This document shows, piece by piece, positions 1 to 64,000 of a stretch of 64,000 bases of DNA; the first letter of the stretch is position 1; each line of letters begins with the position of its first letter. The stretch is from Candidatus Hadarchaeales archaeon. Lineage in GTDB: Archaea > Hadarchaeota > Hadarchaeia > Hadarchaeales > WYZ-LMO6. The notes below the pieces were generated by a model. The model was given only the letters and a program-made list of their open reading frames with translations, did not search any database and was not told the DNA's origin. The DNA lies in the NCBI GenBank assembly GCA_038736355.1, contig JAVYML010000001.1, positions 124,001-188,000 on the forward strand, given 5' to 3'. The translations under genes and the position numbers were made by a program.

Positions 1-3000
1 GTCGCGGTGGACCTCAAGCCTGTAGGTGACCCTGTCGCTTTCCCCGTCCTGGGAGGTGAACCAGCGGAAGGTGGGCCTTCCATCGGGCTCCTCCAGCAGG
101 GCCCCGTTCTCCGGATGGACGGGGATGGGTTCGGTGGGAGGCGTCACATCGTACCCGACCGTGAACTGCCAGACCTCCGACCAGGGTGAGTTCTCCCCTC
201 CCGCCTCAGCCCTGACCTTCCAGTAGTAGGTCCCGTTCTCCAGCTCGGTCACGAAGGTGTACTGGCTGGCCTGAACCACCTCCTCGAATGGGGACCCGAA
301 GTTCTCGTCCTCGTCCACCCATAGGCGGTAGACCTCCGCACCCTCCACATCCGACCAGTCGAGGGTGGGGGTGTTGTCATTCAGCCAGGCATCGTTCTCG
401 GGGGAGAGGAGGACGGGCGCACCCAGCGTGATCACCCTGCCCTGCCTGGAGTCCAGGAGGGACCAGCGGGCGGGTGCGGTGCTCCACCCCGTCCACTCCT
501 CCACCTTCCTCCATCCTCCCACCCCTTCCAGGAGGATCTGCCACCCCTCCAGCTCGCTCCAGCTCGCTCCAGCTCCGACCGAACAGGTCCAGGACTCGAT
601 TCCGCCCCACCCGGCGGCGGCCTGGAGTATCGCCAGCCAGTCTTCGACCTCCCTCCAGAGCACCGAGGTCGCACAGGTCGCAGTCCAGGAGTCAGCAGTA
701 GACCAGGAAGCGGAGGTCAGGATTCCCCCTGCCCATCCCTCCACCTCTTCCCACCCAGCTCTGGTCTCCAGGGCATTCATCCATTCCTCCACCGCCCACC
801 AGCTGGCCCCGGCCTGCACCGTTCCCGTCCAGGAATCGAGCCATGACCAGCTGGCGAGAGCGCTCACCGCTCCCGTCCAAGCCTCGACCTGCCGCCAGCC
901 GGAGGGAGCCTGGGCCGAGCAGGACCAGTCCTCCACCGGCTGCCAGGAGGCTTGGGCCTGGAGTTCCTCCGTCCAGACCTCCAGCTGGTGCCATCCCACC
1001 GGTGTCTCGAGTCCTCCCGTCCAGCCCTCGACCGGCTGCCAGGAGGCGGGAGCGGTGATCACCTCCGTCCAGGAGTCCGCCGGACACCATCCCGCGGGGG
1101 CGGAGAGGGTTTCTGTCAGGGAGGCGAGAGGCTGCCAGAAGGCGGGGGCGGAGAGGGTTTCTGTCAGGGCCTCCAGCAGGATCCAAGAGGCCGGACCCTG
1201 GAGCATTCCCGTCCAGGAATCCAGCTGGTGCCAGGAAACCCGTGTCTCGAGACCCGAACTCCAGCCCTCCAGGGACTGCCAGGAGACGGGCGCGGAGAGC
1301 GCACCCGTCCAACCCTCTACCGGTTGCCAGCTGGCCGCGGCCCCTATTGCTCCCGTCCAGGAGTCAACCCCCAACCACCAGGCCCGTGCCTCGACCGAGT
1401 CCGTCCAAGAGTCCAGGGAGGACCAGGCGACTGCGGTTTCAGACTCACAAGTCCAGGTCTCCAGATGGGACCACTCGGCCGGGGATGAGAAGATGCCCGT
1501 CCAGCTTTCCGCCTGCCACCATCCGGCAGGAGCTAAAGCCCTTCCCGAAAGGGAGTCGATGGGCTGCCAACCAGCCACCGAGGACGCCGTCCCACTCCAA
1601 GAGTCGAGGAGCTGCCAGAAGACCGGGGAGAAAAGCATGCCCGTCCAAGAGTCTGCCTGCCACCAAGAGGCTTGGGCCAGGATTCCCTCCCACCATGATT
1701 CGGCCTGCACCCAGGAGCTTGGGGCCAGGACCGCGCCCGACCAGCCTTCCACTGGCCGCCAAGTGGCGGGTGCCACGAGGCCACCTATCCAAGACTCTGC
1801 CGGCAACCAGCCAGCCATGGTCTCCACCGCGAGCATCCAGGACTCCAGCCCCTGCCACCAGACCGAGGAGAGGAGGGTCTCCATCCATCCCTCCACTGGC
1901 TGCCAGGTAGCGGGTGCGGAACTCTCCGCGCTCCACTCCTCCATCAGGTGCCAGGTGGCCGGGGCTGGAACGTCCCCCGATAGGGAGTCCAGCGACCTCC
2001 ATCCAGCCGGTGCGGGTAGCGTAACCGTCCAGCTCTCCACAACCGTCCACTCCACCGGGGCTCGAGCGCTGGTGACCCAACCCTCGACGGGCTGCCATCC
2101 CACAACCATACCCACCTCTCCGGTCCAGGAATCTGCGAGCCGCCAAGCCACCGCCGCGTGGAAGGTCCCGGACCACCCCTCCAGCTCCACCCATCCCGGG
2201 GAGACCAGGAACCACCTGGTGTCCGACCATCCCGAGCAGTTGCCTGCGTTGTCCCTGGACCTTATCCTCCAGTACCAGACTCCTTCCTCCAGCGGGAGGT
2301 GCCAGGAGTTCTCGGTGATCCAGCCGGAGGACTGGAGGCCCACCTGGAAGTCCTCGGTCTGGGCCACCTGGACCTCGTAGAGGACGGGGAGGGAGTTCTC
2401 CTGAACGCGGGACCAGGAGAACTCCACGACCTTGCCCACCGTGGCCCCGTTCTCGGGGGAGAGGTTCTCGGGCACCGCGGGAGGAACGGTGTCCACCCTG
2501 AAGGACCTCGGGGAGGAGAAGGAGCCCCAGTTGCCCGCATTGTCCCTGGCCGCCACCCTCCAGTAGTAGAGGTTGTCGGGTAGGTAGCTGCACCAGCTGT
2601 TCTCGGATAGCCAAACCTCCACCACCATTTCCCCCGGCAGGAAGTCCGGGGAGGTGGAGATCTGGAGCTTGTAGGTCAGGGGATAAGAGTTCTCGGGTGG
2701 CGGGAACCAGGAGAGCTGGGGAGTGCTGTCGTTCTCGTTAACCCCGTCGGGTGGTGAGGCTAGGACGGGAGGAACTGGCGGGAGGGTATCCACCCTGAAG
2801 GTCCAGACCTCGGACCAGGGGGAGTTCTCCCCTCCCCTGAACAACCTCACCCTCCAGTAGTAGAGGTTGTCCTGGAGTCCGTTCTCCAGCTCGTGGGAGG
2901 TGACCGTGAGGCCTCTCTTCCAGTAGATGATGGGCTCGGAGAAGGTGGGTTCGTTGTCCACCTGGAGCTCGAAGTTGTCGGCGGGCTGGAGGTTCTCCCA

Positions 3001-6000
3001 GCTCAGGGTGGGGGTGGTATCCCTGGTGTTGGTCCCGGAGGGCGGGGAGAGGAGGATGGGCGCCAGAAGCGGTGCGGAGAGGACGAAGGTCCAGGCCTCA
3101 AGCTGCGTCCAGAGAACCACGGCGGACCCGGTACCCATCCAGCCCTCCAGGAGTCCCCACCGCGCCGGGGAGGAGGGTGAAAGGGACCAGGTTTCGAGAG
3201 GCCTCCACAGTGCGGAGGCCGTGAGCATCACCGTCCAGGTTTCGGCCGCCCTCCAGAGGGCCCGGGCACTCACCGTCCCTACCCACGTCTCCACACACCA
3301 CCAGGAAGCGTACGTCTGGAGGGTCAACGTCCAGGCTTCAATTGTCCGCCAGCTTGCAGCGGTTAGGACACCTCCCGTGCGGGAATCCAGCTCCCTCCAG
3401 CCCGCGGAGGTTTGGACCCCTCCGGTCCAGCCTTCCATCTGGCACCAGGAGGCCCGGGCCTCAGCGACCAACGTCCACCTCTCCACCTCCTCCCAGAAAG
3501 AGGGCGCGGCGGTGGTAACGGTCCAGCTCTCCTGCACCGACCAGAAGGCCGGAGCCTGACTTCCGGCCATCCAGCCCTCCACCTGGGACCAAGAGGTCAA
3601 GGTCACCACGCATCCCTCCCAGACCTCTATCTCCCACCATTGGGCCTGTGCCTGCAGAACCCCGCTCCACCCTTCCAAAAGGGACCAAGTTGCGGAGGAC
3701 TGAACCTCCCCAGCCCAGCCCTCCACCTCCTCCCATCCGGCCCCCGCTCCGGTCAGGAGGGACCAGGACTCCATCATGAACCAGGACGCCACGGTCTCCA
3801 GCGCTCCCGCGAGGGTATCCAGGGGCTGCCAGGATCCCAAGGCCTGAAGCGCCACGGTAAGGGTATCCAGGACCCACCAGCCGGCAGGCGAGTGCGCACT
3901 GTCCTCCCAGGTCTCAACCGCCACCCAGGAGGCTGGGGACGGGAAGACACACATCCAGGTCTCGAGCGCCACCCAGGAGGCGGGTGACTGGACCGTCCAC
4001 CACCATCCCTCCAGAGCTGACCAGCCAGCGAGCGTGCTCACTCCTTCCTCCCATCCCTCCAGAGCTGACCAGAGGACGGAGGTCCGGAGTTCCGTAACCC
4101 AGGCCTCCATCAGCTCCCATCCCGCCACCGCCTCCAGAGTGGTGCTCCAGCCTTCGGTCGCCCTCCAGAGAGCCCGTGCCTCCACCGTGCCCGACCAGGA
4201 ATCCGCAGCGCTCCAACCCGCCGGGGACTGGAGGGTGCAGACCCAGACTTCGGCGGGTGACCAGGAAGCCGGGCCCCCGACGACCGCCGCGAGGGATTCC
4301 AGGGACTCCCACCGCGCCGCGGTCCGCACCTCCTCCGCCCAGCCATCCAGGGCCTGCCATCCCGCGGAGGTCCTTGCTTCTCCTGACCACTCCTCCAGAG
4401 ACCACCAACCCACCGGAACCAAGACCGAAGCCGATACCGAATCCAGGATCCGCCACTCGACCCGGGGAACCAGGGAGCAGGCCCACTCCTCCACTCCCCG
4501 CCACTCGGCCACGGAGCCCAAGCCCACACCCCATCCTTCCAGGGGCGACCAGACCGCTGGAGAACCTGCCAGGCCTGCCCAGGTCTCCACCACCCTCCAC
4601 TCCGCTGTTGCTCCGATCGAAGAGACCCAGAGATCCACCTCCCGCCAGACAGGGGCGGAGGTTCCACCCACCAGCCAGGAGTCGAGCCACCGCCATTCCA
4701 CGAGCGTGCCCATCTCCCCCGAGAACTCCTCCAGCACAAACCATCCCACCACCATCCCCACACCTTCCGTCCACTGCTCCAGCTCTCTCCACCAGGCCGA
4801 AGCCTGGAACTCGGACATCCGGGAATCAAGCGTTATCCAGCCCGAGGGGAGGGTGGAGGCTCCCACCTCCCAGCCCTCCAGCTCCCTCCACACCGCCACC
4901 ACGTTGACCGTCCTGGTCTCCGAGACGTTCTCACCCGCGGCGTTCACGGCCCATACCCTCCAGTAGTAGGTCCCGTAGTCCTGGAAGACCGTGGAGTACC
5001 AGTTGTCGTCCGGGGGCGACCTCCAGACGTTCTCCACCGGGGAAGAGAAGTCGGAGTCGTTGTCTATCTCTATGCGGTGGTTATCAGCGGTGGAACCCCT
5101 GATCCAGGTGAAGGTGACCTCCAGGGGGACGTTCTCACCTTCCGCCGGGGAGAGGAGGGAGGGGGCCCCGGGCGGTCCCGTCACGACCGTGAAGGTCCTG
5201 ACCACGGAGCAGTTCTCCCCGAAGGCGTTGAGGGCCCAGACCCTCCAGTAGTAGATGGCAGGAGTGTAGCCGGGCGAGGGCTTGGTCCAGCTCCTGGTGG
5301 TGGCGGGGAAGACCAGGTTGTCCAGGGGAGAGGAGAAGTCTTCGTCGTTGTCCACCTCGAGCCTGAAGTTCTCCAGCGGGCTGGTGTTGTCCCACTGGAA
5401 GGTGGGGGTGGGAGTGGTGAAGGCGTTGTTCTCCGGGAGGAGGAGGGCGGGCGAGGAGGGCATGCACCCCAGCTTCTCTTCCCATCCCTCCACCACCCTC
5501 CACCCGGCGGTGGAGCCTAGCACAGCCAGCTTGTCTTCTAGGGAGTACCAGCCAGAGGGGGCCCAAAGGATCGCTTCCCAAACTTCCTGGACCCGCCAGA
5601 GAACCTGGGCCTGTGCGGTTTCAGTCCAGGCTTCAACCTCCCTCCAGAGGACCAGAACCTGTACAGTCGCCCAGTAGCTGTCGATTTCCCGCCAGCTTGC
5701 CGAGGTCCCGAGAAGGGTGGTGAAGGTCTCGACCACCCACCACCAGGCCGTGGCCACGATTTGCTCGGTCCAAGAGTCGAGCGGACACCATTCGACCTGG
5801 ACCCGAACCGCCCAGGTCCAGGAGTCCACCCACGACCACTGAACGGAAACCGTGACCTCAACCGTGAAAACATCGAGGGCAAGCCACTGGGCTGGCCCTC
5901 CTATTTCCCCTGCAAGGGAATCAAGGAACAGCCAGAGGGCCTGAGTCTCGAGCATTCCCATCCAAGTCTCGAGGTACTGCCAGCCCGCCTGTGCCTGCAC

Positions 6001-9000
6001 ACTTCCCGCCCAAGTCTCAATCAACCGCCAAGAAGCGGGGGTCTGGAGGGTATCCGCCCAATCCTCGAGGATCCACCATGAGGCGCGTGCGAGGACCACA
6101 CAGGTCCAAGATTCCAATTCCATCCATTCAGCCTGTGTTTGAACCGCTCCCATCCAGGAATCCAGCCTAGTCCAAGCCACGGGCGGAGAAACCTCTACCG
6201 TCCAGGCCTCAAGCTTCTGCCAGGAGGCCTGTGTAGAGACCGCACACATCCAGGAATCCGTGGGCTGCCAGGAGGCCTGCGCCCGAGCACTCACCGTCCA
6301 ACTTTCGACGGTCCTCCAGAGTGCTACAGTTCCCGCGCCCCCAGTGCAAGTGTCCAACTCCTCCCAAGCCCCCGCGGTCCAAGCACTTCCATCCCAGCTC
6401 TCAACCGCCCTCCACCCGGCCGTGGTAAGGGCCTCTCCCGTCCAAGTATCCACCGCCGACCAAACGGCCGTGGTCTGGAGTTCCCCCATCCAGCCTTCCA
6501 ACTCACGCCAGACACTAACCACGGTGAAGTACCAGACATTCTCCGAGACGTTCTCCCCTGCGGAGTTCACGGCCCAGACCCTCCAGTAGTAGGTCCCGGG
6601 TGCGTATCCTCCAGCCTTCACCCAGCTGTTCTCCCCCACCACCCAAACGTTGTCCACGCAGCCGTTGGTCCAGTCCTCGTCGTTGTCCACCTCGATCCTG
6701 TGGTTCTCGGCGTTCGCCCCGTTCTCCCACTCGAAGGTCACATCTTCGTAGGCGGGAAAGATCGAGTTGTTCTCGGGCCTGCATAGCCTGGGACTCCCCG
6801 GAAGAAGCTGGGTCTGGATGCTCTCCGTCCAACTCTCCAGGAACAGCCAAACCGCCACAGTCTGGACGGCCTCACTCCAGCCTTCCACGATCTGCCAAGA
6901 ACCGGCGGCGCGAACCACGATGGTCCAGCTCTCAGCCATTACCCACAGAGTGGTCGGCTGGATGTTCTCCACCCAGCCCTCGAGGATTTGCCAGGAAGCT
7001 GTGGTTCCTACCCCTCCAGCACAGGAGTCCAACTCTCTCCAGCTCACGAAGGTCAGGATCTCGCCTGTAAACGTTTCAAGGGACCTCCAGGCACCCAGGG
7101 ACTGCACCGTGCTTGTCCAAGCTTCCAGGTGCTGCCAGCTCACCGGGGAACCAACGCTGTCAACCCAGCCCTCGACCATGTACCACGCAACTGCGATTTG
7201 GAGGCTTCCTGCCCAAGTGTCAAGAACCTGCCAGAAAGCTCCTGTCAGGATTCCCTGCATCCAGGCATCGAGAGGCTGCCAGGCGACCCTCCCTTCCACC
7301 GTCCAAGTCCAAACTTCAAGTGGCTGCCAGCTCACCCCACCCTCCGTGACCACGCTCCACGCGTCGACTGGCTGCCAAGAGGCCCGGGTCTGGAGCTCCG
7401 TCGTCCAGGCATCGAGAGTTTGCCAGGAGATTGCGGTCCAAACCACTCCGGACCAGCTTTCCAGGGCCCGCCAGCCTGCCTGAGCCAGCAGCTCCACCGA
7501 CCAGTTTTCCAGTGCCCGCCAGTGGGCTGGAGCCGAAACCTTCCCCGTCCACTCCTCCACAGGAAGCCAGGAAGAAGGCGCTCCAACGGTGGAGGCCCAG
7601 CTCTCCTGCATCTGCCATGCCGCCGTGGTTCCCAGAACCTCGGTCCACTGCTCGAGACTCGCCCAGCTCCCTCTACCCTCCACCCTCACAGCCCATTCCT
7701 CGATCGACCGCCATGAGGCTTGGAAGTGGAGCGCGCTTTCCCAGACCTCGAGGGTCCACCAGCTTACTGACACGGACATGGCACCCATCCACTCGTCCGC
7801 CGTCCACCAGTTCACAGGCGCACGCAGGGTCTCGGACCAAACCTCCATCGTCTGCCAACCGACCTGTACCACACCTGCGCCTGTCCACGTCTCGAGCGAC
7901 CTCCAGCTGGCCCCTCCCTCCAAGACCTCCGTCCAGGTCTCAAGCTCCGCCCAGGAAATTTTGGTTGGAAGGACGCAGGACCATGAGTCAAGGAAGGACC
8001 AACCCACTACTGGGGAAGAAACCCCCCCGAGCCAGGATTCCAGCCAGAACCAGTCAGAGGGGGAGGTGGAGAGGTTCTCCGTCCAGGAGTCCAGGACTCT
8101 CCAGGTACAGATCCTGAGGACCCTCGAAGGGGAGGAATTCTCGTTCCCCGCGTAGTCGACGGCGCCCACCCTCCAGGTGTGCTCCCCGAGCGAGAAGGTG
8201 TGGGAATAGGAGGTGACGGTGTTGTCCACCTCCCCCACGAGCCCTTCGTCCACGTAGATTCGATAGTTGTCCACGCCCGTCAGAGCATCCGTCGAAGGGT
8301 TCCATTTGAGCTCCACCTGAGCCTCGGAGAGGTCCAGGTAAGTGTTGTTCTCCGGGGACACGAGAGGGGGGGCGGTGGGTGGATGGGTATCCACCGTGAA
8401 CTTCCAGACGTTGTCCGACCAGTTCTCATAGCCTGCGCCCGTGGCCGCAACCTTCCAGTAGTAGACGTTGTCAGGGAGCTGGTTCTCTATCTCCAGAGAG
8501 GTCAGGGCCGGTGGGATGTTCGAGTTATCGTAGATGTTCTCCGAAAAATTGGAATAGGGGCTGATCACCAGCCTGTAACCGGTGTGGTTGTCGGATGCCG
8601 TCCAGGCAAAGGTTGGGGTGTTGTCGTTGAGGTTTTCGTTGTTTTTTGGAGAAACCAGCTGGGGGCGCCCTGGACCGTAGACCACCACCCTGCAGAAGTC
8701 CACCATGAGGCTCGTCTGGATGGAGTCGTTGTCCCTCTGGATGTATCTCGCATAGACGTTCCCGCCGGAGAGGTAGCTGGTTCCAGTAAGGTTGTAGCTG
8801 AAGAAAAGGGGGCTCCCGGCACTCCCCCCCACCTGCAGGTTCCCCAGGTTGTCCCACTGGCCCGTCGAGAAGTTGTAGAGGTAAAGCGAGATGGGTTCAG
8901 AGTCCCCCGCCGTGTAGTACTTTATTTCTAGGATGTGGCCCGTGCCGCTGGGTATGCCCGTTATGTCGTGCCGGACATCCACACGATAGGCCTTGGGGAT

Positions 9001-12000
9001 TTCCCTCCACTCCGCGAAGAGCCTGTGGACGTGGGCCGTGCTTCCGGCTCCCTCCTGATAGAGAACTATTCCCTCCCCTGGCAGGAGGAGGAGCGGTCCC
9101 GTGATCTCGAACGTGAGCAGCCGAACGCCCGTTATCTGTGGGGTCAGAGCAGCGCCTGTGGCTCCCGGGGAGGTGACCGAAACCAGCCTGCTCGTCGCTT
9201 CGCCCACAGGAGTGACCGTGGCATTACCATACCTGGCCACCAGAGCGGGAGCGGGTGCATCCGTGTGTTTCCTTGGAACGTAGTCGGGGGGAATAGAGGT
9301 CGCACCCGTGGCTGACGATATCCTCTGCACCGTTATCGGAACATAAGTGGCTGTGGTAGTGGCAACCACCATCACCATCATCTTCTTGATTACCGCAACA
9401 TTGTTGGAATCCGCTGGATTGAAGAAGGAGGCGAAGTTGTCACCTGCGGTGGCGGTACCAGTCACCGGGCCTATGGAGAGCACGTAGTCCCTCTCGGCGG
9501 AGGGAGCGGTGGTCGTTTCCCCCCACTCCACCAGGAGTATCACCCTATGGTTTGCGTTTCCCGTCCCGGACTCCTGGTAGAAGGCTATTCCTTCCCCGGG
9601 TTTCAGGACGAGGGGCTCATTGGGCACGAACACGAGGCTCTGCCACCCGTGCTGCTGTCCCACCGCCCCCTCCGACGTTATTCCCAGAATCCGGCTTTCC
9701 GTGGCGCCCGCAAAAGTGACCGTAGGGCCTGTGCGTCTGATGTCCATCGCGGTGTCCGGGGATCCCGTGTGCTTCTTGGGGACGTTCGCGGCGGCTATCT
9801 GAGTCCCACCGCTGGCTGCCGTGATTCTCCTAACACTCATCGGGATGTAGGTCGCTGCCCCTGCCGCCGAGACCCTCGCCTCAATCCTCTTGACAATCGC
9901 GTACTTCCCAGACCCAGCGGGATTGAGGATTGAAGCGTAGATATAGGGCATGGTGGTTGAGCCATTTATGGGCCCTATCGAAAGGAGGTATTCTCCTTTC
10001 GGGGAGGGTGCGGTGGACACCTCGGCCCACTCTATGTATGCCGAGAAGTGGTGGTCGATATCTCCCGCCGCTTCGGAGTAGAACGCTATCCCCTCTCCTG
10101 GCTGAAGAATCAGCTTTTCATCGTCCCCACCAAATACTATCTCCCTGTTGACGTACTGTCCTGCCGCACCAGGGGTAACCACGCTCAACAGCCTGGAGTC
10201 GGCCGTGCCGCTCCAGGTGAAGCCTGGGACGGTTCCGAGGGTATGCCTGATGTCCATGGCGGTGTCCGGGGATCCCGTGTGCTTCTTGGGGACGTTCGCG
10301 GCGGCTATGGCGGTCCCCGCCGTGGGGGCGCCCGTGAACCTGCGCACCGTGAAGGGGATGTACAGTGCTGCGGCGTCGGCGATAATCCTCACCCCAATCC
10401 TCTTCACAACTGCGGTTCTGCCAGAGCCGGATGGATTGTAGAACGAGTAATAGACATAGTTGGCTCCCGGCGCGGTGGTCAGCTCAACCCTGGGAAAGGC
10501 CAGCAGGTACTCTCCCTGGGAAGAGGGAGTGGAAGTTTTCTCGTCCCACTCAACGGTCGCCAGGATGAGGTGGTTGGAATCGCTCGCGGCCTCGTTGTAC
10601 AACGCAACGCCCTCGCCGGGTTGCAGGATTATGGGTTCGTTCGGCTCAAAGATGAGTTCCTTCTTGGCATACTGGTGGTCTGCGGCCCCTGGCGAAATCA
10701 CGAGCATCAGCCTGGAGTCGGCCGTGCCGCTCCAGGTGAAACCGGGGGCGGTCCCCAGGTTGTACCTGAGGTCCATCGCGGTGTCCGTGGACCCCGTGTG
10801 CTTCTTGGGGACGTTCGCGGCGGCTATGGCGGTCCCCGCCGTGGGGGCGCCCGTGAACCTCCTGAGGGCAAAGTTTGAGGTGTATACTGCGGCACCATCG
10901 CAGTCTATGCTTATCCTGACCCTCCTGATGATGGCGGTCCTGCCCGAAGTCGAAGGATTGTAGAAGGAGTAGTGAACGTAGCCGGCGGCCCAGTTTGTCC
11001 CACTCCTCCTCGGGAAGGTCAGGATGTAGCCACCCAGAGGTGTCGGCGCGGTGGGAACCTCCTTCCATTCGACCAGGAGGTAGATCCTGTGGTTGGTATT
11101 ACCCGCCGCCTCCTGGTACAGGGCTATTCCCTCGCCTTCCCGCAGAACCAGGTTTTCCTGTTGAAACACCACTTCCTGGTGACCCTGATGGGTTCCGGCG
11201 GTAGCAGGCGAGACCACCGACATCAGCCTCGAGTCGGCCGTTCCGGCCCAAGTCACGCTGATGCCGGGACCGTACCGTATACTCATCGCCGTGTCGGGTG
11301 CTCTGGAATCCTTCTTGGGAACGCTCGAGGCCTGGATGACCGTACCTCCGCCGGTAACGTTTGTGATTCTCCTCAGGGTAAAATCCACCCTGCTGGCGGT
11401 CCCCACGGCGTTGACCATTATCACGATCCTCCCGATCACCGCGGTTCTGCCGGAGCCAACGGGGTTGAAGAAGGAGGCGAACACATCATTCGCCGTGGCG
11501 GTTCCTGACACCGGACCGATAGTGAGCAGGTAGGAGTTCTCCACCCCAGGTGTTCCGCTATCGCTCTCGTAGAGGTTTTCATAGACGCCATCATCGCTCT
11601 GGGCCCCTGAAAGCCCGCTCGTCCCACCCTCATAAATCGTCTCTCCCTTCACGTAGACGATAGCGTAGACGGAGAAGCCCGAACTCCTGGCCCTGAAATG
11701 TAATGAGGCTCCATCCTCACCCTCCTTCCAAGTGGAAAGCTCCTCCCATCCCCTCTCGCCGTAGTGCCAGAGCGCCAGCCTGCCAGACCCTCTTCCCTCC
11801 AGCCAGCTCTTCGGGACGGAGAACCCTATCCAAGCCTCTTCAAGGAGTTCTCTCTGCAGGGAAGTGGAGAGATCGAGGTATGAGTAGACTTGAACCTTCC
11901 CCACGTAGACCGCCTCTTCTCCCGAGCCCACAAGGTTGGCGGGGGGCACACCCTGCGGGAGGGAATCGAGGGCTTCCGCCGTTACCTCGAAATCCCTCGC

Positions 12001-12978
12001 CTGTCCCCTCATCAAGAGCTCGATATACCTGACGGGGAGGTTTTCGAACCTCGCCAGCGCTCTTCTGTTCGCCCGGCCAAAGTTGGCCCTGGCCCTCCCT
12101 GAAACCCAACGGGCCCACCTCTCCCAGTTCTCCGTCCCAGCCTCCCATTCCTCCAGGGTAACCCAGCCCGAAGGGAGGTTCTCCCGTTGGAAATCCTCCC
12201 CCACGCTCCAAGAGTCTAGAGGGTAGAAGGACCCGCCTGCCTGGTGGAGATTCTCCCCCACACTCCAAGAGTCAAGAAGAGAGAAAGACTCGCCCACCCC
12301 CCCACCGTCCTCTCCTAACTCCTCCCATCCCTGGGGAGGCTTGGCCCTGAGCCCGATTCCCCAAGCCTTCGGACCGGTCTCCCCGCTCAACCCGGGGTCC
12401 TCGCTCGCCAGGAACACCCTGACCTGCAGGTACCTGAAGGGCGGGAGGAAGGAAAGATCGGCGGGGGGTGAGGTGAAGAGGGTGCCGGAAGTACCGTCGG
12501 GACCCATCCACTCGCTCCAGCCCTCCCCGTCGGTGCTCACCCTCACCTGCACGCCCACCCAAGAGTGAAGGACCTGTGGCTCCAAGCCCGCAACATCTTC
12601 CCTTGACGGTTGGTGACCTCCCGTATCCTCCCCAAGCAGGTTTTCTGGAGCCCCTTCCAGCTCCGGCTCCACCCACCCCTCACCCGTCTGAACTACCAGG
12701 GAAGGCTCTTCCCTCTCCCACCACAGCTCCCATCCACCTTCCCCGAGCTCGATGATCTCAGAGACGAAGGAACCCCGTGTGTAACCCGGAAGGAGCCTGA
12801 TGATCCCTCCCGCGTTCTCCGTGTTCTCGAACAGCGGGTAGGATGGAGGGGCCTCCTCCTGGGCCCCCACCGGAACGGGGGGAACCTGCGAGGAGAGGAG
12901 GAGGAGAGAAAGGAGGAGGGAAAAGGCCCTCCTGAGCCCGAGGGAAAGGCAGGTGAGGCGAGAGGGACCTTTCTTCAC
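1..12978 (-). CDS. Giant secreted surface protein with 124 Trp-rich 16-residue repeats (3' end outside window)
   Basis: One minus-strand frame stays open from a GTG at 12978 to the window edge (4326 codons, no stop). The start follows a GGGAGGA-type ribosome site and an in-frame TGA. Residues 1-40 form a signal peptide with a Leu-rich core ending near VGAQ. A Trp/Glu-rich stretch follows, then a PGF-pre-PGF-like domain (about 345-445). Next come five ~170-residue beta repeats (about 480-1320), a LamG-like segment and two FN3-like domains (about 1430-1625). After that, four blocks of a 16-residue Trp repeat (residues 1626-2059, 2157-2508, 2697-3305, 3596-4187) alternate with one, two, three and at least two FN3-like domains (motif YYWRVWAVN, SPENN). 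I infer an exported adhesin or envelope protein. The repeat class is unrecognised, and the C-terminal anchor lies outside the window. The gene begins 4 bp after an upstream wHTH gene, so the two are probably co-transcribed. Confidence 0.93.
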   Translation of the reverse strand, partial: MKKGPSRLTCLSLGLRRAFSLLLSLLLLSSQVPPVPVGAQEEAPPSYPLFENTENAGGIIRLLPGYTRGSFVSEIIELGEGGWELWWEREEPSLVVQTGEGWVEPELEGAPENLLGEDTGGHQPSREDVAGLEPQVLHSWVGVQVRVSTDGEGWSEWMGPDGTSGTLFTSPPADLSFLPPFRYLQVRVFLASEDPGLSGETGPKAWGIGLRAKPPQGWEELGEDGGGVGESFSLLDSWSVGENLHQAGGSFYPLDSWSVGEDFQRENLPSGWVTLEEWEAGTENWERWARWVSGRARANFGRANRRALARFENLPVRYIELLMRGQARDFEVTAEALDSLPQGVPPANLVGSGEEAVYVGKVQVYSYLDLSTSLQRELLEEAWIGFSVPKSWLEGRGSGRLALWHYGERGWEELSTWKEGEDGASLHFRARSSGFSVYAIVYVKGETIYEGGTSGLSGAQSDDGVYENLYESDSGTPGVENSYLLTIGPVSGTATANDVFASFFNPVGSGRTAVIGRIVIMVNAVGTASRVDFTLRRITNVTGGGTVIQASSVPKKDSRAPDTAMSIRYGPGISVTWAGTADSRLMSVVSPATAGTHQGHQEVVFQQENLVLREGEGIALYQEAAGNTNHRIYLLVEWKEVPTAPTPLGGYILTFPRRSGTNWAAGYVHYSFYNPSTSGRTAIIRRVRISIDCDGAAVYTSNFALRRFTGAPTAGTAIAAANVPKKHTGSTDTAMDLRYNLGTAPGFTWSGTADSRLMLVISPGAADHQYAKKELIFEPNEPIILQPGEGVALYNEAASDSNHLILATVEWDEKTSTPSSQGEYLLAFPRVELTTAPGANYVYYSFYNPSGSGRTAVVKRIGVRIIADAAALYIPFTVRRFTGAPTAGTAIAAANVPKKHTGSPDTAMDIRHTLGTVPGFTWSGTADSRLLSVVTPGAAGQYVNREIVFGGDDEKLILQPGEGIAFYSEAAGDIDHHFSAYIEWAEVSTAPSPKGEYLLSIGPINGSTTMPYIYASILNPAGSGKYAIVKRIEARVSAAGAATYIPMSVRRITAASGGTQIAAANVPKKHTGSPDTAMDIRRTGPTVTFAGATESRILGITSEGAVGQQHGWQSLVFVPNEPLVLKPGEGIAFYQESGTGNANHRVILLVEWGETTTAPSAERDYVLSIGPVTGTATAGDNFASFFNPADSNNVAVIKKMMVMVVATTTATYVPITVQRISSATGATSIPPDYVPRKHTDAPAPALVARYGNATVTPVGEATSRLVSVTSPGATGAALTPQITGVRLLTFEITGPLLLLPGEGIVLYQEGAGSTAHVHRLFAEWREIPKAYRVDVRHDITGIPSGTGHILEIKYYTAGDSEPISLYLYNFSTGQWDNLGNLQVGGSAGSPLFFSYNLTGTSYLSGGNVYARYIQRDNDSIQTSLMVDFCRVVVYGPGRPQLVSPKNNENLNDNTPTFAWTASDNHTGYRLVISPYSNFSENIYDNSNIPPALTSLEIENQLPDNVYYWKVAATGAGYENWSDNVWKFTVDTHPPTAPPLVSPENNTYLDLSEAQVELKWNPSTDALTGVDNYRIYVDEGLVGEVDNTVTSYSHTFSLGEHTWRVGAVDYAGNENSSPSRVLRICTWRVLDSWTENLSTSPSDWFWLESWLGGVSSPVVGWSFLDSWSCVLPTKISWAELETWTEVLEGGASWRSLETWTGAGVVQVGWQTMEVWSETLRAPVNWWTADEWMGAMSVSVSWWTLEVWESALHFQASWRSIEEWAVRVEGRGSWASLEQWTEVLGTTAAWQMQESWASTVGAPSSWLPVEEWTGKVSAPAHWRALENWSVELLAQAGWRALESWSGVVWTAISWQTLDAWTTELQTRASWQPVDAWSVVTEGGVSWQPLEVWTWTVEGRVAWQPLDAWMQGILTGAFWQVLDTWAGSLQIAVAWYMVEGWVDSVGSPVSWQHLEAWTSTVQSLGAWRSLETFTGEILTFVSWRELDSCAGGVGTTASWQILEGWVENIQPTTLWVMAESWTIVVRAAGSWQIVEGWSEAVQTVAVWLFLESWTESIQTQLLPGSPRLCRPENNSIFPAYEDVTFEWENGANAENHRIEVDNDEDWTNGCVDNVWVVGENSWVKAGGYAPGTYYWRVWAVNSAGENVSENVWYFTVVSVWRELEGWMGELQTTAVWSAVDTWTGEALTTAGWRAVESWDGSAWTAGAWEELDTCTGGAGTVALWRTVESWTVSARAQASWQPTDSWMCAVSTQASWQKLEAWTVEVSPPVAWTRLDSWMGAVQTQAEWMELESWTCVVLARASWWILEDWADTLQTPASWRLIETWAGSVQAQAGWQYLETWMGMLETQALWLFLDSLAGEIGGPAQWLALDVFTVEVTVSVQWSWVDSWTWAVRVQVEWCPLDSWTEQIVATAWWWVVETFTTLLGTSASWREIDSYWATVQVLVLWREVEAWTETAQAQVLWRVQEVWEAILWAPSGWYSLEDKLAVLGSTAGWRVVEGWEEKLGCMPSSPALLLPENNAFTTPTPTFQWDNTSPLENFRLEVDNDEDFSSPLDNLVFPATTRSWTKPSPGYTPAIYYWRVWALNAFGENCSVVRTFTVVTGPPGAPSLLSPAEGENVPLEVTFTWIRGSTADNHRIEIDNDSDFSSPVENVWRSPPDDNWYSTVFQDYGTYYWRVWAVNAAGENVSETRTVNVVAVWRELEGWEVGASTLPSGWITLDSRMSEFQASAWWRELEQWTEGVGMVVGWFVLEEFSGEMGTLVEWRWLDSWLVGGTSAPVWREVDLWVSSIGATAEWRVVETWAGLAGSPAVWSPLEGWGVGLGSVAEWRGVEEWACSLVPRVEWRILDSVSASVLVPVGWWSLEEWSGEARTSAGWQALDGWAEEVRTAARWESLESLAAVVGGPASWSPAEVWVCTLQSPAGWSAADSWSGTVEARALWRATEGWSTTLEAVAGWELMEAWVTELRTSVLWSALEGWEEGVSTLAGWSALEGWWWTVQSPASWVALETWMCVFPSPASWVAVETWEDSAHSPAGWWVLDTLTVALQALGSWQPLDTLAGALETVASWFMMESWSLLTGAGAGWEEVEGWAGEVQSSATWSLLEGWSGVLQAQAQWWEIEVWEGCVVTLTSWSQVEGWMAGSQAPAFWSVQESWTVTTAAPSFWEEVERWTLVAEARASWCQMEGWTGGVQTSAGWRELDSRTGGVLTAASWRTIEAWTLTLQTYASWWCVETWVGTVSARALWRAAETWTVMLTASALWRPLETWSLSPSSPARWGLLEGWMGTGSAVVLWTQLEAWTFVLSAPLLAPILLSPPSGTNTRDTTPTLSWENLQPADNFELQVDNEPTFSEPIIYWKRGLTVTSHELENGLQDNLYYWRVRLFRGGENSPWSEVWTFRVDTLPPVPPVLASPPDGVNENDSTPQLSWFPPPENSYPLTYKLQISTSPDFLPGEMVVEVWLSENSWCSYLPDNLYYWRVAARDNAGNWGSFSSPRSFRVDTVPPAVPENLSPENGATVGKVVEFSWSRVQENSLPVLYEVQVAQTEDFQVGLQSSGWITENSWHLPLEEGVWYWRIRSRDNAGNCSGWSDTRWFLVSPGWVELEGWSGTFHAAVAWRLADSWTGEVGMVVGWQPVEGWVTSARAPVEWTVVESWTVTLPAPAGWRSLDSLSGDVPAPATWHLMEEWSAESSAPATWQPVEGWMETLLSSVWWQGLESWMLAVETMAGWLPAESWIGGLVAPATWRPVEGWSGAVLAPSSWVQAESWWEGILAQASWWQADSWTGMLFSPVFWQLLDSWSGTASSVAGWQPIDSLSGRALAPAGWWQAESWTGIFSSPAEWSHLETWTCESETAVAWSSLDSWTDSVEARAWWLGVDSWTGAIGAAASWQPVEGWTGALSAPVSWQSLEGWSSGLETRVSWHQLDSWTGMLQGPASWILLEALTETLSAPAFWQPLASLTETLSAPAGWCPADSWTEVITAPASWQPVEGWTGGLETPVGWHQLEVWTEELQAQASWQPVEDWSCSAQAPSGWRQVEAWTGAVSALASWSWLDSWTGTVQAGASWWAVEEWMNALETRAGWEEVEGWAGGILTSASWSTADSWTATCATSVLWREVEDWLAILQAAAGWGGIESWTCSVGAGASWSELEGWQILLEGVGGWRKVEEWTGWSTAPARWSLLDSRQGRVITLGAPVLLSPENDAWLNDNTPTLDWSDVEGAEVYRLWVDEDENFGSPFEEVVQASQYTFVTELENGTYYWKVRAEAGGENSPWSEVWQFTVGYDVTPPTEPIPVHPENGALLEEPDGRPTFRWFTSQDGESDRVTYRLEVHRD
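418..2193 (-). repeat. Trp-repeat block D: 37 tandem 48-bp units
   Basis: Thirty-seven consecutive in-frame units of exactly 48 bp encode a 16-residue motif W-x-x-[VL]-[ED]-x-W-[TS]-x-x-[VL]-x-[AT]-x-[AV]-[SG]. The first Trp codon is at 2193 and the last unit starts at 465. The distance between them, 1728 bp, is exactly 36 units, so there is no phase slip. Some neighbours are recent copies: a 20-bp stretch at 1101-1120 recurs at 1149-1168, offset by exactly 48 bp. FN3-like domains flank the block. Confidence 0.95.
3064..4890 (-). repeat. Trp-repeat block C: 38 tandem units
   Basis: Thirty-eight units of the same 16-residue motif run from the Trp codon at 4890 to 3064. One unit, the first, has 17 residues, so the total is 38x48+3 bp. 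Position 7 is Trp in most units and occasionally Phe, Leu, Val or Arg. Two FN3-like domains precede the block and three follow it. Confidence 0.94.
5455..6510 (-). repeat. Trp-repeat block B: 22 tandem 48-bp units
   Basis: Twenty-two exact 48-bp units encode the W(x2)[VL][ED]xW motif, from 6510 to 5455 (1056 bp = 22x48). The block begins directly after an FN3-like strand ending FTVVSV, as in block C where the preceding strand ends VNVVAV. The repeat array therefore takes off at the same structural position of the FN3-like domain. Confidence 0.94.
6802..8103 (-). repeat. Trp-repeat block A: 27 tandem units
   Basis: Twenty-seven units run from the Trp codon at 8103 to 6802. The first two units are 17 residues long, and the total of 1302 bp equals 27x48+6. 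This block is the closest to the N-terminus and has the most varied residues at positions 8-16. The Trp at position 1 is retained in every unit. Confidence 0.94.
9000..11540 (-). repeat. Five ~170-residue direct repeats within the giant protein
   Basis: Five successive domains share [DE]Y(L)LSIGP at the start, FYNPSGSG, VPKKHTGSPDTAM in the middle, PGEGIAFYQEA and a closing VEW. They start near 11537, 11040, 10515, 9995 and 9492. Some DNA is nearly identical: 9738-9798 matches 10258-10318 with one difference over 61 bp, and 10289-10338 matches 10811-10860. This shows recent internal duplication. The fold is probably a beta-sandwich. I do not recognise a named family. Confidence 0.88.
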
Positions 12979-12982
12979 CCTC

Positions 12983-13288
12983 TCACTCCTCCCGGCGGTC
13001 CCTCAGGTGGGGGAAGGCCAGCAGGAAGAGGAGCAGGGCCAGTCCCCCTTCCCATTCGCTCACGAGGGAGAACTCAGGGGGAGAAGGACCGGAGAAACGG
13101 CAGCTCTTGGCCGGTCTTCCCCTTTTTCCCCTCCTTTCCTCCCTCACCTCCACCCATCCGAGGACTAAAAGGCGCTTCACCAACCTAGAAACCTTCCAAG
13201 AGGGAAGTCCCAGCTTCGAAGAAAGTTCAGAAAGAGATACCCAGCCCTCCTCCTCCCCAATCCCGCTTCCTTCTCCCAAGGTGCGCAC
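12983..13288 (-). CDS. Small winged-helix regulator with C-terminal membrane segment
   Basis: This 101-residue protein has a winged helix-turn-helix at about residues 16-55 (VSLSELSSKLGLPSWKVSR), a basic wing (REERRGKRGRPAK) and a hydrophobic C-terminal stretch (GGLALLLFLLAFP) that could tether it to the membrane. It ends 4 bp before the GTG of the giant surface protein gene, so it is the first gene of that transcription unit and probably regulates it. Three copies of an inverted repeat lie upstream, between it and a divergent wHTH gene. The ligand and target are unknown. Confidence 0.72.
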   Translation of the reverse strand: MRTLGEGSGIGEEEGWVSLSELSSKLGLPSWKVSRLVKRLLVLGWVEVREERRGKRGRPAKSCRFSGPSPPEFSLVSEWEGGLALLLFLLAFPHLRDRREE

Positions 13289-13353
13289 CTTTCGGGATTT
13301 TTCTGCACCTTTTCCTCGAGAAATCGCTAAAAGAAGGAAGAAGGGGGCAATCT

Positions 13354-13501
13354 TTTCGTCTTTTTACGAAAGGTTAAAGAGGACGGATCCCTTTATCTTA
13401 GACTTAAGCCTTTTCGCTTTTTTGCGAAACCTTTTTATAAAGGATCCCCCAGAGGAAGAGAAATTCTCCCAGTCCTTCCCCCCTTACGCTCTTTTGCGAA
13501 A
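13354..13501. promoter_or_regulatory. Three-copy operator TTTCG[CT]-N6-[AG]CGAAA with TATA box
   Basis: Inverted repeats lie at 13354-13371, 13412-13429 and 13484-13501 (the third has one mismatch, TTACGC). All have 6-bp arms and 6-bp T-rich spacers. A TATA-like CTTTTTATAAAGG lies at 13431-13443, between copies two and three. The cluster sits in the 245-bp divergent intergenic region between two winged-helix genes, which suggests autoregulation by one or both. Confidence 0.68.
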
Positions 13502-13533
13502 CCCTTTTTCCTTCCCTTTTCTTTTCTTGAAGA

Positions 13534-14202
13534 TTGAGGAAGGCGGAGTGGGTTCTTAGAGAAATCCTCTACAGGGTCTACGAGGAGAACGAGTTCTTCA
13601 TGAGCCAAAAGAGCCTGGCCGAGACCTGTGGGGTCTCACTGGATACCGTGAACAAGGTAGTGGGAAGGCTGGAGGCTTTCAGGAGCCTGGAAAAGAAGCC
13701 CTTCGGATTCAGGGTGGTAGAACCCAAGAAGATCCTCCTCTACTGGGCCGCGACCAGGGACCTGAGGAGGGAAATTCTTTATTCCACCTACTCCCCCCAC
13801 TCCCCCGCAGAAATAGAGGAAGCCCTGCCAGAAAACTCCCTCCTCACGGCCTTTTCTGGGTGCAAGAGGAGGTTGGGATGCGCTGAGGACTATGAGGAGG
13901 TTTACGTGTACTGCCACCCCGAGCCCGTCAGAAAAAAGTTTGGGGAGAGAACCCATCTTCCCCCCAACCTCTTCGTGCTGCGGGGAGACCCGCACCTCTA
14001 CAGGAGGAGCAGGGAAGGTGTTCCCTCCTTGGCCCAGATCTATGTGGACCTCTGGCAAATCGGGGGAACCCATGCCAACCGGCATTTGATGAAACTGGAG
14101 AGGAAGATGGAACTCAGACCGGTGGAGGTCCTGAAGGAGCTGGCGAGGACGGCTAAGGAAGGGAATAGGGAAAGGGAAACTCCGGAAGTATCCGAAAGAT
14201 GA
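13534..14202 (+). CDS. Winged-helix protein, AbiEi-like
   Basis: This 222-residue protein has a predicted TTG start. The N-terminal HTH at about 25-60 (MSQKSLAETCGVSLDTVNKVVGRL) is followed by a wing. The C-terminal segment PSLAQIYVDLWQIGG near residue 165 resembles the [TS]xxQ-x-YxDL motif of AbiEi-type antitoxin regulators. No AbiEii-type nucleotidyltransferase lies next to it, so a toxin-antitoxin role is not supported. It is divergent from the regulator of the giant surface protein and shares the operator cluster with it. The AbiEi relationship rests on motif memory only. Confidence 0.62.
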   Translation: MRKAEWVLREILYRVYEENEFFMSQKSLAETCGVSLDTVNKVVGRLEAFRSLEKKPFGFRVVEPKKILLYWAATRDLRREILYSTYSPHSPAEIEEALPENSLLTAFSGCKRRLGCAEDYEEVYVYCHPEPVRKKFGERTHLPPNLFVLRGDPHLYRRSREGVPSLAQIYVDLWQIGGTHANRHLMKLERKMELRPVEVLKELARTAKEGNRERETPEVSER

Positions 14203-14209
14203 ATTGGGA

Positions 14210-14968
14210 CTAGGGGGAGATGGTTACACGGTAACTGAAGGTCGAGGGTTTGTGCCTTATCCTTATGTAATCACCCACTTTCAGGACCCCCGCCCTCACA
14301 TACACACTCACATCAAGCGTGAGGGAAACTCCTGTGTTCAAGCGACCTGTTCCAAGAACATAGGGACCCACCGGACCGCTCGCGTTCTCGGCCCTCCATT
14401 CCCAGTCTCCCTCTTCGATAGCATTCTCCGCTGATTGAACGGTGAGAAGGACCTTATTCTCTGGGGTGAGTCTGGCGGTGAAGGACATGTGGGGGAAATA
14501 GACCCCACGAACGGTAGCAGTCATGTTCATTCCCCCTCCCGGCAGAGGAGTGGTGAAGGATTTTATTTCCCCTACAACCTCCTTTCCATCGTACCTCAGG
14601 AGGGCCTGGAACTCGTATGTCTTTCCCGGGGAGAGATTGTTTAGACGGTATCCGCAGCTTAGGCCTGTGAAGTTACGGTTCCACGGAACATAGTTCCAAG
14701 CTCCTCCCACTTCCCTCCATCTGAAACACACATCGACCATTTGATAGTCACCATGATAGATGGTAGCCGTAAGAAGGGCCGAGGTTCCCGTTACTTCAGC
14801 TGCCAATCCCGTCCAAATGGAAGGAGGAACGAGGTTCTCTTCCCCTTCCTTCTTTTCCTCCCTAGAATGGATCCAATAAACACTGCCCAAGACAACCAAA
14901 CCCAAGAAGATTAATATCATCCATTTAGTGCCTTTCTCAGGAGCTTGGGATTGAGGAACCGAAGCCAC
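14210..14968 (-). CDS. Membrane-anchored protein with FN3-like ectodomain
   Basis: This 252-residue protein starts at GTG 14968, 25 bp downstream of a TATA box, so it is probably leaderless. A short cytoplasmic head leads to one transmembrane segment (about 16-33, MILIFLGLVVLGSVYWI). An extracytoplasmic FN3-like domain follows (WTGLAAEVTGTSALLTATI, LSPGKTYEFQALLRYDGKEV, IKSFTT), then a beta-rich C-terminal domain of about 100 residues. No catalytic motif is visible. It is divergent from the Zn-ribbon membrane protein and the signal peptidase cluster, which suggests a surface role. Confidence 0.7.
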   Translation of the reverse strand: MASVPQSQAPEKGTKWMILIFLGLVVLGSVYWIHSREEKKEGEENLVPPSIWTGLAAEVTGTSALLTATIYHGDYQMVDVCFRWREVGGAWNYVPWNRNFTGLSCGYRLNNLSPGKTYEFQALLRYDGKEVVGEIKSFTTPLPGGGMNMTATVRGVYFPHMSFTARLTPENKVLLTVQSAENAIEEGDWEWRAENASGPVGPYVLGTGRLNTGVSLTLDVSVYVRAGVLKVGDYIRIRHKPSTFSYRVTISP

Positions 14969-14986
14969 TGTTAATTTTCCTTTTCC

Positions 14987-15064
14987 CTCTTTAAAAACTT
15001 TTGAATCCTCCTTTTTCTTACATCATAATAATAGTAGTAGCAAGAAAGGAAACTCTTATAAAGG
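14987..15064. promoter_or_regulatory. Divergent TATA boxes for two surface-protein genes
   Basis: The plus-strand box CTTATAAAGG (15055-15064) is centred 25 bp before ATG 15084. The minus-strand box AAGTTTTTAAAGAG (14987-15000) is centred about 25 bp before GTG 14968. Both spacings imply leaderless transcripts. Confidence 0.7.
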
Positions 15065-15083
15065 ACGATGGGAAAACTCGAAA

Positions 15084-15881
15084 ATGATGAGGTGTCCCCG
15101 CTGTGGGTATGAGTGGAAACCCAAAGTCCCCAATCCCAAGGAATGCCCGAGGTGCAAGGTAAGGTTGGATTACAAGCCTCACACCACTCTTCCACAGGGG
15201 GCACCCCAAAAAATAAAGGAGGTGAGGGAAGGAATGGCGAGGAAATTACCCTGGGTGGCGGCTGCGGTGGTCATAGTAGTAGCAGTGGGACTGGGAAGCT
15301 GGCTCTGGCTTCAGCCTGCAGCGGTAACCCCTGGATGGAATGCCATGGTAAACGTTAGCGGACCCCTCAGCGGGCCTATAGCGGTGGGTCTCTTGAGCGG
15401 TCCTTATGGCGACTTTGGTATAGAAAACATCTTCATCATGGTTCACGCCAACCAAAGCCAATGGAAAGGCAAAGCCCCTGAGGAGTGGGGCACGACATAT
15501 GGTTCAGACAGCGATAACTACTACGCGGTAATCAGTCAGAACAATCAGACTGTAAACATACCGTATGAAAGGAGATTCGATATCTTGGTGGTGTACAGAA
15601 TCAGGGGAGATAACGTAGCTTATATGAGGTACGAAAACACCTACGAATACATTACCATTACGGGGACCTTCCCTGCGGAAGAAAACAGGCTAAGAAGTCA
15701 GACGGACTGGGAAACCTCTGATCTCTGGCACACTGAAAATGTTACATACGGGGCAGTAGGAAAAGATTATCCAAGTTCGTGGATGAGGATTTACAACTTC
15801 ATCGACAACCACGGCAACGGCTTCATCTTGCCAGCCGGCGGTTCCATCACCATCAACCTGACCATCTATACCTGGAAGTGA
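15084..15881 (+). CDS. Zinc-ribbon, single-span membrane protein with beta-rich ectodomain
   Basis: This 265-residue protein has an N-terminal zinc ribbon (CPRCGYEW then CPRC, residues 4-24), a basic linker, a transmembrane helix at about 53-72 and a ~190-residue extracytoplasmic domain. The ectodomain (motifs GIENIFIM, AVISQNNQTVNI, FDILVVYRIRGDNVAY) is clearly paralogous to the product of 16361-17014 (GIENIYLM, GVISHSGQTVTI, FDIVVAVRAKADGENLAY). A signal peptidase gene separates the two paralogues, and the arrangement looks like an export and processing unit. The ligand of the ectodomain is unknown. It is transcribed from a leaderless promoter. Confidence 0.75.
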   Translation: MMRCPRCGYEWKPKVPNPKECPRCKVRLDYKPHTTLPQGAPQKIKEVREGMARKLPWVAAAVVIVVAVGLGSWLWLQPAAVTPGWNAMVNVSGPLSGPIAVGLLSGPYGDFGIENIFIMVHANQSQWKGKAPEEWGTTYGSDSDNYYAVISQNNQTVNIPYERRFDILVVYRIRGDNVAYMRYENTYEYITITGTFPAEENRLRSQTDWETSDLWHTENVTYGAVGKDYPSSWMRIYNFIDNHGNGFILPAGGSITINLTIYTWK

Positions 15882-15896
15882 GCTGACCACCGCAAC

Positions 15897-15925
15897 CTTT
15901 TTCTTTTTTCCTTCTTTTTTCTTTC
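15897..15925 (+). terminator. T-rich terminator-like tract
   Basis: A pyrimidine tract with several T runs (TTTTT, TTTTTT, TTTTTT) follows the stop at 15881 and precedes GTG 15927. Archaeal RNA polymerase terminates at such tracts without a hairpin. Termination may be partial, because the next gene has no obvious TATA box of its own. Confidence 0.4.
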
Positions 15926-15926
15926 T

Positions 15927-16337
15927 GTGAGTTACTCCAAGCTGGTAGCCATTTCCATCCTTTTGCTCTTCTCCCTCCTTCTCCTCCTCACCATCCCTCC
16001 CTCCTACCCAAGGGATACGAAAGACTGGAGTGAAGCCTTCCTAGGTCATCGGGCCCTTCTCGATCGGAGGATCTGGCCCCTCACCCTGATGGGAAGCAGC
16101 ATGTATCCCTCCCTTACCGAAAACGACCTCCTCCTCTGCGTGGAGGAGGATCCCGCAAACCTCAGGATAGGGGACATCGTCGTGTACCGGTATGAAGGGA
16201 CCCTAGTGGCCCACCGGATTGTGGGGTTCTGGGAAAACGGGGTGGTCACGAAGGGGGATGCGCCGGAGGCGTGGGAGGAACACAGGGTGGGGTGGGAGGA
16301 CATCCGTGGGAGGGTGATGGGGGTCCTCCCAAGGTAA
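15927..16337 (+). CDS. Signal peptidase I (archaeal/SipW type)
   Basis: This 136-residue protein has a GTG start. An N-terminal transmembrane helix (5-24) is followed by the catalytic serine motif GSSMYPSL (Ser about 57), then GDIVVYR, the catalytic histidine motif VAHRIVG and TKGDA. The Ser-His dyad type is that of archaeal, ER and SipW peptidases. It lies between two paralogous membrane-anchored surface proteins and 0.7 kb before a degenerate copy of itself, so it probably matures a local set of exported proteins rather than acting as the general housekeeping enzyme. Confidence 0.88.
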   Translation: MSYSKLVAISILLLFSLLLLLTIPPSYPRDTKDWSEAFLGHRALLDRRIWPLTLMGSSMYPSLTENDLLLCVEEDPANLRIGDIVVYRYEGTLVAHRIVGFWENGVVTKGDAPEAWEEHRVGWEDIRGRVMGVLPR

Positions 16338-16360
16338 TAATATCTCCATCCGAAAGGGGG

Positions 16361-17014
16361 ATGATGGCCGGGGAGCTGAAGTGGGGAATAGACAAGTATT
16401 GGCGCCTGAAAAGGAGGCTCAAACAACTCTTCCCCTTCCTCGTGGTCCTCGCTCTCGTACCCGTGCTGCTGCTCTTACCCCACTCCTCCTCCCCCCCACC
16501 TCTCGACAACTGGCCCAAAGCAGTGGTGAGGGGACCCACTTTCGCCATAGCTAGTAAAAGATCCACCCAACCCCTCGCCCTTCTCAAAGGGGGGCTTACG
16601 GGAATAGAAAACATTTACCTCATGAAGCATGGAACTTACTATCCAGGCGAGAACCTGGCCGATAATTCTCTGAGGTGGATGGGAGTAATTTCGCACAGTG
16701 GACAAACGGTGACCATAAGGGCTTACGAAGTGTTCGATATCGTGGTGGCTGTGAGGGCCAAAGCCGATGGAGAAAACCTGGCTTACGCCACAAAGGAAAA
16801 CATCAGAGTCTGGCTGGGGGCGAGTGGGGCTTTTACCATACCCTTCAACTACGCCCCCGACTGGAAGGAATACGTATTTTACAGTGAAGGATATGGGACC
16901 CCTCATGGTTACCTCAGGATGAATGTGGTCTGGGACAACGACGGGGAAGGATACCTTCTCTTTCCCGGGCAGGAGCTCTGGATAGACAACCTCATCCTGG
17001 AGCTCTGGGGGTGA
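16361..17014 (+). CDS. Membrane-anchored surface protein, paralogue of 15084-15881
   Basis: The start is ATG 16361 or the adjacent ATG 16364, directly after an AAAGGGGG ribosome site; an earlier in-frame GTG at 16271 would overlap the peptidase gene. The ~217-residue product has a basic head, one transmembrane helix (about 25-45) and an ectodomain homologous to that of the Zn-ribbon protein upstream, but it lacks the zinc ribbon. C-terminal motif: MNVVWDNDGEGYLLFPGQE, matched by MRIYNFIDNHGNGFILPAGG in the paralogue. It is the third gene of the plus-strand cluster, followed after 3 bp by a signal-peptidase-like gene. Function is unknown. Confidence 0.72.
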   Translation: MMAGELKWGIDKYWRLKRRLKQLFPFLVVLALVPVLLLLPHSSSPPPLDNWPKAVVRGPTFAIASKRSTQPLALLKGGLTGIENIYLMKHGTYYPGENLADNSLRWMGVISHSGQTVTIRAYEVFDIVVAVRAKADGENLAYATKENIRVWLGASGAFTIPFNYAPDWKEYVFYSEGYGTPHGYLRMNVVWDNDGEGYLLFPGQELWIDNLILELWG

Positions 17015-17017
17015 GGG

Positions 17018-17437
17018 ATGAGGAGGGAAACCCTCCTGAACCTGCTGATCCTCCTTTTGCTGGGGATGGTTACCTTCCTCTCCATTTTCCACCTCTCCAG
17101 GCACTTCCAAGAGCTGGAGAACCGCACGGAGTGGTTCGGAGGGTATGCGGCCTTTCTGGACCGGGAGCTGCATCTGAGCAGGGCCGAGGACTGGGGAATG
17201 GGAAGAACGGTAAAGGAGAACGATACGGTAATCTGGGTGAAGGTGGATCCTTCCGTTCCCAAGGTGGGGGACCTCATCCTTTACCGGGAACCTGGAACGG
17301 GAAGAGTGGTGGTACACAGGGTGGTGGAGAGAGTAGGGAACTCCTTTAGAACCAAGGGAGATGCCCTTCCTTCACCCGACAACTACCTGGTGGAAGAGCT
17401 GGAAGGTCTGGTGATAGGGATCATCTATTCCCGATAA
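17018..17437 (+). CDS. Signal-peptidase-like protein lacking the catalytic serine
   Basis: This 139-residue protein has the architecture of the 15927-16337 peptidase: an N-terminal transmembrane helix, then GDLILYR, VVHRVVERV, FRTKGDALPSPDN and a closing IGIIYSR. The segment that should carry the nucleophile (GSSMYPSL in the paralogue) is MGRTVKENDTV here, with no serine and several residues fewer. The histidine is kept. I infer a pseudopeptidase that binds but does not cut, for instance a chaperone or a regulator of the active twin. A sequencing deletion is possible, but the frame is intact. Confidence 0.78.
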   Translation: MRRETLLNLLILLLLGMVTFLSIFHLSRHFQELENRTEWFGGYAAFLDRELHLSRAEDWGMGRTVKENDTVIWVKVDPSVPKVGDLILYREPGTGRVVVHRVVERVGNSFRTKGDALPSPDNYLVEELEGLVIGIIYSR

Positions 17438-17467
17438 GACTTTTCCAAGGGACTTCAAAGGGAATTG

Positions 17468-17842
17468 ATGGAACTTGGAAGGCTTCTCAAGAGGTGGGTG
17501 GAAAAACCGGAAACTCCTTTCCTCCTTTCCTCCTTTCTGATCCTCTTGCTCGGGGGTTATCTCCTGGACGCCACCCTCATCTTGATGGCCCTCCTCATGT
17601 GGCTTAGCCTGGCCGTGGCCTTCGATTTGATCTCCTCCGACCTGCCGCCCAAACTCCTTCCCCCTCTCCCAGTTTCCTTCCTTTTTGGGCTCCTCTTCGT
17701 GGTGGGGGCATTGCGCTCCTTTTCCAGAGGGATTTTCACCTGGCAAGTCTGGGTACTCCTGCTGGCAGGCATCCTCTCCCTAAGGTCTTCCCAGCAATGG
17801 TTGGGAAGGGGAAAACGCAGGAAGAAGGAGGTTAGGATCTGA
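17468..17842 (+). CDS. Small polytopic membrane protein
   Basis: The product is about 124 residues, with ATG 17468 (or TTG 17465 just before it) as start. Three to four hydrophobic helices alternate with short loops (FLLSSFLILLLGGYLL, LILMALLMWLSLAVAF, VSFLFGLLFVVGAL, WVLLLAGILSL), and a basic C-terminal tail follows. There is no recognisable family motif. It is the last gene of the plus-strand surface cluster, and its end overlaps the convergent rhomboid gene by 11 bp. Confidence 0.6.
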   Translation: MELGRLLKRWVEKPETPFLLSSFLILLLGGYLLDATLILMALLMWLSLAVAFDLISSDLPPKLLPPLPVSFLFGLLFVVGALRSFSRGIFTWQVWVLLLAGILSLRSSQQWLGRGKRRKKEVRI

Positions 17843-18515
17843 ATCCCCGGTAGGAAGTTCTCTCCCACAGCATGAACGTGAAAATCACCATGCCGTAGAT
17901 GAAGCCCAAAACATGTGCCTGAACGTTGGCCGAGGGGGCCACGCTGAAGAAGGAGGAGGGGTGGAAAAGGAGCTCCCAGCCAAAGACCAACAGAACGGCC
18001 ACGGCGGGGGAGGCTGCAAGGAGGAGGGGAAACCTGAGGGAGGGATACTTCAGGGAGAGTCTGGAAAAGAGGAGGAAGTTGTAGAAGGAGGAAACGAAGA
18101 CCATACCCATCACCGCATACACTATTCCGGAGGAACCGCAGGAGGTGGAGGAGGAACCGGAGGACCAGCGGTAAAGAAAATCCACCAAATTCACCCCCAG
18201 CCCTGCTAGGAAAAGGGAAAGGGTGAAGGCCAACGCCATCTCCCTCCTCACCTCTACCCTCCTCGGAAAGTGGAGGAGAACGAAGAGGAAGGAAAAGGAT
18301 ATGAAGGAAAGGAGGTTGGAGAGGAGATGCTCTGTATCCGCATGGGTGAAGAGGGCGGTGAAAATGCCCCAAGGATGGGAACGGGAGAGGGAAAGGAGGG
18401 GGAGAAGGGAGGGAAAGAAGGAGGTCCAGACGAAGAAGAGAAGACTGAGGAGGACCACTGCCAGAACCGCTTTTCCCACCTCCTCGAACCCCACCAACCA
18501 CTTCTTGAGTTCCAC
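17832..18515 (-). CDS. Rhomboid-family intramembrane serine protease
   Basis: This 227-residue, six-helix membrane protein has a GTG start after a GGGGGGAA ribosome site. The rhomboid signatures are all present: HADTEHLLSN in the second helix, the nucleophile motif GSSGIVYAVMG (GxSG) and the catalytic histidine in AHVLGFIYG. It should cleave transmembrane substrates within the membrane. It lies 15 bp downstream of cdc6 on the same strand and is probably co-transcribed with it. Convergent with the surface-protein cluster, whose anchored products are plausible substrates (inference). Confidence 0.85.
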   Translation of the reverse strand: MELKKWLVGFEEVGKAVLAVVLLSLLFFVWTSFFPSLLPLLSLSRSHPWGIFTALFTHADTEHLLSNLLSFISFSFLFVLLHFPRRVEVRREMALAFTLSLFLAGLGVNLVDFLYRWSSGSSSTSCGSSGIVYAVMGMVFVSSFYNFLLFSRLSLKYPSLRFPLLLAASPAVAVLLVFGWELLFHPSSFFSVAPSANVQAHVLGFIYGMVIFTFMLWERTSYRGFRS

Positions 18516-18530
18516 TCGCTTCCCCCCGAG

Positions 18531-19784
18531 TTATCGGTTATCCCTCTCCCTGGAACTTTCCTTGTTTCCTCGAATCGCGGATTTGAGCCTCTCCAGTCTT
18601 GACTCCACCTCCTTCTCGAGCTCGGCAGCGGGTGCCACCTCCAACCAAATCCTCTGGGTCCTCCCCCTCGGGTGGAGGGTGGTTTCCTCCACCTCCAGAA
18701 TCCCCAGCATCCTGAGCCTCTCCAAGTGCTCCAGCATGGTGGAATGGTGCCTGGGCTTTTCCCCGTACTCCTCGCAAACCACCTCGTATGCCTTCCTGAG
18801 TTCCCCCGTCGTCAGCTCTCCGACCCTCTTCAGCCTCCTCAAAGCCGCCAAGAGGAGGAGAAGCTCGTGGAGGGAGAGTTCGGAAAGGATTTCCCTCTTC
18901 AGCTCCGGATAAAGGAAAGCCCTGGCGGCCCTCACGTGCTCGGGCAAAACCGTCTTGCTCCCCTGGCCCTCCGCCAACATCCCTGCCCTCAGGAGGAGCT
19001 CTATCCCCATCCTGGCATCGCCCGTCTTGGAAGCCATTTCCGCCGCCAGCTCGAGGGTCTCGTCGGGAAGGGCCCCCCTGCGGAAGGCCTCTTCCCTCCT
19101 GGCCTTGAGGATTTCCACCAACTGTTCCTTCGTGTAGGGTGGGAGCTCGAGGTGATGGCCTAGGAAGGTGGCCCTAGTGGGCTCATCCAGTCCTCCAAGG
19201 AACCTCAGGTCCCTGGAAATGGAGAGGAGGCTTATCCTCGAAGCGGTCTCCCCAGCCCTGCTCAGGGAATAGAGGAGGTCGGGACCATGCCTCTCCACCA
19301 AGTAGTCCACCTCATCCAGGATGAGGAGAAGGGAGAGGGAGTGGTGCTTCAAGTGCTCCACGAGCATCGAGAGGAGTTCCCCCTTTCCCACACCCCTCTC
19401 CGGCCAAGTGGGGAAGAACTTCCTCACGGTCTCCAGCAACAGGGAGTAGGGGGTCCTTCCCCTACAGTTCAGGTAGAGGTGGAAGAGCTTCCTTCCCCTC
19501 CTCCCCATCTCCCTCTCGGCTTCCATCCCGAACCTCCGGGAGAGGGCGGTTTTTCCCACCCCTATCCTTCCCGTGATCAGCACCCTGCAGGGGATACCTC
19601 CCTCCAGCAGGGGACGGAAGAGGGAAACCAACCTCCTGGACTCCTCCTCCCTTCCCACGAGCTTGGAAGGCAGATAATCGGGTGAGAGCTTTCCGGGATC
19701 GGTGAAGATCGAACCCTTCCCCAGTTCCTCCCTGAAGATCTCCTCGAACACTTTTTCTTTTTTCCTCCCAGAGGAAAAATCCAT
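18531..19784 (-). CDS. cdc6: Orc1/Cdc6 replication initiator
   Basis: This 417-residue AAA+ protein has a Walker A (GRIGVGKTALS, about 71-82), a Walker B (LLILDEVDYL) and a sensor-2/lid region (GDARMGIELLLRAG). The C-terminal winged helix (about 300-390) carries HHSTMLEHLERLRMLGILEV. It binds origins and loads MCM. Length and motif order are those of archaeal Orc1/Cdc6. Its start codon overlaps an inverted repeat that also lies upstream of the divergent tungstate operon. The 36-bp gap is too short for a full origin, so no origin is claimed. Confidence 0.93.
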   Translation of the reverse strand: MDFSSGRKKEKVFEEIFREELGKGSIFTDPGKLSPDYLPSKLVGREEESRRLVSLFRPLLEGGIPCRVLITGRIGVGKTALSRRFGMEAEREMGRRGRKLFHLYLNCRGRTPYSLLLETVRKFFPTWPERGVGKGELLSMLVEHLKHHSLSLLLILDEVDYLVERHGPDLLYSLSRAGETASRISLLSISRDLRFLGGLDEPTRATFLGHHLELPPYTKEQLVEILKARREEAFRRGALPDETLELAAEMASKTGDARMGIELLLRAGMLAEGQGSKTVLPEHVRAARAFLYPELKREILSELSLHELLLLLAALRRLKRVGELTTGELRKAYEVVCEEYGEKPRHHSTMLEHLERLRMLGILEVEETTLHPRGRTQRIWLEVAPAAELEKEVESRLERLKSAIRGNKESSRERDNR

Positions 19785-19809
19785 CGATATGCTTAATTAG
19801 ACATATCGA
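19784..19809. promoter_or_regulatory. Perfect inverted repeat, candidate ModE operator
   Basis: TCGATATG (19784-19791) and CATATCGA (19802-19809) are perfect 8-bp arms with a 10-bp AT-rich spacer. The layout CGnTAT-N12-ATAnCG resembles the E. coli ModE operator as I recall it. The repeat lies between cdc6 and tupA, 11 bp before the tupA ATG and touching the cdc6 start codon. A full-length ModE is encoded at the end of the same operon. Confidence 0.6.
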
Positions 19810-19820
19810 CAAGAGGAGGG

Positions 19821-20720
19821 ATGCGTGGATGGCCCTTGAAGATGCTCATCCTCCTTCTCTTCCTTTCCTCCCTTTCCCTGTGGGCGGGAAGGGGAAGGCC
19901 GGGCATAAGGGTGGCCACCACCACCAGTCTCTACGAAACGGGCCTGCTCGAGTACTTGGCGGAAAGGTACTTGGAGAAGGGTGGAAAACCCGTGGCTTTC
20001 CTCCCTTCGGGAACGGGGACGGCCCTTCTCTCCGCCAAGAGGGGTGAGGCCGACCTCCTCCTCGTTCATGCCCCTCCGCTGGAAAGGAAGTTCATGGAAG
20101 AGGGATACGGGGAGAGGAGGGTGGCGATAGCCTACAACTTCTTCCTCATCTTGGGACCACCCGGGGATCCGGCCGGGTGCGAGGACCTTCCCCCCCTCGA
20201 GGCCCTGAGCAGAATAGCCCTGGCAGGAAGGGGGGGAAGGGCGAGATGGGTCTCGAGGGGTGACCTCTCCGGCACCCATGTTAGGGAGAACCTCCTCTGG
20301 AGGGAAGCGGGTTTCGATCCGGAGGAGCTGAGGAAGGAGGGCTGGTACCTGGAGGCGGGGGCGGGGATGGGGCAGACCCTCCTGCTGGCCAGCGAGAAGG
20401 GGGCCTATACCCTTTCCGATCTAGGGACCTTCCTGAAATACCGAAAAGAAGGACTCGTGCAGCTGAAGCCGATGACGGAAAGGGGGAAAGGGCTTCTCAA
20501 CGTGTACTCCGCCATCGTGGTGAACCCCAGAAGGGTGAAGGGGGTGAACTTCGGGGGGGCGGTAGAGTTCTTGGACTTTCTCCTTTCGGAGGGGCAGGAG
20601 CTCATAGGGAAGTTCGGAGTGGAGGAGTACGGCTCCCCCCTCTTCTTTCCCGTAATTGGACTGGAGAACTCGGACCCAGAGCTGGCGGTTTGGCTCAGGG
20701 AGGTTTGGGGGGAAGGATGA
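19821..20720 (+). CDS. tupA: Tungstate ABC transporter substrate-binding protein
   Basis: This 299-residue protein starts at an ATG after GAGGAGGG and has a signal peptide (residues 1-24). TupA signatures are VATTTSLYETGLLEYL at the mature N-terminus, SGTGTALLSAKRGEADLLLVHAP, YNFFLILGPPGDPAG, SRGDLSGTHVRENLLW and GAGMGQTLLLASEKGAYTL. It captures tungstate (possibly molybdate) outside the membrane for TupB/TupC. Anaerobic archaea need tungsten for aldehyde:ferredoxin oxidoreductases and some formate dehydrogenases; the fdhD gene in this window fits. It overlaps tupB by 4 bp. Confidence 0.9.
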   Translation: MRGWPLKMLILLLFLSSLSLWAGRGRPGIRVATTTSLYETGLLEYLAERYLEKGGKPVAFLPSGTGTALLSAKRGEADLLLVHAPPLERKFMEEGYGERRVAIAYNFFLILGPPGDPAGCEDLPPLEALSRIALAGRGGRARWVSRGDLSGTHVRENLLWREAGFDPEELRKEGWYLEAGAGMGQTLLLASEKGAYTLSDLGTFLKYRKEGLVQLKPMTERGKGLLNVYSAIVVNPRRVKGVNFGGAVEFLDFLLSEGQELIGKFGVEEYGSPLFFPVIGLENSDPELAVWLREVWGEG

Positions 20721-21343
20721 TGCTGGACATCGTCCTGCGCTCCCTCTGGGTCTCCGGAACGGCCACCGCCCTCGCCCTCCTCTGGGGTCTTCCCCTCGCC
20801 CTCCTGCTGGGTCTGAAGGAGTTCAGGGGTAGGAGGGTGGTGCTCAACCTCTTCCACACCCTGCTCGGTCTTCCCACCGTCACCCTTGGTCTCCTCCTCT
20901 ACCTCCTCCTCTCCAGCAGGGGACCCCTCGGCCCCCTCCATCTCCTCTACACCCCTTCGGCCATGATGCTGGGACAGGCTCTGCTGGTCACACCCATCAT
21001 GGTGAGTCTCCTCGCCGATGCCCTACAGGCAGTGGATCCCGCGGTGAGGGACTTGGCGAGGACCCTAGGTGCCTCCGAAAAACAGGCCTCCCTAGTGGTG
21101 CTGGGAGAGGCCCGAAGGGGGGCGGTACTCGCGGTGCTGGCCTCCTTCAACAGGGCCATTTCCGAACTCGGTGTGGCTATGATGCTGGGGGGGAACATCC
21201 ACGGGTACACGAGGGTGATGACCACCGCCATAGCCCTCGAAACCGCCAAGGGGGAAATCCTCCTCTCCCTCCAACTGGCCATCATCCTCCTCTCCCTCGT
21301 CTTCTTCCTGAACTTCTTGGCGAACATGCTCGGGAGGGGGTAG
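20717..21343 (+). CDS. tupB: Tungstate ABC transporter permease
   Basis: The product has about 208 residues. ATG 20717 overlaps the tupA stop (ATGA); ATG 20720 is an equally good start. It is a polytopic membrane protein of the BPD_transp_1 family. The EAA-loop-like region (LARTLGASEKQASLVVLGEARRG) contacts the ATPase, and the C-terminal part IHGYTRVMTTAIALET is typical of TupB. It is in operon with tupA upstream and tupC 1 bp downstream. Confidence 0.9.
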   Translation: MMLDIVLRSLWVSGTATALALLWGLPLALLLGLKEFRGRRVVLNLFHTLLGLPTVTLGLLLYLLLSSRGPLGPLHLLYTPSAMMLGQALLVTPIMVSLLADALQAVDPAVRDLARTLGASEKQASLVVLGEARRGAVLAVLASFNRAISELGVAMMLGGNIHGYTRVMTTAIALETAKGEILLSLQLAIILLSLVFFLNFLANMLGRG

Positions 21344-21344
21344 G

Positions 21345-22013
21345 ATGCTGGAGCTGAGGAAGGTGGTGAGGAGGTACGGGGGGAAGGAGGTCCTGAAGGG
21401 GATAAGCCTCAGGGTGAAGAAAGGGGAGAGCCTCTCCATCGTGGGGCCCAACGGTTCTGGAAAAACGACCCTCCTGAGGGTGATGGCCCTCCTGGATCCA
21501 CCGGACGAGGGGGAAGTGGAATGTGGGGTGGAAAGGGGAAAGATCACGATGGTCTTCCAGCAGCCGGTTTTTTTCAACACCACCGTATACCACAACCTCG
21601 CCTATGGACTGAAGCTGAGGGGATATCCGGAGGAGGAGGTGAGGAGGGAAGTGAAGAGGGCCCTCTCTCTGGTGGGGATGGGGGGATGCGAGGGGAGGAA
21701 GGCAGTGGAACTCTCGGGTGGGGAAAAACAGAGGATAGCCCTAGCCCGCGCCCTCGTCCTGAAGCCCGAACTCCTGCTGCTGGATGAACCTACCTCCAAC
21801 CTCGATCCCGAGAACTCCAGGATGATAGAGGAGGTGATAGAAGAGATGGGGAAAGAGTGCACGCTGGTTCTAGCCACCAACCATCCCTTCCAAGCCTTCA
21901 GGCTCTCGGAAAGAATGGTTTATCTGCTGGAAGGGAGGATCCTCGCCCAAGGAAAACCGGAAGAAATCTTGAAACGGAGGATGGGGAAGTTTCTCAAGGG
22001 TGAATGGTGGTGA
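21345..22013 (+). CDS. tupC: Tungstate ABC transporter ATP-binding protein
   Basis: This 222-residue ABC ATPase has a Walker A GPNGSGKTTLL (about 32-42), a Q-loop MVFQQPVFF, the ABC signature LSGGEKQRIALARAL, a Walker B ELLLLDEPTSNLDP and an H-loop ATNHP. It powers tungstate import with TupB. The length matches TupC rather than ModC, because there is no C-terminal TOBE/Mop extension; that domain is instead present on the ModE protein encoded next. Its 3' end overlaps modE by 10 bp. Confidence 0.9.
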   Translation: MLELRKVVRRYGGKEVLKGISLRVKKGESLSIVGPNGSGKTTLLRVMALLDPPDEGEVECGVERGKITMVFQQPVFFNTTVYHNLAYGLKLRGYPEEEVRREVKRALSLVGMGGCEGRKAVELSGGEKQRIALARALVLKPELLLLDEPTSNLDPENSRMIEEVIEEMGKECTLVLATNHPFQAFRLSERMVYLLEGRILAQGKPEEILKRRMGKFLKGEWW

Positions 22014-22555
22014 AGGATCTCAACCCGGAGGTAGGGCTCTGGTTCAGGAAGGGCGGGAAGACCTTGGGGGGAAAGGGAAAGGTGGAACTCTTACTCGCCA
22101 TCGAAAGGGAAGGCTCCCTCAGCAGGGCGGCGAAGAAGCTGGGCATGTCCTACCGCCATGCCTGGGGGATGGTGAAGGAGCTGGAAGGGGAGCTGGGCGT
22201 CGAACTCCTCAGGAGGAGGAGGGGAGGAAAGGAAGGGGGGGAAAGCGTGCTGACGGAGGAAGGAAAGAAGCTCGTGAGGTGGTACGGTGTTCTGGAGGAG
22301 GCACTGAGGGAGATGGTGAAGGAAGAGACCTTCTGGGAAGCCCTCTCCACCAGGCTCTCCGCCAGGAACAGGCTAAAGGGGATAATCGAAAGCGTGGAGA
22401 TGGGGGAGGTGGGGGCCACGGTCAAGATCTCCGTGGGTCCTTCCCTCCTAACCGCCTTCATCACCAGGGAAGCGGCCGAGATGCTGGGGCTGAAAAAAGG
22501 AGACGTGGTGGAGGCGGTGATCAAGGCCACGGAAGTGATGGTGGCGAAGCCTTGA
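22004..22555 (+). CDS. modE: ModE-type molybdate/tungstate-responsive regulator
   Basis: The product has 183 residues. The N-terminal winged helix of the ModE/LysR type (KVELLLAIEREGSLSRAAKKLGMSYRHAWGMVKELE) is followed by a single C-terminal Mop/TOBE domain (SARNRLKGIIESVEMGEVGATVKI through LGLKKGDVVEAVIKATEVMVAK) that binds the oxyanion. It should repress tupABC when metal is replete. The perfect inverted repeat at 19784-19809 is the obvious candidate site. E. coli ModE has two Mop domains; this one has one, and probably relies on dimerisation. Confidence 0.88.
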   Translation: MVVKDLNPEVGLWFRKGGKTLGGKGKVELLLAIEREGSLSRAAKKLGMSYRHAWGMVKELEGELGVELLRRRRGGKEGGESVLTEEGKKLVRWYGVLEEALREMVKEETFWEALSTRLSARNRLKGIIESVEMGEVGATVKISVGPSLLTAFITREAAEMLGLKKGDVVEAVIKATEVMVAKP

Positions 22556-22567
22556 GACTATCCATAA

Positions 22568-22753
22568 CTAACCCTTTCCCTTCTTGAACTCCGCGTAACC
22601 ACACCTCCCACAGGACCATCTGTCCTCGTGCTCCGCCATGAAAACACCCGGTCCGCATCTCGGGCAGTACCTTCTCAGGACCTTGAGCTTCCCTCCCTCC
22701 ACCTTGTAGTATTTGGTCTTGGCCTGCTCACCCTTCGCCACCCTTTTCACCAC
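22568..22753 (-). CDS. rps27ae: Ribosomal protein S27ae
   Basis: This 61-residue protein has a four-cysteine zinc finger ([27 protein letters not shown]) and the basic N-terminus [15 protein letters not shown] expected of archaeal S27ae. It has no ubiquitin fusion, as normal in archaea. The GTG start at 22753 (or the next GTG at 22750) lies inside the end of rps24e and follows a GGAGG site. It ends just past modE on the opposite strand. Confidence 0.92.
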
Positions 22754-23036
22754 CTTCCTTCTTCATCCCCCTCTGAAGCAGGTGCTTGGGGGCGAACTTC
22801 TTCATGACCTCTTCGGAGCGATAGAGATGGGCCAGCCCCCTGGTACGGGAGGAGCCCTGATGGGTCCTGAGCTTCAGGATCACCAGCATCCCCCCATCCG
22901 CCCCCAGTTGCGAAGCCAACTGACCCCTCACCGCCTCGCGGGAAGGGGTGGGCTCCCCAGGATGGAGGACCTCGAACTTTACCTCCTCCCTCTCCACCAA
23001 AGGATTCTCCCTTCTCTCCAAAACCCTCAGCTCCAT
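22728..23036 (-). CDS. rps24e: Ribosomal protein S24e
   Basis: This 102-residue protein has the S24e sequence pattern: [26 protein letters not shown] at the N-terminus and [22 protein letters not shown] in the middle. The C-terminal tail is rich in Lys, Glu and Gly. It is a small-subunit ribosomal protein of archaea and eukaryotes, followed by overlapping rps27ae in the usual archaeal order. Confidence 0.92.
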
Positions 23037-23084
23037 TGGGAATCTCTACTCTTTTTCCCTCCGATTTTTTACCATTTCGGGACT

Positions 23085-23828
23085 TCAGCCATAGATGGTT
23101 TCCGGTCCCATCCTCTCCCTTGCCTTCATGGTCCTGTAGGCATTGGCCATTTCCTCCAATCTCTTCTCCATCTCCTTCCCCTGCTCCCTCAGGGAAGAAA
23201 CGTCCACCTTCAGACCGAAGGCCTCGCTGAGGGCTTCCAGCAACACGGCCGCCCCCTCGGCATCGGGAAGGAAGAGGATGGCGGGGGTGAGGAGGGCGAT
23301 GCCCGTGATCTTGCGGTTGAGGCATTCGTTCAGGATGGCTCCCGCTATCCCCGCTATCACCCCTTGCGAAGCCATCTTCACCCCCTTCCCCTCCAGGGCC
23401 TTGCATCTCTCCTCCTCCGCCACGCAGAGCTTGGGTCTCTCGACGGGCAAACCCTCCACGGGCAAACCCTCCAGCACCACCACTTCCCCAACCCCTTTTC
23501 CCTCCGCCCACTCCAGGAGGGTGGAGGCGATCGGATAGAAACCCTCCGGAGGAATGGGTATTTCCGTGAAGGAGGCGAGGAGCCTTCCATCCTTGGTGGA
23601 ATAAATCCTGAAGGGATGGTGGAGCTTTCCCTCCAAGAAAACGGCCACGGGGGGGAGGTACTTGGAGCGGAGGTGGGCAATTTCCTCCATCTTCAACTCT
23701 TTGACGAGATGGGAAACCGCGATGGAACCCACCAAGCCGGGACCTATGAACCCCAAAACCAATAGGGGATGGTTGGGTTCAACCTTTTTGGTCTCCACGA
23801 TTTCCGCTTCAGGAAGTTCAGGCATCAT
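23085..23828 (-). CDS. PAC2-family protein (proteasome-assembly-chaperone-like)
   Basis: The product has about 247 residues. ATG 23828 (or 23825) follows GGAGGGGAAATAGG; longer open frame upstream would run into the tRNA gene. Family features are GFIGPGLVGSIAVSHLV near residue 30, KMASQGVIAGIAGAILNECLNRKITGIALLTP and a C-terminal helix with MEKRLEEMANAYRTMK. Archaeal PAC2 relatives are proposed to act in proteasome assembly, but biochemical evidence is limited. The neighbours are ribosomal protein genes and tRNA-Pro. Confidence 0.82.
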   Translation of the reverse strand: MMPELPEAEIVETKKVEPNHPLLVLGFIGPGLVGSIAVSHLVKELKMEEIAHLRSKYLPPVAVFLEGKLHHPFRIYSTKDGRLLASFTEIPIPPEGFYPIASTLLEWAEGKGVGEVVVLEGLPVEGLPVERPKLCVAEEERCKALEGKGVKMASQGVIAGIAGAILNECLNRKITGIALLTPAILFLPDAEGAAVLLEALSEAFGLKVDVSSLREQGKEMEKRLEEMANAYRTMKARERMGPETIYG

Positions 23829-23875
23829 CCTATTTCCCCCTCCCTCCTTTAAAAAACCCCTGAACCATTCTTTAA

Positions 23876-23966
23876 GGGGTCGTGGGGTAGCCTGGTCTAT
23901 CCTGCCGGCTTCGGGACTCGGGCGGAAAAGCCGGTGACCTGGGTTCAAATCCCGGCGACCCCACCA
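23876..23966 (+). tRNA. tRNA-Pro (anticodon CGG) with a 13-nt intron
   Basis: The acceptor stem GGGGTCG (23876-23882) pairs perfectly with CGACCCC (23956-23962), followed by A73 and an encoded CCA. The T-arm is CTGGG-TTCAAAT-CCCGG. The anticodon stem CCGGC (23905-23909) pairs with GCCGG (23930-23934) around a 20-nt loop that begins TTCGGG. Removing 13 nt (about 23916-23928) leaves the canonical Pro loop TTCGGGA, so the intron sits at position 37/38. A TT/AA extension of the stem is possible. Confidence 0.86.
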
Positions 23967-23968
23967 TT

Positions 23969-24700
23969 TCAGAGTTCTGGAATCACTCCTTCTTCCAGGG
24001 CAGCCTGGAAGGTGGCGTTCGCCGCTTCCACGTACTGGTCGAGAGGCATGAGTTCCCTCTCCACCTTCCTCTGCAGCTCCTCCGGGATCTTCCCTTCCCT
24101 CACCAGCCTCCTTCCCGCCTCCCTACATGCCTCGAAGAGGTCATCCAGCGGGAGACCGAGCTTCAGGAGGAGCCTCAACCCTCCCCCGTGTGGACGTAGC
24201 AAAGCCCCCGCGAACTCCCTCCCCGCATTCCTACACATGGCCTTCACATGTTCCAGCGCTGGATGGAAGTTGTCCTTTTCCCAGAAGCCACAGGTGGCCA
24301 CCATCACCACCTTCCCCCCTTTCACCCCTTCCCTGAGGGGATGTCTGCAGTGTCCTTCCCTGAGCTCGAAGAAGGGTTTGAGGAGGGGGAGGAGGCGATC
24401 CACCATGGTCTTGAGGGGGCCCGGCATGCCGTCCACGTAGATGGGAAAGGCGAAGACCCAGACTTCGGCTTCCGCCAGCTTGGGATAGAGGAAGGTCATG
24501 TCGTCCTCGTGCACGCATCTCCCAGGTGTTTTCGTCCAACAGGTGAACCTTCCATTGCAAGGTTTGATCTTCAGCCTGTTCACGTAGAAGAGCTCCACTT
24601 CCGCCCCTTCTTCCCTCATTCCCTCCAAGAAAGGTTTGAGGAGGAGATCGGTGTTCCCCTGCTCTCCCCTGGGGCTCCCGTTGAAGGCCAGCGCTTTCAT
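23969..24700 (-). CDS. Flavodoxin-fold NAD(P)H-dependent FMN reductase / iron-sulfur flavoprotein-like
   Basis: This 243-residue protein has an N-terminal flavodoxin-like fold with the phosphate loop FNGSPRGEQGNTDLLL (7-22), a Cys cluster CNGRFTCWTKTPGRC (about 50-64) in the position of the iron-sulfur flavoprotein motif, the family motif DDM and FPIYVDGMPGPLKTMVDRLLP. The spacing CX5CX7C is the one seen in many NADPH-dependent FMN reductases and may not bind a cluster. The C-terminal ~90 residues form a helical extension. It probably reduces quinones or flavins. It converges on the tRNA, 2 bp from its CCA. Confidence 0.82.
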   Translation of the reverse strand: MKALAFNGSPRGEQGNTDLLLKPFLEGMREEGAEVELFYVNRLKIKPCNGRFTCWTKTPGRCVHEDDMTFLYPKLAEAEVWVFAFPIYVDGMPGPLKTMVDRLLPLLKPFFELREGHCRHPLREGVKGGKVVMVATCGFWEKDNFHPALEHVKAMCRNAGREFAGALLRPHGGGLRLLLKLGLPLDDLFEACREAGRRLVREGKIPEELQRKVERELMPLDQYVEAANATFQAALEEGVIPEL

Positions 24701-24745
24701 CCTCCTCCCTCACCCACGGAGATTAAAGGGTCATCGGTCGTGGAA

Positions 24746-26245
24746 CTACTTCCTTTTTCCCACCAACCTCGAGAGGTCGTCGCTGGTGAGGATTCCCGTG
24801 ACCTCCCCGCGCTCGTTCACCACGGGCACGCCCGAAATCCCGTGGATTTCCAGCGATCTGGCCACCGAATCCACTGGCTCTTCCTCCCTGGCCGTGATCA
24901 CCCTCGTGGTCATGATCTCCGAGACCTTCACCTTCCCCGTACCCACGGAGGTGGCGATGTCCCAGGAGGTGATGATGCCCACCAGCTTTCGATGCTCGTC
25001 CACCACCGGGAGGTGGTCGAAGCCCTTCTCCGCCAGGATCCTGGCGGCTTCCGTTATGGGACAATCCGGTCCCACCGTCACCACCCCTTTGGTCATCACC
25101 TCCTTCACTAGGGGTACGGGTGTTTTTTCCCTCATGGGTTTGAAGACCCTGTCCGTGGGCAGTTTTTCCACGGGTTCGGAGAGGAAAAACTCTCCCTTCT
25201 CTATCCAGCGCTTGAGGACTTCGGCTATCTCCCTCGCCATCCTAAAACTGCTCAGGGGACTGACCGGCACCTCCTTCTTCCCTATCTCTATCTTTCCGGA
25301 CCTGAGCTCTGCATAGGTCACCTCCTTCACCACCGGCCTCTCCCTCCTGGGAACACCGTAGTCCAGCACCTGCGTCTTCAGCTGGGTCTCATCCATGCCT
25401 GCCGTTCTCGCCACCTCTTCATCCAAGATGGGGATAGGTATTCCCAATCCCACGTAGAGGGAAGTTCCGTACCTGTAGATGGTACATCCCCTGAGGTACC
25501 TAGGACTCATGCGCTTGAGGTCCCCTACAACCGCTATGGTACCCAGACCCTTCGCGGGGAAATGCTGGGTTCCCTCCCAAGCTATATAGCCTTGGGCCCC
25601 TCCCAAGAAAATCCTAGTACCTATACCTATGGTCCTGTAGGCTGGGTCCCTCCCGAGGGGCCCCAGCACCCCCGCCCCAGAGAAGGTCACATTACCGTAA
25701 TTGGGGAGGAGGGTTCCCATGTAGGTATAGAGTGTTTCCTCGCGCGAGTTAGTTGCCGCGTTGTACCTCTGGTAGGCAGTGCGGGGACAATAGAGTACGG
25801 CCTGGTTGAGGTCGTGGATGGTGATGGTGGTCTCCACCTCTCTCCTAGGATAACAATCCGTGCCGTAACCCCTCCCCCTGAGTTCCACCTCCTTTCCGCT
25901 GACCAAATCCTCTATGACGTGTCCTCCACCGTACTCCATTCCCCTCGTTCTGGAAAGGGAGGTGGCCCCCAGATAAACGTCCACGGCCGCCAATCCCGCA
26001 TAGGCCGGAACCTCGTTGAGATAGACCTCACCTCCCCCGAACTTGATGGGGGGATCGGCATGCCCGAAGTTGAGGAAAACCCCCGAACTGCACATCGCTC
26101 CGAAAGTACCCGTCGTGACCACGTCCACCTCCCTGGCCGCGACGGCTTCCCCCTTTTCCCTCACTATCTCCACCATCTCCTCGGCCGTTACGACCACCGC
26201 TTCCCCTCGACGGATTTTCTCGTTTATTTCCGCTATGGTCTTCAG
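24746..26245 (-). CDS. HcyS-type (DUF39) L-aspartate semialdehyde sulfurtransferase with two CBS domains
   Basis: Residues 1-350 are the DUF39 domain (IAEINEKIRRGEAVVVTAEEM, GAMCSSGVFLNFGHADPPIKFGG, GTDCYPRREVETTITIHDLNQA). Two CBS domains follow at about 375-495 (VMTKGVVTVGPDCPITEAARIL, IMTTRVITAREEEPVDSVARSL). The family makes homocysteine from aspartate semialdehyde in methanogens and relatives. No ATG, GTG or TTG lies at the conserved N-terminus: the best start is CTG 26245, after GGTGG and about 30 bp below a TATA box. A longer frame with an upstream ATG at 26437 would cross the promoter and nadA. CBS domains suggest nucleotide or SAM control. Confidence 0.87.
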   Translation of the reverse strand: MKTIAEINEKIRRGEAVVVTAEEMVEIVREKGEAVAAREVDVVTTGTFGAMCSSGVFLNFGHADPPIKFGGGEVYLNEVPAYAGLAAVDVYLGATSLSRTRGMEYGGGHVIEDLVSGKEVELRGRGYGTDCYPRREVETTITIHDLNQAVLYCPRTAYQRYNAATNSREETLYTYMGTLLPNYGNVTFSGAGVLGPLGRDPAYRTIGIGTRIFLGGAQGYIAWEGTQHFPAKGLGTIAVVGDLKRMSPRYLRGCTIYRYGTSLYVGLGIPIPILDEEVARTAGMDETQLKTQVLDYGVPRRERPVVKEVTYAELRSGKIEIGKKEVPVSPLSSFRMAREIAEVLKRWIEKGEFFLSEPVEKLPTDRVFKPMREKTPVPLVKEVMTKGVVTVGPDCPITEAARILAEKGFDHLPVVDEHRKLVGIITSWDIATSVGTGKVKVSEIMTTRVITAREEEPVDSVARSLEIHGISGVPVVNERGEVTGILTSDDLSRLVGKRK

Positions 26246-26272
26246 AAAACCACCGAGTGGTTTCGTAAAACT

Positions 26273-26317
26273 CCTAATATATACCTTTCCTAGAAAAAAT
26301 AACTCTGGGTTATAAGA
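26273..26317. promoter_or_regulatory. Divergent TATA boxes for hcyS-like gene and nadA
   Basis: On the minus strand, GGTATATATTAGG (26273-26285) lies about 30 bp before the proposed CTG start of the DUF39 gene. On the plus strand, GTTATAAGA (26309-26317) lies about 45 bp before nadA, allowing a leader of about 20 nt with an AAGGGGA ribosome site. Confidence 0.55.
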
Positions 26318-26360
26318 GGGAATTCTTTTCGAAAACTTTAAGGGAAAAAACCGAAGGGGA

Positions 26361-27296
26361 GTGGTGGAAGTCCAAGAACTCGGCGAAAGGATAGAGGGTC
26401 TGAAAAGGGAGAAGAAGGCCGTGATTCTGGCCCACAACTACCAAAGACCGGAAGTGCAAAGGATAGCCGACTTCGTGGGTGATTCGCTGGAACTCGCGAG
26501 GGCCTCCGCGAAGATAGAGGCCAAGCTGGTGGTTTTCGCGGGGGTGGATTTCATGGCGGAAATGGCCGCCATGCTCAATCCGGAGAAGAAAGTGGTGATT
26601 CCCGATCCGAAGGCCAGATGTCCCATGGCCTCCCAGCTCCCCCCACAACTCGTGAGGGAAGCCAGGAAAGAACATCCCGAGGCGGCTGTGGTCCTTTACG
26701 TCAACTCCCTTGCCGAAGCCAAGGCGGAGGCCGATGTGGTCTGTACTTCCGCCAACGCTCCCCAAATCGTGAACGCCCTGGAAGAGGACGAGGTGCTCTT
26801 CGGGCCCGATCGTAACCTCGCTTGGTTCGTACAGCAACGCACCTCCAAGAAAATCCTCCCCCTACCCGAGGACGGACACTGCTACGTGCACAGGATGTTC
26901 TCCCCAGAAGACATCCTCCTGCTGAAGGAACGCTATCCCGATGCGGAGGTTCTGGTGCATCCAGAGTGCGATCCCGACGTCCAAAGGCTTGCCACCCACA
27001 TCTGCAGCACGAGCCAGATGTTGAGAAGGGCCAAGGCTTCCCAGGCGAGGAGGTTCATCATAGCTACGGAAGTGGGCATGCTGGAAAGACTGAGGAAGGA
27101 GAACCCTGGAAAGGAATTCATACCCGCGCTGGATTCGGCCCTCTGCCTCCAGATGAAGAAGAACACTCTGGAAAAGGTTTACCTCTCCCTTCGAGACGAG
27201 AGACATGTGGTGAGGGTACCGGAAGAAATTGCAGCCAGGGCGAGAAGGGCCATAGAACGTATGCTGGAGATTTCGGGGAGGGCTGCCCACGACTGA
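26361..27296 (+). CDS. nadA: Quinolinate synthase
   Basis: This 311-residue protein is expected to condense iminoaspartate with dihydroxyacetone phosphate for NAD synthesis. The three-fold pseudo-symmetric NadA pattern is present: LAHNYQRPEVQRIADFVGDSLELAR, the first cluster Cys in DPKARCPMASQLP, GHCYVHRMF, the second in HPECDPDVQRLATHICSTSQM, and the third in DSALCLQMKKNTLEKVY. The start is GTG 26361 or the adjacent GTG 26364. fdhD follows after 16 bp. No nadB or nadC is in the window. It uses an oxygen-labile 4Fe-4S cluster. Confidence 0.93.
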   Translation: MVEVQELGERIEGLKREKKAVILAHNYQRPEVQRIADFVGDSLELARASAKIEAKLVVFAGVDFMAEMAAMLNPEKKVVIPDPKARCPMASQLPPQLVREARKEHPEAAVVLYVNSLAEAKAEADVVCTSANAPQIVNALEEDEVLFGPDRNLAWFVQQRTSKKILPLPEDGHCYVHRMFSPEDILLLKERYPDAEVLVHPECDPDVQRLATHICSTSQMLRRAKASQARRFIIATEVGMLERLRKENPGKEFIPALDSALCLQMKKNTLEKVYLSLRDERHVVRVPEEIAARARRAIERMLEISGRAAHD

Positions 27297-27312
27297 TCTC
27301 TTCAGGAAGAAG

Positions 27313-28002
27313 GTGTTGAAGATCGACCTCTCGAAGGGGGAAAGGAAGGAAGTGGAGGAGGAGGTGGCAGAGGACAGACCCATCCGTCTCTTCCTGAACG
27401 GTAAACCCCTCCTCACCCTTTACGCCACACCCTCCCATCTGAGGGAACTCGCCCTGGGATACCTCTTGGGGGAGGGATTCCTGCGGGGAAGGGAGGAGGT
27501 GGAGGGGGTGTGGGAGGAGGGAACGGAAGTTCACGTGAGGCTAAAAGCCCTCCATCCCCCGGATCCGAACCTTCTAGGGGTCAGGCGAAAGGAAAAACGC
27601 TTTAAGGCCTCCATCGTCTCCAAGGCCATGGCCCTCCTACACTCCTCAACGGAGCTCTTCAGGAAGACGGGGGGAACCCATGCAGCCGCCCTCTTCACGG
27701 AAGAGGGAAGGATGGAGGTCTGCATGGAGGATGTGGGAAGATACAACGCGGTGGATAAGGTGCTGGGATGGGGGATGGAGAGGGGTGTAGATTTCGGCGG
27801 ATGCTTTTTGGGCTTCACCGGAAGGGTACAGGAGGGGGTGGTGGCGAAGTGTTTGAGGGCGGGCCTTCCCTTGCTCGCTTCCCTTTCCGCTCCCCTAGCT
27901 TCCGGAATAAGGCTGGCCGAGGAAGGGGGATTGACCCTGGTGGGCTTCGCCAGGGGATCCCGTCTCAACGTTTACACCCATCCCGAACGTCTAGAGCTTT
28001 AG
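27313..28002 (+). CDS. fdhD: FdhD formate dehydrogenase accessory sulfurtransferase
   Basis: This 229-residue protein has a GTG start. FdhD hallmarks are LNGKPLLTLYATPSHLRELALGYLLGEGF, TGGTHAAALF, CMEDVGRYNAVDKVLGWG, GRVQEGVVAKCLRAGLPLLASLSAPLASGIRLAEEGGLTLVGFARG. The family sulfurates the Mo/W cofactor of formate dehydrogenases. The CxxC sulfur-carrying motif of E. coli FdhD is not visible where expected (the stretch RFKASIVSKAMALLHSS stands there). Transcribed with nadA. No formate dehydrogenase is in this window. The tup operon nearby fits a tungsten-dependent enzyme. Confidence 0.88.
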   Translation: MLKIDLSKGERKEVEEEVAEDRPIRLFLNGKPLLTLYATPSHLRELALGYLLGEGFLRGREEVEGVWEEGTEVHVRLKALHPPDPNLLGVRRKEKRFKASIVSKAMALLHSSTELFRKTGGTHAAALFTEEGRMEVCMEDVGRYNAVDKVLGWGMERGVDFGGCFLGFTGRVQEGVVAKCLRAGLPLLASLSAPLASGIRLAEEGGLTLVGFARGSRLNVYTHPERLEL

Positions 28003-29049
28003 GAGGGCATCAAGACCGCAGGCCCTGCAACGTGCGCATCCGCTCTTGATATGGGCTGAGAGGGCCCCAGCCCTCCTGTACTCTCCCTCCACTTCCGAAA
28101 GGAGCTTTTCCAGTGTGGAAGGTTTGGGAGGAGAGACCTCCCCCAAGGGAGTCCCGGGAGTAGGCCTGAAGGGGACGGGTCTGGGAAAAACCCCCATCTC
28201 CAACATGGCCCTCACCCCCTCCACCAGGCTCATGTGGGACTCACCCAATCCTATCAGGAGGAAGGAATTGACCTGCCATTTCCCAAAGATCTCCACCGCT
28301 TCCCTCCACCTCCTGAAATATTGTTCCCTTGGAACCTCCGCCTTTCCCGGGCAGACCCTCCTCCTCACCCTTTCATCGTAGAACTCGAGATGCATTCCCA
28401 CCGTGTCCACCCCAGCTTCCTTCAGCTCCTCCAGGCTCTCCGGATCCTCTGGGGGCTCCAAATGGACTTCCGTGGGAAGATCCACCTTTTCCCTGATCTT
28501 CCTCACGGTTTCCGCTAGAACCCTAGCCCCCCTATCGGGGGTTGCCAACGTCCCCGTGGTGATCAAAAGATGCTTGACCAAACCTTCCTCTAGGGCGGCC
28601 TTGGCCACCTCCACCAGCTGCTCAGGAGTTTTCCTTATGAGGGGGTCCTTCTCTCCGTAAACTTGAATGGCGCAGAACTTGCACGCCTTTCCCTGTGCCC
28701 ACCTCCAACAGGAGGAGAGGAGGGTGGTGGCCAGACAATCCCTCCCGTGGAGCTTGGCCACCCTATGCATGGGAATGCCATCGGAGGTCTTCTTGCGATA
28801 GAACTTGGGGAGGGGAAGCAGGGAAACCTGTACCAGCCGCTCCTCCCCCCTCCAAATCCATCCTTCCCTGAGCTCGAAGGGTGAGCGGGAAACGAAGTTC
28901 CCCCTGAGGGGAACGTTGAGGACCACCCCATCTGGAAAGATCATGCACCTACCTCCAGAGGGACCCGCCCCTCCCTTCCTCCCCCTGTAGATGCCCCTGC
29001 TCCTAGCACCCAAGGAAAGGAGGGAGAGCTCCAGCTTCCTCAGCTCCAT
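27991..29049 (-). CDS. Radical SAM protein, MSMEG_0568-like
   Basis: The start is ATG 29049, after GGAGGAAAAAGGG; TTG 29070 is an alternative. The ~352-residue protein has a radical-SAM cysteine set in CWRWAQGKACKFCAIQ, followed by KTPEQLVEVAKAALEEG, EVHLEPPEDPESLEELKEAG, GMHLEFYDERVRRRVCPGKAEVP, FGKWQVNSFLLIGLGE and PVPFRPTPGTPLGEV. It ends with a C-terminal Cys cluster GCARCRACGLD. This order matches my memory of the MSMEG_0568 family, usually found with nitrilase-like genes. No such partner is nearby, so the substrate is unknown. Its end overlaps convergent fdhD by 12 bp. Confidence 0.75.
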   Translation of the reverse strand: MELRKLELSLLSLGARSRGIYRGRKGGAGPSGGRCMIFPDGVVLNVPLRGNFVSRSPFELREGWIWRGEERLVQVSLLPLPKFYRKKTSDGIPMHRVAKLHGRDCLATTLLSSCWRWAQGKACKFCAIQVYGEKDPLIRKTPEQLVEVAKAALEEGLVKHLLITTGTLATPDRGARVLAETVRKIREKVDLPTEVHLEPPEDPESLEELKEAGVDTVGMHLEFYDERVRRRVCPGKAEVPREQYFRRWREAVEIFGKWQVNSFLLIGLGESHMSLVEGVRAMLEMGVFPRPVPFRPTPGTPLGEVSPPKPSTLEKLLSEVEGEYRRAGALSAHIKSGCARCRACGLDALLKL

Positions 29050-29108
29050 CCTTTTCCCTTTTTCCTCCAACTTTACGGCTTTTACGATGGCCGGAGGGAA
29101 AGGAAGAG

Positions 29109-30299
29109 ATGAAGGTGGAGGAAATAAGGGAGGACTTTCCCATCCTGGCCTCGGGTATCATTTACCTCGACAATGCCTCCACGAGTCTCACCCCGGAACC
29201 CGTTCTCAGGAAAATGCTGGAATTCTACCGGGAATACCGGGCGAACGTGGGAAGGGGGATACACAGGCTCTCAAGGAGGGCAGGCGAGGAGCTTTCGGAA
29301 GCCAGGGAGAAAGTGCGCAAGTTCATTGGAGCGAGATCGGAGGGGGAAATCATCTTCACGAAAAATACCACGGAGGGCATCAACCTGGTGGCGAGGGGGC
29401 TGGGGTGGGAAAGGGGGGACAGGGTAGTAACCACCCTCCTCGAGCACCATTCCAACTTCCTTCCCTGGCTCAGGCTGAGGGAACGCGGGGTGGAGGTGAG
29501 GGTGGTAAGGCCCGATCGGGAAGGTGTGCTGAGACCGGAGGTGTTCGAGGGGGAAGTGGAGGGAGCCAAGCTGGTGACCCTGACCCACGTTTCCAACGTT
29601 TTGGGAAGCGTCAACCCCGTGGAGGAAATAACGAGGCTTGCCCACGAGCATGGAGCCAGGGTGCTGGTGGATGCCGCCCAGTCCGCACCCCATCTTCCCC
29701 TCCAAGTGGAGAAGATGGGATGTGATTATCTGGCCTTCTCGGGGCACAAGATGCTGGGACCCACGGGCATAGGCGTCCTCTACGTGAGGGAGGAGTGTCT
29801 GGAGGAACTCGAACCCCTTTGCCTGGGAGGAGGAACCGTGGAGGAGGCCTCCTCCAGCGGATATTCCCTCACGGTCTCCCCGGAGAGGTACGAAGCAGGC
29901 ACCCTCCCCATAGCCGAGGCCCTAGGACTGGGTGAAGCCATAGAATACCTCGAAAGGGTGGGGTTCGGGGCCCTTGCCTCCCACGAGAGGGAAGTGGTCA
30001 GACGCCTGCAAAAGGGATTGGAGGGGATAGCTGGTGTGGAGGTCTACGGGCCCTCCGATCCCAACCGAAGGGTGGGGATCGTCCCCTTCAACGTGGAGAA
30101 AAGGGATCCCCACGAGGTTGCCACCCTCCTGGACCGCTCGAACATCATGGTGAGATCCGGCCACCACTGCGCCCTTCCCCTCCACCGGGAGTTCCTACGT
30201 CTTCCGGGCACGGTGAGGGCCTCCGTGTACCTCTACAACACCTTGGAAGAGGTTGAAAGGTTGGTGGGAAGGGTGGAGGAAATCGTGCACGGACCCTAG
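29109..30299 (+). CDS. Cysteine desulfurase (SufS/CsdA type)
   Basis: This 396-residue PLP enzyme is of class V aminotransferase type. The motifs are YLDNASTSLTPEPV, FTKNTTEGINLVARGLGW, LLEHHSNFLPWL, LVDAAQSAPHLPLQV, the PLP lysine in FSGHKMLGPTGIGVLYV and the catalytic cysteine in RSGHHCALPLHREF. It releases sulfur from cysteine for Fe-S cluster or cofactor assembly and could feed FdhD or NadA nearby (inference). It is divergent from the radical SAM gene and overlaps the convergent PAP2 gene by 4 bp. Confidence 0.9.
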   Translation: MKVEEIREDFPILASGIIYLDNASTSLTPEPVLRKMLEFYREYRANVGRGIHRLSRRAGEELSEAREKVRKFIGARSEGEIIFTKNTTEGINLVARGLGWERGDRVVTTLLEHHSNFLPWLRLRERGVEVRVVRPDREGVLRPEVFEGEVEGAKLVTLTHVSNVLGSVNPVEEITRLAHEHGARVLVDAAQSAPHLPLQVEKMGCDYLAFSGHKMLGPTGIGVLYVREECLEELEPLCLGGGTVEEASSSGYSLTVSPERYEAGTLPIAEALGLGEAIEYLERVGFGALASHEREVVRRLQKGLEGIAGVEVYGPSDPNRRVGIVPFNVEKRDPHEVATLLDRSNIMVRSGHHCALPLHREFLRLPGTVRASVYLYNTLEEVERLVGRVEEIVHGP

Positions 30300-30970
30300 C
30301 GGGAAAGCCGGGTCGGTGAAGGGAGGGCTTCGAGCACCTTTCTGAAGGGTCTCAGGAGGAAGAAGAGGGAAAGGAAGGCATAGAAGCAGCCAGCCACCAA
30401 ATCCTGCCAGTAGTGCTCACCGAGGTAAAGGGTGGAGAACATCAAAAGGATCCAGCTCACCCCCCAAACGAGGGAGGGGCCCTTCCCGTGTCTCCTGACG
30501 AAGAAGAAGGCCAGGAAACCGTTGGCGGCATGGAGGCTGGGAAAGGCCCCATGGGGAAAGGCGTTGAACCTCTCCGTGAGCCCGAAAAGCTCCTCCCTCA
30601 CATCCCTCACCTCGGGTATGGCCAGACGGGGAGGGGAGACGGGAAAGAAAAACCAAGTGAGGAAGCCCAGCAACTGGCAGAAGGCGAAGATCCAGAAGTA
30701 CTCCTTGAAGGCTTCCACATCCTCGAAGAAGAGGAGGAAGGCCGCCGTGGCGTAGATCAGAAAGAGGTAGCCGAAGGAATATACGGCCACCCACCACCTG
30801 TCGGAAAGTTCCCCGGAGAGATGCTCCTGTAGGAAGAGCACTTCCCTTCCATCAAAGGCATGGGGGGAGGATGGGGTGGGAAAGACCCTGGGAAGGGCAT
30901 CGAGGACTAGGGTGAGGAAAAGGAAGAGGAGGAAGGGAGGGAGGAGTCCTTTGAACTTCCTCACGATCAT
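30296..30970 (-). CDS. PAP2-superfamily membrane phosphatase/phosphotransferase
   Basis: The product is about 224 residues from ATG 30970, which overlaps the DUF166 gene by 4 bp. It has about six transmembrane helices. PAP2 motifs are PHGAFPSLHAANGFLAFFF (catalytic His) and LGEHYWQDLVAGCFYAF (second His and Asp). The first lysine/arginine motif is weak, as in the Aur1/Ipt1-type inositolphosphotransferase-like branch. It probably acts on lipid phosphates such as polyprenyl diphosphate. It is the third gene of a galT-DUF166-PAP2 operon with 4-bp overlaps. Confidence 0.8.
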   Translation of the reverse strand: MIVRKFKGLLPPFLLFLFLTLVLDALPRVFPTPSSPHAFDGREVLFLQEHLSGELSDRWWVAVYSFGYLFLIYATAAFLLFFEDVEAFKEYFWIFAFCQLLGFLTWFFFPVSPPRLAIPEVRDVREELFGLTERFNAFPHGAFPSLHAANGFLAFFFVRRHGKGPSLVWGVSWILLMFSTLYLGEHYWQDLVAGCFYAFLSLFFLLRPFRKVLEALPSPTRLSR

Positions 30971-31680
30971 CTTTCCCCGCATTTGTATCCACCCAAGAAG
31001 AGTCTCTCCCTCTGGGCGTACCTCTCTTCCATTTCCCTCACGAGGGCCTCGAACTCTTCCTTCCCCACTGCCCCAGTTTCCACCAGGGCCTTGGCGAGCT
31101 CCCTGGCCTGCACCACCTCCGCCAGCTCCCTGTCGCACGTCCTTCCGAAGGCGGGTGCCCTACAGTTCTGCCCCACCCTGAGCCCGAAATACCTGACGGT
31201 CTCCGGAGAAGCCGGTCTTCCCTCCAGGGTGCGGGAGGCCTCGGCCGTGGAACCACAGGGGGATTCCCTGAGGAGCTCCACCTTCACTATCCTTCCGTCC
31301 CTAACCTCCAGCCCGAACTTGGGCCTGCCGAAAAAACGGGAGAATTCATCGAAGGCCCTTACCCCCGTTTTCCCCTCCAGAGAACACATGGTTGGAGGGG
31401 CTAGCACGTGGGGATTCCTCTCCCTGGCTTGGCGCAGAAAACCCTCTCCGAAGCTCACCGCCAGCAGAGTGGGCACTCCCTTCCCAGCCACCTCGAGGGC
31501 CACGTCCGGATGCCTGACGTAGGAAAGGTAGAGATCGCAGGGGGGAAGTTCGAGTTCCAGTTCATCCACCACCTGTGAGGAAGGGAAATCCACGAGGATC
31601 CATTCCACCTCGAACTTCCTGCCCACCCTCTCCCTTGCCCTCTCCCCATACTTCCCATCCGAAATTATTCCAACCCTCAC
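30967..31680 (-). CDS. DUF166-family protein
   Basis: This 237-residue protein starts at GTG 31680, overlapping the galT stop (GTGA). The archaeal DUF166 pattern includes IISDGKYGERARERV, PCDLYLSYVRHPDVALEV, LAPPTMCSLEGKTGVRAFDEFSRFFGRP, LRESPCGSTAEASRTLEG and GLRVGQNCRAPAFGRTCDRELAEVVQARELAKAL. Several conserved cysteines suggest metal or cluster binding. Databases sometimes label the family as thymidylate synthase; nothing here supports that. Biochemical function is unknown. The C-terminal helix ends with a KCGER tail. Confidence 0.8.
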   Translation of the reverse strand: MRVGIISDGKYGERARERVGRKFEVEWILVDFPSSQVVDELELELPPCDLYLSYVRHPDVALEVAGKGVPTLLAVSFGEGFLRQARERNPHVLAPPTMCSLEGKTGVRAFDEFSRFFGRPKFGLEVRDGRIVKVELLRESPCGSTAEASRTLEGRPASPETVRYFGLRVGQNCRAPAFGRTCDRELAEVVQARELAKALVETGAVGKEEFEALVREMEERYAQRERLFLGGYKCGER

Positions 31681-32720
31681 CTCCTCCCCCCCTCGAAAAT
31701 CTTCCTGAGCTTCGCCGCCAACTCCTCGGGCATGGTCTCCACCACGGGCTCGTACTGAAACCTTTCCATGAATCCACTGTCGCTGGTGTAGAGGGGACGG
31801 AGGGGGGGACGGGAGATGAGCCTCAGGTTGAGCCTGTGGTACTTCTTTCCCCTCCCATCCTCCGGGCCCGAAAAGGAAGTGAGGTTGAAGGTCTCAACCC
31901 CCAACTCCGCGTACCCCCTGAGGACCGAGGAAAGCCCCTCCGCCAGCTCCCCCACTCCCTCTTCCCCCACCTCTCCAAAACAAGAAGCCTCCTTGAAAAC
32001 TGCCCAGACCTCGTTCTGGCCTTGGGGGGCGAAGGCAGCCAGCCAGCCTATCCTTTCCCCTTCCCCTATCCATCTCTCTCCCCTCCTGCGTTCCTCCCTC
32101 AACAGGTCCGACCAGAAATTCCTCCCCGTTCTCCTCCTGTACCTCTTACCTCCTTCCAGTACTTTCTCCAACCAAAAGGTGGGTGTACGGTCGACTAGGA
32201 GCTGGAAGTGGGGATGAACGATGCTGGCGGCAGCGGAGGGGAGATGGTTCCAGTTGAGCATCGCATAAACGGCCCTCGGTTCCACTCCCTTCACCCTCTC
32301 AAAGTATTCGAAGGAGAGACGGAGGGCATCCTCCAGCATCCTGGAATGGAAGTCCCTAACGGTTAGGAGATGCTCCCTGCTCAATACCACCACTGCATGG
32401 AACTCGGCGAAGGGGAAGAGGTTGGGGAAGAGTGTCGCCTCACCCTTCCTCATCCTCTCCTCTCCGAATTCTGGAGGAAGCTTGGGCGTGGAATCCTCCA
32501 AGTTTTCTGGACAGAAGAAGCAACCCTTGGCGGATTCCCTCAGGAGATCCAAGGGGCTTTCCCCCATCGCCTGCCTCACCCTTTTTGCCCTCTCGAGGTT
32601 GATCCTGCTCCATCTCCCCGTGAGGGGATCCTCCCTGAACTCCACCTTCTGGACCACCTCGTTGAATCCCTGTAGGGGACTGAGGAAACGGACCTCCCTC
32701 ACTTCCTTGCGGAAGAGCAT
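31677..32720 (-). CDS. galT: Galactose-1-phosphate uridylyltransferase-like (HIT superfamily)
   Basis: The product has 347 residues from ATG 32720, 25 bp after a TATA box (ACCTATATTT, 32741-32750), so it is probably leaderless. GalT motifs are CFFCPENL (zinc-binding cysteines), NLFPFAEFHAVVVLSREHLLT, and the nucleotidyl-transfer His motif IVHPHFQLLVDRTP (HxHxQ). The C-terminal domain has FNLTSFSGPEDGRGKKYHRLNLRLISRP. The family moves UMP between UDP-glucose and Gal-1-P; archaeal members may act on other sugar phosphates. It is the first gene of an operon with DUF166 and PAP2. Confidence 0.82.
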   Translation of the reverse strand: MLFRKEVREVRFLSPLQGFNEVVQKVEFREDPLTGRWSRINLERAKRVRQAMGESPLDLLRESAKGCFFCPENLEDSTPKLPPEFGEERMRKGEATLFPNLFPFAEFHAVVVLSREHLLTVRDFHSRMLEDALRLSFEYFERVKGVEPRAVYAMLNWNHLPSAAASIVHPHFQLLVDRTPTFWLEKVLEGGKRYRRRTGRNFWSDLLREERRRGERWIGEGERIGWLAAFAPQGQNEVWAVFKEASCFGEVGEEGVGELAEGLSSVLRGYAELGVETFNLTSFSGPEDGRGKKYHRLNLRLISRPPLRPLYTSDSGFMERFQYEPVVETMPEELAAKLRKIFEGGRR

Positions 32721-32756
32721 CACCCTATTAAGGGAAGGGGAAATATAGGTGATGAC

Positions 32757-33323
32757 ATGGGCAGGGGGCCCCTTCCCAAGTTCACCGAAGTCCATGTGAG
32801 GGCGGCGCTGGAACTCATCCACAGGATGGGAAGGGTGGGAAGACCCCTCCTCGGGAAGAAATTGGGATTGGGGGAGGGAAGTACCAGGGACCTCCTCCTT
32901 CTCCTCAAGAAGAGGGGACTGGTGAAACCTTCCCGGGGAGGACACGTCTTGACCGAGAAGGGGAGGAAGAAACTCGGGGAGCCCATGAAGTTTGTGAAGC
33001 TGGATTGTGGTGAGCTCACGGTGGGCGAGGTGGATGTGGCCGTGTTGGTGAAGGATGCGGCGGAAAAGGTAAGGGGAGGAATAGAGGAAAGGGACGAAGC
33101 CATCAAGATGGGGGCTCAAGGAGCCACCGTTCTCGTCTTCAAGGAAGGAGGGCTCTACTTTCCAGACAGCGGAAAGAGGGTGGAGGGAAGGATAGGGAAG
33201 GAACTGGTGGAGAACCTGAAACCGAGGGAAGGTGATGTGATCATCATAGGAACGGGAAAAAATGAAGTGGAAGCGGAAATGGGTGCGAGGGCAGCGGCCA
33301 TGAGGCTGGAAAGGAAAAGGTGA
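32757..33323 (+). CDS. DUF4443 HTH protein
   Basis: This 188-residue protein has an N-terminal winged helix (about 10-75, ALELIHRMGRVGRPLLGKKLGLGEGSTRDLLLLLKKRGLV) and a C-terminal DUF4443 domain (FVKLDCGELTVGEVDVAVLV, EAIKMGAQGATVLVFKEGGLYFPDSG, LKPREGDVIIIGTGKNEVEAEMGARAAAM). It is an archaeal predicted transcription factor with a possible small-molecule-binding C-terminal domain. It is divergent from the galT operon, with a 36-bp gap, so it may regulate that operon (inference). Confidence 0.83.
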   Translation: MGRGPLPKFTEVHVRAALELIHRMGRVGRPLLGKKLGLGEGSTRDLLLLLKKRGLVKPSRGGHVLTEKGRKKLGEPMKFVKLDCGELTVGEVDVAVLVKDAAEKVRGGIEERDEAIKMGAQGATVLVFKEGGLYFPDSGKRVEGRIGKELVENLKPREGDVIIIGTGKNEVEAEMGARAAAMRLERKR

Positions 33324-33755
33324 TTACCAGCTCGGTACCTCGTACCTGAACTTCACGTTTTCTCCGTCCCTGAGCTCGTAAGAACCTGCACCCACGCTGG
33401 CATACTTCCATTGATGGTTCTCCCAGATGTAGAACATCCAATACTTGCCCTCACTGGGATTATTGCTGAGCCCATTGATGGAGGTGATGAACTCCCCCAA
33501 TCCGGGATAGTACTTCGTTTCTACCTTGGCCACCCTCTTGAGGGCATCCAAAGCCGTGGCCCCCTTCGCGAGACTCAGCCGGTGGGAAAGTTCTGCTTCC
33601 CCGTTGTCTATGACCACTCCCACGTCCACGGTCAGGATGGTTCCCTGGAGCTCCCTCAGGTCCGCGCGCAGGTCCGAAACCTCGTAAGCCAAGTACACCG
33701 TCCCCATGGCCATCACCACCAGCACCACCAGAATGGCCTTGGTCACCTCTTCCAT
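33324..33755 (-). CDS. Membrane-anchored DUF4430 protein
   Basis: The product has 143 residues: an N-terminal transmembrane anchor (6-24), a short coiled segment (VSDLRADLRELQGTI) and a DUF4430 domain (ATALDALKRVAKVETKYYPGLGEFITSINGL, GKYWMFYIWENHQWKYASVGAGSYELRDGENVKFRYE). DUF4430 is the beta-rich domain related to the C-terminal part of cobalamin-binding intrinsic factor and transcobalamin. It lies 4 bp after a polytopic membrane protein gene; DUF4430 beside an ECF substrate-binding subunit is a recurring arrangement thought to serve vitamin (cobalamin) uptake. The substrate is inferred. Confidence 0.8.
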   Translation of the reverse strand: MEEVTKAILVVLVVMAMGTVYLAYEVSDLRADLRELQGTILTVDVGVVIDNGEAELSHRLSLAKGATALDALKRVAKVETKYYPGLGEFITSINGLSNNPSEGKYWMFYIWENHQWKYASVGAGSYELRDGENVKFRYEVPSW

Positions 33756-33759
33756 CCTC

Positions 33760-34392
33760 TCACCTCCTTTCCGTTGTGGAAACGGAAGCCCCCACCCTTA
33801 TCGGGATGGGGACTTCGAGCCTGATCTTGGTGCTTAGTTTCAACAAACCCACGAGCGGAGGAACGAAGAAGAGGGAAGAAAGGTGGTAGAGGGTAAAGGG
33901 CACCTGCAGGAGGAAAGCCGTGAACCATGTAGAAAGGGAGGTGAGGGGACCGTAGAACCCTGTGAGGGGACTGCCTATTATACCCGTCCAGAAATCGAAG
34001 AGGAGGATGGCTATGGCTGCCGTGAGGGTAGTTTTCCCCACCAAACGCCAGAAGCCGGAGAGGGGGGAGAGCTTGTTCCTAGTGGCCAACCACCAGACCA
34101 TCAGAAAGCCCGACCAGGTAAAGAGGTAAATCCGGTGAAGTCCCCAGAAGAGGAGATCCACCAGCACTACTCCCCCAAGGACGAAGAGTCCGAAGGTCTT
34201 CCCCAGCTTCTTTTCCGCCTCCCCCACACCCCAAAGGTAAGTGGAACCGGTCACCACCAAAACTGGTATCACCAGCTCCATGTTGGGGAGGGTGAGCCCC
34301 TTCAGGTACAGGAGCTTGCTCACCCCGGCCAGTGAAAGGCAAATCCCGGCGAAAATCCAAAGCCTTTTCCTCAACTTTTCCTCAATTCCCAT
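33760..34392 (-). CDS. Polytopic membrane protein, ECF-type S-component-like
   Basis: The product has about 210 residues from ATG 34392, which lies 25 bp below a TATA box, so the transcript is probably leaderless. TTG 34413 would place the start inside the promoter. It has six to seven hydrophobic segments, with LFDFWTGIIGSPLTGFYGPLTSLSTWFTAFLLQVPFTLYHLSSLFFVPPLV near the end. The size, the topology and the adjacent DUF4430 gene suggest a substrate-binding S subunit of an energy-coupling-factor transporter. There is no ATPase or T subunit in the window. The sequence similarity is not diagnostic by eye. Confidence 0.58.
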   Translation of the reverse strand: MGIEEKLRKRLWIFAGICLSLAGVSKLLYLKGLTLPNMELVIPVLVVTGSTYLWGVGEAEKKLGKTFGLFVLGGVVLVDLLFWGLHRIYLFTWSGFLMVWWLATRNKLSPLSGFWRLVGKTTLTAAIAILLFDFWTGIIGSPLTGFYGPLTSLSTWFTAFLLQVPFTLYHLSSLFFVPPLVGLLKLSTKIRLEVPIPIRVGASVSTTERR

Positions 34393-34395
34393 CTT

Positions 34396-34422
34396 ATTGG
34401 ATATATTGTCCAATATAAAAAT
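34396..34422. promoter_or_regulatory. Promoter with inverted repeat over the TATA/start region
   Basis: The arms ATTGGA (34396-34401) and TCCAAT (34409-34414) are perfect, with a 7-bp spacer. The minus-strand TATA (TTTTTATATT, about 34413-34422) abuts and partly overlaps the right arm and is about 25 bp from ATG 34392. A protein bound here would block transcription of the ECF-like/DUF4430 pair. Confidence 0.55.
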
Positions 34423-34438
34423 CTTCGGAAGAAAAAAA

Positions 34439-34747
34439 TTAAGGTCTTTTGTAGAGATAAAACCCTATCCACTCCTCCAGCACTCCCACCAGTCTCCTCC
34501 TGAGTTCCTCTCCCTTTACCCCATCCCTGCGGAGGGCAGAAATTCTGGAATGAAGAAAAGCTGAGTTGAATACATCCTTTATCCAACGCTCAAAGTCTCC
34601 CCTGTAGAGATGGAACTCCAACGACTCCGTACCCACTCTTTTCACGGCCTCCAAGAATTCCAGAAGGCTTTGGGCCTGTATCCCAAGGGGTCTGTCCATG
34701 CCGGAATAGAAGTGGAAGGGGGCTTCCACCTTTCTAGCAGGATCCAT
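34439..34747 (-). CDS. DUF5752-family protein
   Basis: This 102-residue soluble protein fits the DUF5752 pattern: FHFYSGMDRPLGIQAQSLLEFLEAVKRVGTESLEFHLYRGDFERWIKDVF followed by LRRRLVGVLEEW. The conserved HLYRGDFERW core is the family signature. Such proteins often sit next to trehalose or glycogen genes, which is not the case here. The function is unknown. Confidence 0.78.
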   Translation of the reverse strand: MDPARKVEAPFHFYSGMDRPLGIQAQSLLEFLEAVKRVGTESLEFHLYRGDFERWIKDVFNSAFLHSRISALRRDGVKGEELRRRLVGVLEEWIGFYLYKRP

Positions 34748-34819
34748 TCTTTTTTCTTTCTCATGCCACTAAAAAAAGAATACTTAATCCAATCGAAGAA
34801 ATCGTTGGTATTCACAACC

Positions 34820-34827
34820 TTTAAATA
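34820..34827 (+). promoter_or_regulatory. TATA box of the pilin gene
   Basis: TTTAAATA is centred 25 bp before GTG 34849, the arrangement expected for a leaderless archaeal transcript starting at the GTG. Confidence 0.65.
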
Positions 34828-34848
34828 CATTATGGGACCTTTTTAAAC

Positions 34849-35283
34849 GTGAGGCCAACGAGCGAAAGGGGAGTTTCACCGGTAGTTGGAGTAATCCTGC
34901 TGATAGCCATAACGGTGACGCTGGTAGGCATTGTGGCGACGCTGGTGGGAGGACTCGGCGGCAAGGGAACACCGCCAACCATAAACATCCAAGTGAGGGC
35001 CAGAAGTGGCCCTGATAACCAAGTTCTTCTCACCCTCATCCACAATGGAGGGGACTCCGTCTCCCTGGCCGACCTCATAGTAAAGGCTGGAGATGACGAA
35101 ACCTCCTTGGGAGAAAACAGGGCCCTCGGTACGGGTCTCTTCTCCGTGGGCAGCTCGATACAGGTCTGGGTGAAGTGTCCCACGGACTACCGGACCGACA
35201 ACATCATTGCAGTTTGTGTGATCCACAAACCCAGCAACCAAATGATTCTGCCTTTCACCAACGTCACGGTAGAGGCCTCTTGA
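34849..35283 (+). CDS. Archaeal type IV pilin (class III signal peptide)
   Basis: This 144-residue protein has a leaderless GTG start. A short basic leader (MRPTSERG) is followed directly by the hydrophobic stretch VSPVVGVILLIAITVTLVGIVATLVGG, the SPVVGVILLIAITV-type class III signal cut by an archaeal prepilin peptidase after the Gly. The remainder is a beta-rich globular domain (DUF1628/archaeal pilin type) with two Cys. It is the probable major or minor pilin of the cluster that also encodes the ATPase (40377-42119) and the platform protein (38591-40393). No prepilin peptidase is in the window. Confidence 0.88.
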   Translation: MRPTSERGVSPVVGVILLIAITVTLVGIVATLVGGLGGKGTPPTINIQVRARSGPDNQVLLTLIHNGGDSVSLADLIVKAGDDETSLGENRALGTGLFSVGSSIQVWVKCPTDYRTDNIIAVCVIHKPSNQMILPFTNVTVEAS

Positions 35284-35321
35284 TCCCGGTACCAATTTTG
35301 TCCCCATCGAAATCCCTTCGC

Positions 35322-37046
35322 ATGCCCAACCTCAGGGAAGAGAAGGGAGTTTCCGAGGCCTTAGGGGCGGCAATGGTCCTGAGCATCCTCCTTGCGGCTT
35401 TCTCCACTTGGTATCCCACCTACGTCCGTTCCTCCGTTTACGACAGCGAGGCCAAACACATGGAAGAAGTCCGTGATGCCTTCTTGAAACTCCAGTCAGG
35501 AATAAGCATGTTGGAGAAAGGACAATCGATGTTGGTGAATCTGAGAATGCAGGGTGAAAAACCACGTTTCGTTCCCGCCCCAGGAAAGGTAGGAAGGGTA
35601 CTGGTCCGTGGCGGTCCCCAGTCCGGCGTGGGTTCCCTCTTCACCGAGAGCCTTGGATCACAACCCTGCCCCGAAAGCTTGAAGGGAGAGGGAGGAGGAT
35701 GGTATGAACTCAGCCCTTTGGTCTTTTTGGAAAAGTTCTGGAGCATGGAAAACTGGGAAATGCTTCTAGAAGTCGATGACCCCAACACTCCTTCCCCGGA
35801 ATGGACGCCCCTCAAATCCGCAACCATGGATGGATCAGGCTCCATCCACGTATCCGCCTTCTGTACGGATCCTTGGTCAGAGAGTAGGGAGAGTTGTTGG
35901 TGGGTAAGAACCCTCAACACCCCTGTGGGGGAAAAGGCTCAGAAAATAACCATAGGGGGAAAGCTGATGTTCGTGACCGATAGGGGAGAAGGTTCGATAA
36001 GGGTCGAGGTGGAAGACAACGGAAAATGGAAAATGGTTTACACGAGATCCTGGAATCAAAACACCAACGGATGGGTGAGGTTCGAAAACTTCTACCAGAT
36101 AGAAAACTCCATCACCAGGATGAGGTTGTATTTACAGGTGAGTACCTCTACCTTCCTTTATGACCGAAGGGCAGATCTTTGGATGGACGAGGTCTACCTT
36201 ATCCTAGGACCTCCCTACAGGGTGGAGGCCGAGTACTCAAGTTCTCCTCTGGGATCCACGGGAGAGATAGAGCAACTCACCATTGCCACCCTCCTGAAAA
36301 CCGAGGAAGCCTCGGCCCTCTGTACCCTCTCCATCCATAATCCCTCTACGGGAAATTGGGAAGATGTAAAAAGGAAAACTGTGGGCATGGAAGAGGAAAG
36401 TTGGGAGGTAGTCCTTTCGAATCCCCAGGCCTACTTCGGCTCGGATGGTAGGATCAGGCTCAGGCTCCAGGCGGAAAATCAAACCAACTTCTTTAGGCTT
36501 TACCAAGACTACCTGAGATTCTCCCTTGATTACAGAGGGGGAAGGAGCAGCGGTAGCGTGGAGTTCGAGATAAGGAACTCCCAATACCCCAGCCAAACCT
36601 ACGTCTACGAGGATGGTGGGGTGATCCTCCTCCAAGATGGAGGGGGTGCCATGCTTTCCACACCTGCCATGCTTTCCTTCAGGGAAAGAACGGAAAACGA
36701 GGTCGAAATCTGGGTGAACCGCTATTTCTTGGTAGGGGGAGATTCTTCCCTCTCCCAAAGCGGATACGTATCCCTCAAGGTCACCCTCTTAGACTCATAC
36801 TGGGGAGTCCAGGCGGGGGAGAAACCCAACAGGGAAAATGTAGTCCTGGAGATAAAATCACCGAGGATGGCAGTCTGGAGGAAGTATCTCCACAACCTGC
36901 AAGAGGAACTGAACCGGGTGGGTTTGAACGCCCTTCTGGATGAGAACAGGAATGTCCTCACCATCTTGGGGAAAGTGGTGGAGGGCGGAAAGAAAGACAT
37001 CTACTACTTCGAGCGGATATACGAGTTCTCCATCCAAGCCAAATAG
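35322..37046 (+). CDS. Large pilin-like surface protein (574 residues)
   Basis: The start is ATG 35322; earlier in-frame codons would overlap the pilin gene. The N-terminus MPNLREEKGVSEALGAAMVLSILLAAFSTWYPTYV is a class III-type signal (KG-VSEALGAAMVLSILLAAF), so the product enters the pilus system. About 540 residues follow, with beta-rich, LamG-like segments (WVRFENFYQIENSITRMRLYL; RLYQDYLRFSLDYRGGRSSGSVEF) and few Cys. It is far larger than a normal pilin and may be a tip adhesin or a stator-like component. It follows the pilin gene after 38 bp. Confidence 0.8.
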   Translation: MPNLREEKGVSEALGAAMVLSILLAAFSTWYPTYVRSSVYDSEAKHMEEVRDAFLKLQSGISMLEKGQSMLVNLRMQGEKPRFVPAPGKVGRVLVRGGPQSGVGSLFTESLGSQPCPESLKGEGGGWYELSPLVFLEKFWSMENWEMLLEVDDPNTPSPEWTPLKSATMDGSGSIHVSAFCTDPWSESRESCWWVRTLNTPVGEKAQKITIGGKLMFVTDRGEGSIRVEVEDNGKWKMVYTRSWNQNTNGWVRFENFYQIENSITRMRLYLQVSTSTFLYDRRADLWMDEVYLILGPPYRVEAEYSSSPLGSTGEIEQLTIATLLKTEEASALCTLSIHNPSTGNWEDVKRKTVGMEEESWEVVLSNPQAYFGSDGRIRLRLQAENQTNFFRLYQDYLRFSLDYRGGRSSGSVEFEIRNSQYPSQTYVYEDGGVILLQDGGGAMLSTPAMLSFRERTENEVEIWVNRYFLVGGDSSLSQSGYVSLKVTLLDSYWGVQAGEKPNRENVVLEIKSPRMAVWRKYLHNLQEELNRVGLNALLDENRNVLTILGKVVEGGKKDIYYFERIYEFSIQAK

Positions 37047-37820
37047 TTAAATTCCCCTTATCAGCTCCTGTTTCGTGACCTGAAGGCCCAAGGGTGGAAC
37101 GAAGGAAATTTCGAAAACGGCCTCCCCCCATAGGGAGGAGGGTAGCCTCCTGAGCCTCCTAGCGTACATGGCCCTCTTCCTCTTGTAGGGTCCTAGCCTA
37201 ACCCACTCGAAGCAGAATACCACATCGGCACATTCCTCGAGCTCCTGCAGGTTCTCCCCACCCAACTTGGTCTCGAGGGGAGCGTAGATCAGACAATTTC
37301 CCCACTCTTTGCTCTCCCTTTGAAGTTTGCGCAGGAAGAGGAGGAACTTCCTCCACTCCTCCTCGCGGAGGAAAGGCAAGAAATCTGTGAGTTCGGAAAG
37401 GATGACCAAGCTGTTCCTTCCCTCCTCCCTCAAGAAGTGGTGGAGGGAATCCAAGAGCTCATCCCAAGCTCGGAGGGGGGAGAAATACTGCTCCGAGAAA
37501 TCCTTGAACCTAGCCCACTTCTCGAACTCCCTGTAAAGCTCCTCACCGAAACTCGAGGAAATCTCCTCCCTCAAATCCCCCTCACCGCGGGAAAAGGAAA
37601 GCCACCACACCCCTTCTGGCAAAACCTGCCCTCCCGCCGTTTCGAAGAGACCCGATTTGATGGCCGCCATCACCACGGAGGAAGTGAGGGCGAACTCATG
37701 GGGACCGGAGCCTATCTCCCCAAGAAGGAGGACCAAAGAACCCGCCGGAATCCCTCCTCCCAGAGACTCGTCCAATGAAAGGATTCCCGTGGGTATTCTC
37801 TTCAAGGACTCCCCCCTCAA
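37047..37820 (-). CDS. KaiC/RadA-like ATPase fold with degenerate Walker A
   Basis: The product has 257 residues; TTG 37820 overlaps the MinD gene stop (TTGA). The N-terminus ILSLDESLGGGIPAGSLVLLLGE is that of KaiC/GvpD/FlaH-like RecA-fold ATPases. The P-loop reads GEIGSGPHEF, lacking the Lys-Thr/Ser of GxGK[ST], so ATP hydrolysis is doubtful. The Walker B region is LVILSELTDFLPFL. The related archaellum protein FlaH binds ATP without efficient hydrolysis, so a FlaH-like scaffolding role at the pilus motor is plausible (inference). It is the last gene of the minus-strand pilus set. Confidence 0.72.
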   Translation of the reverse strand: MRGESLKRIPTGILSLDESLGGGIPAGSLVLLLGEIGSGPHEFALTSSVVMAAIKSGLFETAGGQVLPEGVWWLSFSRGEGDLREEISSSFGEELYREFEKWARFKDFSEQYFSPLRAWDELLDSLHHFLREEGRNSLVILSELTDFLPFLREEEWRKFLLFLRKLQRESKEWGNCLIYAPLETKLGGENLQELEECADVVFCFEWVRLGPYKRKRAMYARRLRRLPSSLWGEAVFEISFVPPLGLQVTKQELIRGI

Positions 37821-38548
37821 GATTCTCCCACGAGCATTGTCGCCAGTTTCTTGATGGCCTTAGCGGCTGGTGATTTGGGCTTCCTAAGCACGAGCATCCT
37901 CCTCATCATAGCGCACTCCGCCACGGCCCGATCCTCTGGAATGGAAACTAAGACCTTCAGACCCATCCTCTTCTCTATCTCCCCCACCTCGAGCACCTTT
38001 GGCTTCCTGAAAAAGCCTAGGAAGGAAGACTTGGGCATACGGTTCAGCACCACTCCCCTACGCCTGACCTCCAGGGCCTCCGCCACCAGCAGGGTCTTGA
38101 AGGTGGACTCCAAGGCCAAGGGGTCGGGGGTGAGGATGAAGAGTACTTCATCCGCCGCCGCCAAGGGGGCCAAACTGTACCTGCTCACCCCAGGAGGGGT
38201 ATCCAAGAGGATGAAGTCGTATTTGGGGGAAAGTTCCTTCACCACGGCCTCCAGTTTCCTAGGGGAAGATTTGAGAAAGCCTTCGAGGGTGGGACCGGAG
38301 GGAAGGAAGCTGATACCGTTGACTTTGTAGATGGCCTCCGTCACTCTTTTCTCACCCGAGAGAACATCGTGGAGGGTGGCGGGAAGCTGGGGGAGACCCA
38401 TGAGGGCGGCGGCATTCCCCATGGCTAGGTCCCCATCTATCACCAATACCCTTTTTCCGAGCTGACCCAAACTCACTCCCAAGTTGAGGGTGGTGGTAGT
38501 CTTTCCCACCCCACCTTTTCCCGAGGCTATAGCCACAACCTTGGCCAT
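37817..38548 (-). CDS. MinD/ParA-type ATPase
   Basis: This 243-residue protein has a deviant Walker A KGGVGKTTTTLNL (10-23), a switch I-like VIDGDLAMGNAAALMGL and a switch II/Walker B DFILLDTPPGVSRYSL. The C-terminus may contain a weak amphipathic membrane-targeting helix (SPAAKAIKKLATMLV). In Tad and other type IV pilus loci, MinD-like proteins (TadZ/CpaE type) position the machine. It sits between the KaiC-like gene (4-bp overlap) and the platform gene (42 bp). Confidence 0.87.
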   Translation of the reverse strand: MAKVVAIASGKGGVGKTTTTLNLGVSLGQLGKRVLVIDGDLAMGNAAALMGLPQLPATLHDVLSGEKRVTEAIYKVNGISFLPSGPTLEGFLKSSPRKLEAVVKELSPKYDFILLDTPPGVSRYSLAPLAAADEVLFILTPDPLALESTFKTLLVAEALEVRRRGVVLNRMPKSSFLGFFRKPKVLEVGEIEKRMGLKVLVSIPEDRAVAECAMMRRMLVLRKPKSPAAKAIKKLATMLVGES

Positions 38549-38590
38549 CAGTTCCCCAAAGGTTTTGTCTGGAGGTTATTTTAGTTTTGC

Positions 38591-40393
38591 CTAGACCTTG
38601 AGGAAGAGGGAGAAAAGAGAAAAAGCCACGAGCATCAGGACAACGGAGTACTTCAATCCCGCCCTCAGGTCGCCCGAACTCGTCTGTCCCACCAGCAGAC
38701 CGGCAAAAAATCCTTCTATCATGGCTGCATGCATGAAAAGATTCCTAATGGTGGACACGTTCGCAGCGTAGGAAAAGGCAGTTTCACCCACCTCCCTGTT
38801 CACGCTCATCACGCTACTCACCACCATGAAGGTGGAGAAGAGGAAAAGACCGAACATCATCAGGACTATGATCTTGTAGGAACCGAGGGCTGCCTCCCTC
38901 TTTTTTCTCAGTTCCTGCTTGTTCGCCACGTCCAGCATGAGGATGTCGAGCACGCCGGAAATGTCTTCGTCCGTCTCGCTCGATTTTTCTATCACCCTAG
39001 TCACATAAACGATGTCTCCAGAATCAGCCACCCTCTTCTCAAACCTTTCCAAGGCTTCCTTCGCCGAAATCCCCCAGCTCAAATCCCTTTTCATCTTCTT
39101 CGTCTCCCGCGTGAAGGGGCCCAAATCGGCGGAAGAAGTGACCTTGAGGGAAGCGGAAAGGGTGAGCCCGGACTTGATTCCGCTCGCCAAAGCCCTCAGG
39201 AAATCCAGTAGGGAACCCTCCAGATATCCTATCTTGGCCCTCTTCACTTCGTAGACTAGGGAATAGAAACCCAAGACGGCCAGAAAACCTAGAATGAAGC
39301 AGGAGGAGAGCTCTATCCCCAAATTCCTCCTGAGGAAGAAGAGCACGAGTGAGGTCAGGGGGATGCTGAAGAAAAAGGAGGTGGCTGGCTGTCGTGAGAC
39401 CGCCTCCACGGGCTTCCTCACCAGTTGCCAGACCCACTTCAACAGTCTGCGGGGGAGGGAAATCCTCTTTATCTCCGCCTTCTCCTCCACGAGGGGCACT
39501 CCCGTGTACTCCTCCCTCAATCTTCCCCAGTGCCTACTCATGGGAAGCCTTCCCGGTAAGGCAAGGCTCACCATCACCAGGAAGAAAGAAGCCACGGCTG
39601 GAACCACGGCATAGGCTATGAGGTAGAGCCAGAGGTCAGAGTATCCTCCAAGTGGGCCGAGAAGGGAGAAGAGGATGAGCATCACGAGAGGGAAGAGGAT
39701 GACGAGGTTGACGTAGAGCTCGCTGTAAAGCTCCAAGCTGGAAATGAGCTTCGAATGGTCGGCCTCGGCGTTGCGCTGGTATTCCATCCACTTGCTCGAG
39801 AAGTAAGAGGGAAGATCACCCCCGCTCTCTATGACGGAAGCCAAAACGTCGAGGAGCTCCCTGAACCTCTCCGAAGGGGTGCTCTGGGCAAGGTTCCTCA
39901 GGGCGGTTAGAGGATCCTGTCCAAGCTGCTCCACGTCCCTCATGAAGAGCTTGGCCTCATTCCTGAGCTCCCCGGCATCCTCATACCTGCTGAGTTCCCT
40001 GAAGATCTCCACCACTCCTGCCCCACCCCTGCTGAGGGCATACATGAAGCCTATGGTCTGTGGCAGGGCGAGGTTTATCTTGTAGGCCCTATTCTTGGCG
40101 ATGAAACCTGGGATGAGGAGGAAAAGACGGTAGAGGGCCATCCAAAAGCCCAAGCTTAGCAGAATACCCACTGTCACGCCCAGAGGGGAGAACCTTCCCA
40201 GCAACCCAAGGATAGAGAAAAAGAGGATGAGAGAGAGGGAAACCAGCAAACTGTAGAGGAGGGAGATACTGACGTAAACTTCCACCGAAACCCCCATCCT
40301 TGCCCTCTTCAAATCCCTCTTCAGGGCTTCCTGTTCCTCCCTCTTCACCCACCTGTGGAAGAGTCTGAAGGCTAGCTTACTCAGAGGGGGCAT
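38591..40393 (-). CDS. Type IV pilus membrane platform protein (FlaJ/TadB-TadC-like, two T2SSF domains)
   Basis: The product has 600 residues. Two T2SSF domains are each followed by transmembrane helices. The first (about 85-200) has ALPQTIGFMYALSRGGAGVVEIFRELSRYEDAGEL. The second (about 390-510) has EGSLLDFLRALASGIKSGLTLSASLKVTSSADLG. About eight to nine hydrophobic helices in total, including a C-terminal pair. It forms the inner-membrane base on which the ATPase works. It starts 17 bp inside the ATPase gene, indicating translational coupling. Two tandem T2SSF units in one chain are usual for archaeal FlaJ/PilC homologues. Confidence 0.88.
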   Translation of the reverse strand: MPPLSKLAFRLFHRWVKREEQEALKRDLKRARMGVSVEVYVSISLLYSLLVSLSLILFFSILGLLGRFSPLGVTVGILLSLGFWMALYRLFLLIPGFIAKNRAYKINLALPQTIGFMYALSRGGAGVVEIFRELSRYEDAGELRNEAKLFMRDVEQLGQDPLTALRNLAQSTPSERFRELLDVLASVIESGGDLPSYFSSKWMEYQRNAEADHSKLISSLELYSELYVNLVILFPLVMLILFSLLGPLGGYSDLWLYLIAYAVVPAVASFFLVMVSLALPGRLPMSRHWGRLREEYTGVPLVEEKAEIKRISLPRRLLKWVWQLVRKPVEAVSRQPATSFFFSIPLTSLVLFFLRRNLGIELSSCFILGFLAVLGFYSLVYEVKRAKIGYLEGSLLDFLRALASGIKSGLTLSASLKVTSSADLGPFTRETKKMKRDLSWGISAKEALERFEKRVADSGDIVYVTRVIEKSSETDEDISGVLDILMLDVANKQELRKKREAALGSYKIIVLMMFGLFLFSTFMVVSSVMSVNREVGETAFSYAANVSTIRNLFMHAAMIEGFFAGLLVGQTSSGDLRAGLKYSVVLMLVAFSLFSLFLKV

Positions 40394-42119
40394 GGGAAGT
40401 TCCTTCCTCCTTGATCTTCTCCAGTACCTTCTCGGGCTCGAAGTAGTATTGTCTGATGACCCTCGCCACCTCTTCTATTTTCCTTATGTCCCTCTCCACC
40501 ATGTACTCCAACACGGCCTTCCTGTTCGCCAGCTCTTTCTCCAACCTAGTGGGACCCCAACCCCTTTCCTTGGCTATTTCAGCCAAGACGAGGGAATCCC
40601 CCAGCTTCCTGAACTTATCCGTCAGGTTATCCCTCTCGAAGAGCCTGTTGATGCTAAGAGCACCCGTCTCCGCATCCACCCCACCTATTTCGACTATGCT
40701 TTGGTTCCTCCTCACCCTCACCTCCTTGAAGTAGGTGAGGTTTTGGAGGCAGACGATGTCCAAGGCAGAAAGCATGTGATGGGGTACGTTCAGGGGCTCC
40801 CCCTCCAGCCTGAGCACCATCTCCTCCACTGATCCCGCATGCATGGTGGAATAGCATGTATGTCCTGTGGTCATGGCTTGGAAGAGGGTCAGGGCCTCAG
40901 GGCCCCTCACTTCTCCCACGATGAGGACTTCCGGTCTCTGCCTGAGGGCTTGCATGAGGAGATCGTACATGGTAATGGCCTTCTCTCCGGGGGCTGGACG
41001 GGTAACGTTGGCTACCCAATTCTCCTGGTAAAGGAAGAGCTCCCTTGTGTCCTCTATGGAAATGATCTTGGCATCGGGAGGGATGAAGAGGGTGAGGGCG
41101 TTGAGGGTGGAGGTCTTTCCGCTTGCCGTCCCTCCTATGATCATGATGTTCTTCTTGTTCTCGGTCGCCAGCCAGAGATAGGCCAACATCTCAGGGGAGA
41201 AGGTTCCAAGCTTGATGAGGTCTACCGGAGTGAAGGGTTCCTTCCTGTACTTGCGGATGGTGAAGGTGCTTCCCCTTGCCGTTACCTCTTTGCCCAGGGT
41301 GGCTTGAAGTCTGTATCCCTCCGGAAGGGAGGCATCTACCGTGGGCTTTCCCAAGGAAATCTGCTTCCCAGCCCTTTCCACCAGCCTACCCACGAAGAGG
41401 TCTAGCTCCAAGGAATCTGTGAAAACGAGGTTGGTCTTGAGGTTCTGATAGTTCTGGTGGTAGAGGAAGAGGGGTATCCCCAGCCCATCGCAGGAGATAT
41501 CCTCTATTCTGGGATCCTTCATCAGCACGTCGATTTTCCCATAGCCCACGTAATTCCTCTTCAGATAGTAGAGGAATTTCTGCAGGGTTTCCTCCTTTAC
41601 CCATATCCCCCTCTCGTCGAGAATTTGCTCCACCGCCTCCTTCAACACCAGATCCCTGTCCTCGCCCTCGGTGTAGGGGAGTCTGTCGAGGAGGTCCCTG
41701 TGTAGCGTTTCGAGGAGGGACTTCTCCGTGGGGGTGAGGCTTGGCTCCACTACGTGATAAAGGCGCTCGTTCTTGGAGGGATTATAGAGAATGGCCACCC
41801 AAGCAAAGGGTCTGACCACCCAGTAGCGTTCTTCCTCCACGTATCCCGGTGGGGGAGCGAAGAGCGTGTACTTCTCAAATTCCTTTTTCTCCTCTATCCT
41901 CTTTTGGAGGAGCCTCATCCTAAGCTCCTCCAAGAAGTCGTCCTCATAAAGAGTTTCGAGGGAGTCCTTGGAAGATTTTTTAGCTGGTGGAGGGGGTGTC
42001 GAAGTCGTCAAGGATACTTGTCCTCCTTCCTCCTTTCTCTCGGTCTTCCCCGGGGAAAGCCTTTCCTTCAACTTGGCCAAAGTCCCCAACAGCCCGCTTC
42101 CGCTTTCTTCCGAAATCAT
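40377..42119 (-). CDS. Type IV pilus assembly ATPase (FlaI/TadA/GspE family)
   Basis: This 580-residue secretion ATPase begins with a ~110-residue N-terminal extension rich in Ser, Pro and Lys. An N-terminal domain follows with IDVLMKDPRIEDISCDGLGIPLFLYH. The core has Walker A GGTASGKTSTLNAL (about 326-340), an Asp box IISIEDTRELFLY, Walker B EVLIVGEVRGPEAL and a His box TTGHTCYSTMHAGS. It powers assembly of the pilins encoded at 34849-37046. It is first in the minus-strand pilus operon (ATPase, platform, MinD-like, KaiC-like). No dedicated retraction ATPase is seen. Confidence 0.93.
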   Translation of the reverse strand: MISEESGSGLLGTLAKLKERLSPGKTERKEEGGQVSLTTSTPPPPAKKSSKDSLETLYEDDFLEELRMRLLQKRIEEKKEFEKYTLFAPPPGYVEEERYWVVRPFAWVAILYNPSKNERLYHVVEPSLTPTEKSLLETLHRDLLDRLPYTEGEDRDLVLKEAVEQILDERGIWVKEETLQKFLYYLKRNYVGYGKIDVLMKDPRIEDISCDGLGIPLFLYHQNYQNLKTNLVFTDSLELDLFVGRLVERAGKQISLGKPTVDASLPEGYRLQATLGKEVTARGSTFTIRKYRKEPFTPVDLIKLGTFSPEMLAYLWLATENKKNIMIIGGTASGKTSTLNALTLFIPPDAKIISIEDTRELFLYQENWVANVTRPAPGEKAITMYDLLMQALRQRPEVLIVGEVRGPEALTLFQAMTTGHTCYSTMHAGSVEEMVLRLEGEPLNVPHHMLSALDIVCLQNLTYFKEVRVRRNQSIVEIGGVDAETGALSINRLFERDNLTDKFRKLGDSLVLAEIAKERGWGPTRLEKELANRKAVLEYMVERDIRKIEEVARVIRQYYFEPEKVLEKIKEEGTSHAPSE

Positions 42120-42167
42120 TCTCCCATTACCTCCTCCTTCCTCCTTTTCTTTCTTTTCCCGGAAAGA

Positions 42168-43643
42168 TCATGCCCTCCCATAGAGCTCGGTCAGCTCGAC
42201 CAGCCGCTCCACCGCCTCAACCGTGAGTAGCCAGGGTTCCACCCTCCATTCCCAGTTTCCCTCCGCCCTTCCTGGGGTATTCATCCTGGCTTCCTTTCCC
42301 AGTCCCAGCACATCTTGGAGGGGTAGGACGGCGAGTTCGGCAACGGAACCTAGCGCTAGCCTCATGAACTCCACATGAACTTCCTCCGCCCGCACCTCCC
42401 TCCCCACGTACTTGAAGAATCTCCTCTTCACCTCCGGAGTGGCCTCCTCCTCGAACCACCCCCTCACCGTGTTGTTGTCGTGTGTACCCGTGTAAACCAC
42501 ACAATCTTTCCGGTGATTATGGGGAGCATGGATATTGGAGGGGAGGTCCTCACCGAAGGCGAACTGAAGCACCCTCATCCCCGGGAGACCTAGTTTTTCC
42601 CTGAGCTCCACCACCTCCTCCGTGATGGTTCCTAGGTCCTCGGCTATGAGGGAGAGGAAACCAAGCTTCCTTCTAGTTTCCTTGAAAAGTTCTTCCCCAG
42701 GTCCCTCCACCCACTCCCCCCTTTCGGCAGTTTTCTCACCAGCGGGGACCTCCCAATGGGCTACGAAGCCCCTGAAATGATCCACCCTCACCAGATCGAA
42801 CATCCGCTGGGCGTGCTCCATTCTCCTCACCCACCATTCGTATCCCCCCTCCTCCATCCTCTTCCAGTTGTAAACTGGCTGTCCCCAAAGCTGACCCGTG
42901 GGGCTGAAGTAGTCAGGGGGTACCCCTGAGACAAAAAGAGGTTTTCCTTCTTTGTCCAGCTTAAAGAACTCCTTGTGAACCCAAACGTCCGTACTGTGAT
43001 GGTCCAAGTAGAAGGGGAGATCACCCACCAACCTGATCCCCCTCCTATGGCAGTACTTCCTGAGTTCTTCCCATTGCCTGTAGAAGAGGTACTGGAGAAA
43101 CTTCTCCTTCTCCACCTCCTCCTTCAGCTCCTCACCCGCCTTTTCAAGGGCTTCCCCTTCCCTGTTCCTTAGCCCCTCCGGCCAATCCGTCCATGGTTTA
43201 CCCAGCCTCTTGGAAAGAGCCGTGAAGAGGGAATAGTCCTCCAGCCACCATGAGTTCCCGGCGCAGAACTCCTCGAAACCCTCCGCTCCCTTCTTTCTGA
43301 AGCTTCTGTAAGCCCTTTCGAAAAGCTTCTGTTTATAGGAAAGGACTGAGGGGTAATCCACCCGATGGTGGGGAAGGGGAGGGGGGAGGGCCTCCTCCCG
43401 CGTGAGCCATCCTTCCTTCACCATCTCCTCGGGACTCAGGAGGAGAACATTCCCAGCGAAGGCGGAGGAAGGGTGGTAGGGTGAGTTTCCGGAAGAGGGG
43501 GGAAGAAGGGGGAGGAACTGCCAGTACTTCTGTTCCGCCTCGCAGAGGAAGTCGGCGAACGCCCTCGCCCAAGGACCCAGATCACCTATCCCGTGGGGAG
43601 AAGGTAAGGAGGTGAAGTGTAGGAGGATACCGCTCGCCCTCAT
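42168..43643 (-). CDS. malQ: 4-alpha-glucanotransferase (GH77)
   Basis: The product has 491 residues from ATG 43643, which overlaps the upstream gene's stop (ATGA). The N-terminus MRASGILLHFTSLPSPHGIGDLGPWA is typical of MalQ/amylomaltase. GH77 catalytic motifs are RVDHFRGF (nucleophile Asp), IAEDLG (acid/base Glu) and GTHDNNTVRGWF (stabilising Asp). It transfers maltooligosaccharide chains in glycogen or starch breakdown. No other alpha-glucan genes are nearby. Confidence 0.94.
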   Translation of the reverse strand: MRASGILLHFTSLPSPHGIGDLGPWARAFADFLCEAEQKYWQFLPLLPPSSGNSPYHPSSAFAGNVLLLSPEEMVKEGWLTREEALPPPLPHHRVDYPSVLSYKQKLFERAYRSFRKKGAEGFEEFCAGNSWWLEDYSLFTALSKRLGKPWTDWPEGLRNREGEALEKAGEELKEEVEKEKFLQYLFYRQWEELRKYCHRRGIRLVGDLPFYLDHHSTDVWVHKEFFKLDKEGKPLFVSGVPPDYFSPTGQLWGQPVYNWKRMEEGGYEWWVRRMEHAQRMFDLVRVDHFRGFVAHWEVPAGEKTAERGEWVEGPGEELFKETRRKLGFLSLIAEDLGTITEEVVELREKLGLPGMRVLQFAFGEDLPSNIHAPHNHRKDCVVYTGTHDNNTVRGWFEEEATPEVKRRFFKYVGREVRAEEVHVEFMRLALGSVAELAVLPLQDVLGLGKEARMNTPGRAEGNWEWRVEPWLLTVEAVERLVELTELYGRA

Positions 43644-44242
43644 CCTTCCTTCCTCCTGCACCTCCCTGAAACCGGACAGGGAGTGCACCTTTTTCTCTTA
43701 CAGTACTCCAAACCCAGTCTGACCAGTTTGGGCTCCAGCTCCTTCATCTTCTTCTCACCCTTTATCCCAAGTCTCTCCGCCACCTCCCTGGCCAGGGGAG
43801 AAAGGGGGGGATCGGCCTTCTCCCATATTCCCCTGAGTTCCCTGAGGAAGATGCTGGCAGTGGTGGGACCTATCCCCCTAAACTCCATGAGCCTCTTCAT
43901 GAGATCCTCGGGATCCTTAGCCGAAGCGCAAAGCTTCTCCAATCCTCCCCTTTCCTTCAACTCCTTGCAGATCTCCAGCAATCTGTCAGCGGTGGAAAAG
44001 TCGTAGCGCACGTAGCCACCCTCGTCTAGGGCTTTGACCAATTTAGCCCATCCTGCCTCGAGTATTCTTTCGGGGGTGGTATACCCCCTGCGCTCGAACT
44101 CCCTGAAGGTCCTGAGGGCTATCTCCGCGGAAATCCTCTTGCCGAAGAGGATGGAAGCAAGGAACCACTTAAACCTATCTTCGGGTTTCCCAAGGTCTAG
44201 ACCCAACTCCTCGGGATAACTTTTGAGGAGTCTTACATCCAT
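43640..44242 (-). CDS. HhH-GPD-type DNA repair protein with C-terminal Cys cluster
   Basis: This 200-residue protein shows the endonuclease III-like fold: SILFGKRISAEIALRTFREFERRGY, then the helix-hairpin-helix MEFRGIGPTTASIFLRELRGIW. A C-terminal cysteine-containing tail (EYCKRKRCTPCPVSGRC) has CX5CX2CX5C-like spacing, resembling the Nth/MutY [4Fe-4S] loop. The catalytic lysine position of bifunctional glycosylases (GxGxKTA) is Thr here (GIGPTTA). It may be a monofunctional glycosylase or a non-catalytic binder. The only obvious downstream partner is malQ (4-bp overlap), which has no functional link. Confidence 0.72.
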   Translation of the reverse strand: MDVRLLKSYPEELGLDLGKPEDRFKWFLASILFGKRISAEIALRTFREFERRGYTTPERILEAGWAKLVKALDEGGYVRYDFSTADRLLEICKELKERGGLEKLCASAKDPEDLMKRLMEFRGIGPTTASIFLRELRGIWEKADPPLSPLAREVAERLGIKGEKKMKELEPKLVRLGLEYCKRKRCTPCPVSGRCRRKEG

Positions 44243-44278
44243 ACTTTTCTAAATAAATTGAAGTAAGGTGGGAAAAAG

Positions 44279-44298
44279 GGGTGGGGTAATCCCCACCC
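44279..44298 (-). terminator. Hairpin with T-run terminator
   Basis: GGGTGGGG (44279-44286) and CCCCACCC (44291-44298) form a perfect 8-bp stem with a TAAT loop. Read on the minus strand the hairpin lies 20 bp past the stop at 44318 and is followed by CTTTTTCCC. It ends the four-gene operon that starts at 47161. Confidence 0.7.
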
Positions 44299-44317
44299 AA
44301 AAGGGAAAAAATCTGCT

Positions 44318-44815
44318 TCACTCGAAGTAGATGGACAGACCGGTATAGCCCAGCGAGCCAATAGACACATAGTAGATATCTGTTTCTAGGTCATCCATGG
44401 TACCGCCAGTGATGTTCTGTTGTAGTCCTCTGGGAGAAGGCTCCACCCACATCGTGACACCACTGAGGGTTCCGGTTTGGCTCAAGAGGTTCTTCGCTTT
44501 CATCAGCACGTTGATCAGGGTGGCATTGTCAAACTTTATTACCACATTGTCGAAGCCAGGTCCTAGACCCAGACGTCTCTTTACGATCTGACCCTGTGGA
44601 CATTTCAACCTACCCACTCTCTGGGTCACGACGTTAATAGAACTCCCGGTATTCTGGTAGGTATCCCCATACATCTCTACGTTCTCCAGTTCGGCCTTAG
44701 GGACTTTGATGTAAATGGTTCCACCCGTGAAACCCCAGACGACATCGGATGCCGCCATGGCTCCCAGCAGGGCCAACATTGCTACCAGTCCGCCCACTGC
44801 TATCTTCCAGTTCAT
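44318..44815 (-). CDS. Secreted beta-rich protein, DUF6230-like
   Basis: This 165-residue protein has a signal peptide (residues 1-22, GGLVAMLALLGAMAASD) and a mature beta-rich domain containing two Cys... at least one (RLKCPQGQIVKRR). Segments such as GTIYIKVPKAELENVEMYGDT and DNVVIKFDNATLINVLMKAKNL recall the repeating 'adl-ggv' pattern of actinobacterial DUF6230 secreted proteins. The neighbouring gene product resembles DUF6114, the constant partner of DUF6230. It is the last gene of the operon, with a 4-bp overlap upstream. The family assignment is from memory and is tentative. Confidence 0.6.
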   Translation of the reverse strand: MNWKIAVGGLVAMLALLGAMAASDVVWGFTGGTIYIKVPKAELENVEMYGDTYQNTGSSINVVTQRVGRLKCPQGQIVKRRLGLGPGFDNVVIKFDNATLINVLMKAKNLLSQTGTLSGVTMWVEPSPRGLQQNITGGTMDDLETDIYYVSIGSLGYTGLSIYFE

Positions 44816-45807
44816 GCTTTACCCCCTTCTTTCTCCCTTCCCCTCCATCCAGCCAGCTCGACCCCTCGGTTTGGGGTTTCTTCTCTGGTGTCTGAGGAAG
44901 GGGCAAGCGAGCGCAAGAGGTTTTCCACCGCCTTTTCTAGCCCACTTCCACCCGTCCCAACTTCACCTTTGACCTCTAAGGGTTGGCTCGTCTCTTCGGG
45001 TACAACCTCAAGCGTGGGCTCGAACACACGGCTTTCCAATTTCTCTGAGGGTGACCAAGAGTAGGAGCAAGCCCCAGCCAAGACCGCAAGTACACTCCCC
45101 AATGCCATTCCTCCGAAACATGTGAACCAAGAAAGGAAGCCCACGAAGGGAAAGATCAATCCCACGGCCTTGGTCGCCCCCTCCCTCGGATAAGCGAGGA
45201 GGAAGAGGGAGAGGAGGATCAAACTTCCGGCGGTGGCAAGGGTCTTCATCTCGTGGAACCAGAGGTCTGGATAGGGCAAGAGGGGATAAACACAACAAAA
45301 GGCCGCGAGGATACCCAAGTAAACGCCCCAGAAGGGCTTGTTCGCCCTAAGCCTCCTCCACCTCTCCCTGAAGAGGAAGTAACCCGCCGTGGGGGGGAGC
45401 ACTATCGCCAAGGAAACAAAGGGGACTATCTCAATGGTAGAAACAAGGGCGAAAAGGAAGGAAGGCGGAGGGAAAGGAACCAGCTTGAGAACCAGGAGGA
45501 GGAGATAGAGGAGGAGCCCGAAGACTATCCCTATTCCCAAGAGAGAACCCAAAACTACGTTCGGAACTCTCTCGAGCGGAATGAGGCCTGCCTCTATTCC
45601 ATCCACCACCACCGTTCCAAGCAAAAGTACGGTAAAGAGAAAGACGGTGGAAACTACGGCTAGCGTGAAGGTAGCAAGATTATACACCAGTATGTAGAGA
45701 ACCCATGAGAAAATGCTTAGGAGCAGGAAAAGGGGAAGAACCAATCTCCTTTTATCCCAGAGATTGAAGAATCCCAAACCGATATTTTCCATCCTAGAAC
45801 CAACCAT
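44812..45807 (-). CDS. Polytopic membrane protein with DUF6114-like region
   Basis: The product is about 331 residues from ATG 45807 (GTG 45810 alternative). An N-terminal set of helices (about 15-135) precedes a second four-helix region at about 155-255: ANKPFWGVYLGILAAFCCVYPLLPYPDL, LILLSLFLLAYP, VGLIFPFVGFLSWFTCFGGMALGSVLAVLAGACSYSWSPSE. The order RPFWGG-type start, hydrophobic helices, glycine-rich GGMALGSVLAVLAGA and closing WSP corresponds to actinobacterial DUF6114. The cytoplasmic tail is ~75 residues and acidic/low complexity. It lies between two secreted beta-rich proteins in one operon. Confidence 0.65.
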   Translation of the reverse strand: MVGSRMENIGLGFFNLWDKRRLVLPLFLLLSIFSWVLYILVYNLATFTLAVVSTVFLFTVLLLGTVVVDGIEAGLIPLERVPNVVLGSLLGIGIVFGLLLYLLLLVLKLVPFPPPSFLFALVSTIEIVPFVSLAIVLPPTAGYFLFRERWRRLRANKPFWGVYLGILAAFCCVYPLLPYPDLWFHEMKTLATAGSLILLSLFLLAYPREGATKAVGLIFPFVGFLSWFTCFGGMALGSVLAVLAGACSYSWSPSEKLESRVFEPTLEVVPEETSQPLEVKGEVGTGGSGLEKAVENLLRSLAPSSDTREETPNRGVELAGWRGREKEGGKA

Positions 45808-46280
45808 CACCTAATCACCACCCTGAGGTTCTCAAAATCCAAGGATTTCATCGAAGACCAGTACACATCCATCTCCACATCATCCAAGGTAACAGGCACT
45901 CCAAGGATCATGGGAATGGATTCCAAAAGATGGGTCAATGCCGTCCATAGCACGGAGGTAATGGTTACCCACATTTCCATGTTATCGGTGTAACCATGGG
46001 GGAGATACATCACGCGATTTCCATAAATCACCCTGACGTTTTCCATCGTGACGTTCTCTGCCTTTATATATCCTGCTATGAGCCCAAGAAGGCCGAAAAG
46101 TCCGCCCTCTATGTTCGTACATGTCATGGTTATCCTGTCAGCCTTGATGGTGAAGGTGCGCCCTGGATCCCCGGCTGCCGGGGCCAAACACAAGGAAAAC
46201 ACTGAAACGAAGAGAACCGCACTGAGAAGGAAGACGGATCCCCGGATCATCCCTTTCCCCGCCATTTTAGACCCCCTCAT
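45807..46280 (-). CDS. Secreted protein, DUF6230-like
   Basis: The product has 157 residues with ATG 46280 overlapping the upstream stop (ATGA). The signal peptide spans about 1-37 (GSVFLLSAVLFVSVFSLCLAPAAG). The mature start DPGRTFTIKADRITMTCTNIEGG resembles the SFxVSADxLxGxGFxxxGG opening of DUF6230 proteins. It continues with YIKAENVTMENVRVIYGNRVMYLP and VPVTLDDVEMDVYWSSMKSLDFENLRVVIR, a repeated short-strand pattern. It is in a four-gene operon with a DUF6114-like membrane protein. The ligand is unknown. Confidence 0.62.
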   Translation of the reverse strand: MRGSKMAGKGMIRGSVFLLSAVLFVSVFSLCLAPAAGDPGRTFTIKADRITMTCTNIEGGLFGLLGLIAGYIKAENVTMENVRVIYGNRVMYLPHGYTDNMEMWVTITSVLWTALTHLLESIPMILGVPVTLDDVEMDVYWSSMKSLDFENLRVVIR

Positions 46281-47161
46281 GTGCTCCTCATCTCCACCCC
46301 GTTCATCCTGCCACCAGTGGCCTTCATCGACACTATGTGCATGGTGACGTTACGGAAGGTCGTGGGGTCCCTCAGGAGCCTTATCGTGAAAGGAGGTGAG
46401 TCCTTCCCCTTCCAGCCCGACTGAACGCGCATGCCAAAGGCACTGCCGGTCCCCTTCATGTAGGTAACATAAGCCTCGAAGTTATCCATCTCCAGGGAAG
46501 AAGTTCCCAATCCCATCCCTCCCACCAGCAGATCCTGTCCGGAGATTCTCGCCTTTCTCGCGGTGATGCGGGTGCACTGTACTCCTTGGTACTCCACCGG
46601 TCCCTCGATTTGATAATCCCAAAGGGTAACTTCGCTTACCTTTACCCCCGCCTCACCGGCGGCCGTGGGAGGTTCGGGTGGCGGCGGCATAGTTATCATC
46701 ACGACCGCCGGTGAGACGAGGAACCAAATCCCAAGAACGATGATGATGAAGACTATGACGACGAAGAGGGCGAGAAGGGCATAGCGCAGGCCGAGCAGGA
46801 AGGCGGAGGGTAGGGAAAAGACGATCATGAGAAAAACGAGGAAGCCCACGAGGGGCCAGAGAGACCACGAAGGGAGATTGGAAAAGAAGATTAGATAAAG
46901 GATCAAGGCAAGCATCACTATGTCGAAGATAAGCCTGTGCCTGTTCACCCTCATCCAGAGGGAGACGTTAAAGCCGAAGAACTTCGCCCAAGCCTTCTCA
47001 TAAGCCTCCCTCAGCTTCCTGAGTCTCTTCTCCTCCTCGGGCGTGGGTGGGGTTGGCGGTAGCTCGGGAGGAGGGGGAACCGCCCTCTCCAACCTCCACA
47101 AAAGTTCCTCTTCCCACGTTTTTCCGCTCGGAGCTTTCCCCCAGTTTCCCGGATCAACCAA
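46277..47161 (-). CDS. Membrane protein with DUF6230-like ectodomain
   Basis: The product has 294 residues with a TTG start after GGGTG. A charged, Pro-rich cytoplasmic head (1-75) includes a helical stretch EEEKRLRKLREAYEKAWAKF. Three to four helices follow (about 80-165), then an extracytoplasmic domain: VKVSEVTLWDYQIEGPVEYQGVQCTRITARKARISGQDLLVGG and NFEAYVTYMKGTGSAFGMRV. This ectodomain has the same short-strand pattern as the two secreted proteins downstream. It is the first gene of the operon, behind a shared promoter element and a 5'-leader hairpin. Function is unknown. Confidence 0.63.
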   Translation of the reverse strand: MVDPGNWGKAPSGKTWEEELLWRLERAVPPPPELPPTPPTPEEEKRLRKLREAYEKAWAKFFGFNVSLWMRVNRHRLIFDIVMLALILYLIFFSNLPSWSLWPLVGFLVFLMIVFSLPSAFLLGLRYALLALFVVIVFIIIVLGIWFLVSPAVVMITMPPPPEPPTAAGEAGVKVSEVTLWDYQIEGPVEYQGVQCTRITARKARISGQDLLVGGMGLGTSSLEMDNFEAYVTYMKGTGSAFGMRVQSGWKGKDSPPFTIRLLRDPTTFRNVTMHIVSMKATGGRMNGVEMRST

Positions 47162-47186
47162 TTTTCACCCACCCCTCCAAGCTTCA

Positions 47187-47259
47187 CGGGACTCGGCCAT
47201 CGAGTCCCGGAAAAGGTTTCATGAGTATCCATAAAAGCGACTACTGAAGTTTGTTCTGG
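47187..47259 (-). promoter_or_regulatory. Promoter of the DUF6230-like operon with upstream element and leader hairpin
   Basis: Read on the minus strand: CCAGAAC (47259-47253), N4, TTCAGTAG (47248-47241), then CGCTTTTAT with the TATA (47231-47235). About 25 bp further, at the predicted transcript 5' end, CGGGACTCG and CGAGTCCCG form a perfect 9-bp hairpin (47187-47209, loop of 5). The same element and spacing occur before the TasA-like operon (53418-53446). Confidence 0.7.
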
Positions 47260-47313
47260 AAAATTGGTCGGGTTCAAGAGCCACCGCGACGAGGTTTAAT
47301 CTCTTCCCGTCAC

Positions 47314-48129
47314 CTAGGACCCGTAAATAGCCTGAGCCCCAGCTACGTCTCCGGGCTCCAAGGAAACCTTGTGGGTCTCTCCGAAGTTCGCATAGCCGTA
47401 CATGGTCATGGCCCAGTAAGGCTCATCATAAAGATCGTCGAGGCCTGTGAAGTGTCCCACCTCGTGGGTGGCTATGTCTTGGAGGTCGAAGGCTCCGCTC
47501 AACTGATAGACCGTTCCCTCGCCGTCGGGATCTATCCCCCATCTGTAGTAGGAGTTGAACACTATGTCCGCATCTACGAGCTCTCCCGTATCCGTGAGGT
47601 ACCAAAGGTAGGTGACCGCCACCACTCCCCTCTGCAACCTCCCCCAGGTCACCACGTTCCTGTAATCCGGACGCTTTGTACTGACATTTGCCAATCTGCT
47701 CACGGTTACTACATTGTTGTACAGCTCCAATCCCACTGCCTCATCCCAGTTCTCGAAAGCCCTCCGGATGGCCCCCACCACCTCGCTTTCCTTCAACCCA
47801 TAGAACCTAACTGCCACCGTGGGGTTTACCGTGTAGGGGACTCCACCGGGATATTTGGAGCAATCCCACCTAACACCCAAGAGAGCATAGGCATCCACGG
47901 CCCCATCGTTATCCGGATCCCCAATTTCCACCACCTCCGAGGGCTCAGAGAGTCCTTCCCCCACATACCGGATAAGGACCATCCTGCTCAGCTTCCCGAA
48001 GTGGTCCACGACCTTGTGCTTCCCCATCCACTTCGCCGGGAAGATGTCTTCCTCCGGAGAAGCGGTCAAGGCAGGAAGGGGAAGGACCAACAAGAGGAAA
48101 AGGACTAGGACACCCGCTAAAACCTTCAT
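47314..48129 (-). CDS. Secreted matrixin-like zinc metalloprotease
   Basis: This 271-residue protein has a clear signal peptide (1-22, MKVLAGVLVLFLLLVLPLPALT). The zinc-binding motif HEVGHFTGLDDLYD (HExxHxxGxxD, about residues 215-228) is followed by a Met-turn candidate MTMYGYA. Upstream strands VRFYGLKESEVVGAIRRAFENWDEAVGLEL match the N-terminal half of the matrixin catalytic domain. No propeptide cysteine switch is obvious. It sits between the DUF6230-like and TasA-like operons and has its own TATA-like CCTTATATGA about 30 bp upstream. It could process surface proteins. Confidence 0.84.
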   Translation of the reverse strand: MKVLAGVLVLFLLLVLPLPALTASPEEDIFPAKWMGKHKVVDHFGKLSRMVLIRYVGEGLSEPSEVVEIGDPDNDGAVDAYALLGVRWDCSKYPGGVPYTVNPTVAVRFYGLKESEVVGAIRRAFENWDEAVGLELYNNVVTVSRLANVSTKRPDYRNVVTWGRLQRGVVAVTYLWYLTDTGELVDADIVFNSYYRWGIDPDGEGTVYQLSGAFDLQDIATHEVGHFTGLDDLYDEPYWAMTMYGYANFGETHKVSLEPGDVAGAQAIYGS

Positions 48130-48213
48130 CGAGTTTTAAGTCGATAACGGGTCATATAAGGTTTGTGATAAGTCTGCTTTTTCTTCAAGAGCCAGCGCGT
48201 GTTGAAAGGGGCA

Positions 48214-49281
48214 TTACTTCTTTATTACCATACCCCCCAACGCTTTCACCCGATGCTCATACCTCACGGATCCATCCATGACCAGGAAGAGATGTTCCTC
48301 ACCGTCTGGGGAGGGAAGCCTCACGTGAAGGATGGGCTTCACCAGCCCCTCTGCGATCTTGGCCAAATCTTCCATCCTTCCCACCCTCACCGTGGTTCCA
48401 CCCTCAGGAACCTTCGGCTCCTCCGAGAGCTCCACCACCAGCTCCCTGAGGGGTTCCACCAGCTCTTCTACCTTTTTGGGTTTCTCGATCGAGAAATAGG
48501 CCCAGCCCGTGAGAAGGGTGCCCACCAAAGCGAAACCCAGCAAGAGGTAGGAGATCCTCCGTAGGGTCCCTATTTCTCCCCTCCAGAGGATCTCAGAGTG
48601 GGTGAGTACTCCCTCCTTTTTCTCCTCCAGCCCTTCTGCCGTGAGGTACTCTCCCTTGCTAGGATCCCTCACGAAGTGAAGGGTGAGCTGGGGGGAGAAA
48701 GTTTCATCCACCCTGCCCCTTCCCGTCTGGGCCACCGTACGAACCGAAGTCTTCACGCGCACATCGTAGTTGCGGGCTGAGACTCCCGTCTCCGAGCTTA
48801 TCACCTTCACCCTCTCCTCCACCCAAGAAGGATCGAGAACCAAACCGAAGGAAAAGGCCAGGGTTTTCCCCGAGGCCTGGACCGAGTTCTCCAACCAGGG
48901 GTAACTTTTGCTCCAAGCCGGGGTGGAGAGTACCACTTCCACCCGATAGGAGGAAGAAAGATTGCCCTCCTCCGTGGAGAGGAAGAGATAGTTGAAGGTG
49001 AGAGTGAGGTACTCCAACAAGGGTAGGTAAATCGTCCCCTCCCCGGTCGAGAGTTCCAGCCTGTTATCGTAAAGCTCGTTGGGCTTCAGATGGGCCACGT
49101 AACCATAGTTCCCGCGGTGCTGGTAAGAGAGGAGGACCTGAGTCCGGTTCTCCCTTTCTGGTCGGGAGTGGGAGTAACCCAGGAGCAGGACGGAACCAAG
49201 CAGCAGGAACAGGAAGACCAGGAAAGGGAAGGGGGTTTTCCCCAATCTCTTTAGGAAACGAAGCTTCACCACCTTTTTCAT
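48214..49281 (-). CDS. DUF5305-family membrane protein
   Basis: The product is about 355 residues from ATG 49281, which has a strong AGGAGGGAGAGG site. An N-terminal transmembrane helix (about 17-37) is followed by an extracytoplasmic beta-rich domain with YGYVAHLKPNELYDNRLEL, TLTFNYLFLSTEEGNL and SYRVEVVLSTPAWSKSYPW, a second helix at about 262-280, and a ~90-residue cytoplasmic tail. DUF5305 proteins are regular neighbours of archaeal SipW-like peptidases and TasA-like proteins, as here. It is last in the TasA-like operon. An accessory role in export or filament assembly is inferred. Confidence 0.78.
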   Translation of the reverse strand: MKKVVKLRFLKRLGKTPFPFLVFLFLLLGSVLLLGYSHSRPERENRTQVLLSYQHRGNYGYVAHLKPNELYDNRLELSTGEGTIYLPLLEYLTLTFNYLFLSTEEGNLSSSYRVEVVLSTPAWSKSYPWLENSVQASGKTLAFSFGLVLDPSWVEERVKVISSETGVSARNYDVRVKTSVRTVAQTGRGRVDETFSPQLTLHFVRDPSKGEYLTAEGLEEKKEGVLTHSEILWRGEIGTLRRISYLLLGFALVGTLLTGWAYFSIEKPKKVEELVEPLRELVVELSEEPKVPEGGTTVRVGRMEDLAKIAEGLVKPILHVRLPSPDGEEHLFLVMDGSVRYEHRVKALGGMVIKK

Positions 49282-49307
49282 CCTCTCCCTCCTTAAATAA
49301 ACTGTCC

Positions 49308-51206
49308 TCAAGTCCTCCCCAAGCAGGACCAGCACACGTCCTTTATGCTCATGGAGATGGTGAAGTCACAGGAACAGGAAAAGCTCTTCAGCTTCACCAC
49401 GGCGATAAGGCTCTGACAGGGGTGGAGCTGGATGGGGGGTTTGAGACAACAGGAATCCATCCAGCAACAAGTCCTCTCGTCCGGGCCGTCACATCCATCT
49501 CCGCAGAGGAGGTCCTTCCACCAGCAGCAGTCCCCCTGCTGGCAACCATCTCCGTAGGGGCCAAAGAACCATTCGTAAGTCTTGAAGTCTTTCCCCGAAA
49601 ACTGGTACTGGAAGCCCTGGAAGAAGATGGGCACGGTCCCCGTGTTGTGAATCTTGAGCACTACCCACACCGTATCGCAAGGATAGGTATACCAGTAGTG
49701 CAAGTAGAGGGTGCGGTTGTCCTCCGAACGCCAAGAGTTCACCTGACAGCACGGGAAGCTCCAGACCTTGTAACACTCTATCTCCGACTTCCAAGTTCCC
49801 GTCTCCACCGTGCCCGACACGTAGAGGGGCTCGCTCCAGTGGGCGTAGGCTATTCCTCCCACCGAGAGGAAGAGCATTAGAAAGACGAGGGGAGTGCCCC
49901 ACCGCCGGGAGGACACCTCCTTACCCAGCCCCCACCTCACCTTGCGCCCCCTGTACCTGCGGCCAAGGAAGACCGGCACCGCGAGGAGAGGCAGCGAAAG
50001 CACGAGGGCGGTGTGCTCTCTCACGAAAGACCATAGGCCAACCATCACCCCCTTCACTCCAAGAATGGCCCATCCCACCTTGGGAATCCGCATAATCACT
50101 TTCCCCATCAGCTGGGAAGAGGAAACGGGTGTGGGGTCGGGAGAGGAGTTGGCATCCCCCTTGGTAATGAAGGACCAGCTCCCCCCCTCCTGCCTTACCT
50201 CCACCACCCTGTGGATCACCGCTTCTCCTCCCCGGACAAACTGGATTACGTCCCCAGGCCTCACTGAAGAGGGGGAAACCTCCCTCACCACTGCCACATC
50301 CCCCACCTCCAGGCTCGGACTCATGCTCCCGCTGAGAACGGTGGTCACCCGAAGGCCTAAGAGGCCCGTGGAGGCCCACACCATCACCACGCAGAGGACC
50401 GAGGCTATGACCAGGCCACGCGTCTGGGATTCTCTTGCCTTGAAGCCAACCTGTGAGGTGAAACCCAACCTTCGCAGGGTGAAGGGTGGGGTGTACAAGT
50501 TGATGGAGAAGAATCCCGCCGTGGGGATCATCACCCCCACCAGGGCCTCCACCGCCCAGGAGAGGCGGGGGAGAATCGGGCAGAACCACCAGAAAGCGGT
50601 GAGGGGGAGGCGGTATGCCAGGGAAGCCACCGGCCCGCCCAGGAAAGCCAGGTAGGTGGCTAGGAGGTTCTCCGCCACCAGGGGCAAAAAGCCCGTCCCT
50701 AGGAACTTGGTCGTGGCGAGGGGGGTGCGGAGCCCCAGCAGCTTGGCCGTGGAAATGCCAAGGAAAGCGTAAAAGAGGGTGACCGACCCCAAGGTGAGGA
50801 AGGGTCTACCCCTGCCGAGGTTCTTCACCAGGTAGGACCTGGAGAGTTCCATCCCCAGCAGGGTGGAGAGAACCAAGAAAGAATTGGTGAGGAGGGAAAG
50901 GGGGGCGAAGGAGTAGGGACTCCTCCCAAAGCCCATGAAGAAGCCCAAGTTCAGGAGGACCAGCACGTAGAGGATGGAAACGCTTGCGGCTGCCAGGGAG
51001 ACCGGGGCGTTGAACCAGGACCTTATCCTGTCCAGGCCGCAGGCCCAGAAAGCGACCAGGGCCAGGGTGCCCCAACAGACGGAGGGGAGGAAGTAGGCCA
51101 TCCATCCCCTGGCCGGGAAGAGGTTCAGGAAGAGGTAGTTGAAGAGGGCCAGGACTAGGATGACCGCCGCCTTCCTTTCCGCCTTCCAGCCTGTTTTCAT
51201 CCCCAT
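49308..51206 (-). CDS. SipW-like signal peptidase I fused to a Cys-rich TasA-like domain
   Basis: The product is about 632 residues (ATG 51206; GTG 51209 and ATG 51200 possible). Residues 1-270 hold seven to eight transmembrane helices. Residues 280-395 are a signal peptidase I domain: LSGSMSPSLEVGD with the nucleophile Ser about 294, RPGDVIQFV, the catalytic His in VIHRVVEV, ITKGDANSSPD. Two further helices follow. Near residue 450 a TasA/camelysin-type signal and N-terminus appears (LFLSVGGIAYAHWSEPLYVSG), followed by ~175 residues with 18 Cys, many as CC pairs. It looks like an enzyme joined to its own substrate class. It is third in the TasA-like operon. Confidence 0.88.
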   Translation of the reverse strand: MGMKTGWKAERKAAVILVLALFNYLFLNLFPARGWMAYFLPSVCWGTLALVAFWACGLDRIRSWFNAPVSLAAASVSILYVLVLLNLGFFMGFGRSPYSFAPLSLLTNSFLVLSTLLGMELSRSYLVKNLGRGRPFLTLGSVTLFYAFLGISTAKLLGLRTPLATTKFLGTGFLPLVAENLLATYLAFLGGPVASLAYRLPLTAFWWFCPILPRLSWAVEALVGVMIPTAGFFSINLYTPPFTLRRLGFTSQVGFKARESQTRGLVIASVLCVVMVWASTGLLGLRVTTVLSGSMSPSLEVGDVAVVREVSPSSVRPGDVIQFVRGGEAVIHRVVEVRQEGGSWSFITKGDANSSPDPTPVSSSQLMGKVIMRIPKVGWAILGVKGVMVGLWSFVREHTALVLSLPLLAVPVFLGRRYRGRKVRWGLGKEVSSRRWGTPLVFLMLFLSVGGIAYAHWSEPLYVSGTVETGTWKSEIECYKVWSFPCCQVNSWRSEDNRTLYLHYWYTYPCDTVWVVLKIHNTGTVPIFFQGFQYQFSGKDFKTYEWFFGPYGDGCQQGDCCWWKDLLCGDGCDGPDERTCCWMDSCCLKPPIQLHPCQSLIAVVKLKSFSCSCDFTISMSIKDVCWSCLGRT

Positions 51207-51271
51207 CACGTTTTGAGCGCGATTTTTTCAAAAATTAAAAAACAAAAAAATTTGGTTAGGGTTTCTCCGTT

Positions 51272-52711
51272 CTATACTGTATAGGTCACCTGAACTTCGA
51301 CCCAGTCGTGCAATGTGGGGTAATAGGGAGAGCTACTCTGGGCTTGGAACCTGACCCTTAAGTTGTTGACCTCGCTAGCAGTGTTTATACTATAGGGGTT
51401 GACATACAGGTTAAGCGTCACAATGTTGTCCACGCCTGCGGGTGGTAGACTCAATGAGATATTCCCTCCTCTCTGCGAAGCGCCAACGTAGATTTGCAAC
51501 CTAGCATTCGTCACGCCCGTACTCGGGCGCTGCCATTCGAACTTGAGCACTACACTTTGTACTGTGGCTCCCGCTGGGATGTTCTCGAACTCGAAATCGA
51601 GATAGTCATCCCACCCCGAGGGATTCCATCCTGCATAGGGAACTCCCGTCAGAGTTATGTATCGATCGTCGTCGCTGGCCGTTAGCTTGGCCAGATTATC
51701 GGATGAAAGGGGCACGGGCCCATCGGTGGCGTCCACCGCGTAATTGGGATGCAGGTTCACCGAGATGATTGGGGATTCTATCACCAACGTCACGTCCACC
51801 GTCTGCGGACTGTTCGTCGCGTTCGGGGCCGAAACCGTGATCGTGGCGTGGTAGGTCCCCGCTGTGAGCCCGGTGATGTCCACGCTAACCGTTATGTTCT
51901 CAGAAGCCCCGGCCGCCAGGGCTCCGCTCGTCGGATTGAGCGAAAGCCAGGTAGCGTCGTCCGTGGCCGTCCAGCAGAGCGTTCCCCCGCCTGTGTTGGA
52001 AATGGTCACTGTCTGCGGCGGAGGATTGGGCCCTCCAGCCGTGGCTTGGAAAGTCAGGCTCTGGGGAGAAAGTCCTATGGTGGGCTTGTACTCGGAGAAG
52101 TTCCACTGCACGGCCACCAGTTGGATGGTGAAGTGCAGTGAAGCTCCCCTGGGCGCACCCTGCAGGACGTGAACCCAGAAGCTCGTCTGAGGTGAATCTT
52201 TTCCGGGCTCAAGCTGAACGCCAAAGATGTTGGCCCTCCACCATATCTCCAAGTCATTCTCTCCATCGTTGTTGAGATCCAGCCTGACCTTCGTGTCATA
52301 GTCCATCACCACGGTCCCGTTGATGATGGCCTTTTCAATGATCAGGGGCACCGTTCCCGTGTTCTTCATGTAAACACTTATGGAGTTGAAGTAGCTGGGG
52401 TACACATTGTTCAAGGTCACCTCGATGATATGAGGATCTTTTATCACCGCCGTGGTGTAACCCACATCCTTGTCTCCCTGCCAGGAATAGGGCTCAGGCC
52501 CCTCGAAGTTGTCCCGGCAATGGTAGTCCCTCACACTGTCGGGGGGGCCTGGGTCAGAGTGTTTCACGTCGGTAAACCGCCAGTCCAGCGACCCCGTGGC
52601 CACGCTACCCGTGAGGAGGAGGGACTCCGACCAGTGGGCGAAGGCCACACCGGTCAGGAGCATCCCTGCCACCAGCAGCACCGGTAACACCGCTAGCCTC
52701 GCATCCCTCAT
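51272..52711 (-). CDS. TasA-like exported protein with BACON-like and C-terminal beta-sandwich domains
   Basis: The product has about 479 residues from ATG 52711 (GTG 52717 alternative). The SipW-type signal ends GVAFAHWSESLLLTGSVATG. The TasA/camelysin-like domain runs to about 205. A BACON-like domain follows (about 210-310: IGLSPQSLTFQATAGG, TVTISNTGGGTLCWTATDDATWLSL, SGALAAGASENITVSV). A C-terminal ~155-residue beta-sandwich (YLDFEFENIPAGATVQSVVLKFEW) completes it. The modular tail suggests a ligand-binding or tip version of the filament subunit. It lies 27 bp after the simple TasA-like gene and 65 bp before the peptidase fusion. Confidence 0.85.
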   Translation of the reverse strand: MRDARLAVLPVLLVAGMLLTGVAFAHWSESLLLTGSVATGSLDWRFTDVKHSDPGPPDSVRDYHCRDNFEGPEPYSWQGDKDVGYTTAVIKDPHIIEVTLNNVYPSYFNSISVYMKNTGTVPLIIEKAIINGTVVMDYDTKVRLDLNNDGENDLEIWWRANIFGVQLEPGKDSPQTSFWVHVLQGAPRGASLHFTIQLVAVQWNFSEYKPTIGLSPQSLTFQATAGGPNPPPQTVTISNTGGGTLCWTATDDATWLSLNPTSGALAAGASENITVSVDITGLTAGTYHATITVSAPNATNSPQTVDVTLVIESPIISVNLHPNYAVDATDGPVPLSSDNLAKLTASDDDRYITLTGVPYAGWNPSGWDDYLDFEFENIPAGATVQSVVLKFEWQRPSTGVTNARLQIYVGASQRGGNISLSLPPAGVDNIVTLNLYVNPYSINTASEVNNLRVRFQAQSSSPYYPTLHDWVEVQVTYTV

Positions 52712-52738
52712 TTCCACACCTTCCTATGGTTGCGGTGG

Positions 52739-53278
52739 TTACGGGGCTCGGTAGTAGTTCCACTGTACCACGTCGATGGTTACGCTGAAGGTGTAGGTTG
52801 TGTTCTCCTCTGCGTCCTCGTCCAGGTGCACGTGCAATACCCCATAGGCCTTTTGGCACTGGTGGAGCTGCGTGCCCACCTCAATCCTGTTCTCATTTGG
52901 GTGGTCGTTATCCGCAATTATCTCCAACGTGGTGTTGTCCGGCAGATTTCCACGCCCGTATGTTATACTCTGTATCCTCAGGGGTACACTGCCCACACAG
53001 TGAAGGTCTATGGGCAGGTAGTAGTGGATGCACGGGTAGGCGTGGCTGATGGTCACCGTTATGGTGTTTTTGTCCTGCGAGAGTGAGCCAGTGATGAAGC
53101 TGACATTCTTACACTCGGGCTCACTGTCCCAACCCTCGCCCACGCTCAGCTCGGCATCGAAGGTTCCCGTGTTGACCGTACCGTTGATGTACAGAGTGTC
53201 GGTCCAGTGGGCAAAGGCCACTCCGGTCATGGCCAGAGCCACCATCAAAGCTCCAAACATTGCCATTGCTGTCCTCAT
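52739..53278 (-). CDS. TasA/camelysin-like filament subunit
   Basis: This 179-residue protein has an ATG start with a GGAGGTGAT site. The N-terminal signal MRTAMAMFGALMVALAMTGVAFAHW is followed by the SipW-substrate hallmark TDTLYINGTVNTGTFDAELSVG. The mature domain is beta-rich (ITVTISHAYPCIHYYLPIDLHCVGSVPLRIQSI; TTYTFSVTIDVVQWN). Archaeal bundling pili are built from TasA-homologous subunits, so this could be the major subunit of such a filament. It is first in the operon behind the shared promoter element and a structured leader. Confidence 0.87.
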   Translation of the reverse strand: MRTAMAMFGALMVALAMTGVAFAHWTDTLYINGTVNTGTFDAELSVGEGWDSEPECKNVSFITGSLSQDKNTITVTISHAYPCIHYYLPIDLHCVGSVPLRIQSITYGRGNLPDNTTLEIIADNDHPNENRIEVGTQLHQCQKAYGVLHVHLDEDAEENTTYTFSVTIDVVQWNYYRAP

Positions 53279-53280
53279 CT

Positions 53281-53446
53281 TCTATCACCTCCTTTTCTCC
53301 ATAGGGGCTATCATCGGTCGATCCACGAAGGGACCTCCCTTTAACGGGGGCTCCCCTTTTAGTCCCCCGGGCCTTTCCGGTTTTCCGGCCATGCCAAAAA
53401 GAAACTGAGACCCCGGGATAAAGGCGCCTACTGAAAATAGTTCTGG
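53281..53446 (-). promoter_or_regulatory. Promoter and ~115-nt structured leader of the TasA-like operon
   Basis: The minus strand reads CCAGAAC (53446-53440), N4, TTCAGTAG (53435-53428), then CGCCTTTAT with TATA at 53418-53422. Predicted transcription start is near 53395, leaving a leader to 53279 that contains CCGGAAAACCGG, GGCC pairs, and GGGGG...CCCCC self-complementary segments. The order and spacing of the upstream element match the DUF6230-like operon promoter. Confidence 0.68.
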
Positions 53447-53505
53447 CGTCTTTTTCTGGCGCTCAATTCAGTCTTCTTTTAAGTTTTCCCTCCGCCAGCT
53501 CCTTC

Positions 53506-53760
53506 GTGTCTGGATTTGAGGAATCCTTCGAGGAGATCAAGAAGAAACTGGGGGGGAAGCGGGGTGAGGAACTTGCGGAGGAGATCCTCGGAATCCTGAG
53601 CGATGGAACTTCTCATTCCCTCAAGGAGCTGGTAGAACTCACGAAGACCTCCAAGGAAAGTGTAAAAACCGTGCTGAATCTTCTGGAGGAGATGGGTTTC
53701 GTAGAAAGGGAGTACAGGTTAACGGAGTTCGGAAGAAGGGTGCTCTTGCCCCAGGAGTGA
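53506..53760 (+). CDS. Small winged-helix regulator
   Basis: This 84-residue protein has a GTG start. A winged helix spans about 22-80 (EEILGILSDGTSHSLKELVELTKTSKESVKTVLNLLEEMGFVEREYRLTEFGRRVL), preceded by a short charged N-terminus. It resembles ArsR/MarR-like archaeal regulators without a ligand domain. It is divergent from the TasA-like operon, 60 bp from that operon's upstream element, so it is a natural candidate to bind it. It ends exactly where the convergent HTH gene ends. Confidence 0.7.
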   Translation: MSGFEESFEEIKKKLGGKRGEELAEEILGILSDGTSHSLKELVELTKTSKESVKTVLNLLEEMGFVEREYRLTEFGRRVLLPQE

Positions 53761-54024
53761 TCAACAGAACATCTTCCTGAGTTCCCTCAGCTTCTTCAGC
53801 ACCTTCATCCCTTCTTCCGTAGTCTGGTAGACCTTTCGACCTTCCCCCTCTCCGTTGGTTTTCACCGCCAGTAAGCCTCTTCCCACGAGTTCGTCTATGT
53901 ACTTCTGGGCCAGACCAAAACCCAGATTGGTCCGGTAAGCTATCCCCGTCTTCGTCATCTCCCCCACACATGCCAGCTCCAGAATCTCGCCTATGATCTC
54001 CAGCCTGTTCCTTCTTCCCCTCAT
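53761..54024 (-). CDS. Winged-helix regulator (HTH_45 type)
   Basis: This 87-residue protein fits the archaeal HTH_45 pattern: RRNRLEIIGEILELACVGEMTKTGIAYRTNLGFGLAQKYIDELVGRGLLAVK, then a wing (NGEGEGRKVYQTTEEG) and a C-terminal helix. Small single-domain regulators of this type are numerous in Archaea. ATG 54024. It is divergent from the V4R regulator across a 207-bp gap that contains a tandem GTAACACA repeat. Its stop abuts the stop of the 53506-53760 gene. Confidence 0.78.
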   Translation of the reverse strand: MRGRRNRLEIIGEILELACVGEMTKTGIAYRTNLGFGLAQKYIDELVGRGLLAVKTNGEGEGRKVYQTTEEGMKVLKKLRELRKMFC

Positions 54025-54087
54025 CTAGGTTATTTTGTGCTCACACGCCCCTCCTAAAAATACCTCGTGACTCTTTTCCCTAAGACC

Positions 54088-54199
54088 GTAACACAGTAAC
54101 ACATTTTCGAAACATCATACCTTTTTCGTTCTTCCCTCTCTCTTTTCCCCCTTTCTCCTCCGTTCAATGTTTTTGTGTAATACCAAATTGTTTAAATAG
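54088..54199. promoter_or_regulatory. Divergent regulatory gap with tandem GTAACACA and TATA box
   Basis: GTAACACA occurs twice in direct tandem (54088-54095, 54096-54103), and a partial inverted relative TGTGTAAT lies near 54175. A plus-strand TATA, TTTAAATA (54191-54198), is centred about 37 bp before ATG 54232, giving a leader of about 12 nt with GGGAAGAAGGG. The rest of the 54025-54231 gap is T-rich, with no gene visible. Confidence 0.5.
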
Positions 54200-54231
54200 C
54201 GGGACAAGAAGTTATCAAGTGGGAAGAAGGG

Positions 54232-55317
54232 ATGAAGGTGGGGGGGCCTAAATATCTACCCATAGGTGCCTATCTTCCTGGCAGAAAGATAGTTGAATAC
54301 TTGGTCTTAACCGATGACCTGGTGAGCACCCTCGCTGAAATCACTTGGAGGGCCAAGGAAAAGGGAGTGGAAATCGTTGCCGGGAACCTCACCACCGATC
54401 CCCGCTCCCCCATCAAGCACTTCTCTTTCTTCGCCGATCTCACCAACTCCGAAATCACACCGGAGGAGCTGGAAAAGGAACTGACCAAAGTGGAGGGGGT
54501 AAAGGAGGTCCTCTCCCAGCCGGGGACTTCCCAGGGATTGGTGGTGGACAGGCTGCATTTCCCCCTCATGGTGATGGAGGAGAGGGCCATCACCCTAAGG
54601 GTGGAAACCTTTGGGGATCTCCTGCAAAACTTCAACCAAGTAGAAACCAACAAACTCGCCTTTTTCAGGATGGGAGTAAAGGCAGGGTTGAGGAAGGCTA
54701 GGAAGGTCATCCAACTGGGATTGAGTGGCATACAGGCCCTCGACTTCATCCTCACGGAAAGGATAGCCAAGGGTTGGGGTCTGCCCACCATCAAGAAGTT
54801 CAACGGAGATACGGTGGAGGTGGAGATGCAGGAACTCTTCGAGTGTCTCCCCTTCAAGGGGAAGGGAAAAGAGAGCAAGAGCCAGTTCTTTAGGGGGTAT
54901 CTCTCGGGAGTGGTCTCCGGCCTCATAGGAAAGGAAGTGGTCATGGAGGAGACGAAGTGCATAGCCAAAGGGGACAAGTGCTGCTACTTCGTCTCCACTC
55001 CCGGTTCTCTCTCGGAGGTAGGCACCAGGCCCTCGGAAACTCCTCAGACGAGGGAGGAGCTCTTTTCCGTAATCAAGGAAATTTTTGGGGAAGACCTGAA
55101 GTTCAAGGCCTTGAAGTTCTTGGCCAGAAAGGAGGTGGCCTCCATCAGGGAGATAGCCAGGAAAATCAACATCGCCCCCAAGAACCTCACCCGCCACTTG
55201 GATTACCTCTTGCAGAAGGGAGTGATAGAAACCGTCTACAGCGGGAAAAACATCAAGCTCTACCGTCTTTCCTCAAAGGTGGAGGTACTGGGCAAGTTCC
55301 TGCGCAGCGACCTCTGA
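54232..55317 (+). CDS. V4R-domain transcriptional regulator
   Basis: The product has 361 residues. The N-terminal ~90 residues have an ACT/ferredoxin-like pattern (VSTLAEITWRAKEKGVEIVAGNLTTDPRSPIKHFSFFADLTNSE). The central V4R domain (about 130-265) has ECLPFKGKGKESKSQFFRGYLSGVVSGLIGKEVVMEETKCIAKGDKCCYFVS, the Cys-containing signature of 4-vinyl-reductase-like sensors that bind small molecules or metal. The C-terminal winged helix (about 290-355) has SIREIARKINIAPKNLTRHLDYLLQKGVI. It probably senses a ligand and controls nearby surface genes (inference). It is the largest of three regulators clustered here. Confidence 0.83.
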   Translation: MKVGGPKYLPIGAYLPGRKIVEYLVLTDDLVSTLAEITWRAKEKGVEIVAGNLTTDPRSPIKHFSFFADLTNSEITPEELEKELTKVEGVKEVLSQPGTSQGLVVDRLHFPLMVMEERAITLRVETFGDLLQNFNQVETNKLAFFRMGVKAGLRKARKVIQLGLSGIQALDFILTERIAKGWGLPTIKKFNGDTVEVEMQELFECLPFKGKGKESKSQFFRGYLSGVVSGLIGKEVVMEETKCIAKGDKCCYFVSTPGSLSEVGTRPSETPQTREELFSVIKEIFGEDLKFKALKFLARKEVASIREIARKINIAPKNLTRHLDYLLQKGVIETVYSGKNIKLYRLSSKVEVLGKFLRSDL

Positions 55318-55347
55318 ACTTTTTTATCCCAAGGTGGAAGGAAAAGG

Positions 55348-56025
55348 ATGCTGAGGACCCCCCTGGTCATCGTGAACTTCAAGGCCTACGCCGAAGCGAT
55401 GGGGAAAAGGGCCGTGGAACTCTCCAAGATCCTTTCCTCCGTGGCCAGGCGTGAGGATGTGTGCGTGGCCGTGGCCCCCCAAGCGCCCGACCTCAAAAGT
55501 GTGGCGGAGGTGGGACTTCCCGTCCTAGCCCAACATGTGGATCCCCTCACGCCTGGAGCCCACACGGGCTGGATCCTCCCGGAGGCCGTGAAAGAGGCTG
55601 GGGCGGTGGGTTCCCTTCTCAACCATTCTGAACATCCCCTGAGGGTGGAGGAGGTTGGGGCCTGTGTGAAGAGGCTGAGGGAACTGGGATTGGTGAGCGT
55701 GGTCTGCGCAGCCGATCCCGAGCTCTGCAGGAAGGTGGCCTCCCTCCGCCCAGACTTCGTGGCCGTGGAACCCCCAGAGTTGATAGGAACGGGAAGGGCG
55801 GTTTCGAAGGTGAGGCCGGAGGTGGTGAGCGAAGCCGTGGAACTGGTGAAGGAGGTGAATCCCTCGGTAAAGGTCCTTTGCGGGGCTGGCATCTCCACGG
55901 GGGAGGATGTGAGGAAGGCGCTGGAGCTGGGTGCGGAGGGGGTGCTCCTAGCTTCCAGCGTGGTGAAGGCCAAGGACTGGAAGGCTGCGGCGGAAGAGGT
56001 GATCAAGGGAATCAAGGGAGGTTAG
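55348..56025 (+). CDS. tpiA: Triosephosphate isomerase (archaeal type)
   Basis: This 225-residue protein is shorter than bacterial TIM, as in Archaea. Catalytic residues are visible: Asn-Lys in IVNFKAYAEA, His in LLNHSEHPL and Glu in VAVEPPELIGTG. The phosphate-binding region is LCGAGISTGEDVRKALELGAEGVLLASSVVKA. It interconverts dihydroxyacetone phosphate and glyceraldehyde-3-phosphate in glycolysis/gluconeogenesis. It starts 30 bp after the V4R regulator and overlaps the convergent helicase gene by 4 bp. Confidence 0.95.
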   Translation: MLRTPLVIVNFKAYAEAMGKRAVELSKILSSVARREDVCVAVAPQAPDLKSVAEVGLPVLAQHVDPLTPGAHTGWILPEAVKEAGAVGSLLNHSEHPLRVEEVGACVKRLRELGLVSVVCAADPELCRKVASLRPDFVAVEPPELIGTGRAVSKVRPEVVSEAVELVKEVNPSVKVLCGAGISTGEDVRKALELGAEGVLLASSVVKAKDWKAAAEEVIKGIKGG

Positions 56026-57662
56026 CCCTCTTTCACCTCGAAGGGGAGGTCCCTTTTGGGATCGGAAAGTTCTTCTTCCGTCATAGGTTCGGGGGAAAGG
56101 GGAGAAAGGCGGAGGATGGGCTGGAGCCTGCGGTCGACCTCCCTCGCCAGGCTTTGCATGCGTTTGACCTTCCTGCGGGAAGAGAAGTGGGAGGCCATGT
56201 CGAACTTGGATTCCGAGAGGAGGATGACCACCCTCCCGAAGGAGAATCTCCCCGTCCTGCCTCTCCTCTGGATGTACCTTATCTCGGAAGGAACGGGCTC
56301 GTAAAAGACCACCAGATCCACGGAGGGGATGTCCAGTCCCTCTTCCGCTATGGAGGTCCCCACCAAGACCCTCGTCTCCCCCCTCCTGAACCTCCCAAGG
56401 ACTTCCAGCTGCTCCCTCTGCTTCAAACCTGAATCGCTCGCCCTCCTCGACTGTCCCACGAACCTCTCCACCCCCACTCCGGGTAGGTTGCGGGAGAGAT
56501 ACTCCACCAACCTGGAAGCCGTGTCCCTGTACTGGGCAAAGACCAGCACCCTCGAAAGGGGGGAGGACTCGAGCTGTTTCTTCACTTCCCAAAGGAGTCT
56601 TTCCATCTTTGGATGCTCGGGCAGGGGTTCCTCGAGGATGGCCCTGAGCTTCCTGTACCTGGGATCCTTGAGAAGGAGGGAATAGGTCCTCCTCTCCCCG
56701 CTTCTTCCCTCCATCCTCTCGAAGAAGGAGAGGAGGGCGAAGGGACCCTGTGACTCGAGGAGCTCCAGCGCATGCGAAAGGGTGAGGGAAAGGGACTGGT
56801 ATCTGAGGGCGGTGAAGAGGGGACCCTTCTCCCTAGCCGTCCCCAGTTTCTTCCTCAGTTCCTCCCCCAATCCCAGCAGGACCTTCCTCGTTACCCTGCT
56901 TGGGGGGACCCTCAGGTAACCGTGCTCCCAGAGCCATCTCACCTTCTCTTCCATCATCTCCTTCAGGAGGGAGGAAAGGGGTGAGTATTCCTGCGGTAGG
57001 GGGAGCCTGCATGGAACTACTTCCACAGGATAAACGTAAGGACTCACATCAGCATCCCATTCCGTCCTGTACTCCACATGCTCTATTCCGAGGGCCCTGC
57101 AAATGGCCTCCATCCTCTCCGGAGTGGAGCCCGGGGAGGCGGTGAGACCCAGGATGAGAGGATGCGGACACTCCTCGAGATACCTCTGGGCCACCAGCGT
57201 GTAGGCGTAATCCTTCACCGCCCTATGGCACTCATCGAAAACCAAGAGGATGAACTCCCTTAGCCTCAACCTTCCGGCCTCTACGTCGTTCCTCACCACT
57301 TCGGGAGTGGCGAAGAATACCCTTCCCTCCTTCCAGGCCCTCTCCCTTCTCTCCGGTTCCACCCTTCCCGTGAGCACCCTGAGCTCGGAGGGAAGGAGGC
57401 GGACGGAGAGGACGAAGCTGTGGGCATGCTGAATCACCAGGGGGCGGGTGGGAGCCATGATCAGGATCTTCCCCCTCCTATAGCGGTGAAGGAGGTGGAC
57501 GGCCACCAAGACGAAGATCACCGTCTTGCCCAGCCCCGTAGGTAGGACTACCAGCGTGTTCCTTTTCACCGCTTCCCCCACTATTTCCTCCTGGTACTTC
57601 CTGTACCTGAGGACCCCGGGTCTGAGCAGGGGATGCTCGAAGAACTCCTTCACTTCCTGCAT
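56022..57662 (-). CDS. Hef-type DEAH-family helicase without nuclease domain
   Basis: The product has 546 residues. SF2 helicase motifs: motif I LVVLPTGLGKTVIFV, Ia APTRPLVIQHAHSF, II VFDECHRAVKDYAYT (DECH), III LGLTASPGSTPERM, V-VI VGTSIAEEGLDIPSVDLVVFYEPVPSEIRYIQRRGRTGR. The inserted helical domain between the RecA lobes is typical of Hef/FANCM. Full-length euryarchaeal Hef (about 750 residues) adds an XPF-type nuclease plus HhH, absent here. It overlaps an Hjc-like gene by 13 bp, which may supply a nuclease partner. It would act on stalled forks. Confidence 0.9.
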   Translation of the reverse strand: MQEVKEFFEHPLLRPGVLRYRKYQEEIVGEAVKRNTLVVLPTGLGKTVIFVLVAVHLLHRYRRGKILIMAPTRPLVIQHAHSFVLSVRLLPSELRVLTGRVEPERRERAWKEGRVFFATPEVVRNDVEAGRLRLREFILLVFDECHRAVKDYAYTLVAQRYLEECPHPLILGLTASPGSTPERMEAICRALGIEHVEYRTEWDADVSPYVYPVEVVPCRLPLPQEYSPLSSLLKEMMEEKVRWLWEHGYLRVPPSRVTRKVLLGLGEELRKKLGTAREKGPLFTALRYQSLSLTLSHALELLESQGPFALLSFFERMEGRSGERRTYSLLLKDPRYRKLRAILEEPLPEHPKMERLLWEVKKQLESSPLSRVLVFAQYRDTASRLVEYLSRNLPGVGVERFVGQSRRASDSGLKQREQLEVLGRFRRGETRVLVGTSIAEEGLDIPSVDLVVFYEPVPSEIRYIQRRGRTGRFSFGRVVILLSESKFDMASHFSSRRKVKRMQSLAREVDRRLQPILRLSPLSPEPMTEEELSDPKRDLPFEVKEG

Positions 57663-58042
57663 TTTCCCTTCCTCTCTAGCCAGGTGTCGAGGGGTTCCCC
57701 ATCCCCCCGCTCCAGCCTGTAGCTCTCACCCCCACTCTTCCTGAGTTTCCCCAACTCACAAACCAGCGGGGAAGTCCTGCGGAAACCAAAACAGAGAAGG
57801 GGTTTGGCCCCCATTCCTTTGGCCTCCCTCTTCAGTTCCTCCACCTCTCGCAGGGGGATGTAGAGACGATCCCCCATGGTCTTCTTGCACGATACCAGGA
57901 ACACGGGTTTTCCCCCCTTCGTGATGAGCAGATCGTAAACACCCAAGGAACTCCCCGATCTCTTCCATTCGTAACCCCAACGCTCGAACCTGTGGGCCAC
58001 CCTGTACTCCCACCTCGTCCCCCTGCTCTTCGGGGTCACCAT
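57650..58042 (-). CDS. Hjc-type Holliday junction resolvase, one catalytic Glu missing
   Basis: The product has 130 residues from ATG 58042. The Hjc fold is readable: RGTRWEYRVAHRFERWGYEWKRSGSS, DLLITKGGKPVFLVSCKKT, RLYIPLREVEELKREAKGMGAKPLLCFGFRR. Catalytic positions Glu (WEYRV), Ser (SGSS), Asp (YDLL) and Lys (CKK) are present. The second acidic metal ligand, Glu in the IEMK/IEVK motif of known Hjc, is Ser here (VSCK). Activity may be reduced or use another ligand. It is co-transcribed with the Hef-like helicase. Confidence 0.82.
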   Translation of the reverse strand: MVTPKSRGTRWEYRVAHRFERWGYEWKRSGSSLGVYDLLITKGGKPVFLVSCKKTMGDRLYIPLREVEELKREAKGMGAKPLLCFGFRRTSPLVCELGKLRKSGGESYRLERGDGEPLDTWLERKGKCRK

Positions 58043-58063
58043 CTCTCAGAGTTTTCTCTTCTT

Positions 58064-58753
58064 CTATAAAGAAGGAAGCATCTCCGACAGGGTCACGAAC
58101 TCAGCCCTTCTTCCCAACCAGAGAAGGAGCTCCCTGAGCCTGCGCAGGGAAACCTTACCCGTCGAAAACTTCAGGTCCCACCTCACCCCCTCCACCTCCA
58201 CCGCTTCCCAAACATGGTAATCGAGCACGGTGAGGGGGAAATGACGCACACACCATCCCACGATCCTCCTCGAGAGGGAAAGGGGAAGACGGAGAATGGA
58301 AGAAGGTAGGGTGTTGGGGAACTCGGGGAGCTCGGGGAGCCTGAGTCCTGGATAGAACTTGTAGATCGCGAGGGAGGAATCGTAGGAATAACCCAAGCCC
58401 TTCACCTCCTCCAGCACTTGGGTAGTGGGCTTGAAGTTGGGGGCCCTGAAGCCCTTGGGCCTCCATCCCAGCCTCCTCATTTCCTCCGTGGCCTTCCTCA
58501 CCCTCTCCCTTCCCTCCTCGGGGGAAAGGTGGTCCAGCCTCTCGTGCGAGAAGCCATGACATCCCACCTCTTCCCCCCTCATCTCCTTCGGAAGTTTCCT
58601 GGCGGCCTCGGCAGTACAGAAGAAGGTGGCCTTTACCCCCACTTCTTCCAGGAGTTCCAGGAGAGAGGGAAGACCTTCCTCCATTCCCCTCCAAGTGCTG
58701 AGGAAGGGAGGGGCATCTCCCTCCACATCCACCGTAAAGGCCACTTTCCTCAA
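58064..58753 (-). CDS. NodB-type polysaccharide deacetylase
   Basis: The product has about 229 residues. The proposed start is TTG 58753, overlapping the glycosyltransferase stop (TTGA) after an AGGAG site. NodB motifs are FTVDVEGD (catalytic Asp, metal ligand), CHGFSHERLDHLS (metal-binding HxxSH-like), GFRAPNFKP and a late LDYHVWE (histidine). It should remove N-acetyl groups from a cell-surface or lipid-linked glycan. It follows the GT4 gene, and an AglD-like membrane protein gene lies upstream of both. Confidence 0.85.
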   Translation of the reverse strand: MRKVAFTVDVEGDAPPFLSTWRGMEEGLPSLLELLEEVGVKATFFCTAEAARKLPKEMRGEEVGCHGFSHERLDHLSPEEGRERVRKATEEMRRLGWRPKGFRAPNFKPTTQVLEEVKGLGYSYDSSLAIYKFYPGLRLPELPEFPNTLPSSILRLPLSLSRRIVGWCVRHFPLTVLDYHVWEAVEVEGVRWDLKFSTGKVSLRRLRELLLWLGRRAEFVTLSEMLPSL

Positions 58754-59856
58754 GCGATCTCCTCGTAAAGACGAAGGGTTAACTCGGCCGTTTTTTCCCA
58801 AGTGAATTTCCTAGCCGTTTCCAAGCCACCACGGCGGAGGTTCTTGATCAGTGCACTATCGGAAAGGAGCTTGAGGAGGACCTCCTTCAGGGAGGAAGGG
58901 TTGCCGGGTTCGAAGAAGAGGCAGTTGTAGCCCTCCCTGGCGAACTCTAGGATACCGCCAGCCCTGGGACAGACCACTGGTGTTCCCACCGCCATGGCCT
59001 CCACCGCCGCCAGACCGAAGGCCTCCAAAGAAGAGGGAAGGACAAAAACATCCGCACCCGCCATGAGCTTGGCCACCTCCGGATAGGGAAGGCGGCCGAG
59101 CATCTTTACCCTACCCTTCAATCCCTCCCTCTCCACCTCCCTCCTCAACCTCCCCTCCTCCGGTCCTTCCCCTGCTATCACCAGCTTGACTCCGGGCACT
59201 TCCCTGCTCACTTCCTCGAAGGCTTTGAGGAGCAAGTAAGGTCCCTTCCTCTTCACCAACCTTATAGCCGTGGCCACCAACCTCTCTCCATCTCCCACAC
59301 CCACCCTCCGCCTGAACTCCCTACCGTCCACTCCCTCATGGAAGAGGGAGAGATCCACACCGTTGGGGATTACCCTTATCTTCTCCTCCGGAACACCCAA
59401 GGAAAGACAGAACTCCTTGGAAGCCCCGCTCACCGCCACCACCCTGCTTGCCCGCTTGAGGAAGGAGGAGAGGGGTAGGTAGGCGGCCTTCCAGAATCCG
59501 GAGGAGGAATGGACGGAATGACAAGTGAGGACGGAAGGTATTCCTTTCCCCCGAGCAAAACGGGAAGCCGCCAAGGCAAGGGAGGAATACATGTCCACTC
59601 CATGCACCACCGAGAAGTCCCCCGAACGCAGATACCTCCGGAGCTCGGCGAAGGTGAAGGGGGAGAGGAAGCGATTTTTCACGGAAAAACCCTTCAAACC
59701 CCTCACCTCCACCCCCTCCCTCTCCTCCGCTCCTTCCCTCGTGAAGACCACCACCTCCACCCCCAGCTTGGAAAGGAAGGAACTCAGTTCAGCCGCATAG
59801 GTAGCCACCCCTCCTGTCAGGGGAGGGTATTCATCACCCACGAGCGCCACCCTCAT
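58750..59856 (-). CDS. GT4-family glycosyltransferase
   Basis: The product has 368 residues. The N-terminal Rossmann half begins MRVALVGDEYPPLTGGVATYAAELSSFLSKLGVEVVVFT, with the glycine-rich acceptor loop. The C-terminal half carries VVATAIRLVKRKGPYLLLKAFEE-type donor binding and the EX7E motif in DVFVLPSSLEAFGLAAVEAMAVGTPVVCP. It transfers a sugar from a nucleotide donor; the acceptor is unknown. It is second in a three-gene glycan operon with the AglD-like protein and the NodB deacetylase. Confidence 0.9.
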   Translation of the reverse strand: MRVALVGDEYPPLTGGVATYAAELSSFLSKLGVEVVVFTREGAEEREGVEVRGLKGFSVKNRFLSPFTFAELRRYLRSGDFSVVHGVDMYSSLALAASRFARGKGIPSVLTCHSVHSSSGFWKAAYLPLSSFLKRASRVVAVSGASKEFCLSLGVPEEKIRVIPNGVDLSLFHEGVDGREFRRRVGVGDGERLVATAIRLVKRKGPYLLLKAFEEVSREVPGVKLVIAGEGPEEGRLRREVEREGLKGRVKMLGRLPYPEVAKLMAGADVFVLPSSLEAFGLAAVEAMAVGTPVVCPRAGGILEFAREGYNCLFFEPGNPSSLKEVLLKLLSDSALIKNLRRGGLETARKFTWEKTAELTLRLYEEIA

Positions 59857-59885
59857 CTTCCGCCTCCCGAAGAGGAGAGGTGAAT

Positions 59886-60893
59886 TTAGCCTTTTTGACG
59901 TTTAAAGGAAGAAGGTCCTGCCAGACCGAGATAGGAAAGGGCCCCCGCCCCCACCAGCGTGCTCAGGAGGAGGGAAATGGTTCTCTCGAGCACCGTGGCC
60001 GCCACGGCCGTAGGCAGCGGCACCCTGAAGAAGGTGAAGACGGAGAGCATGGTGGCCTCCACCAGCACCAGCCCTCCCGGTAGGAAGGGGACTAGACCGG
60101 CTATGGTGGGGAGGGTGGTGGCCAGGAGGAGCATGGGGAGAGAGGGGTAGTATCCTAGGGAAAGGAAGATCAGGTAGAGCCTGAGGAGGTCCAAGGACCA
60201 GATGAAAAGGGAGAAGAGGAATAGGGAAAAAACACATCTCCAGTTGGAGAGCACGGAACTGGAGCTCCGGTACATCTCCCTAATGGAGGAGAATAAGTCC
60301 TTTTTCTTCCCCACCAACCTGCCCAAGCGATTCATCCATCTCCCCAACATCCTTGCCCCCACCTCCTTTTTCACCATTCCAAAGACTAGGGAAGGGGGGA
60401 AGAGGAGGAGGAAGAGCCATAGGAGGAAGAACCAGGGAAAGGAAAAGGGAAGGGAAACCCCAAACCAAAACCCGAACAGAAGGAAGGAAATCACGACGGG
60501 AAAATCGAAGAGATGATCCACCATCGTGGTGGAGATGGCGAAGGAATAGGGAATCCCCTTGAGCTTACCCAGCAAATAAACCCTTCCAAGGGGATCTGCT
60601 CCCCCCCTCAAGAAGGGGGTGATGTTGTTGATGAAGATGCTCCCCGAAAGGATCAAGTAGAGCTCTTTCAGGGTCACCCCAAAACCAAGATAGGAGAGGG
60701 AGACCCTCCATCTAAGGGCCCACAAGAAGATGCTTCCGAAGTATAGGGCCACCGCTGCCACAAACCATCGAATCCTCACCCTCCTGAGCATCCAAATCGC
60801 GGAGTAAAGGTCTTCCCTCCACCAAAGGAAGAGAAGGGAGAGGACCAGGAAGAGCAACAGGAAGAGGAGAACCCTTTTCCAGCTTTTTTTCAT
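59886..60893 (-). CDS. UPF0104 / LPG-synthase-TM-like membrane protein (AglD-related)
   Basis: The product is about 335 residues; ATG 60893 has GGAGAGG directly upstream (ATG 60902 possible). It has eight or more hydrophobic helices. Family features are LYFGSIFLWALRWRVSLSYLG, SGSIFINNITPFLRGGADPLGRVYLL, TMVDHLFDFPVVISF, PTIAGLVPFLPGGLVLVEATM and a C-terminal ERTISLLLSTLVG. The family includes the membrane half of AglD-like glycosyltransferases and putative flippases. Neighbouring GT4 and NodB genes support a role in surface-glycan assembly. Confidence 0.84.
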   Translation of the reverse strand: MKKSWKRVLLFLLLFLVLSLLFLWWREDLYSAIWMLRRVRIRWFVAAVALYFGSIFLWALRWRVSLSYLGFGVTLKELYLILSGSIFINNITPFLRGGADPLGRVYLLGKLKGIPYSFAISTTMVDHLFDFPVVISFLLFGFWFGVSLPFSFPWFFLLWLFLLLFPPSLVFGMVKKEVGARMLGRWMNRLGRLVGKKKDLFSSIREMYRSSSSVLSNWRCVFSLFLFSLFIWSLDLLRLYLIFLSLGYYPSLPMLLLATTLPTIAGLVPFLPGGLVLVEATMLSVFTFFRVPLPTAVAATVLERTISLLLSTLVGAGALSYLGLAGPSSFKRQKG

Positions 60894-60931
60894 CCTCTCC
60901 ATATTTATCTCATCCCTAAAAACTGAAGAGT

Positions 60932-62320
60932 ATGGCATCCGTTCTTTTCATTTACCCCCCCATAAGCTTCGAGGAGAGGAGTGCCCTCTCCGCCTACGCT
61001 CCTCCCCTGGGAATCCTCTACTTGGCCTCCATTCTCCAAAGGGCTGGACACAGGGTACAGGTGATAGATGCCGAGGCCGAGCACCTTTCCCTAAAGGAGC
61101 TGGGGGAAAGGATCGAGGAAGCAAGACCGGATGTGGTGGGCCTAACCTGTTTGACCCTTACGCTGGATTCATGCAAGAAGATCGTGAGGGAGGTCAAGAA
61201 GAGGTCCAAGGCCTACGTGGTGGTGGGCGGACCCCACATTTCCGTTTCCCCTCCCGAATACCTGAAGGAGATAGGGGCGGATGCCTATGTGATGGGGGAG
61301 GCGGAGGAAGAGATCCTCAGGATCGTGGAGGAAAGGCCCTCCGGGATCCTGCAGGTGAAGGAGCCCCAGGACCTCGATTCCCTCCCCCTTCCGGCCAGGG
61401 AATTGGTGAAACACGTCGAGTACGGCCAATTCTACGGAATGAAGATGATGGGGAAGATCACGGGAATCCTGACCTCGAGGGGATGTAGATACGGTTGCAC
61501 CTACTGCAACCGTCCCAAGAAGCTTGGCTTCCGCTCCCGCTCTCCCCAGCAGATCTTGGAGGAGCTGAAGGTACTGGATAGGGAAGGTTTCGATTCCATC
61601 TGGATTGCCGACGACAACTTCACCAACGATCCCAAGAGGGTGATCAAGCTGGCGGACCTCATGAAGAGGGAGGGTTTGAAGTTCCACTTCTTCGGTCAGG
61701 CGAGGGTGGACACACCCAGCAAGGCCCTCTACAAGGCCATGAGGGAGATGGGGGTGCTGGCCCTGAGCTACGGTGTGGAGTCGGTGGTGCCCAAGGTGGT
61801 GAAATGGTATGGCAAAACCCCCCATCCCGAGCGCTGGCCCTACTACGTGAGGCGCACCCTAGACCTCTGCAAGGAATACGACATCATCTTCCTGGGAAGC
61901 CTGATCTTCGGGGCTCCCGTAGAGACCAAGGAGGACATGATACGCTCGATCGAATTCTTGGAGAAGGGGGGGGCGGACTTCATCAACGGAAACATCCTTC
62001 TCTACATGGTGGGCTCGGCCATCTGGAACTGGGCTAGGAGGGAAGGAAAGCTGCGTCCGGACCAGTTCGTGGCCACCGCTCCCGAGCTGGGTCTCACCCC
62101 CTACTCGAAGGAGGAACTTCAGGAACTCTGCAACCGTTGCGCCGATTTCTCCAAGAGGGAGGGATGGAAGAGCGCCTTCAGGAAAATCCTGAGAAGGAAG
62201 GAGTTCGGGCTGATATGGATGGGTCTGAAGAAGTACGTGGGGGACTATCTGAAGATCAGGAAGGTCAGGAGGGAAATCTACGGGTATGGGTACGGAAAGA
62301 GATATACCACCAGGATATGA
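60932..62320 (+). CDS. B12-binding-domain radical SAM protein
   Basis: The product has 462 residues. The N-terminal cobalamin-binding-like domain (about 1-145) has PPLGILYLASILQRAGHRVQVIDAEAEHLSLKELGERI and VVVGGPHISVSPPEYLKEIGADAYVMGEAEE, but no DxHxxG motif for B12-His ligation. The radical SAM core has the cluster motif CRYGCTYC (about 186-193) and FIWIADDNFTNDPKRV-like strand (DSIWIADDNFTNDP). Such proteins methylate or rearrange lipids, cofactors or natural products. The substrate is unknown. A Trm112-like gene follows after 9 bp. Confidence 0.88.
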   Translation: MASVLFIYPPISFEERSALSAYAPPLGILYLASILQRAGHRVQVIDAEAEHLSLKELGERIEEARPDVVGLTCLTLTLDSCKKIVREVKKRSKAYVVVGGPHISVSPPEYLKEIGADAYVMGEAEEEILRIVEERPSGILQVKEPQDLDSLPLPARELVKHVEYGQFYGMKMMGKITGILTSRGCRYGCTYCNRPKKLGFRSRSPQQILEELKVLDREGFDSIWIADDNFTNDPKRVIKLADLMKREGLKFHFFGQARVDTPSKALYKAMREMGVLALSYGVESVVPKVVKWYGKTPHPERWPYYVRRTLDLCKEYDIIFLGSLIFGAPVETKEDMIRSIEFLEKGGADFINGNILLYMVGSAIWNWARREGKLRPDQFVATAPELGLTPYSKEELQELCNRCADFSKREGWKSAFRKILRRKEFGLIWMGLKKYVGDYLKIRKVRREIYGYGYGKRYTTRI

Positions 62321-62329
62321 GGGGAAAGG

Positions 62330-62524
62330 GTGCCGATCAGCAGGGAACTCTTGAAGATCCTGGCCTGTCCCCTCTGCAAGGGAGAACTGAAGCTGAAGGG
62401 GGAGGAGCTGGTATGCAAAAAGTGTTCCCAGAGGTACCCCATCGTGGACGACATTCCCTACCTCCTTCCCCCGGAACTCATGCCCAGGAAGTTCAAGAGA
62501 TCTAAAACTCCACCTCGATCGTGA
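62330..62524 (+). CDS. Trm112/UPF0434-like zinc-ribbon protein
   Basis: This 64-residue protein has a GTG start. The pattern ILACPLCKGELKLKGEELVCKKCSQRYPIVDDIPYLLP contains two CxxC motifs and the Trm112 closing IPxLLP. Archaeal Trm112 activates several methyltransferases, so it could partner a SAM-dependent enzyme, possibly Pcm nearby (speculative). It overlaps the convergent DUF371 gene by 23 bp. Confidence 0.84.
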   Translation: MPISRELLKILACPLCKGELKLKGEELVCKKCSQRYPIVDDIPYLLPPELMPRKFKRSKTPPRS

Positions 62525-62921
62525 TTTCCAGGGGAAGGGCCTTCCTGAGGAGGTTTACGAACTCCCTCGAGAGGTGAAGGGCGGCCCTATCCGCCCTCAC
62601 CGCCAAAGTCCTCCCGCAGAGGAAGGAGCTCCTCCTCACCACCATGTCCGTCGGATGATCCAGGGAGAGGGAGGGATGTCCCCAGGCATGGACCTCCTCC
62701 ACCCATCCCTCCACCTCCATCCTCACCACCACCCTCCCTCCCCTCCTTATTCCCTCCTTCACCCCCTCGCTCAAATCCCGGACGGACTTGTCCGCTCCCA
62801 CGGCCACGATGCAGTCCCCCCTTGGCCCCACCTCCTCCTCCCTCGTGATCATCAGGGTGGTGGGATGGAGGGCGGTGAGGAGCGGGTGTCCCCTCGCCCT
62901 AACCCTCTCCCTTTTTTTCAT
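62502..62921 (-). CDS. DUF371-family archaeal protein
   Basis: This 139-residue protein has the DUF371 pattern: ARGHPLLTALHPTTLMITREEEVGPRGDCIVAVGADKSVRDL, VHAWGHPSLSLDHPTDMVVRRSSFLCGRTLAVRADRAA. It is a conserved archaeal protein of unknown function with a GHP-type conserved histidine repeat. It ends in a beta strand ITIEVEF and overlaps Trm112-like by 23 bp. Divergent from pcm. Confidence 0.85.
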   Translation of the reverse strand: MKKRERVRARGHPLLTALHPTTLMITREEEVGPRGDCIVAVGADKSVRDLSEGVKEGIRRGGRVVVRMEVEGWVEEVHAWGHPSLSLDHPTDMVVRRSSFLCGRTLAVRADRAALHLSREFVNLLRKALPLEITIEVEF

Positions 62922-62978
62922 TTCCCTCCCTCATTTCTTGGGGGGATATTTCTGGATTTCGAGAAGGAAAGGGAGAGG

Positions 62979-63605
62979 ATGGTGGAAGAGCTGATCAGAT
63001 GGGGTTACCTCCGCACCCCTTCCATCATAGAGGCTTTCAGAAAGGTTCCGAGGGAGGAGTTCGTTCCTCCCTCCTTCAGGAAGCACGCCTACGAGGACCA
63101 TCCCCTTTCGATAGGTTATGGACAGACCATCTCCGCTCCCAGCATGATAGCCCTGATGCTCGAGTCCCTGAAGGTGGAAAGGGGACAAAGGGTGCTGGAG
63201 GTAGGAACGGGCTCCGGATACAACGCCGCCCTGCTCGCGGAACTGGTGGGGAGGGAGGGGAAGGTGGTTTCGATCGAGCGCATCCCCGCCCTCGCCTCCT
63301 TCGGGAGGGAGAACCTCAGGAAGACGGGATACGAGTGGGTGGAGGTGGTGGTGGGGGATGGCACCTGCGGCTATCCTCCCGGAGCCCCCTGGGACCGGAT
63401 CCTCATCACGGCCTGTTCCCCAGGCTTCCCTCCCCCCCTCCTAGAACAGCTGAAGGTGGGTGGAAGGATGGGGGCGCCCGTGGGGCATTTCTATGCCAGC
63501 CAGGTGTGGAAGGTGGCGGAGAAGACGGAGAGGGGAATAGAGGTGGAGAATTATTCACCCTGTTCCTTCGTCCCCCTGCTGGGGAAGTATGGATGGAAGG
63601 AGTAA
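62979..63605 (+). CDS. pcm: Protein-L-isoaspartate O-methyltransferase
   Basis: The product is about 208 residues from ATG 62979, after GGGAGAGG. Conserved features are REEFVPPSFRKHAYEDHPLSIGYGQTISAPSMIALMLE (substrate site), LEVGTGSGYNAALLAEL (SAM motif I), VVSIERIP, DGTCGYPPGAPWDRILITA and GKYGWKE at the end. It repairs isoaspartyl residues in aged proteins. Homologues have about nine more N-terminal residues: CTG 62952, preceded by GGGGGG, would restore them (LDFEKERER). That start cannot be settled from sequence. Confidence 0.92.
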   Translation: MVEELIRWGYLRTPSIIEAFRKVPREEFVPPSFRKHAYEDHPLSIGYGQTISAPSMIALMLESLKVERGQRVLEVGTGSGYNAALLAELVGREGKVVSIERIPALASFGRENLRKTGYEWVEVVVGDGTCGYPPGAPWDRILITACSPGFPPPLLEQLKVGGRMGAPVGHFYASQVWKVAEKTERGIEVENYSPCSFVPLLGKYGWKE

Positions 63606-63660
63606 AGGTCTTGGATCGAAGGAAGGAGACCCCCCAGATGATGAGATTCGGTTGTGGAAG

Positions 63661-63685
63661 CAGCCCCCCCATCACTTAGGGGCTG
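63661..63685. terminator. Hairpin in the pcm-fen gap
   Basis: CAGCCCC (63661-63667) and GGGGCTG (63679-63685) form a 7-bp stem with an 11-nt loop in the 139-bp convergent gap (63606-63744). No T run follows directly. It may end either transcript. Nothing else in the gap is recognised. Confidence 0.4.
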
Positions 63686-63744
63686 GAAGAACCCGAACGG
63701 AGGGGTAAGGGGGAATGGCTTCGAAGAAAAAGCGGGGAAATGGA

Positions 63745-64000
63745 CTAAAACCACTTCTCCAGGGAGCTCTGCCTTCCCTCCCTCCCCCTCAGGAGCTTCT
63801 GAATGCCCGACTGGACCCTGTCCTCGGAGAAATCATGTTCCTCGCAGAGGAACTCCTTTATCCCTTCCACATCGGGTTGGCCCCACTCTATCCTGTAGGT
63901 ATCCGAAACTTCTGGCTCAAGGAAAATCTTTCTGATCTCCTCGAAGTCCTCCACCCTCACCTCCTCCATCCCCTCCAAAGAACCGTACTTCTTCACGAGT
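63745..64000 (-). CDS. fen: Flap endonuclease 1, C-terminal fragment (5' end outside window)
   Basis: The open minus-strand frame enters from the right edge and ends at 63745. The visible 84 residues (LVKKYGSLEGMEEV, EEIRKIFLEPEVSDTYRIEWGQPDVEGIKEFLCEEHDFSEDRVQSGIQKL) are the archaeal FEN1 C-terminus, closing with the PCNA-interacting box QSSLEKWF. FEN1 removes 5' flaps during Okazaki fragment maturation. The nuclease domain and start codon lie beyond 64000. Confidence 0.92.
   Translation of the reverse strand, partial: LVKKYGSLEGMEEVRVEDFEEIRKIFLEPEVSDTYRIEWGQPDVEGIKEFLCEEHDFSEDRVQSGIQKLLRGREGRQSSLEKWF

Follow-up and report, generated by a model that had tools for sequence, protein, structure and literature searches.

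A Trp-rich 16-residue repeat confined to Hadarchaeales, proposed as a beta-solenoid stalk module of surface proteins

The central repeats of the bacterial ice-nucleation proteins (PbINP) are 16-residue (48 bp) tandem units, predicted to form a beta-solenoid with a Tyr ladder and carried by a membrane-associated surface protein; side-by-side assembly is how these proteins are thought to associate (PMC9418140, PMC10727499). The arrays described here, from a Hadarchaeales genome, share the unit length, the predicted fold, and the membrane-associated setting, with Trp in place of Tyr in the putative aromatic ladder. Unlike PbINP, they have no R-coils, are interrupted by Ig-like domains, and belong to a lineage of hot or subsurface habitats. 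The units also lack the TxT/SLT/Tyr motifs (their position frequencies reveal neither a Tyr ladder nor a conserved TxT) and, whatever the rotation, are identical to AGYGSTQTAGEESSLT at no more than 3/16 positions. Membership of the INP family is thus ruled out by sequence, and the preliminary description of this DNA was right to call the two repeats unrelated.

Hadarchaeota were uncultured until recently. The window that we analyzed is a stretch of 64,000 nucleotides from one Hadarchaeales genome (G000, read as sampled stretches), and it contains most of a gene (G000:C1:120086-136978) for a membrane-anchored surface protein of 5,630 aa. The part within the window is an ORF at 1..12978 on the minus strand, open at the window edge and covering 4,326 of the 5,630 codons, with the following features.

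1..12978, minus strand: giant surface-protein gene, a single open frame, its 3' part continuing beyond window base 1 as far as G000:C1:120086
12853..12978, minus strand: N-terminal signal peptide, about residues 1-42 (...AFSLLLSLLLLSSQVPPVPVGA), read from the translation, with no formal prediction and below the hydropathy cut-off applied
11656..11895, minus strand: PGF_pre_PGF domain, residues 362-441 (NCBIfam TIGR04213, E 2.1e-11, over the cut-off)
6802..8103, minus strand: array 1, 27 units of the 16-residue Trp repeat (position-specific scan)
6511..6801, minus strand: Ig/FN3-like spacer of 97 residues (translation; Big_13 and Ig_Rha78A_N are matched by comparable spacers of the sister giants)
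5455..6510, minus strand: array 2, 22 units, every interval 48 bp (position-specific scan)
4891..5454, minus strand: spacer of 188 residues, about two Ig/FN3-like domains (translation)
3064..4890, minus strand: array 3, 38 units (position-specific scan)
2194..3063, minus strand: spacer of 290 residues, about three Ig/FN3-like domains (translation)
418..2193, minus strand: array 4, 37 units, every interval 48 bp (scan; AlphaFold model of 943-1329)
157..399, minus strand: Big_13 Ig-like domain after array 4, residues 4194-4274 (Pfam PF19077, E 7.2e-07)

The preliminary description had listed 124 units, in arrays of 27, 22, 38, and 37 between positions 418 and 8103, and the position-specific scan reproduced this layout almost to the base. 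It had also described arrays alternating with FN3-like domains, in agreement with the Ig/FN3-like spacers and the Big_13 match. The regular 48 bp spacing, given there for 121 of 124 units, stands as well: it holds for 117 of 120 within-array intervals, the remaining three being 51 bp. Beyond the window lies a fifth array of 13 units, which brings the whole protein to 137, and more units occur in two adjoining giant genes (3,149 and 7,934 aa). The three giant genes stand in tandem, and by hydropathy each of their products has a C-terminal membrane segment with a cytoplasmic tail beyond it.

Within the window, Trp occupies unit position 1 in 124/124 units and position 7 in 104/124, with Asp or Glu at position 5 in 123/124. 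Trp makes up 12.9% of array residues (257/1,987), or about two per unit, which bears out the earlier remark that this content is extreme. Trp7 is replaced in 20 units, 16 of which have Leu, Phe, Val, Cys, or Tyr instead. All four arrays are acidic (E+D 45-74 vs K+R 15-24 per array). When the three giants were scanned for units, 221 matches were obtained, against 16 scattered ones in total from shuffled versions. Identity between units averages 4.7/16, and tandem-repeat software detects almost nothing, ruling out near-identical tandem DNA repeats.

It is worth asking whether such a region might be an open frame in GC-rich DNA and no genuine protein repeat, since it does contain long antisense ORFs. 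Conservation data have already refuted this reading, which we regard as virtually impossible. A comparison of the two homologous sister giants between species gives dN/dS of 0.18-0.50 for the units, with Trp1 retained in 77/77 aligned units, so that both frame and strand are supported; in 17 genomes the repeat is alike as protein but encoded by differing DNA. Purifying selection acts on the units.

These units had been described as an unrecognized repeat, and the databases agree: those in the window have no Pfam match at E<=10, no NCBIfam match, PHROGs matches only at E>0.03, and no solved relative by sequence in the PDB. A literature search did not find the unit motifs in print, and surface proteins go unmentioned in a paper on an enriched Hadarchaeon. 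The repeat is present in 17 of 28 Hadarchaeota genomes and absent from the 366 other archaea examined; a scan of some 85,000 species returned it only in Hadarchaeota-type records. In the preliminary description, a hit confined to giant proteins of related archaea was to count as support for a new repeat family. The single lineage holds, the restriction to giants does not: ordinary-sized membrane-anchored proteins also carry the units, among them a subtilase and NosD-type beta-helix proteins, and many relatives have just 3-12 units. The partner domains of the arrays are subtilase, NosD/beta-helix, Ig-like, and PGF_pre_PGF, and the complete ORFs of relatives carry a hydrophobic segment at the N terminus and, as a rule, a membrane segment at the C terminus. 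Within the genomes searched, the repeat is a new unit restricted to Hadarchaeales, uncultured heat-loving archaea.

A viral origin was rejected, since a pattern scan of 2.9 million viral contigs found no relative. DUF3499 (PF12005) matches the canonical units of one relative in two stretches (best 33-62, E 3.2e-06), covering about 30 of its 119 domain positions, and matches no unit in the window; membership was rejected, and we read the match as chance resemblance to a short motif, amplified because the units are repeated.

AlphaFold2 predicts an all-beta structure for both arrays modeled: pLDDT 80 and pTM 0.63 for 12 canonical units, pLDDT 70 and pTM 0.51 for eight window units. Please note that these figures are for the best of five models (the others scored 61-39 and 65-36, respectively) and that the alignments supplied were non-overlapping rows of in-register repeats, which favor regular stacking. 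Along their whole length, the predicted models align to right-handed beta-helices (Z 12.6-16.0, rmsd 2.6-2.8), including 6x62 (Z 16.0 over 180), the antifreeze protein MpAFP (3p4g; Z 15.8, rmsd 2.6 over 193), EtpA (Z 13.6), and a tapirin (Z 12.6), whereas left-handed helices of the LpxA/GlmU type align only at about 10.7 A. Repeats commonly give solenoid-like Z scores. Foldseek found no PDB match to the models at E<=0.001 and, among viral models, only uncharacterized proteins whose TM scores are low and which offer no informative relative; no family in the VIA and Foldseek match lists shares the coil motif, a result that tells against none of the readings. Overall, the models fit a right-handed beta-solenoid with moderate confidence, and the stacked coils suggested earlier are borne out at the level of prediction. 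Two strands per unit had been suggested; the models instead show one long strand in each, which in the canonical array is an uninterrupted strand of 13 residues with a 3-residue turn in every 16-residue unit.

We propose that this Hadarchaeales-restricted 16-residue coil is a stiff stalk module of surface proteins, and we consider the proposal probable, though by no means secure. Each array protein would be exported by its signal peptide and retained by one C-terminal transmembrane helix, a topology taken from hydropathy. Every unit would contribute one coil, about 0.48 nm in a standard solenoid, with Trp1, Trp7, and the acid at position 5 stacked as ladders along the rod. At that rise 137 units would add up to a rod of roughly 65 nm, and the Ig-like domains, acting as joints, would add further length and help to keep the distal end far from the membrane. 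We prefer the reading as a rigid stalk because of where the units lie, with head domains (subtilase, NosD beta-helix) on one side and Ig-like domains plus a C-terminal anchor on the other. In its favor, too, are the 16-residue phase, kept exactly across as many as 38 units, the invariant Trp1 and the acid at position 5, and the purifying selection. The solenoid fold is predicted, rigidity and stalk function are suggested by analogy, and we infer that the Trp ladders are buried. If so, the repeat would add a Trp-ladder class to the beta-solenoids, of interest for high-temperature protein design, and would offer, as a structural module peculiar to one lineage of heat-adapted archaea, a view onto the Hadarchaeota cell surface.

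Other uses of the arrays can be envisaged. The rows of Trp might form an exposed binding face, making the arrays multivalent adhesin regions for glycans, lipids, minerals, or neighboring cells. Two Trp per coil would suit such a face, and the Foldseek and VIA neighbors include tapirins, CbpF, and putative Parabacteroides adhesins, which have only the fold class in common with the arrays. We nevertheless think it unlikely, since the residues that replace Trp7 suggest packing and are more in keeping with a buried position than with a sugar platform, and the arrays are embedded among the other domains of many unrelated proteins, as a spacer would be. Alternatively, neighboring solenoids could associate laterally, ladder to ladder, and build fibers or a sheath around the cell, as the long ladder-forming coils, the INP-like 16-residue period (PMC9418140, PMC10727499), and the tandem giant genes might suggest. 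Such association seems to us distinctly improbable: the acidic arrays would repel one another, many relatives have no more than 3-12 units, and no capping or oppositely charged coil region comparable to the INP R-coils was found.

The fold itself could also be misjudged: the arrays might form an antiparallel beta-meander or a string of small hairpin modules, or be elastic linkers that are mostly disordered. A 13-residue strand with a 3-residue turn would, by secondary structure alone, suit a meander, and confidence was moderate, with four of five models poor. However, both models align whole-length and at low rmsd to right-handed parallel beta-helices, the 16-residue phase is very strict, and a Trp that never varies from unit to unit is at odds with disorder; we give these possibilities little credence.

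A side result, perhaps more important than the repeat, concerns Asn in secreted Hadarchaeales proteins. There, Glu or Asp precedes Asn about three times more often than expected and Pro rarely follows [ED]N, while N-x-S/T is at expectation, so canonical sequons are ruled out as the source of the bias. A DNA motif is ruled out because GAGAAC/GACAAC occur almost exclusively in frame 0, and a general trait of archaeal Ig-like surface proteins because five such ORFs from four other archaea have little or no bias. The STT3 profile PF02516 is matched over its cut-off in 20 of 28 Hadarchaeota genomes, including 11/11 of the most complete. As in archaeal AglB (PMC8342417), the aligned Hadarchaeales STT3 sequences keep the catalytic EL1 Asp and EL5 Glu, and most Hadarchaeales have a single STT3-family protein; unlike it, all 11 sequences carry [EQ]WS[YF]G at the Ser/Thr-pocket motif WWDYG, and the surface proteins are without N-x-S/T enrichment. 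The canonical WWDYG is kept in a genome of the same phylum and a different order (G027). Taken together, the bias, the missing enrichment, and the altered motif in the sole AglB point to a rewired N-glycosylation signal. We lean slightly toward an order-wide rewiring in which the variant AglB would recognize [Glu/Asp]-Asn-{not Pro}, needing no +2 Ser/Thr, and modify its Asn by N-glycosylation or in another way, and the Ig-like stalk joints would be densely decorated at these sites. We know of no oligosaccharyltransferase in which the +2 Ser/Thr is abandoned as a general rule. If true, this would be an order-wide natural exception to the N-x-S/T sequon, together with an enzyme variant that explains it, and useful for glycosylation engineering.

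Returning to known systems, MpAFP, EtpA, and the tapirins resemble the arrays in predicted right-handedness and coil stacking (Z 12.6-15.8, rmsd 2.6-2.8); they have no detectable sequence relation, their coil lengths and motifs are other, and the Hadarchaeales array is a repeated stalk between Ig-like domains. Giant1-5 of Apilactobacillus kunkeei (PMC12863079) are likewise encoded by consecutive genes of a small genome, as extracellular proteins of 3,000-8,000 aa with imperfect repeats and beta-solenoid domains. They differ in being bacterial, in their longer, mostly helical repeats with no Trp-rich units reported, and in carrying DUF5776 at the C-terminal end, where the Hadarchaeales giants have a transmembrane helix and tail. 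A Pfam search of the Trp-repeat proteins revealed no recognized adhesive domain. With fibrillar adhesins (PMC8286594), the giants share an export signal (the N-terminal segment, by reading), a long repetitive stalk, and a C-terminal TM anchor; what sets them apart is a new stalk repeat and an archaeal TM anchor accompanied by a PGF_pre_PGF domain.

The window covers G000:C1:124001-188000 in a genome of 1.27 Mb and four contigs. The giant surface-protein gene at its start is a single open frame, which extends with flanking DNA added to C1:120086-136978 (5,630 codons). A position-specific matrix trained on the 16-residue Trp units recovered the four arrays of the preliminary description, with the same 124 units, and two sister giants on the same strand, downstream of the window giant, also carry matches.

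Giant genes and arrays of Trp units
Window 1-12978, minus strand: giant surface-protein gene (ORF reading)
Window 6802-8103, minus strand: array of 27 units
Window 5455-6510, minus strand: array of 22 units
Window 3064-4890, minus strand: array of 38 units
Window 418-2193, minus strand: array of 37 units
C1:78224-87673, same strand: 3,149-aa sister giant, 52 scored matches
C1:90220-114024, same strand: 7,934-aa sister giant, 27 scored matches

The regular 48 bp spacing reported earlier holds for 117 of the 120 steps inside the arrays, the other three being 51 bp, and a fifth array (13 units) lies directly outside the window. Trp fills position 1 in all 124 units, Glu or Asp position 5 in 123, and Trp position 7 in 104. 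The matrix matched 221 times in real proteins versus 16 scattered times in shuffled ones; some isolated matches in the sister giants are probably chance.

For tandem-repeat software the copies in the array DNA are too diverged, and identity between units averages 4.7 of 16 residues, nearly independent of distance along the array. When the two sister giants were compared with homologues in two congeneric genomes, dN/dS was 0.18-0.50 in units versus 0.15-0.45 elsewhere, and Trp1 was conserved in 77/77 aligned units, with position 3 nearly free. The dN/dS of the units and the constancy of Trp1 rule out an artefact: the arrays are a real protein repeat.

The window units, rightly called unrecognised, fall under no sequence family of Pfam, NCBIfam or PDB. 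Among 28 genomes of the phylum, an 18-row profile found units in 17 (4/4 of family f1 and 13/22 of f3), and in neither of the single genomes from two other families nor any of 366 other archaeal genomes. Some 85,000 species of bacteria and archaea were scanned for the conserved form by means of short conserved peptides, which diverged copies elsewhere could escape. This gave 23 loci; apart from two from 'archaeon Bin_28_2_1', their titles read Hadesarchaea or Candidatus Hadarchaeum. Viral contigs gave no match. Relatives carry a cleaner unit, WQLIETWTGTVEAPAx or WNLIESWTGTVRAPxx, and in one array of 36 units 13 of 16 positions are identical on average. In these searches the repeat keeps to one archaeal lineage, and it is not limited to giant proteins: the relatives' proteins with arrays measure about 550 to 3,300 aa.

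Relatives' ORFs with a complete 5' end have a hydrophobic segment at the N-terminus. A membrane segment at the C-terminus is present in almost every complete ORF, a subtilase being the exception; PGF_pre_PGF sits immediately ahead of the anchor. Each of the three giants closes with a membrane helix followed by a cytoplasmic tail. Array partners in relatives include NosD-type right-handed beta-helices (L054, L056), Ig-like domains and the subtilase:

L045:915-3713: Trp-unit array joined to a subtilase, the putative stalk module here bearing a catalytic head

Given these varied partners and the order head, array, anchor, the unit is a portable module placed between head and anchor. On reading the translated window giant by eye we also noticed a ~140-residue domain (GRTAIIRRVRI...ANVPKKHTGS.DTAMDLRY...; window about 8650-11500, minus strand) in about five diverged copies, which fill the stretch from PGF_pre_PGF to array 1; Pfam recognises none of them.

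AlphaFold2 predicted an all-beta fold for eight window units (28-row alignment; pLDDT 70, pTM 0.51) and, for twelve canonical units from a relative, a 13-residue strand per unit (pLDDT 80, pTM 0.63). Foldseek found no significant PDB match to the array models. With VIA-align both fitted right-handed beta-helices over their whole length at 2.4-2.8 A (3p4g, for example, with Z 15.8 over 193 residues) and left-handed ones at about 10.7 A only. The suggested solenoid of stacked coils is thus predicted, as a right-handed beta-solenoid, with moderate confidence, since only the top one of five models was good and the in-register alignments bias toward regular stacking. Equal positions of a short parallel coil stack, which would line up Trp1, Trp7 and the position-5 acid in ladders.

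Our best reading, which we hold to be reasonably probable, is that the arrays would be stalk segments, stiff and stable to heat, with Ig-like domains as their joints, holding the N-terminal domains at a long distance from the membrane. Exposed Trp may instead bind a ligand; the residues replacing Trp7 (Leu 8, Phe 4, Arg 3, Cys 2, Tyr, Lys, Val) look more like those of a packed position than of a platform for sugars. The arrays may also assemble laterally.

These proteins also yielded a second finding. Glu or Asp precedes Asn at 467 of 769 sites (61%; expected 100) in the three giants and at 753 of 1,571 (expected 198) in 21 unit-bearing relatives. Pro directly after [ED]N is nearly absent (1 versus 33.9 expected, and 4 versus 43.7), with no such depletion behind other Asn, and N-x-S/T counts are at expectation in both sets. 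A codon check places the bias in frame. At homologous sites the acid is retained in 98% where Asn is kept versus 52% where it is lost (background at other sites, 76%); between species, loss of the Asn goes with loss of the acid. In 400 kb sampled from each of two Hadarchaeales genomes, [ED]N is enriched 3.4-fold and 3.1-fold in putative secreted proteins versus 0.85 and 1.10 in cytosolic ones, classes assigned by simple hydropathy and hence impure. Values for G027, from another order of the phylum, and two other archaea are 0.98-1.16; one of those two shows classic N-x-S/T enrichment (2.7-fold), and in the G027 sample N-x-S/T is not enriched.

Most Hadarchaeales have a single STT3-family protein (AglB), which is divergent (28-55 bits versus 103 in G027):

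G000:C1:355500-360500 (L092) and L094-L103: Hadarchaeales AglB/STT3
L093: AglB of G027, for contrast

WWDYG is replaced by [EQ]WS[YF]G in 11/11 Hadarchaeales copies, which retain the catalytic EL1 Asp and EL5 Glu; G027 has the canonical WWDYG. WWDYG and DK/MI jointly make up the pocket that takes the Ser/Thr of the sequon (PMC8342417). The motif change and the [ED]N bias fit each other, and from these sequences we infer glycan transfer to [ED]-N-{P}; the N-glycosylation signal has likely changed in this lineage. Several Hadarchaeales AglB copies bear C-terminal Ig-like domains.

The neighbourhood also deserves mention:

C1:77476-78270, plus strand: MinD/ParA-type ATPase
C1:88453-89232, minus strand: MinD/ParA-type ATPase
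C1:115028-115834, plus strand: MinD/ParA-type ATPase
Window 37047-42119, minus strand: type IV pilus-like cluster (KaiC-like, MinD/ParA ATPase, T2SSF membrane protein, T2SSE/PilB3-type ATPase)
Window 18531-19784, minus strand: Orc1/Cdc6 initiator gene

The three MinD/ParA-type ATPases, which adjoin or separate the giant genes, possibly position surface proteins or a polar apparatus, and a replication origin may lie close to the Orc1/Cdc6 gene. The 7,934-aa giant (L010, L011) starts with a hydrophobic segment and bears many Ig-like domains along with some Trp units; on its C-terminal side come a membrane helix and then a cytoplasmic HerA/CedD-type P-loop ATPase (DUF87/HerA_C), whose homologues within the phylum occur only in genomes G002 (94%) and G005 (53%). 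Such a fusion of a giant surface protein to a DNA-translocase-like ATPase is unusual.

The repeat family itself is real, new and lineage-restricted, and of a known structural kind, a predicted beta-solenoid stalk.
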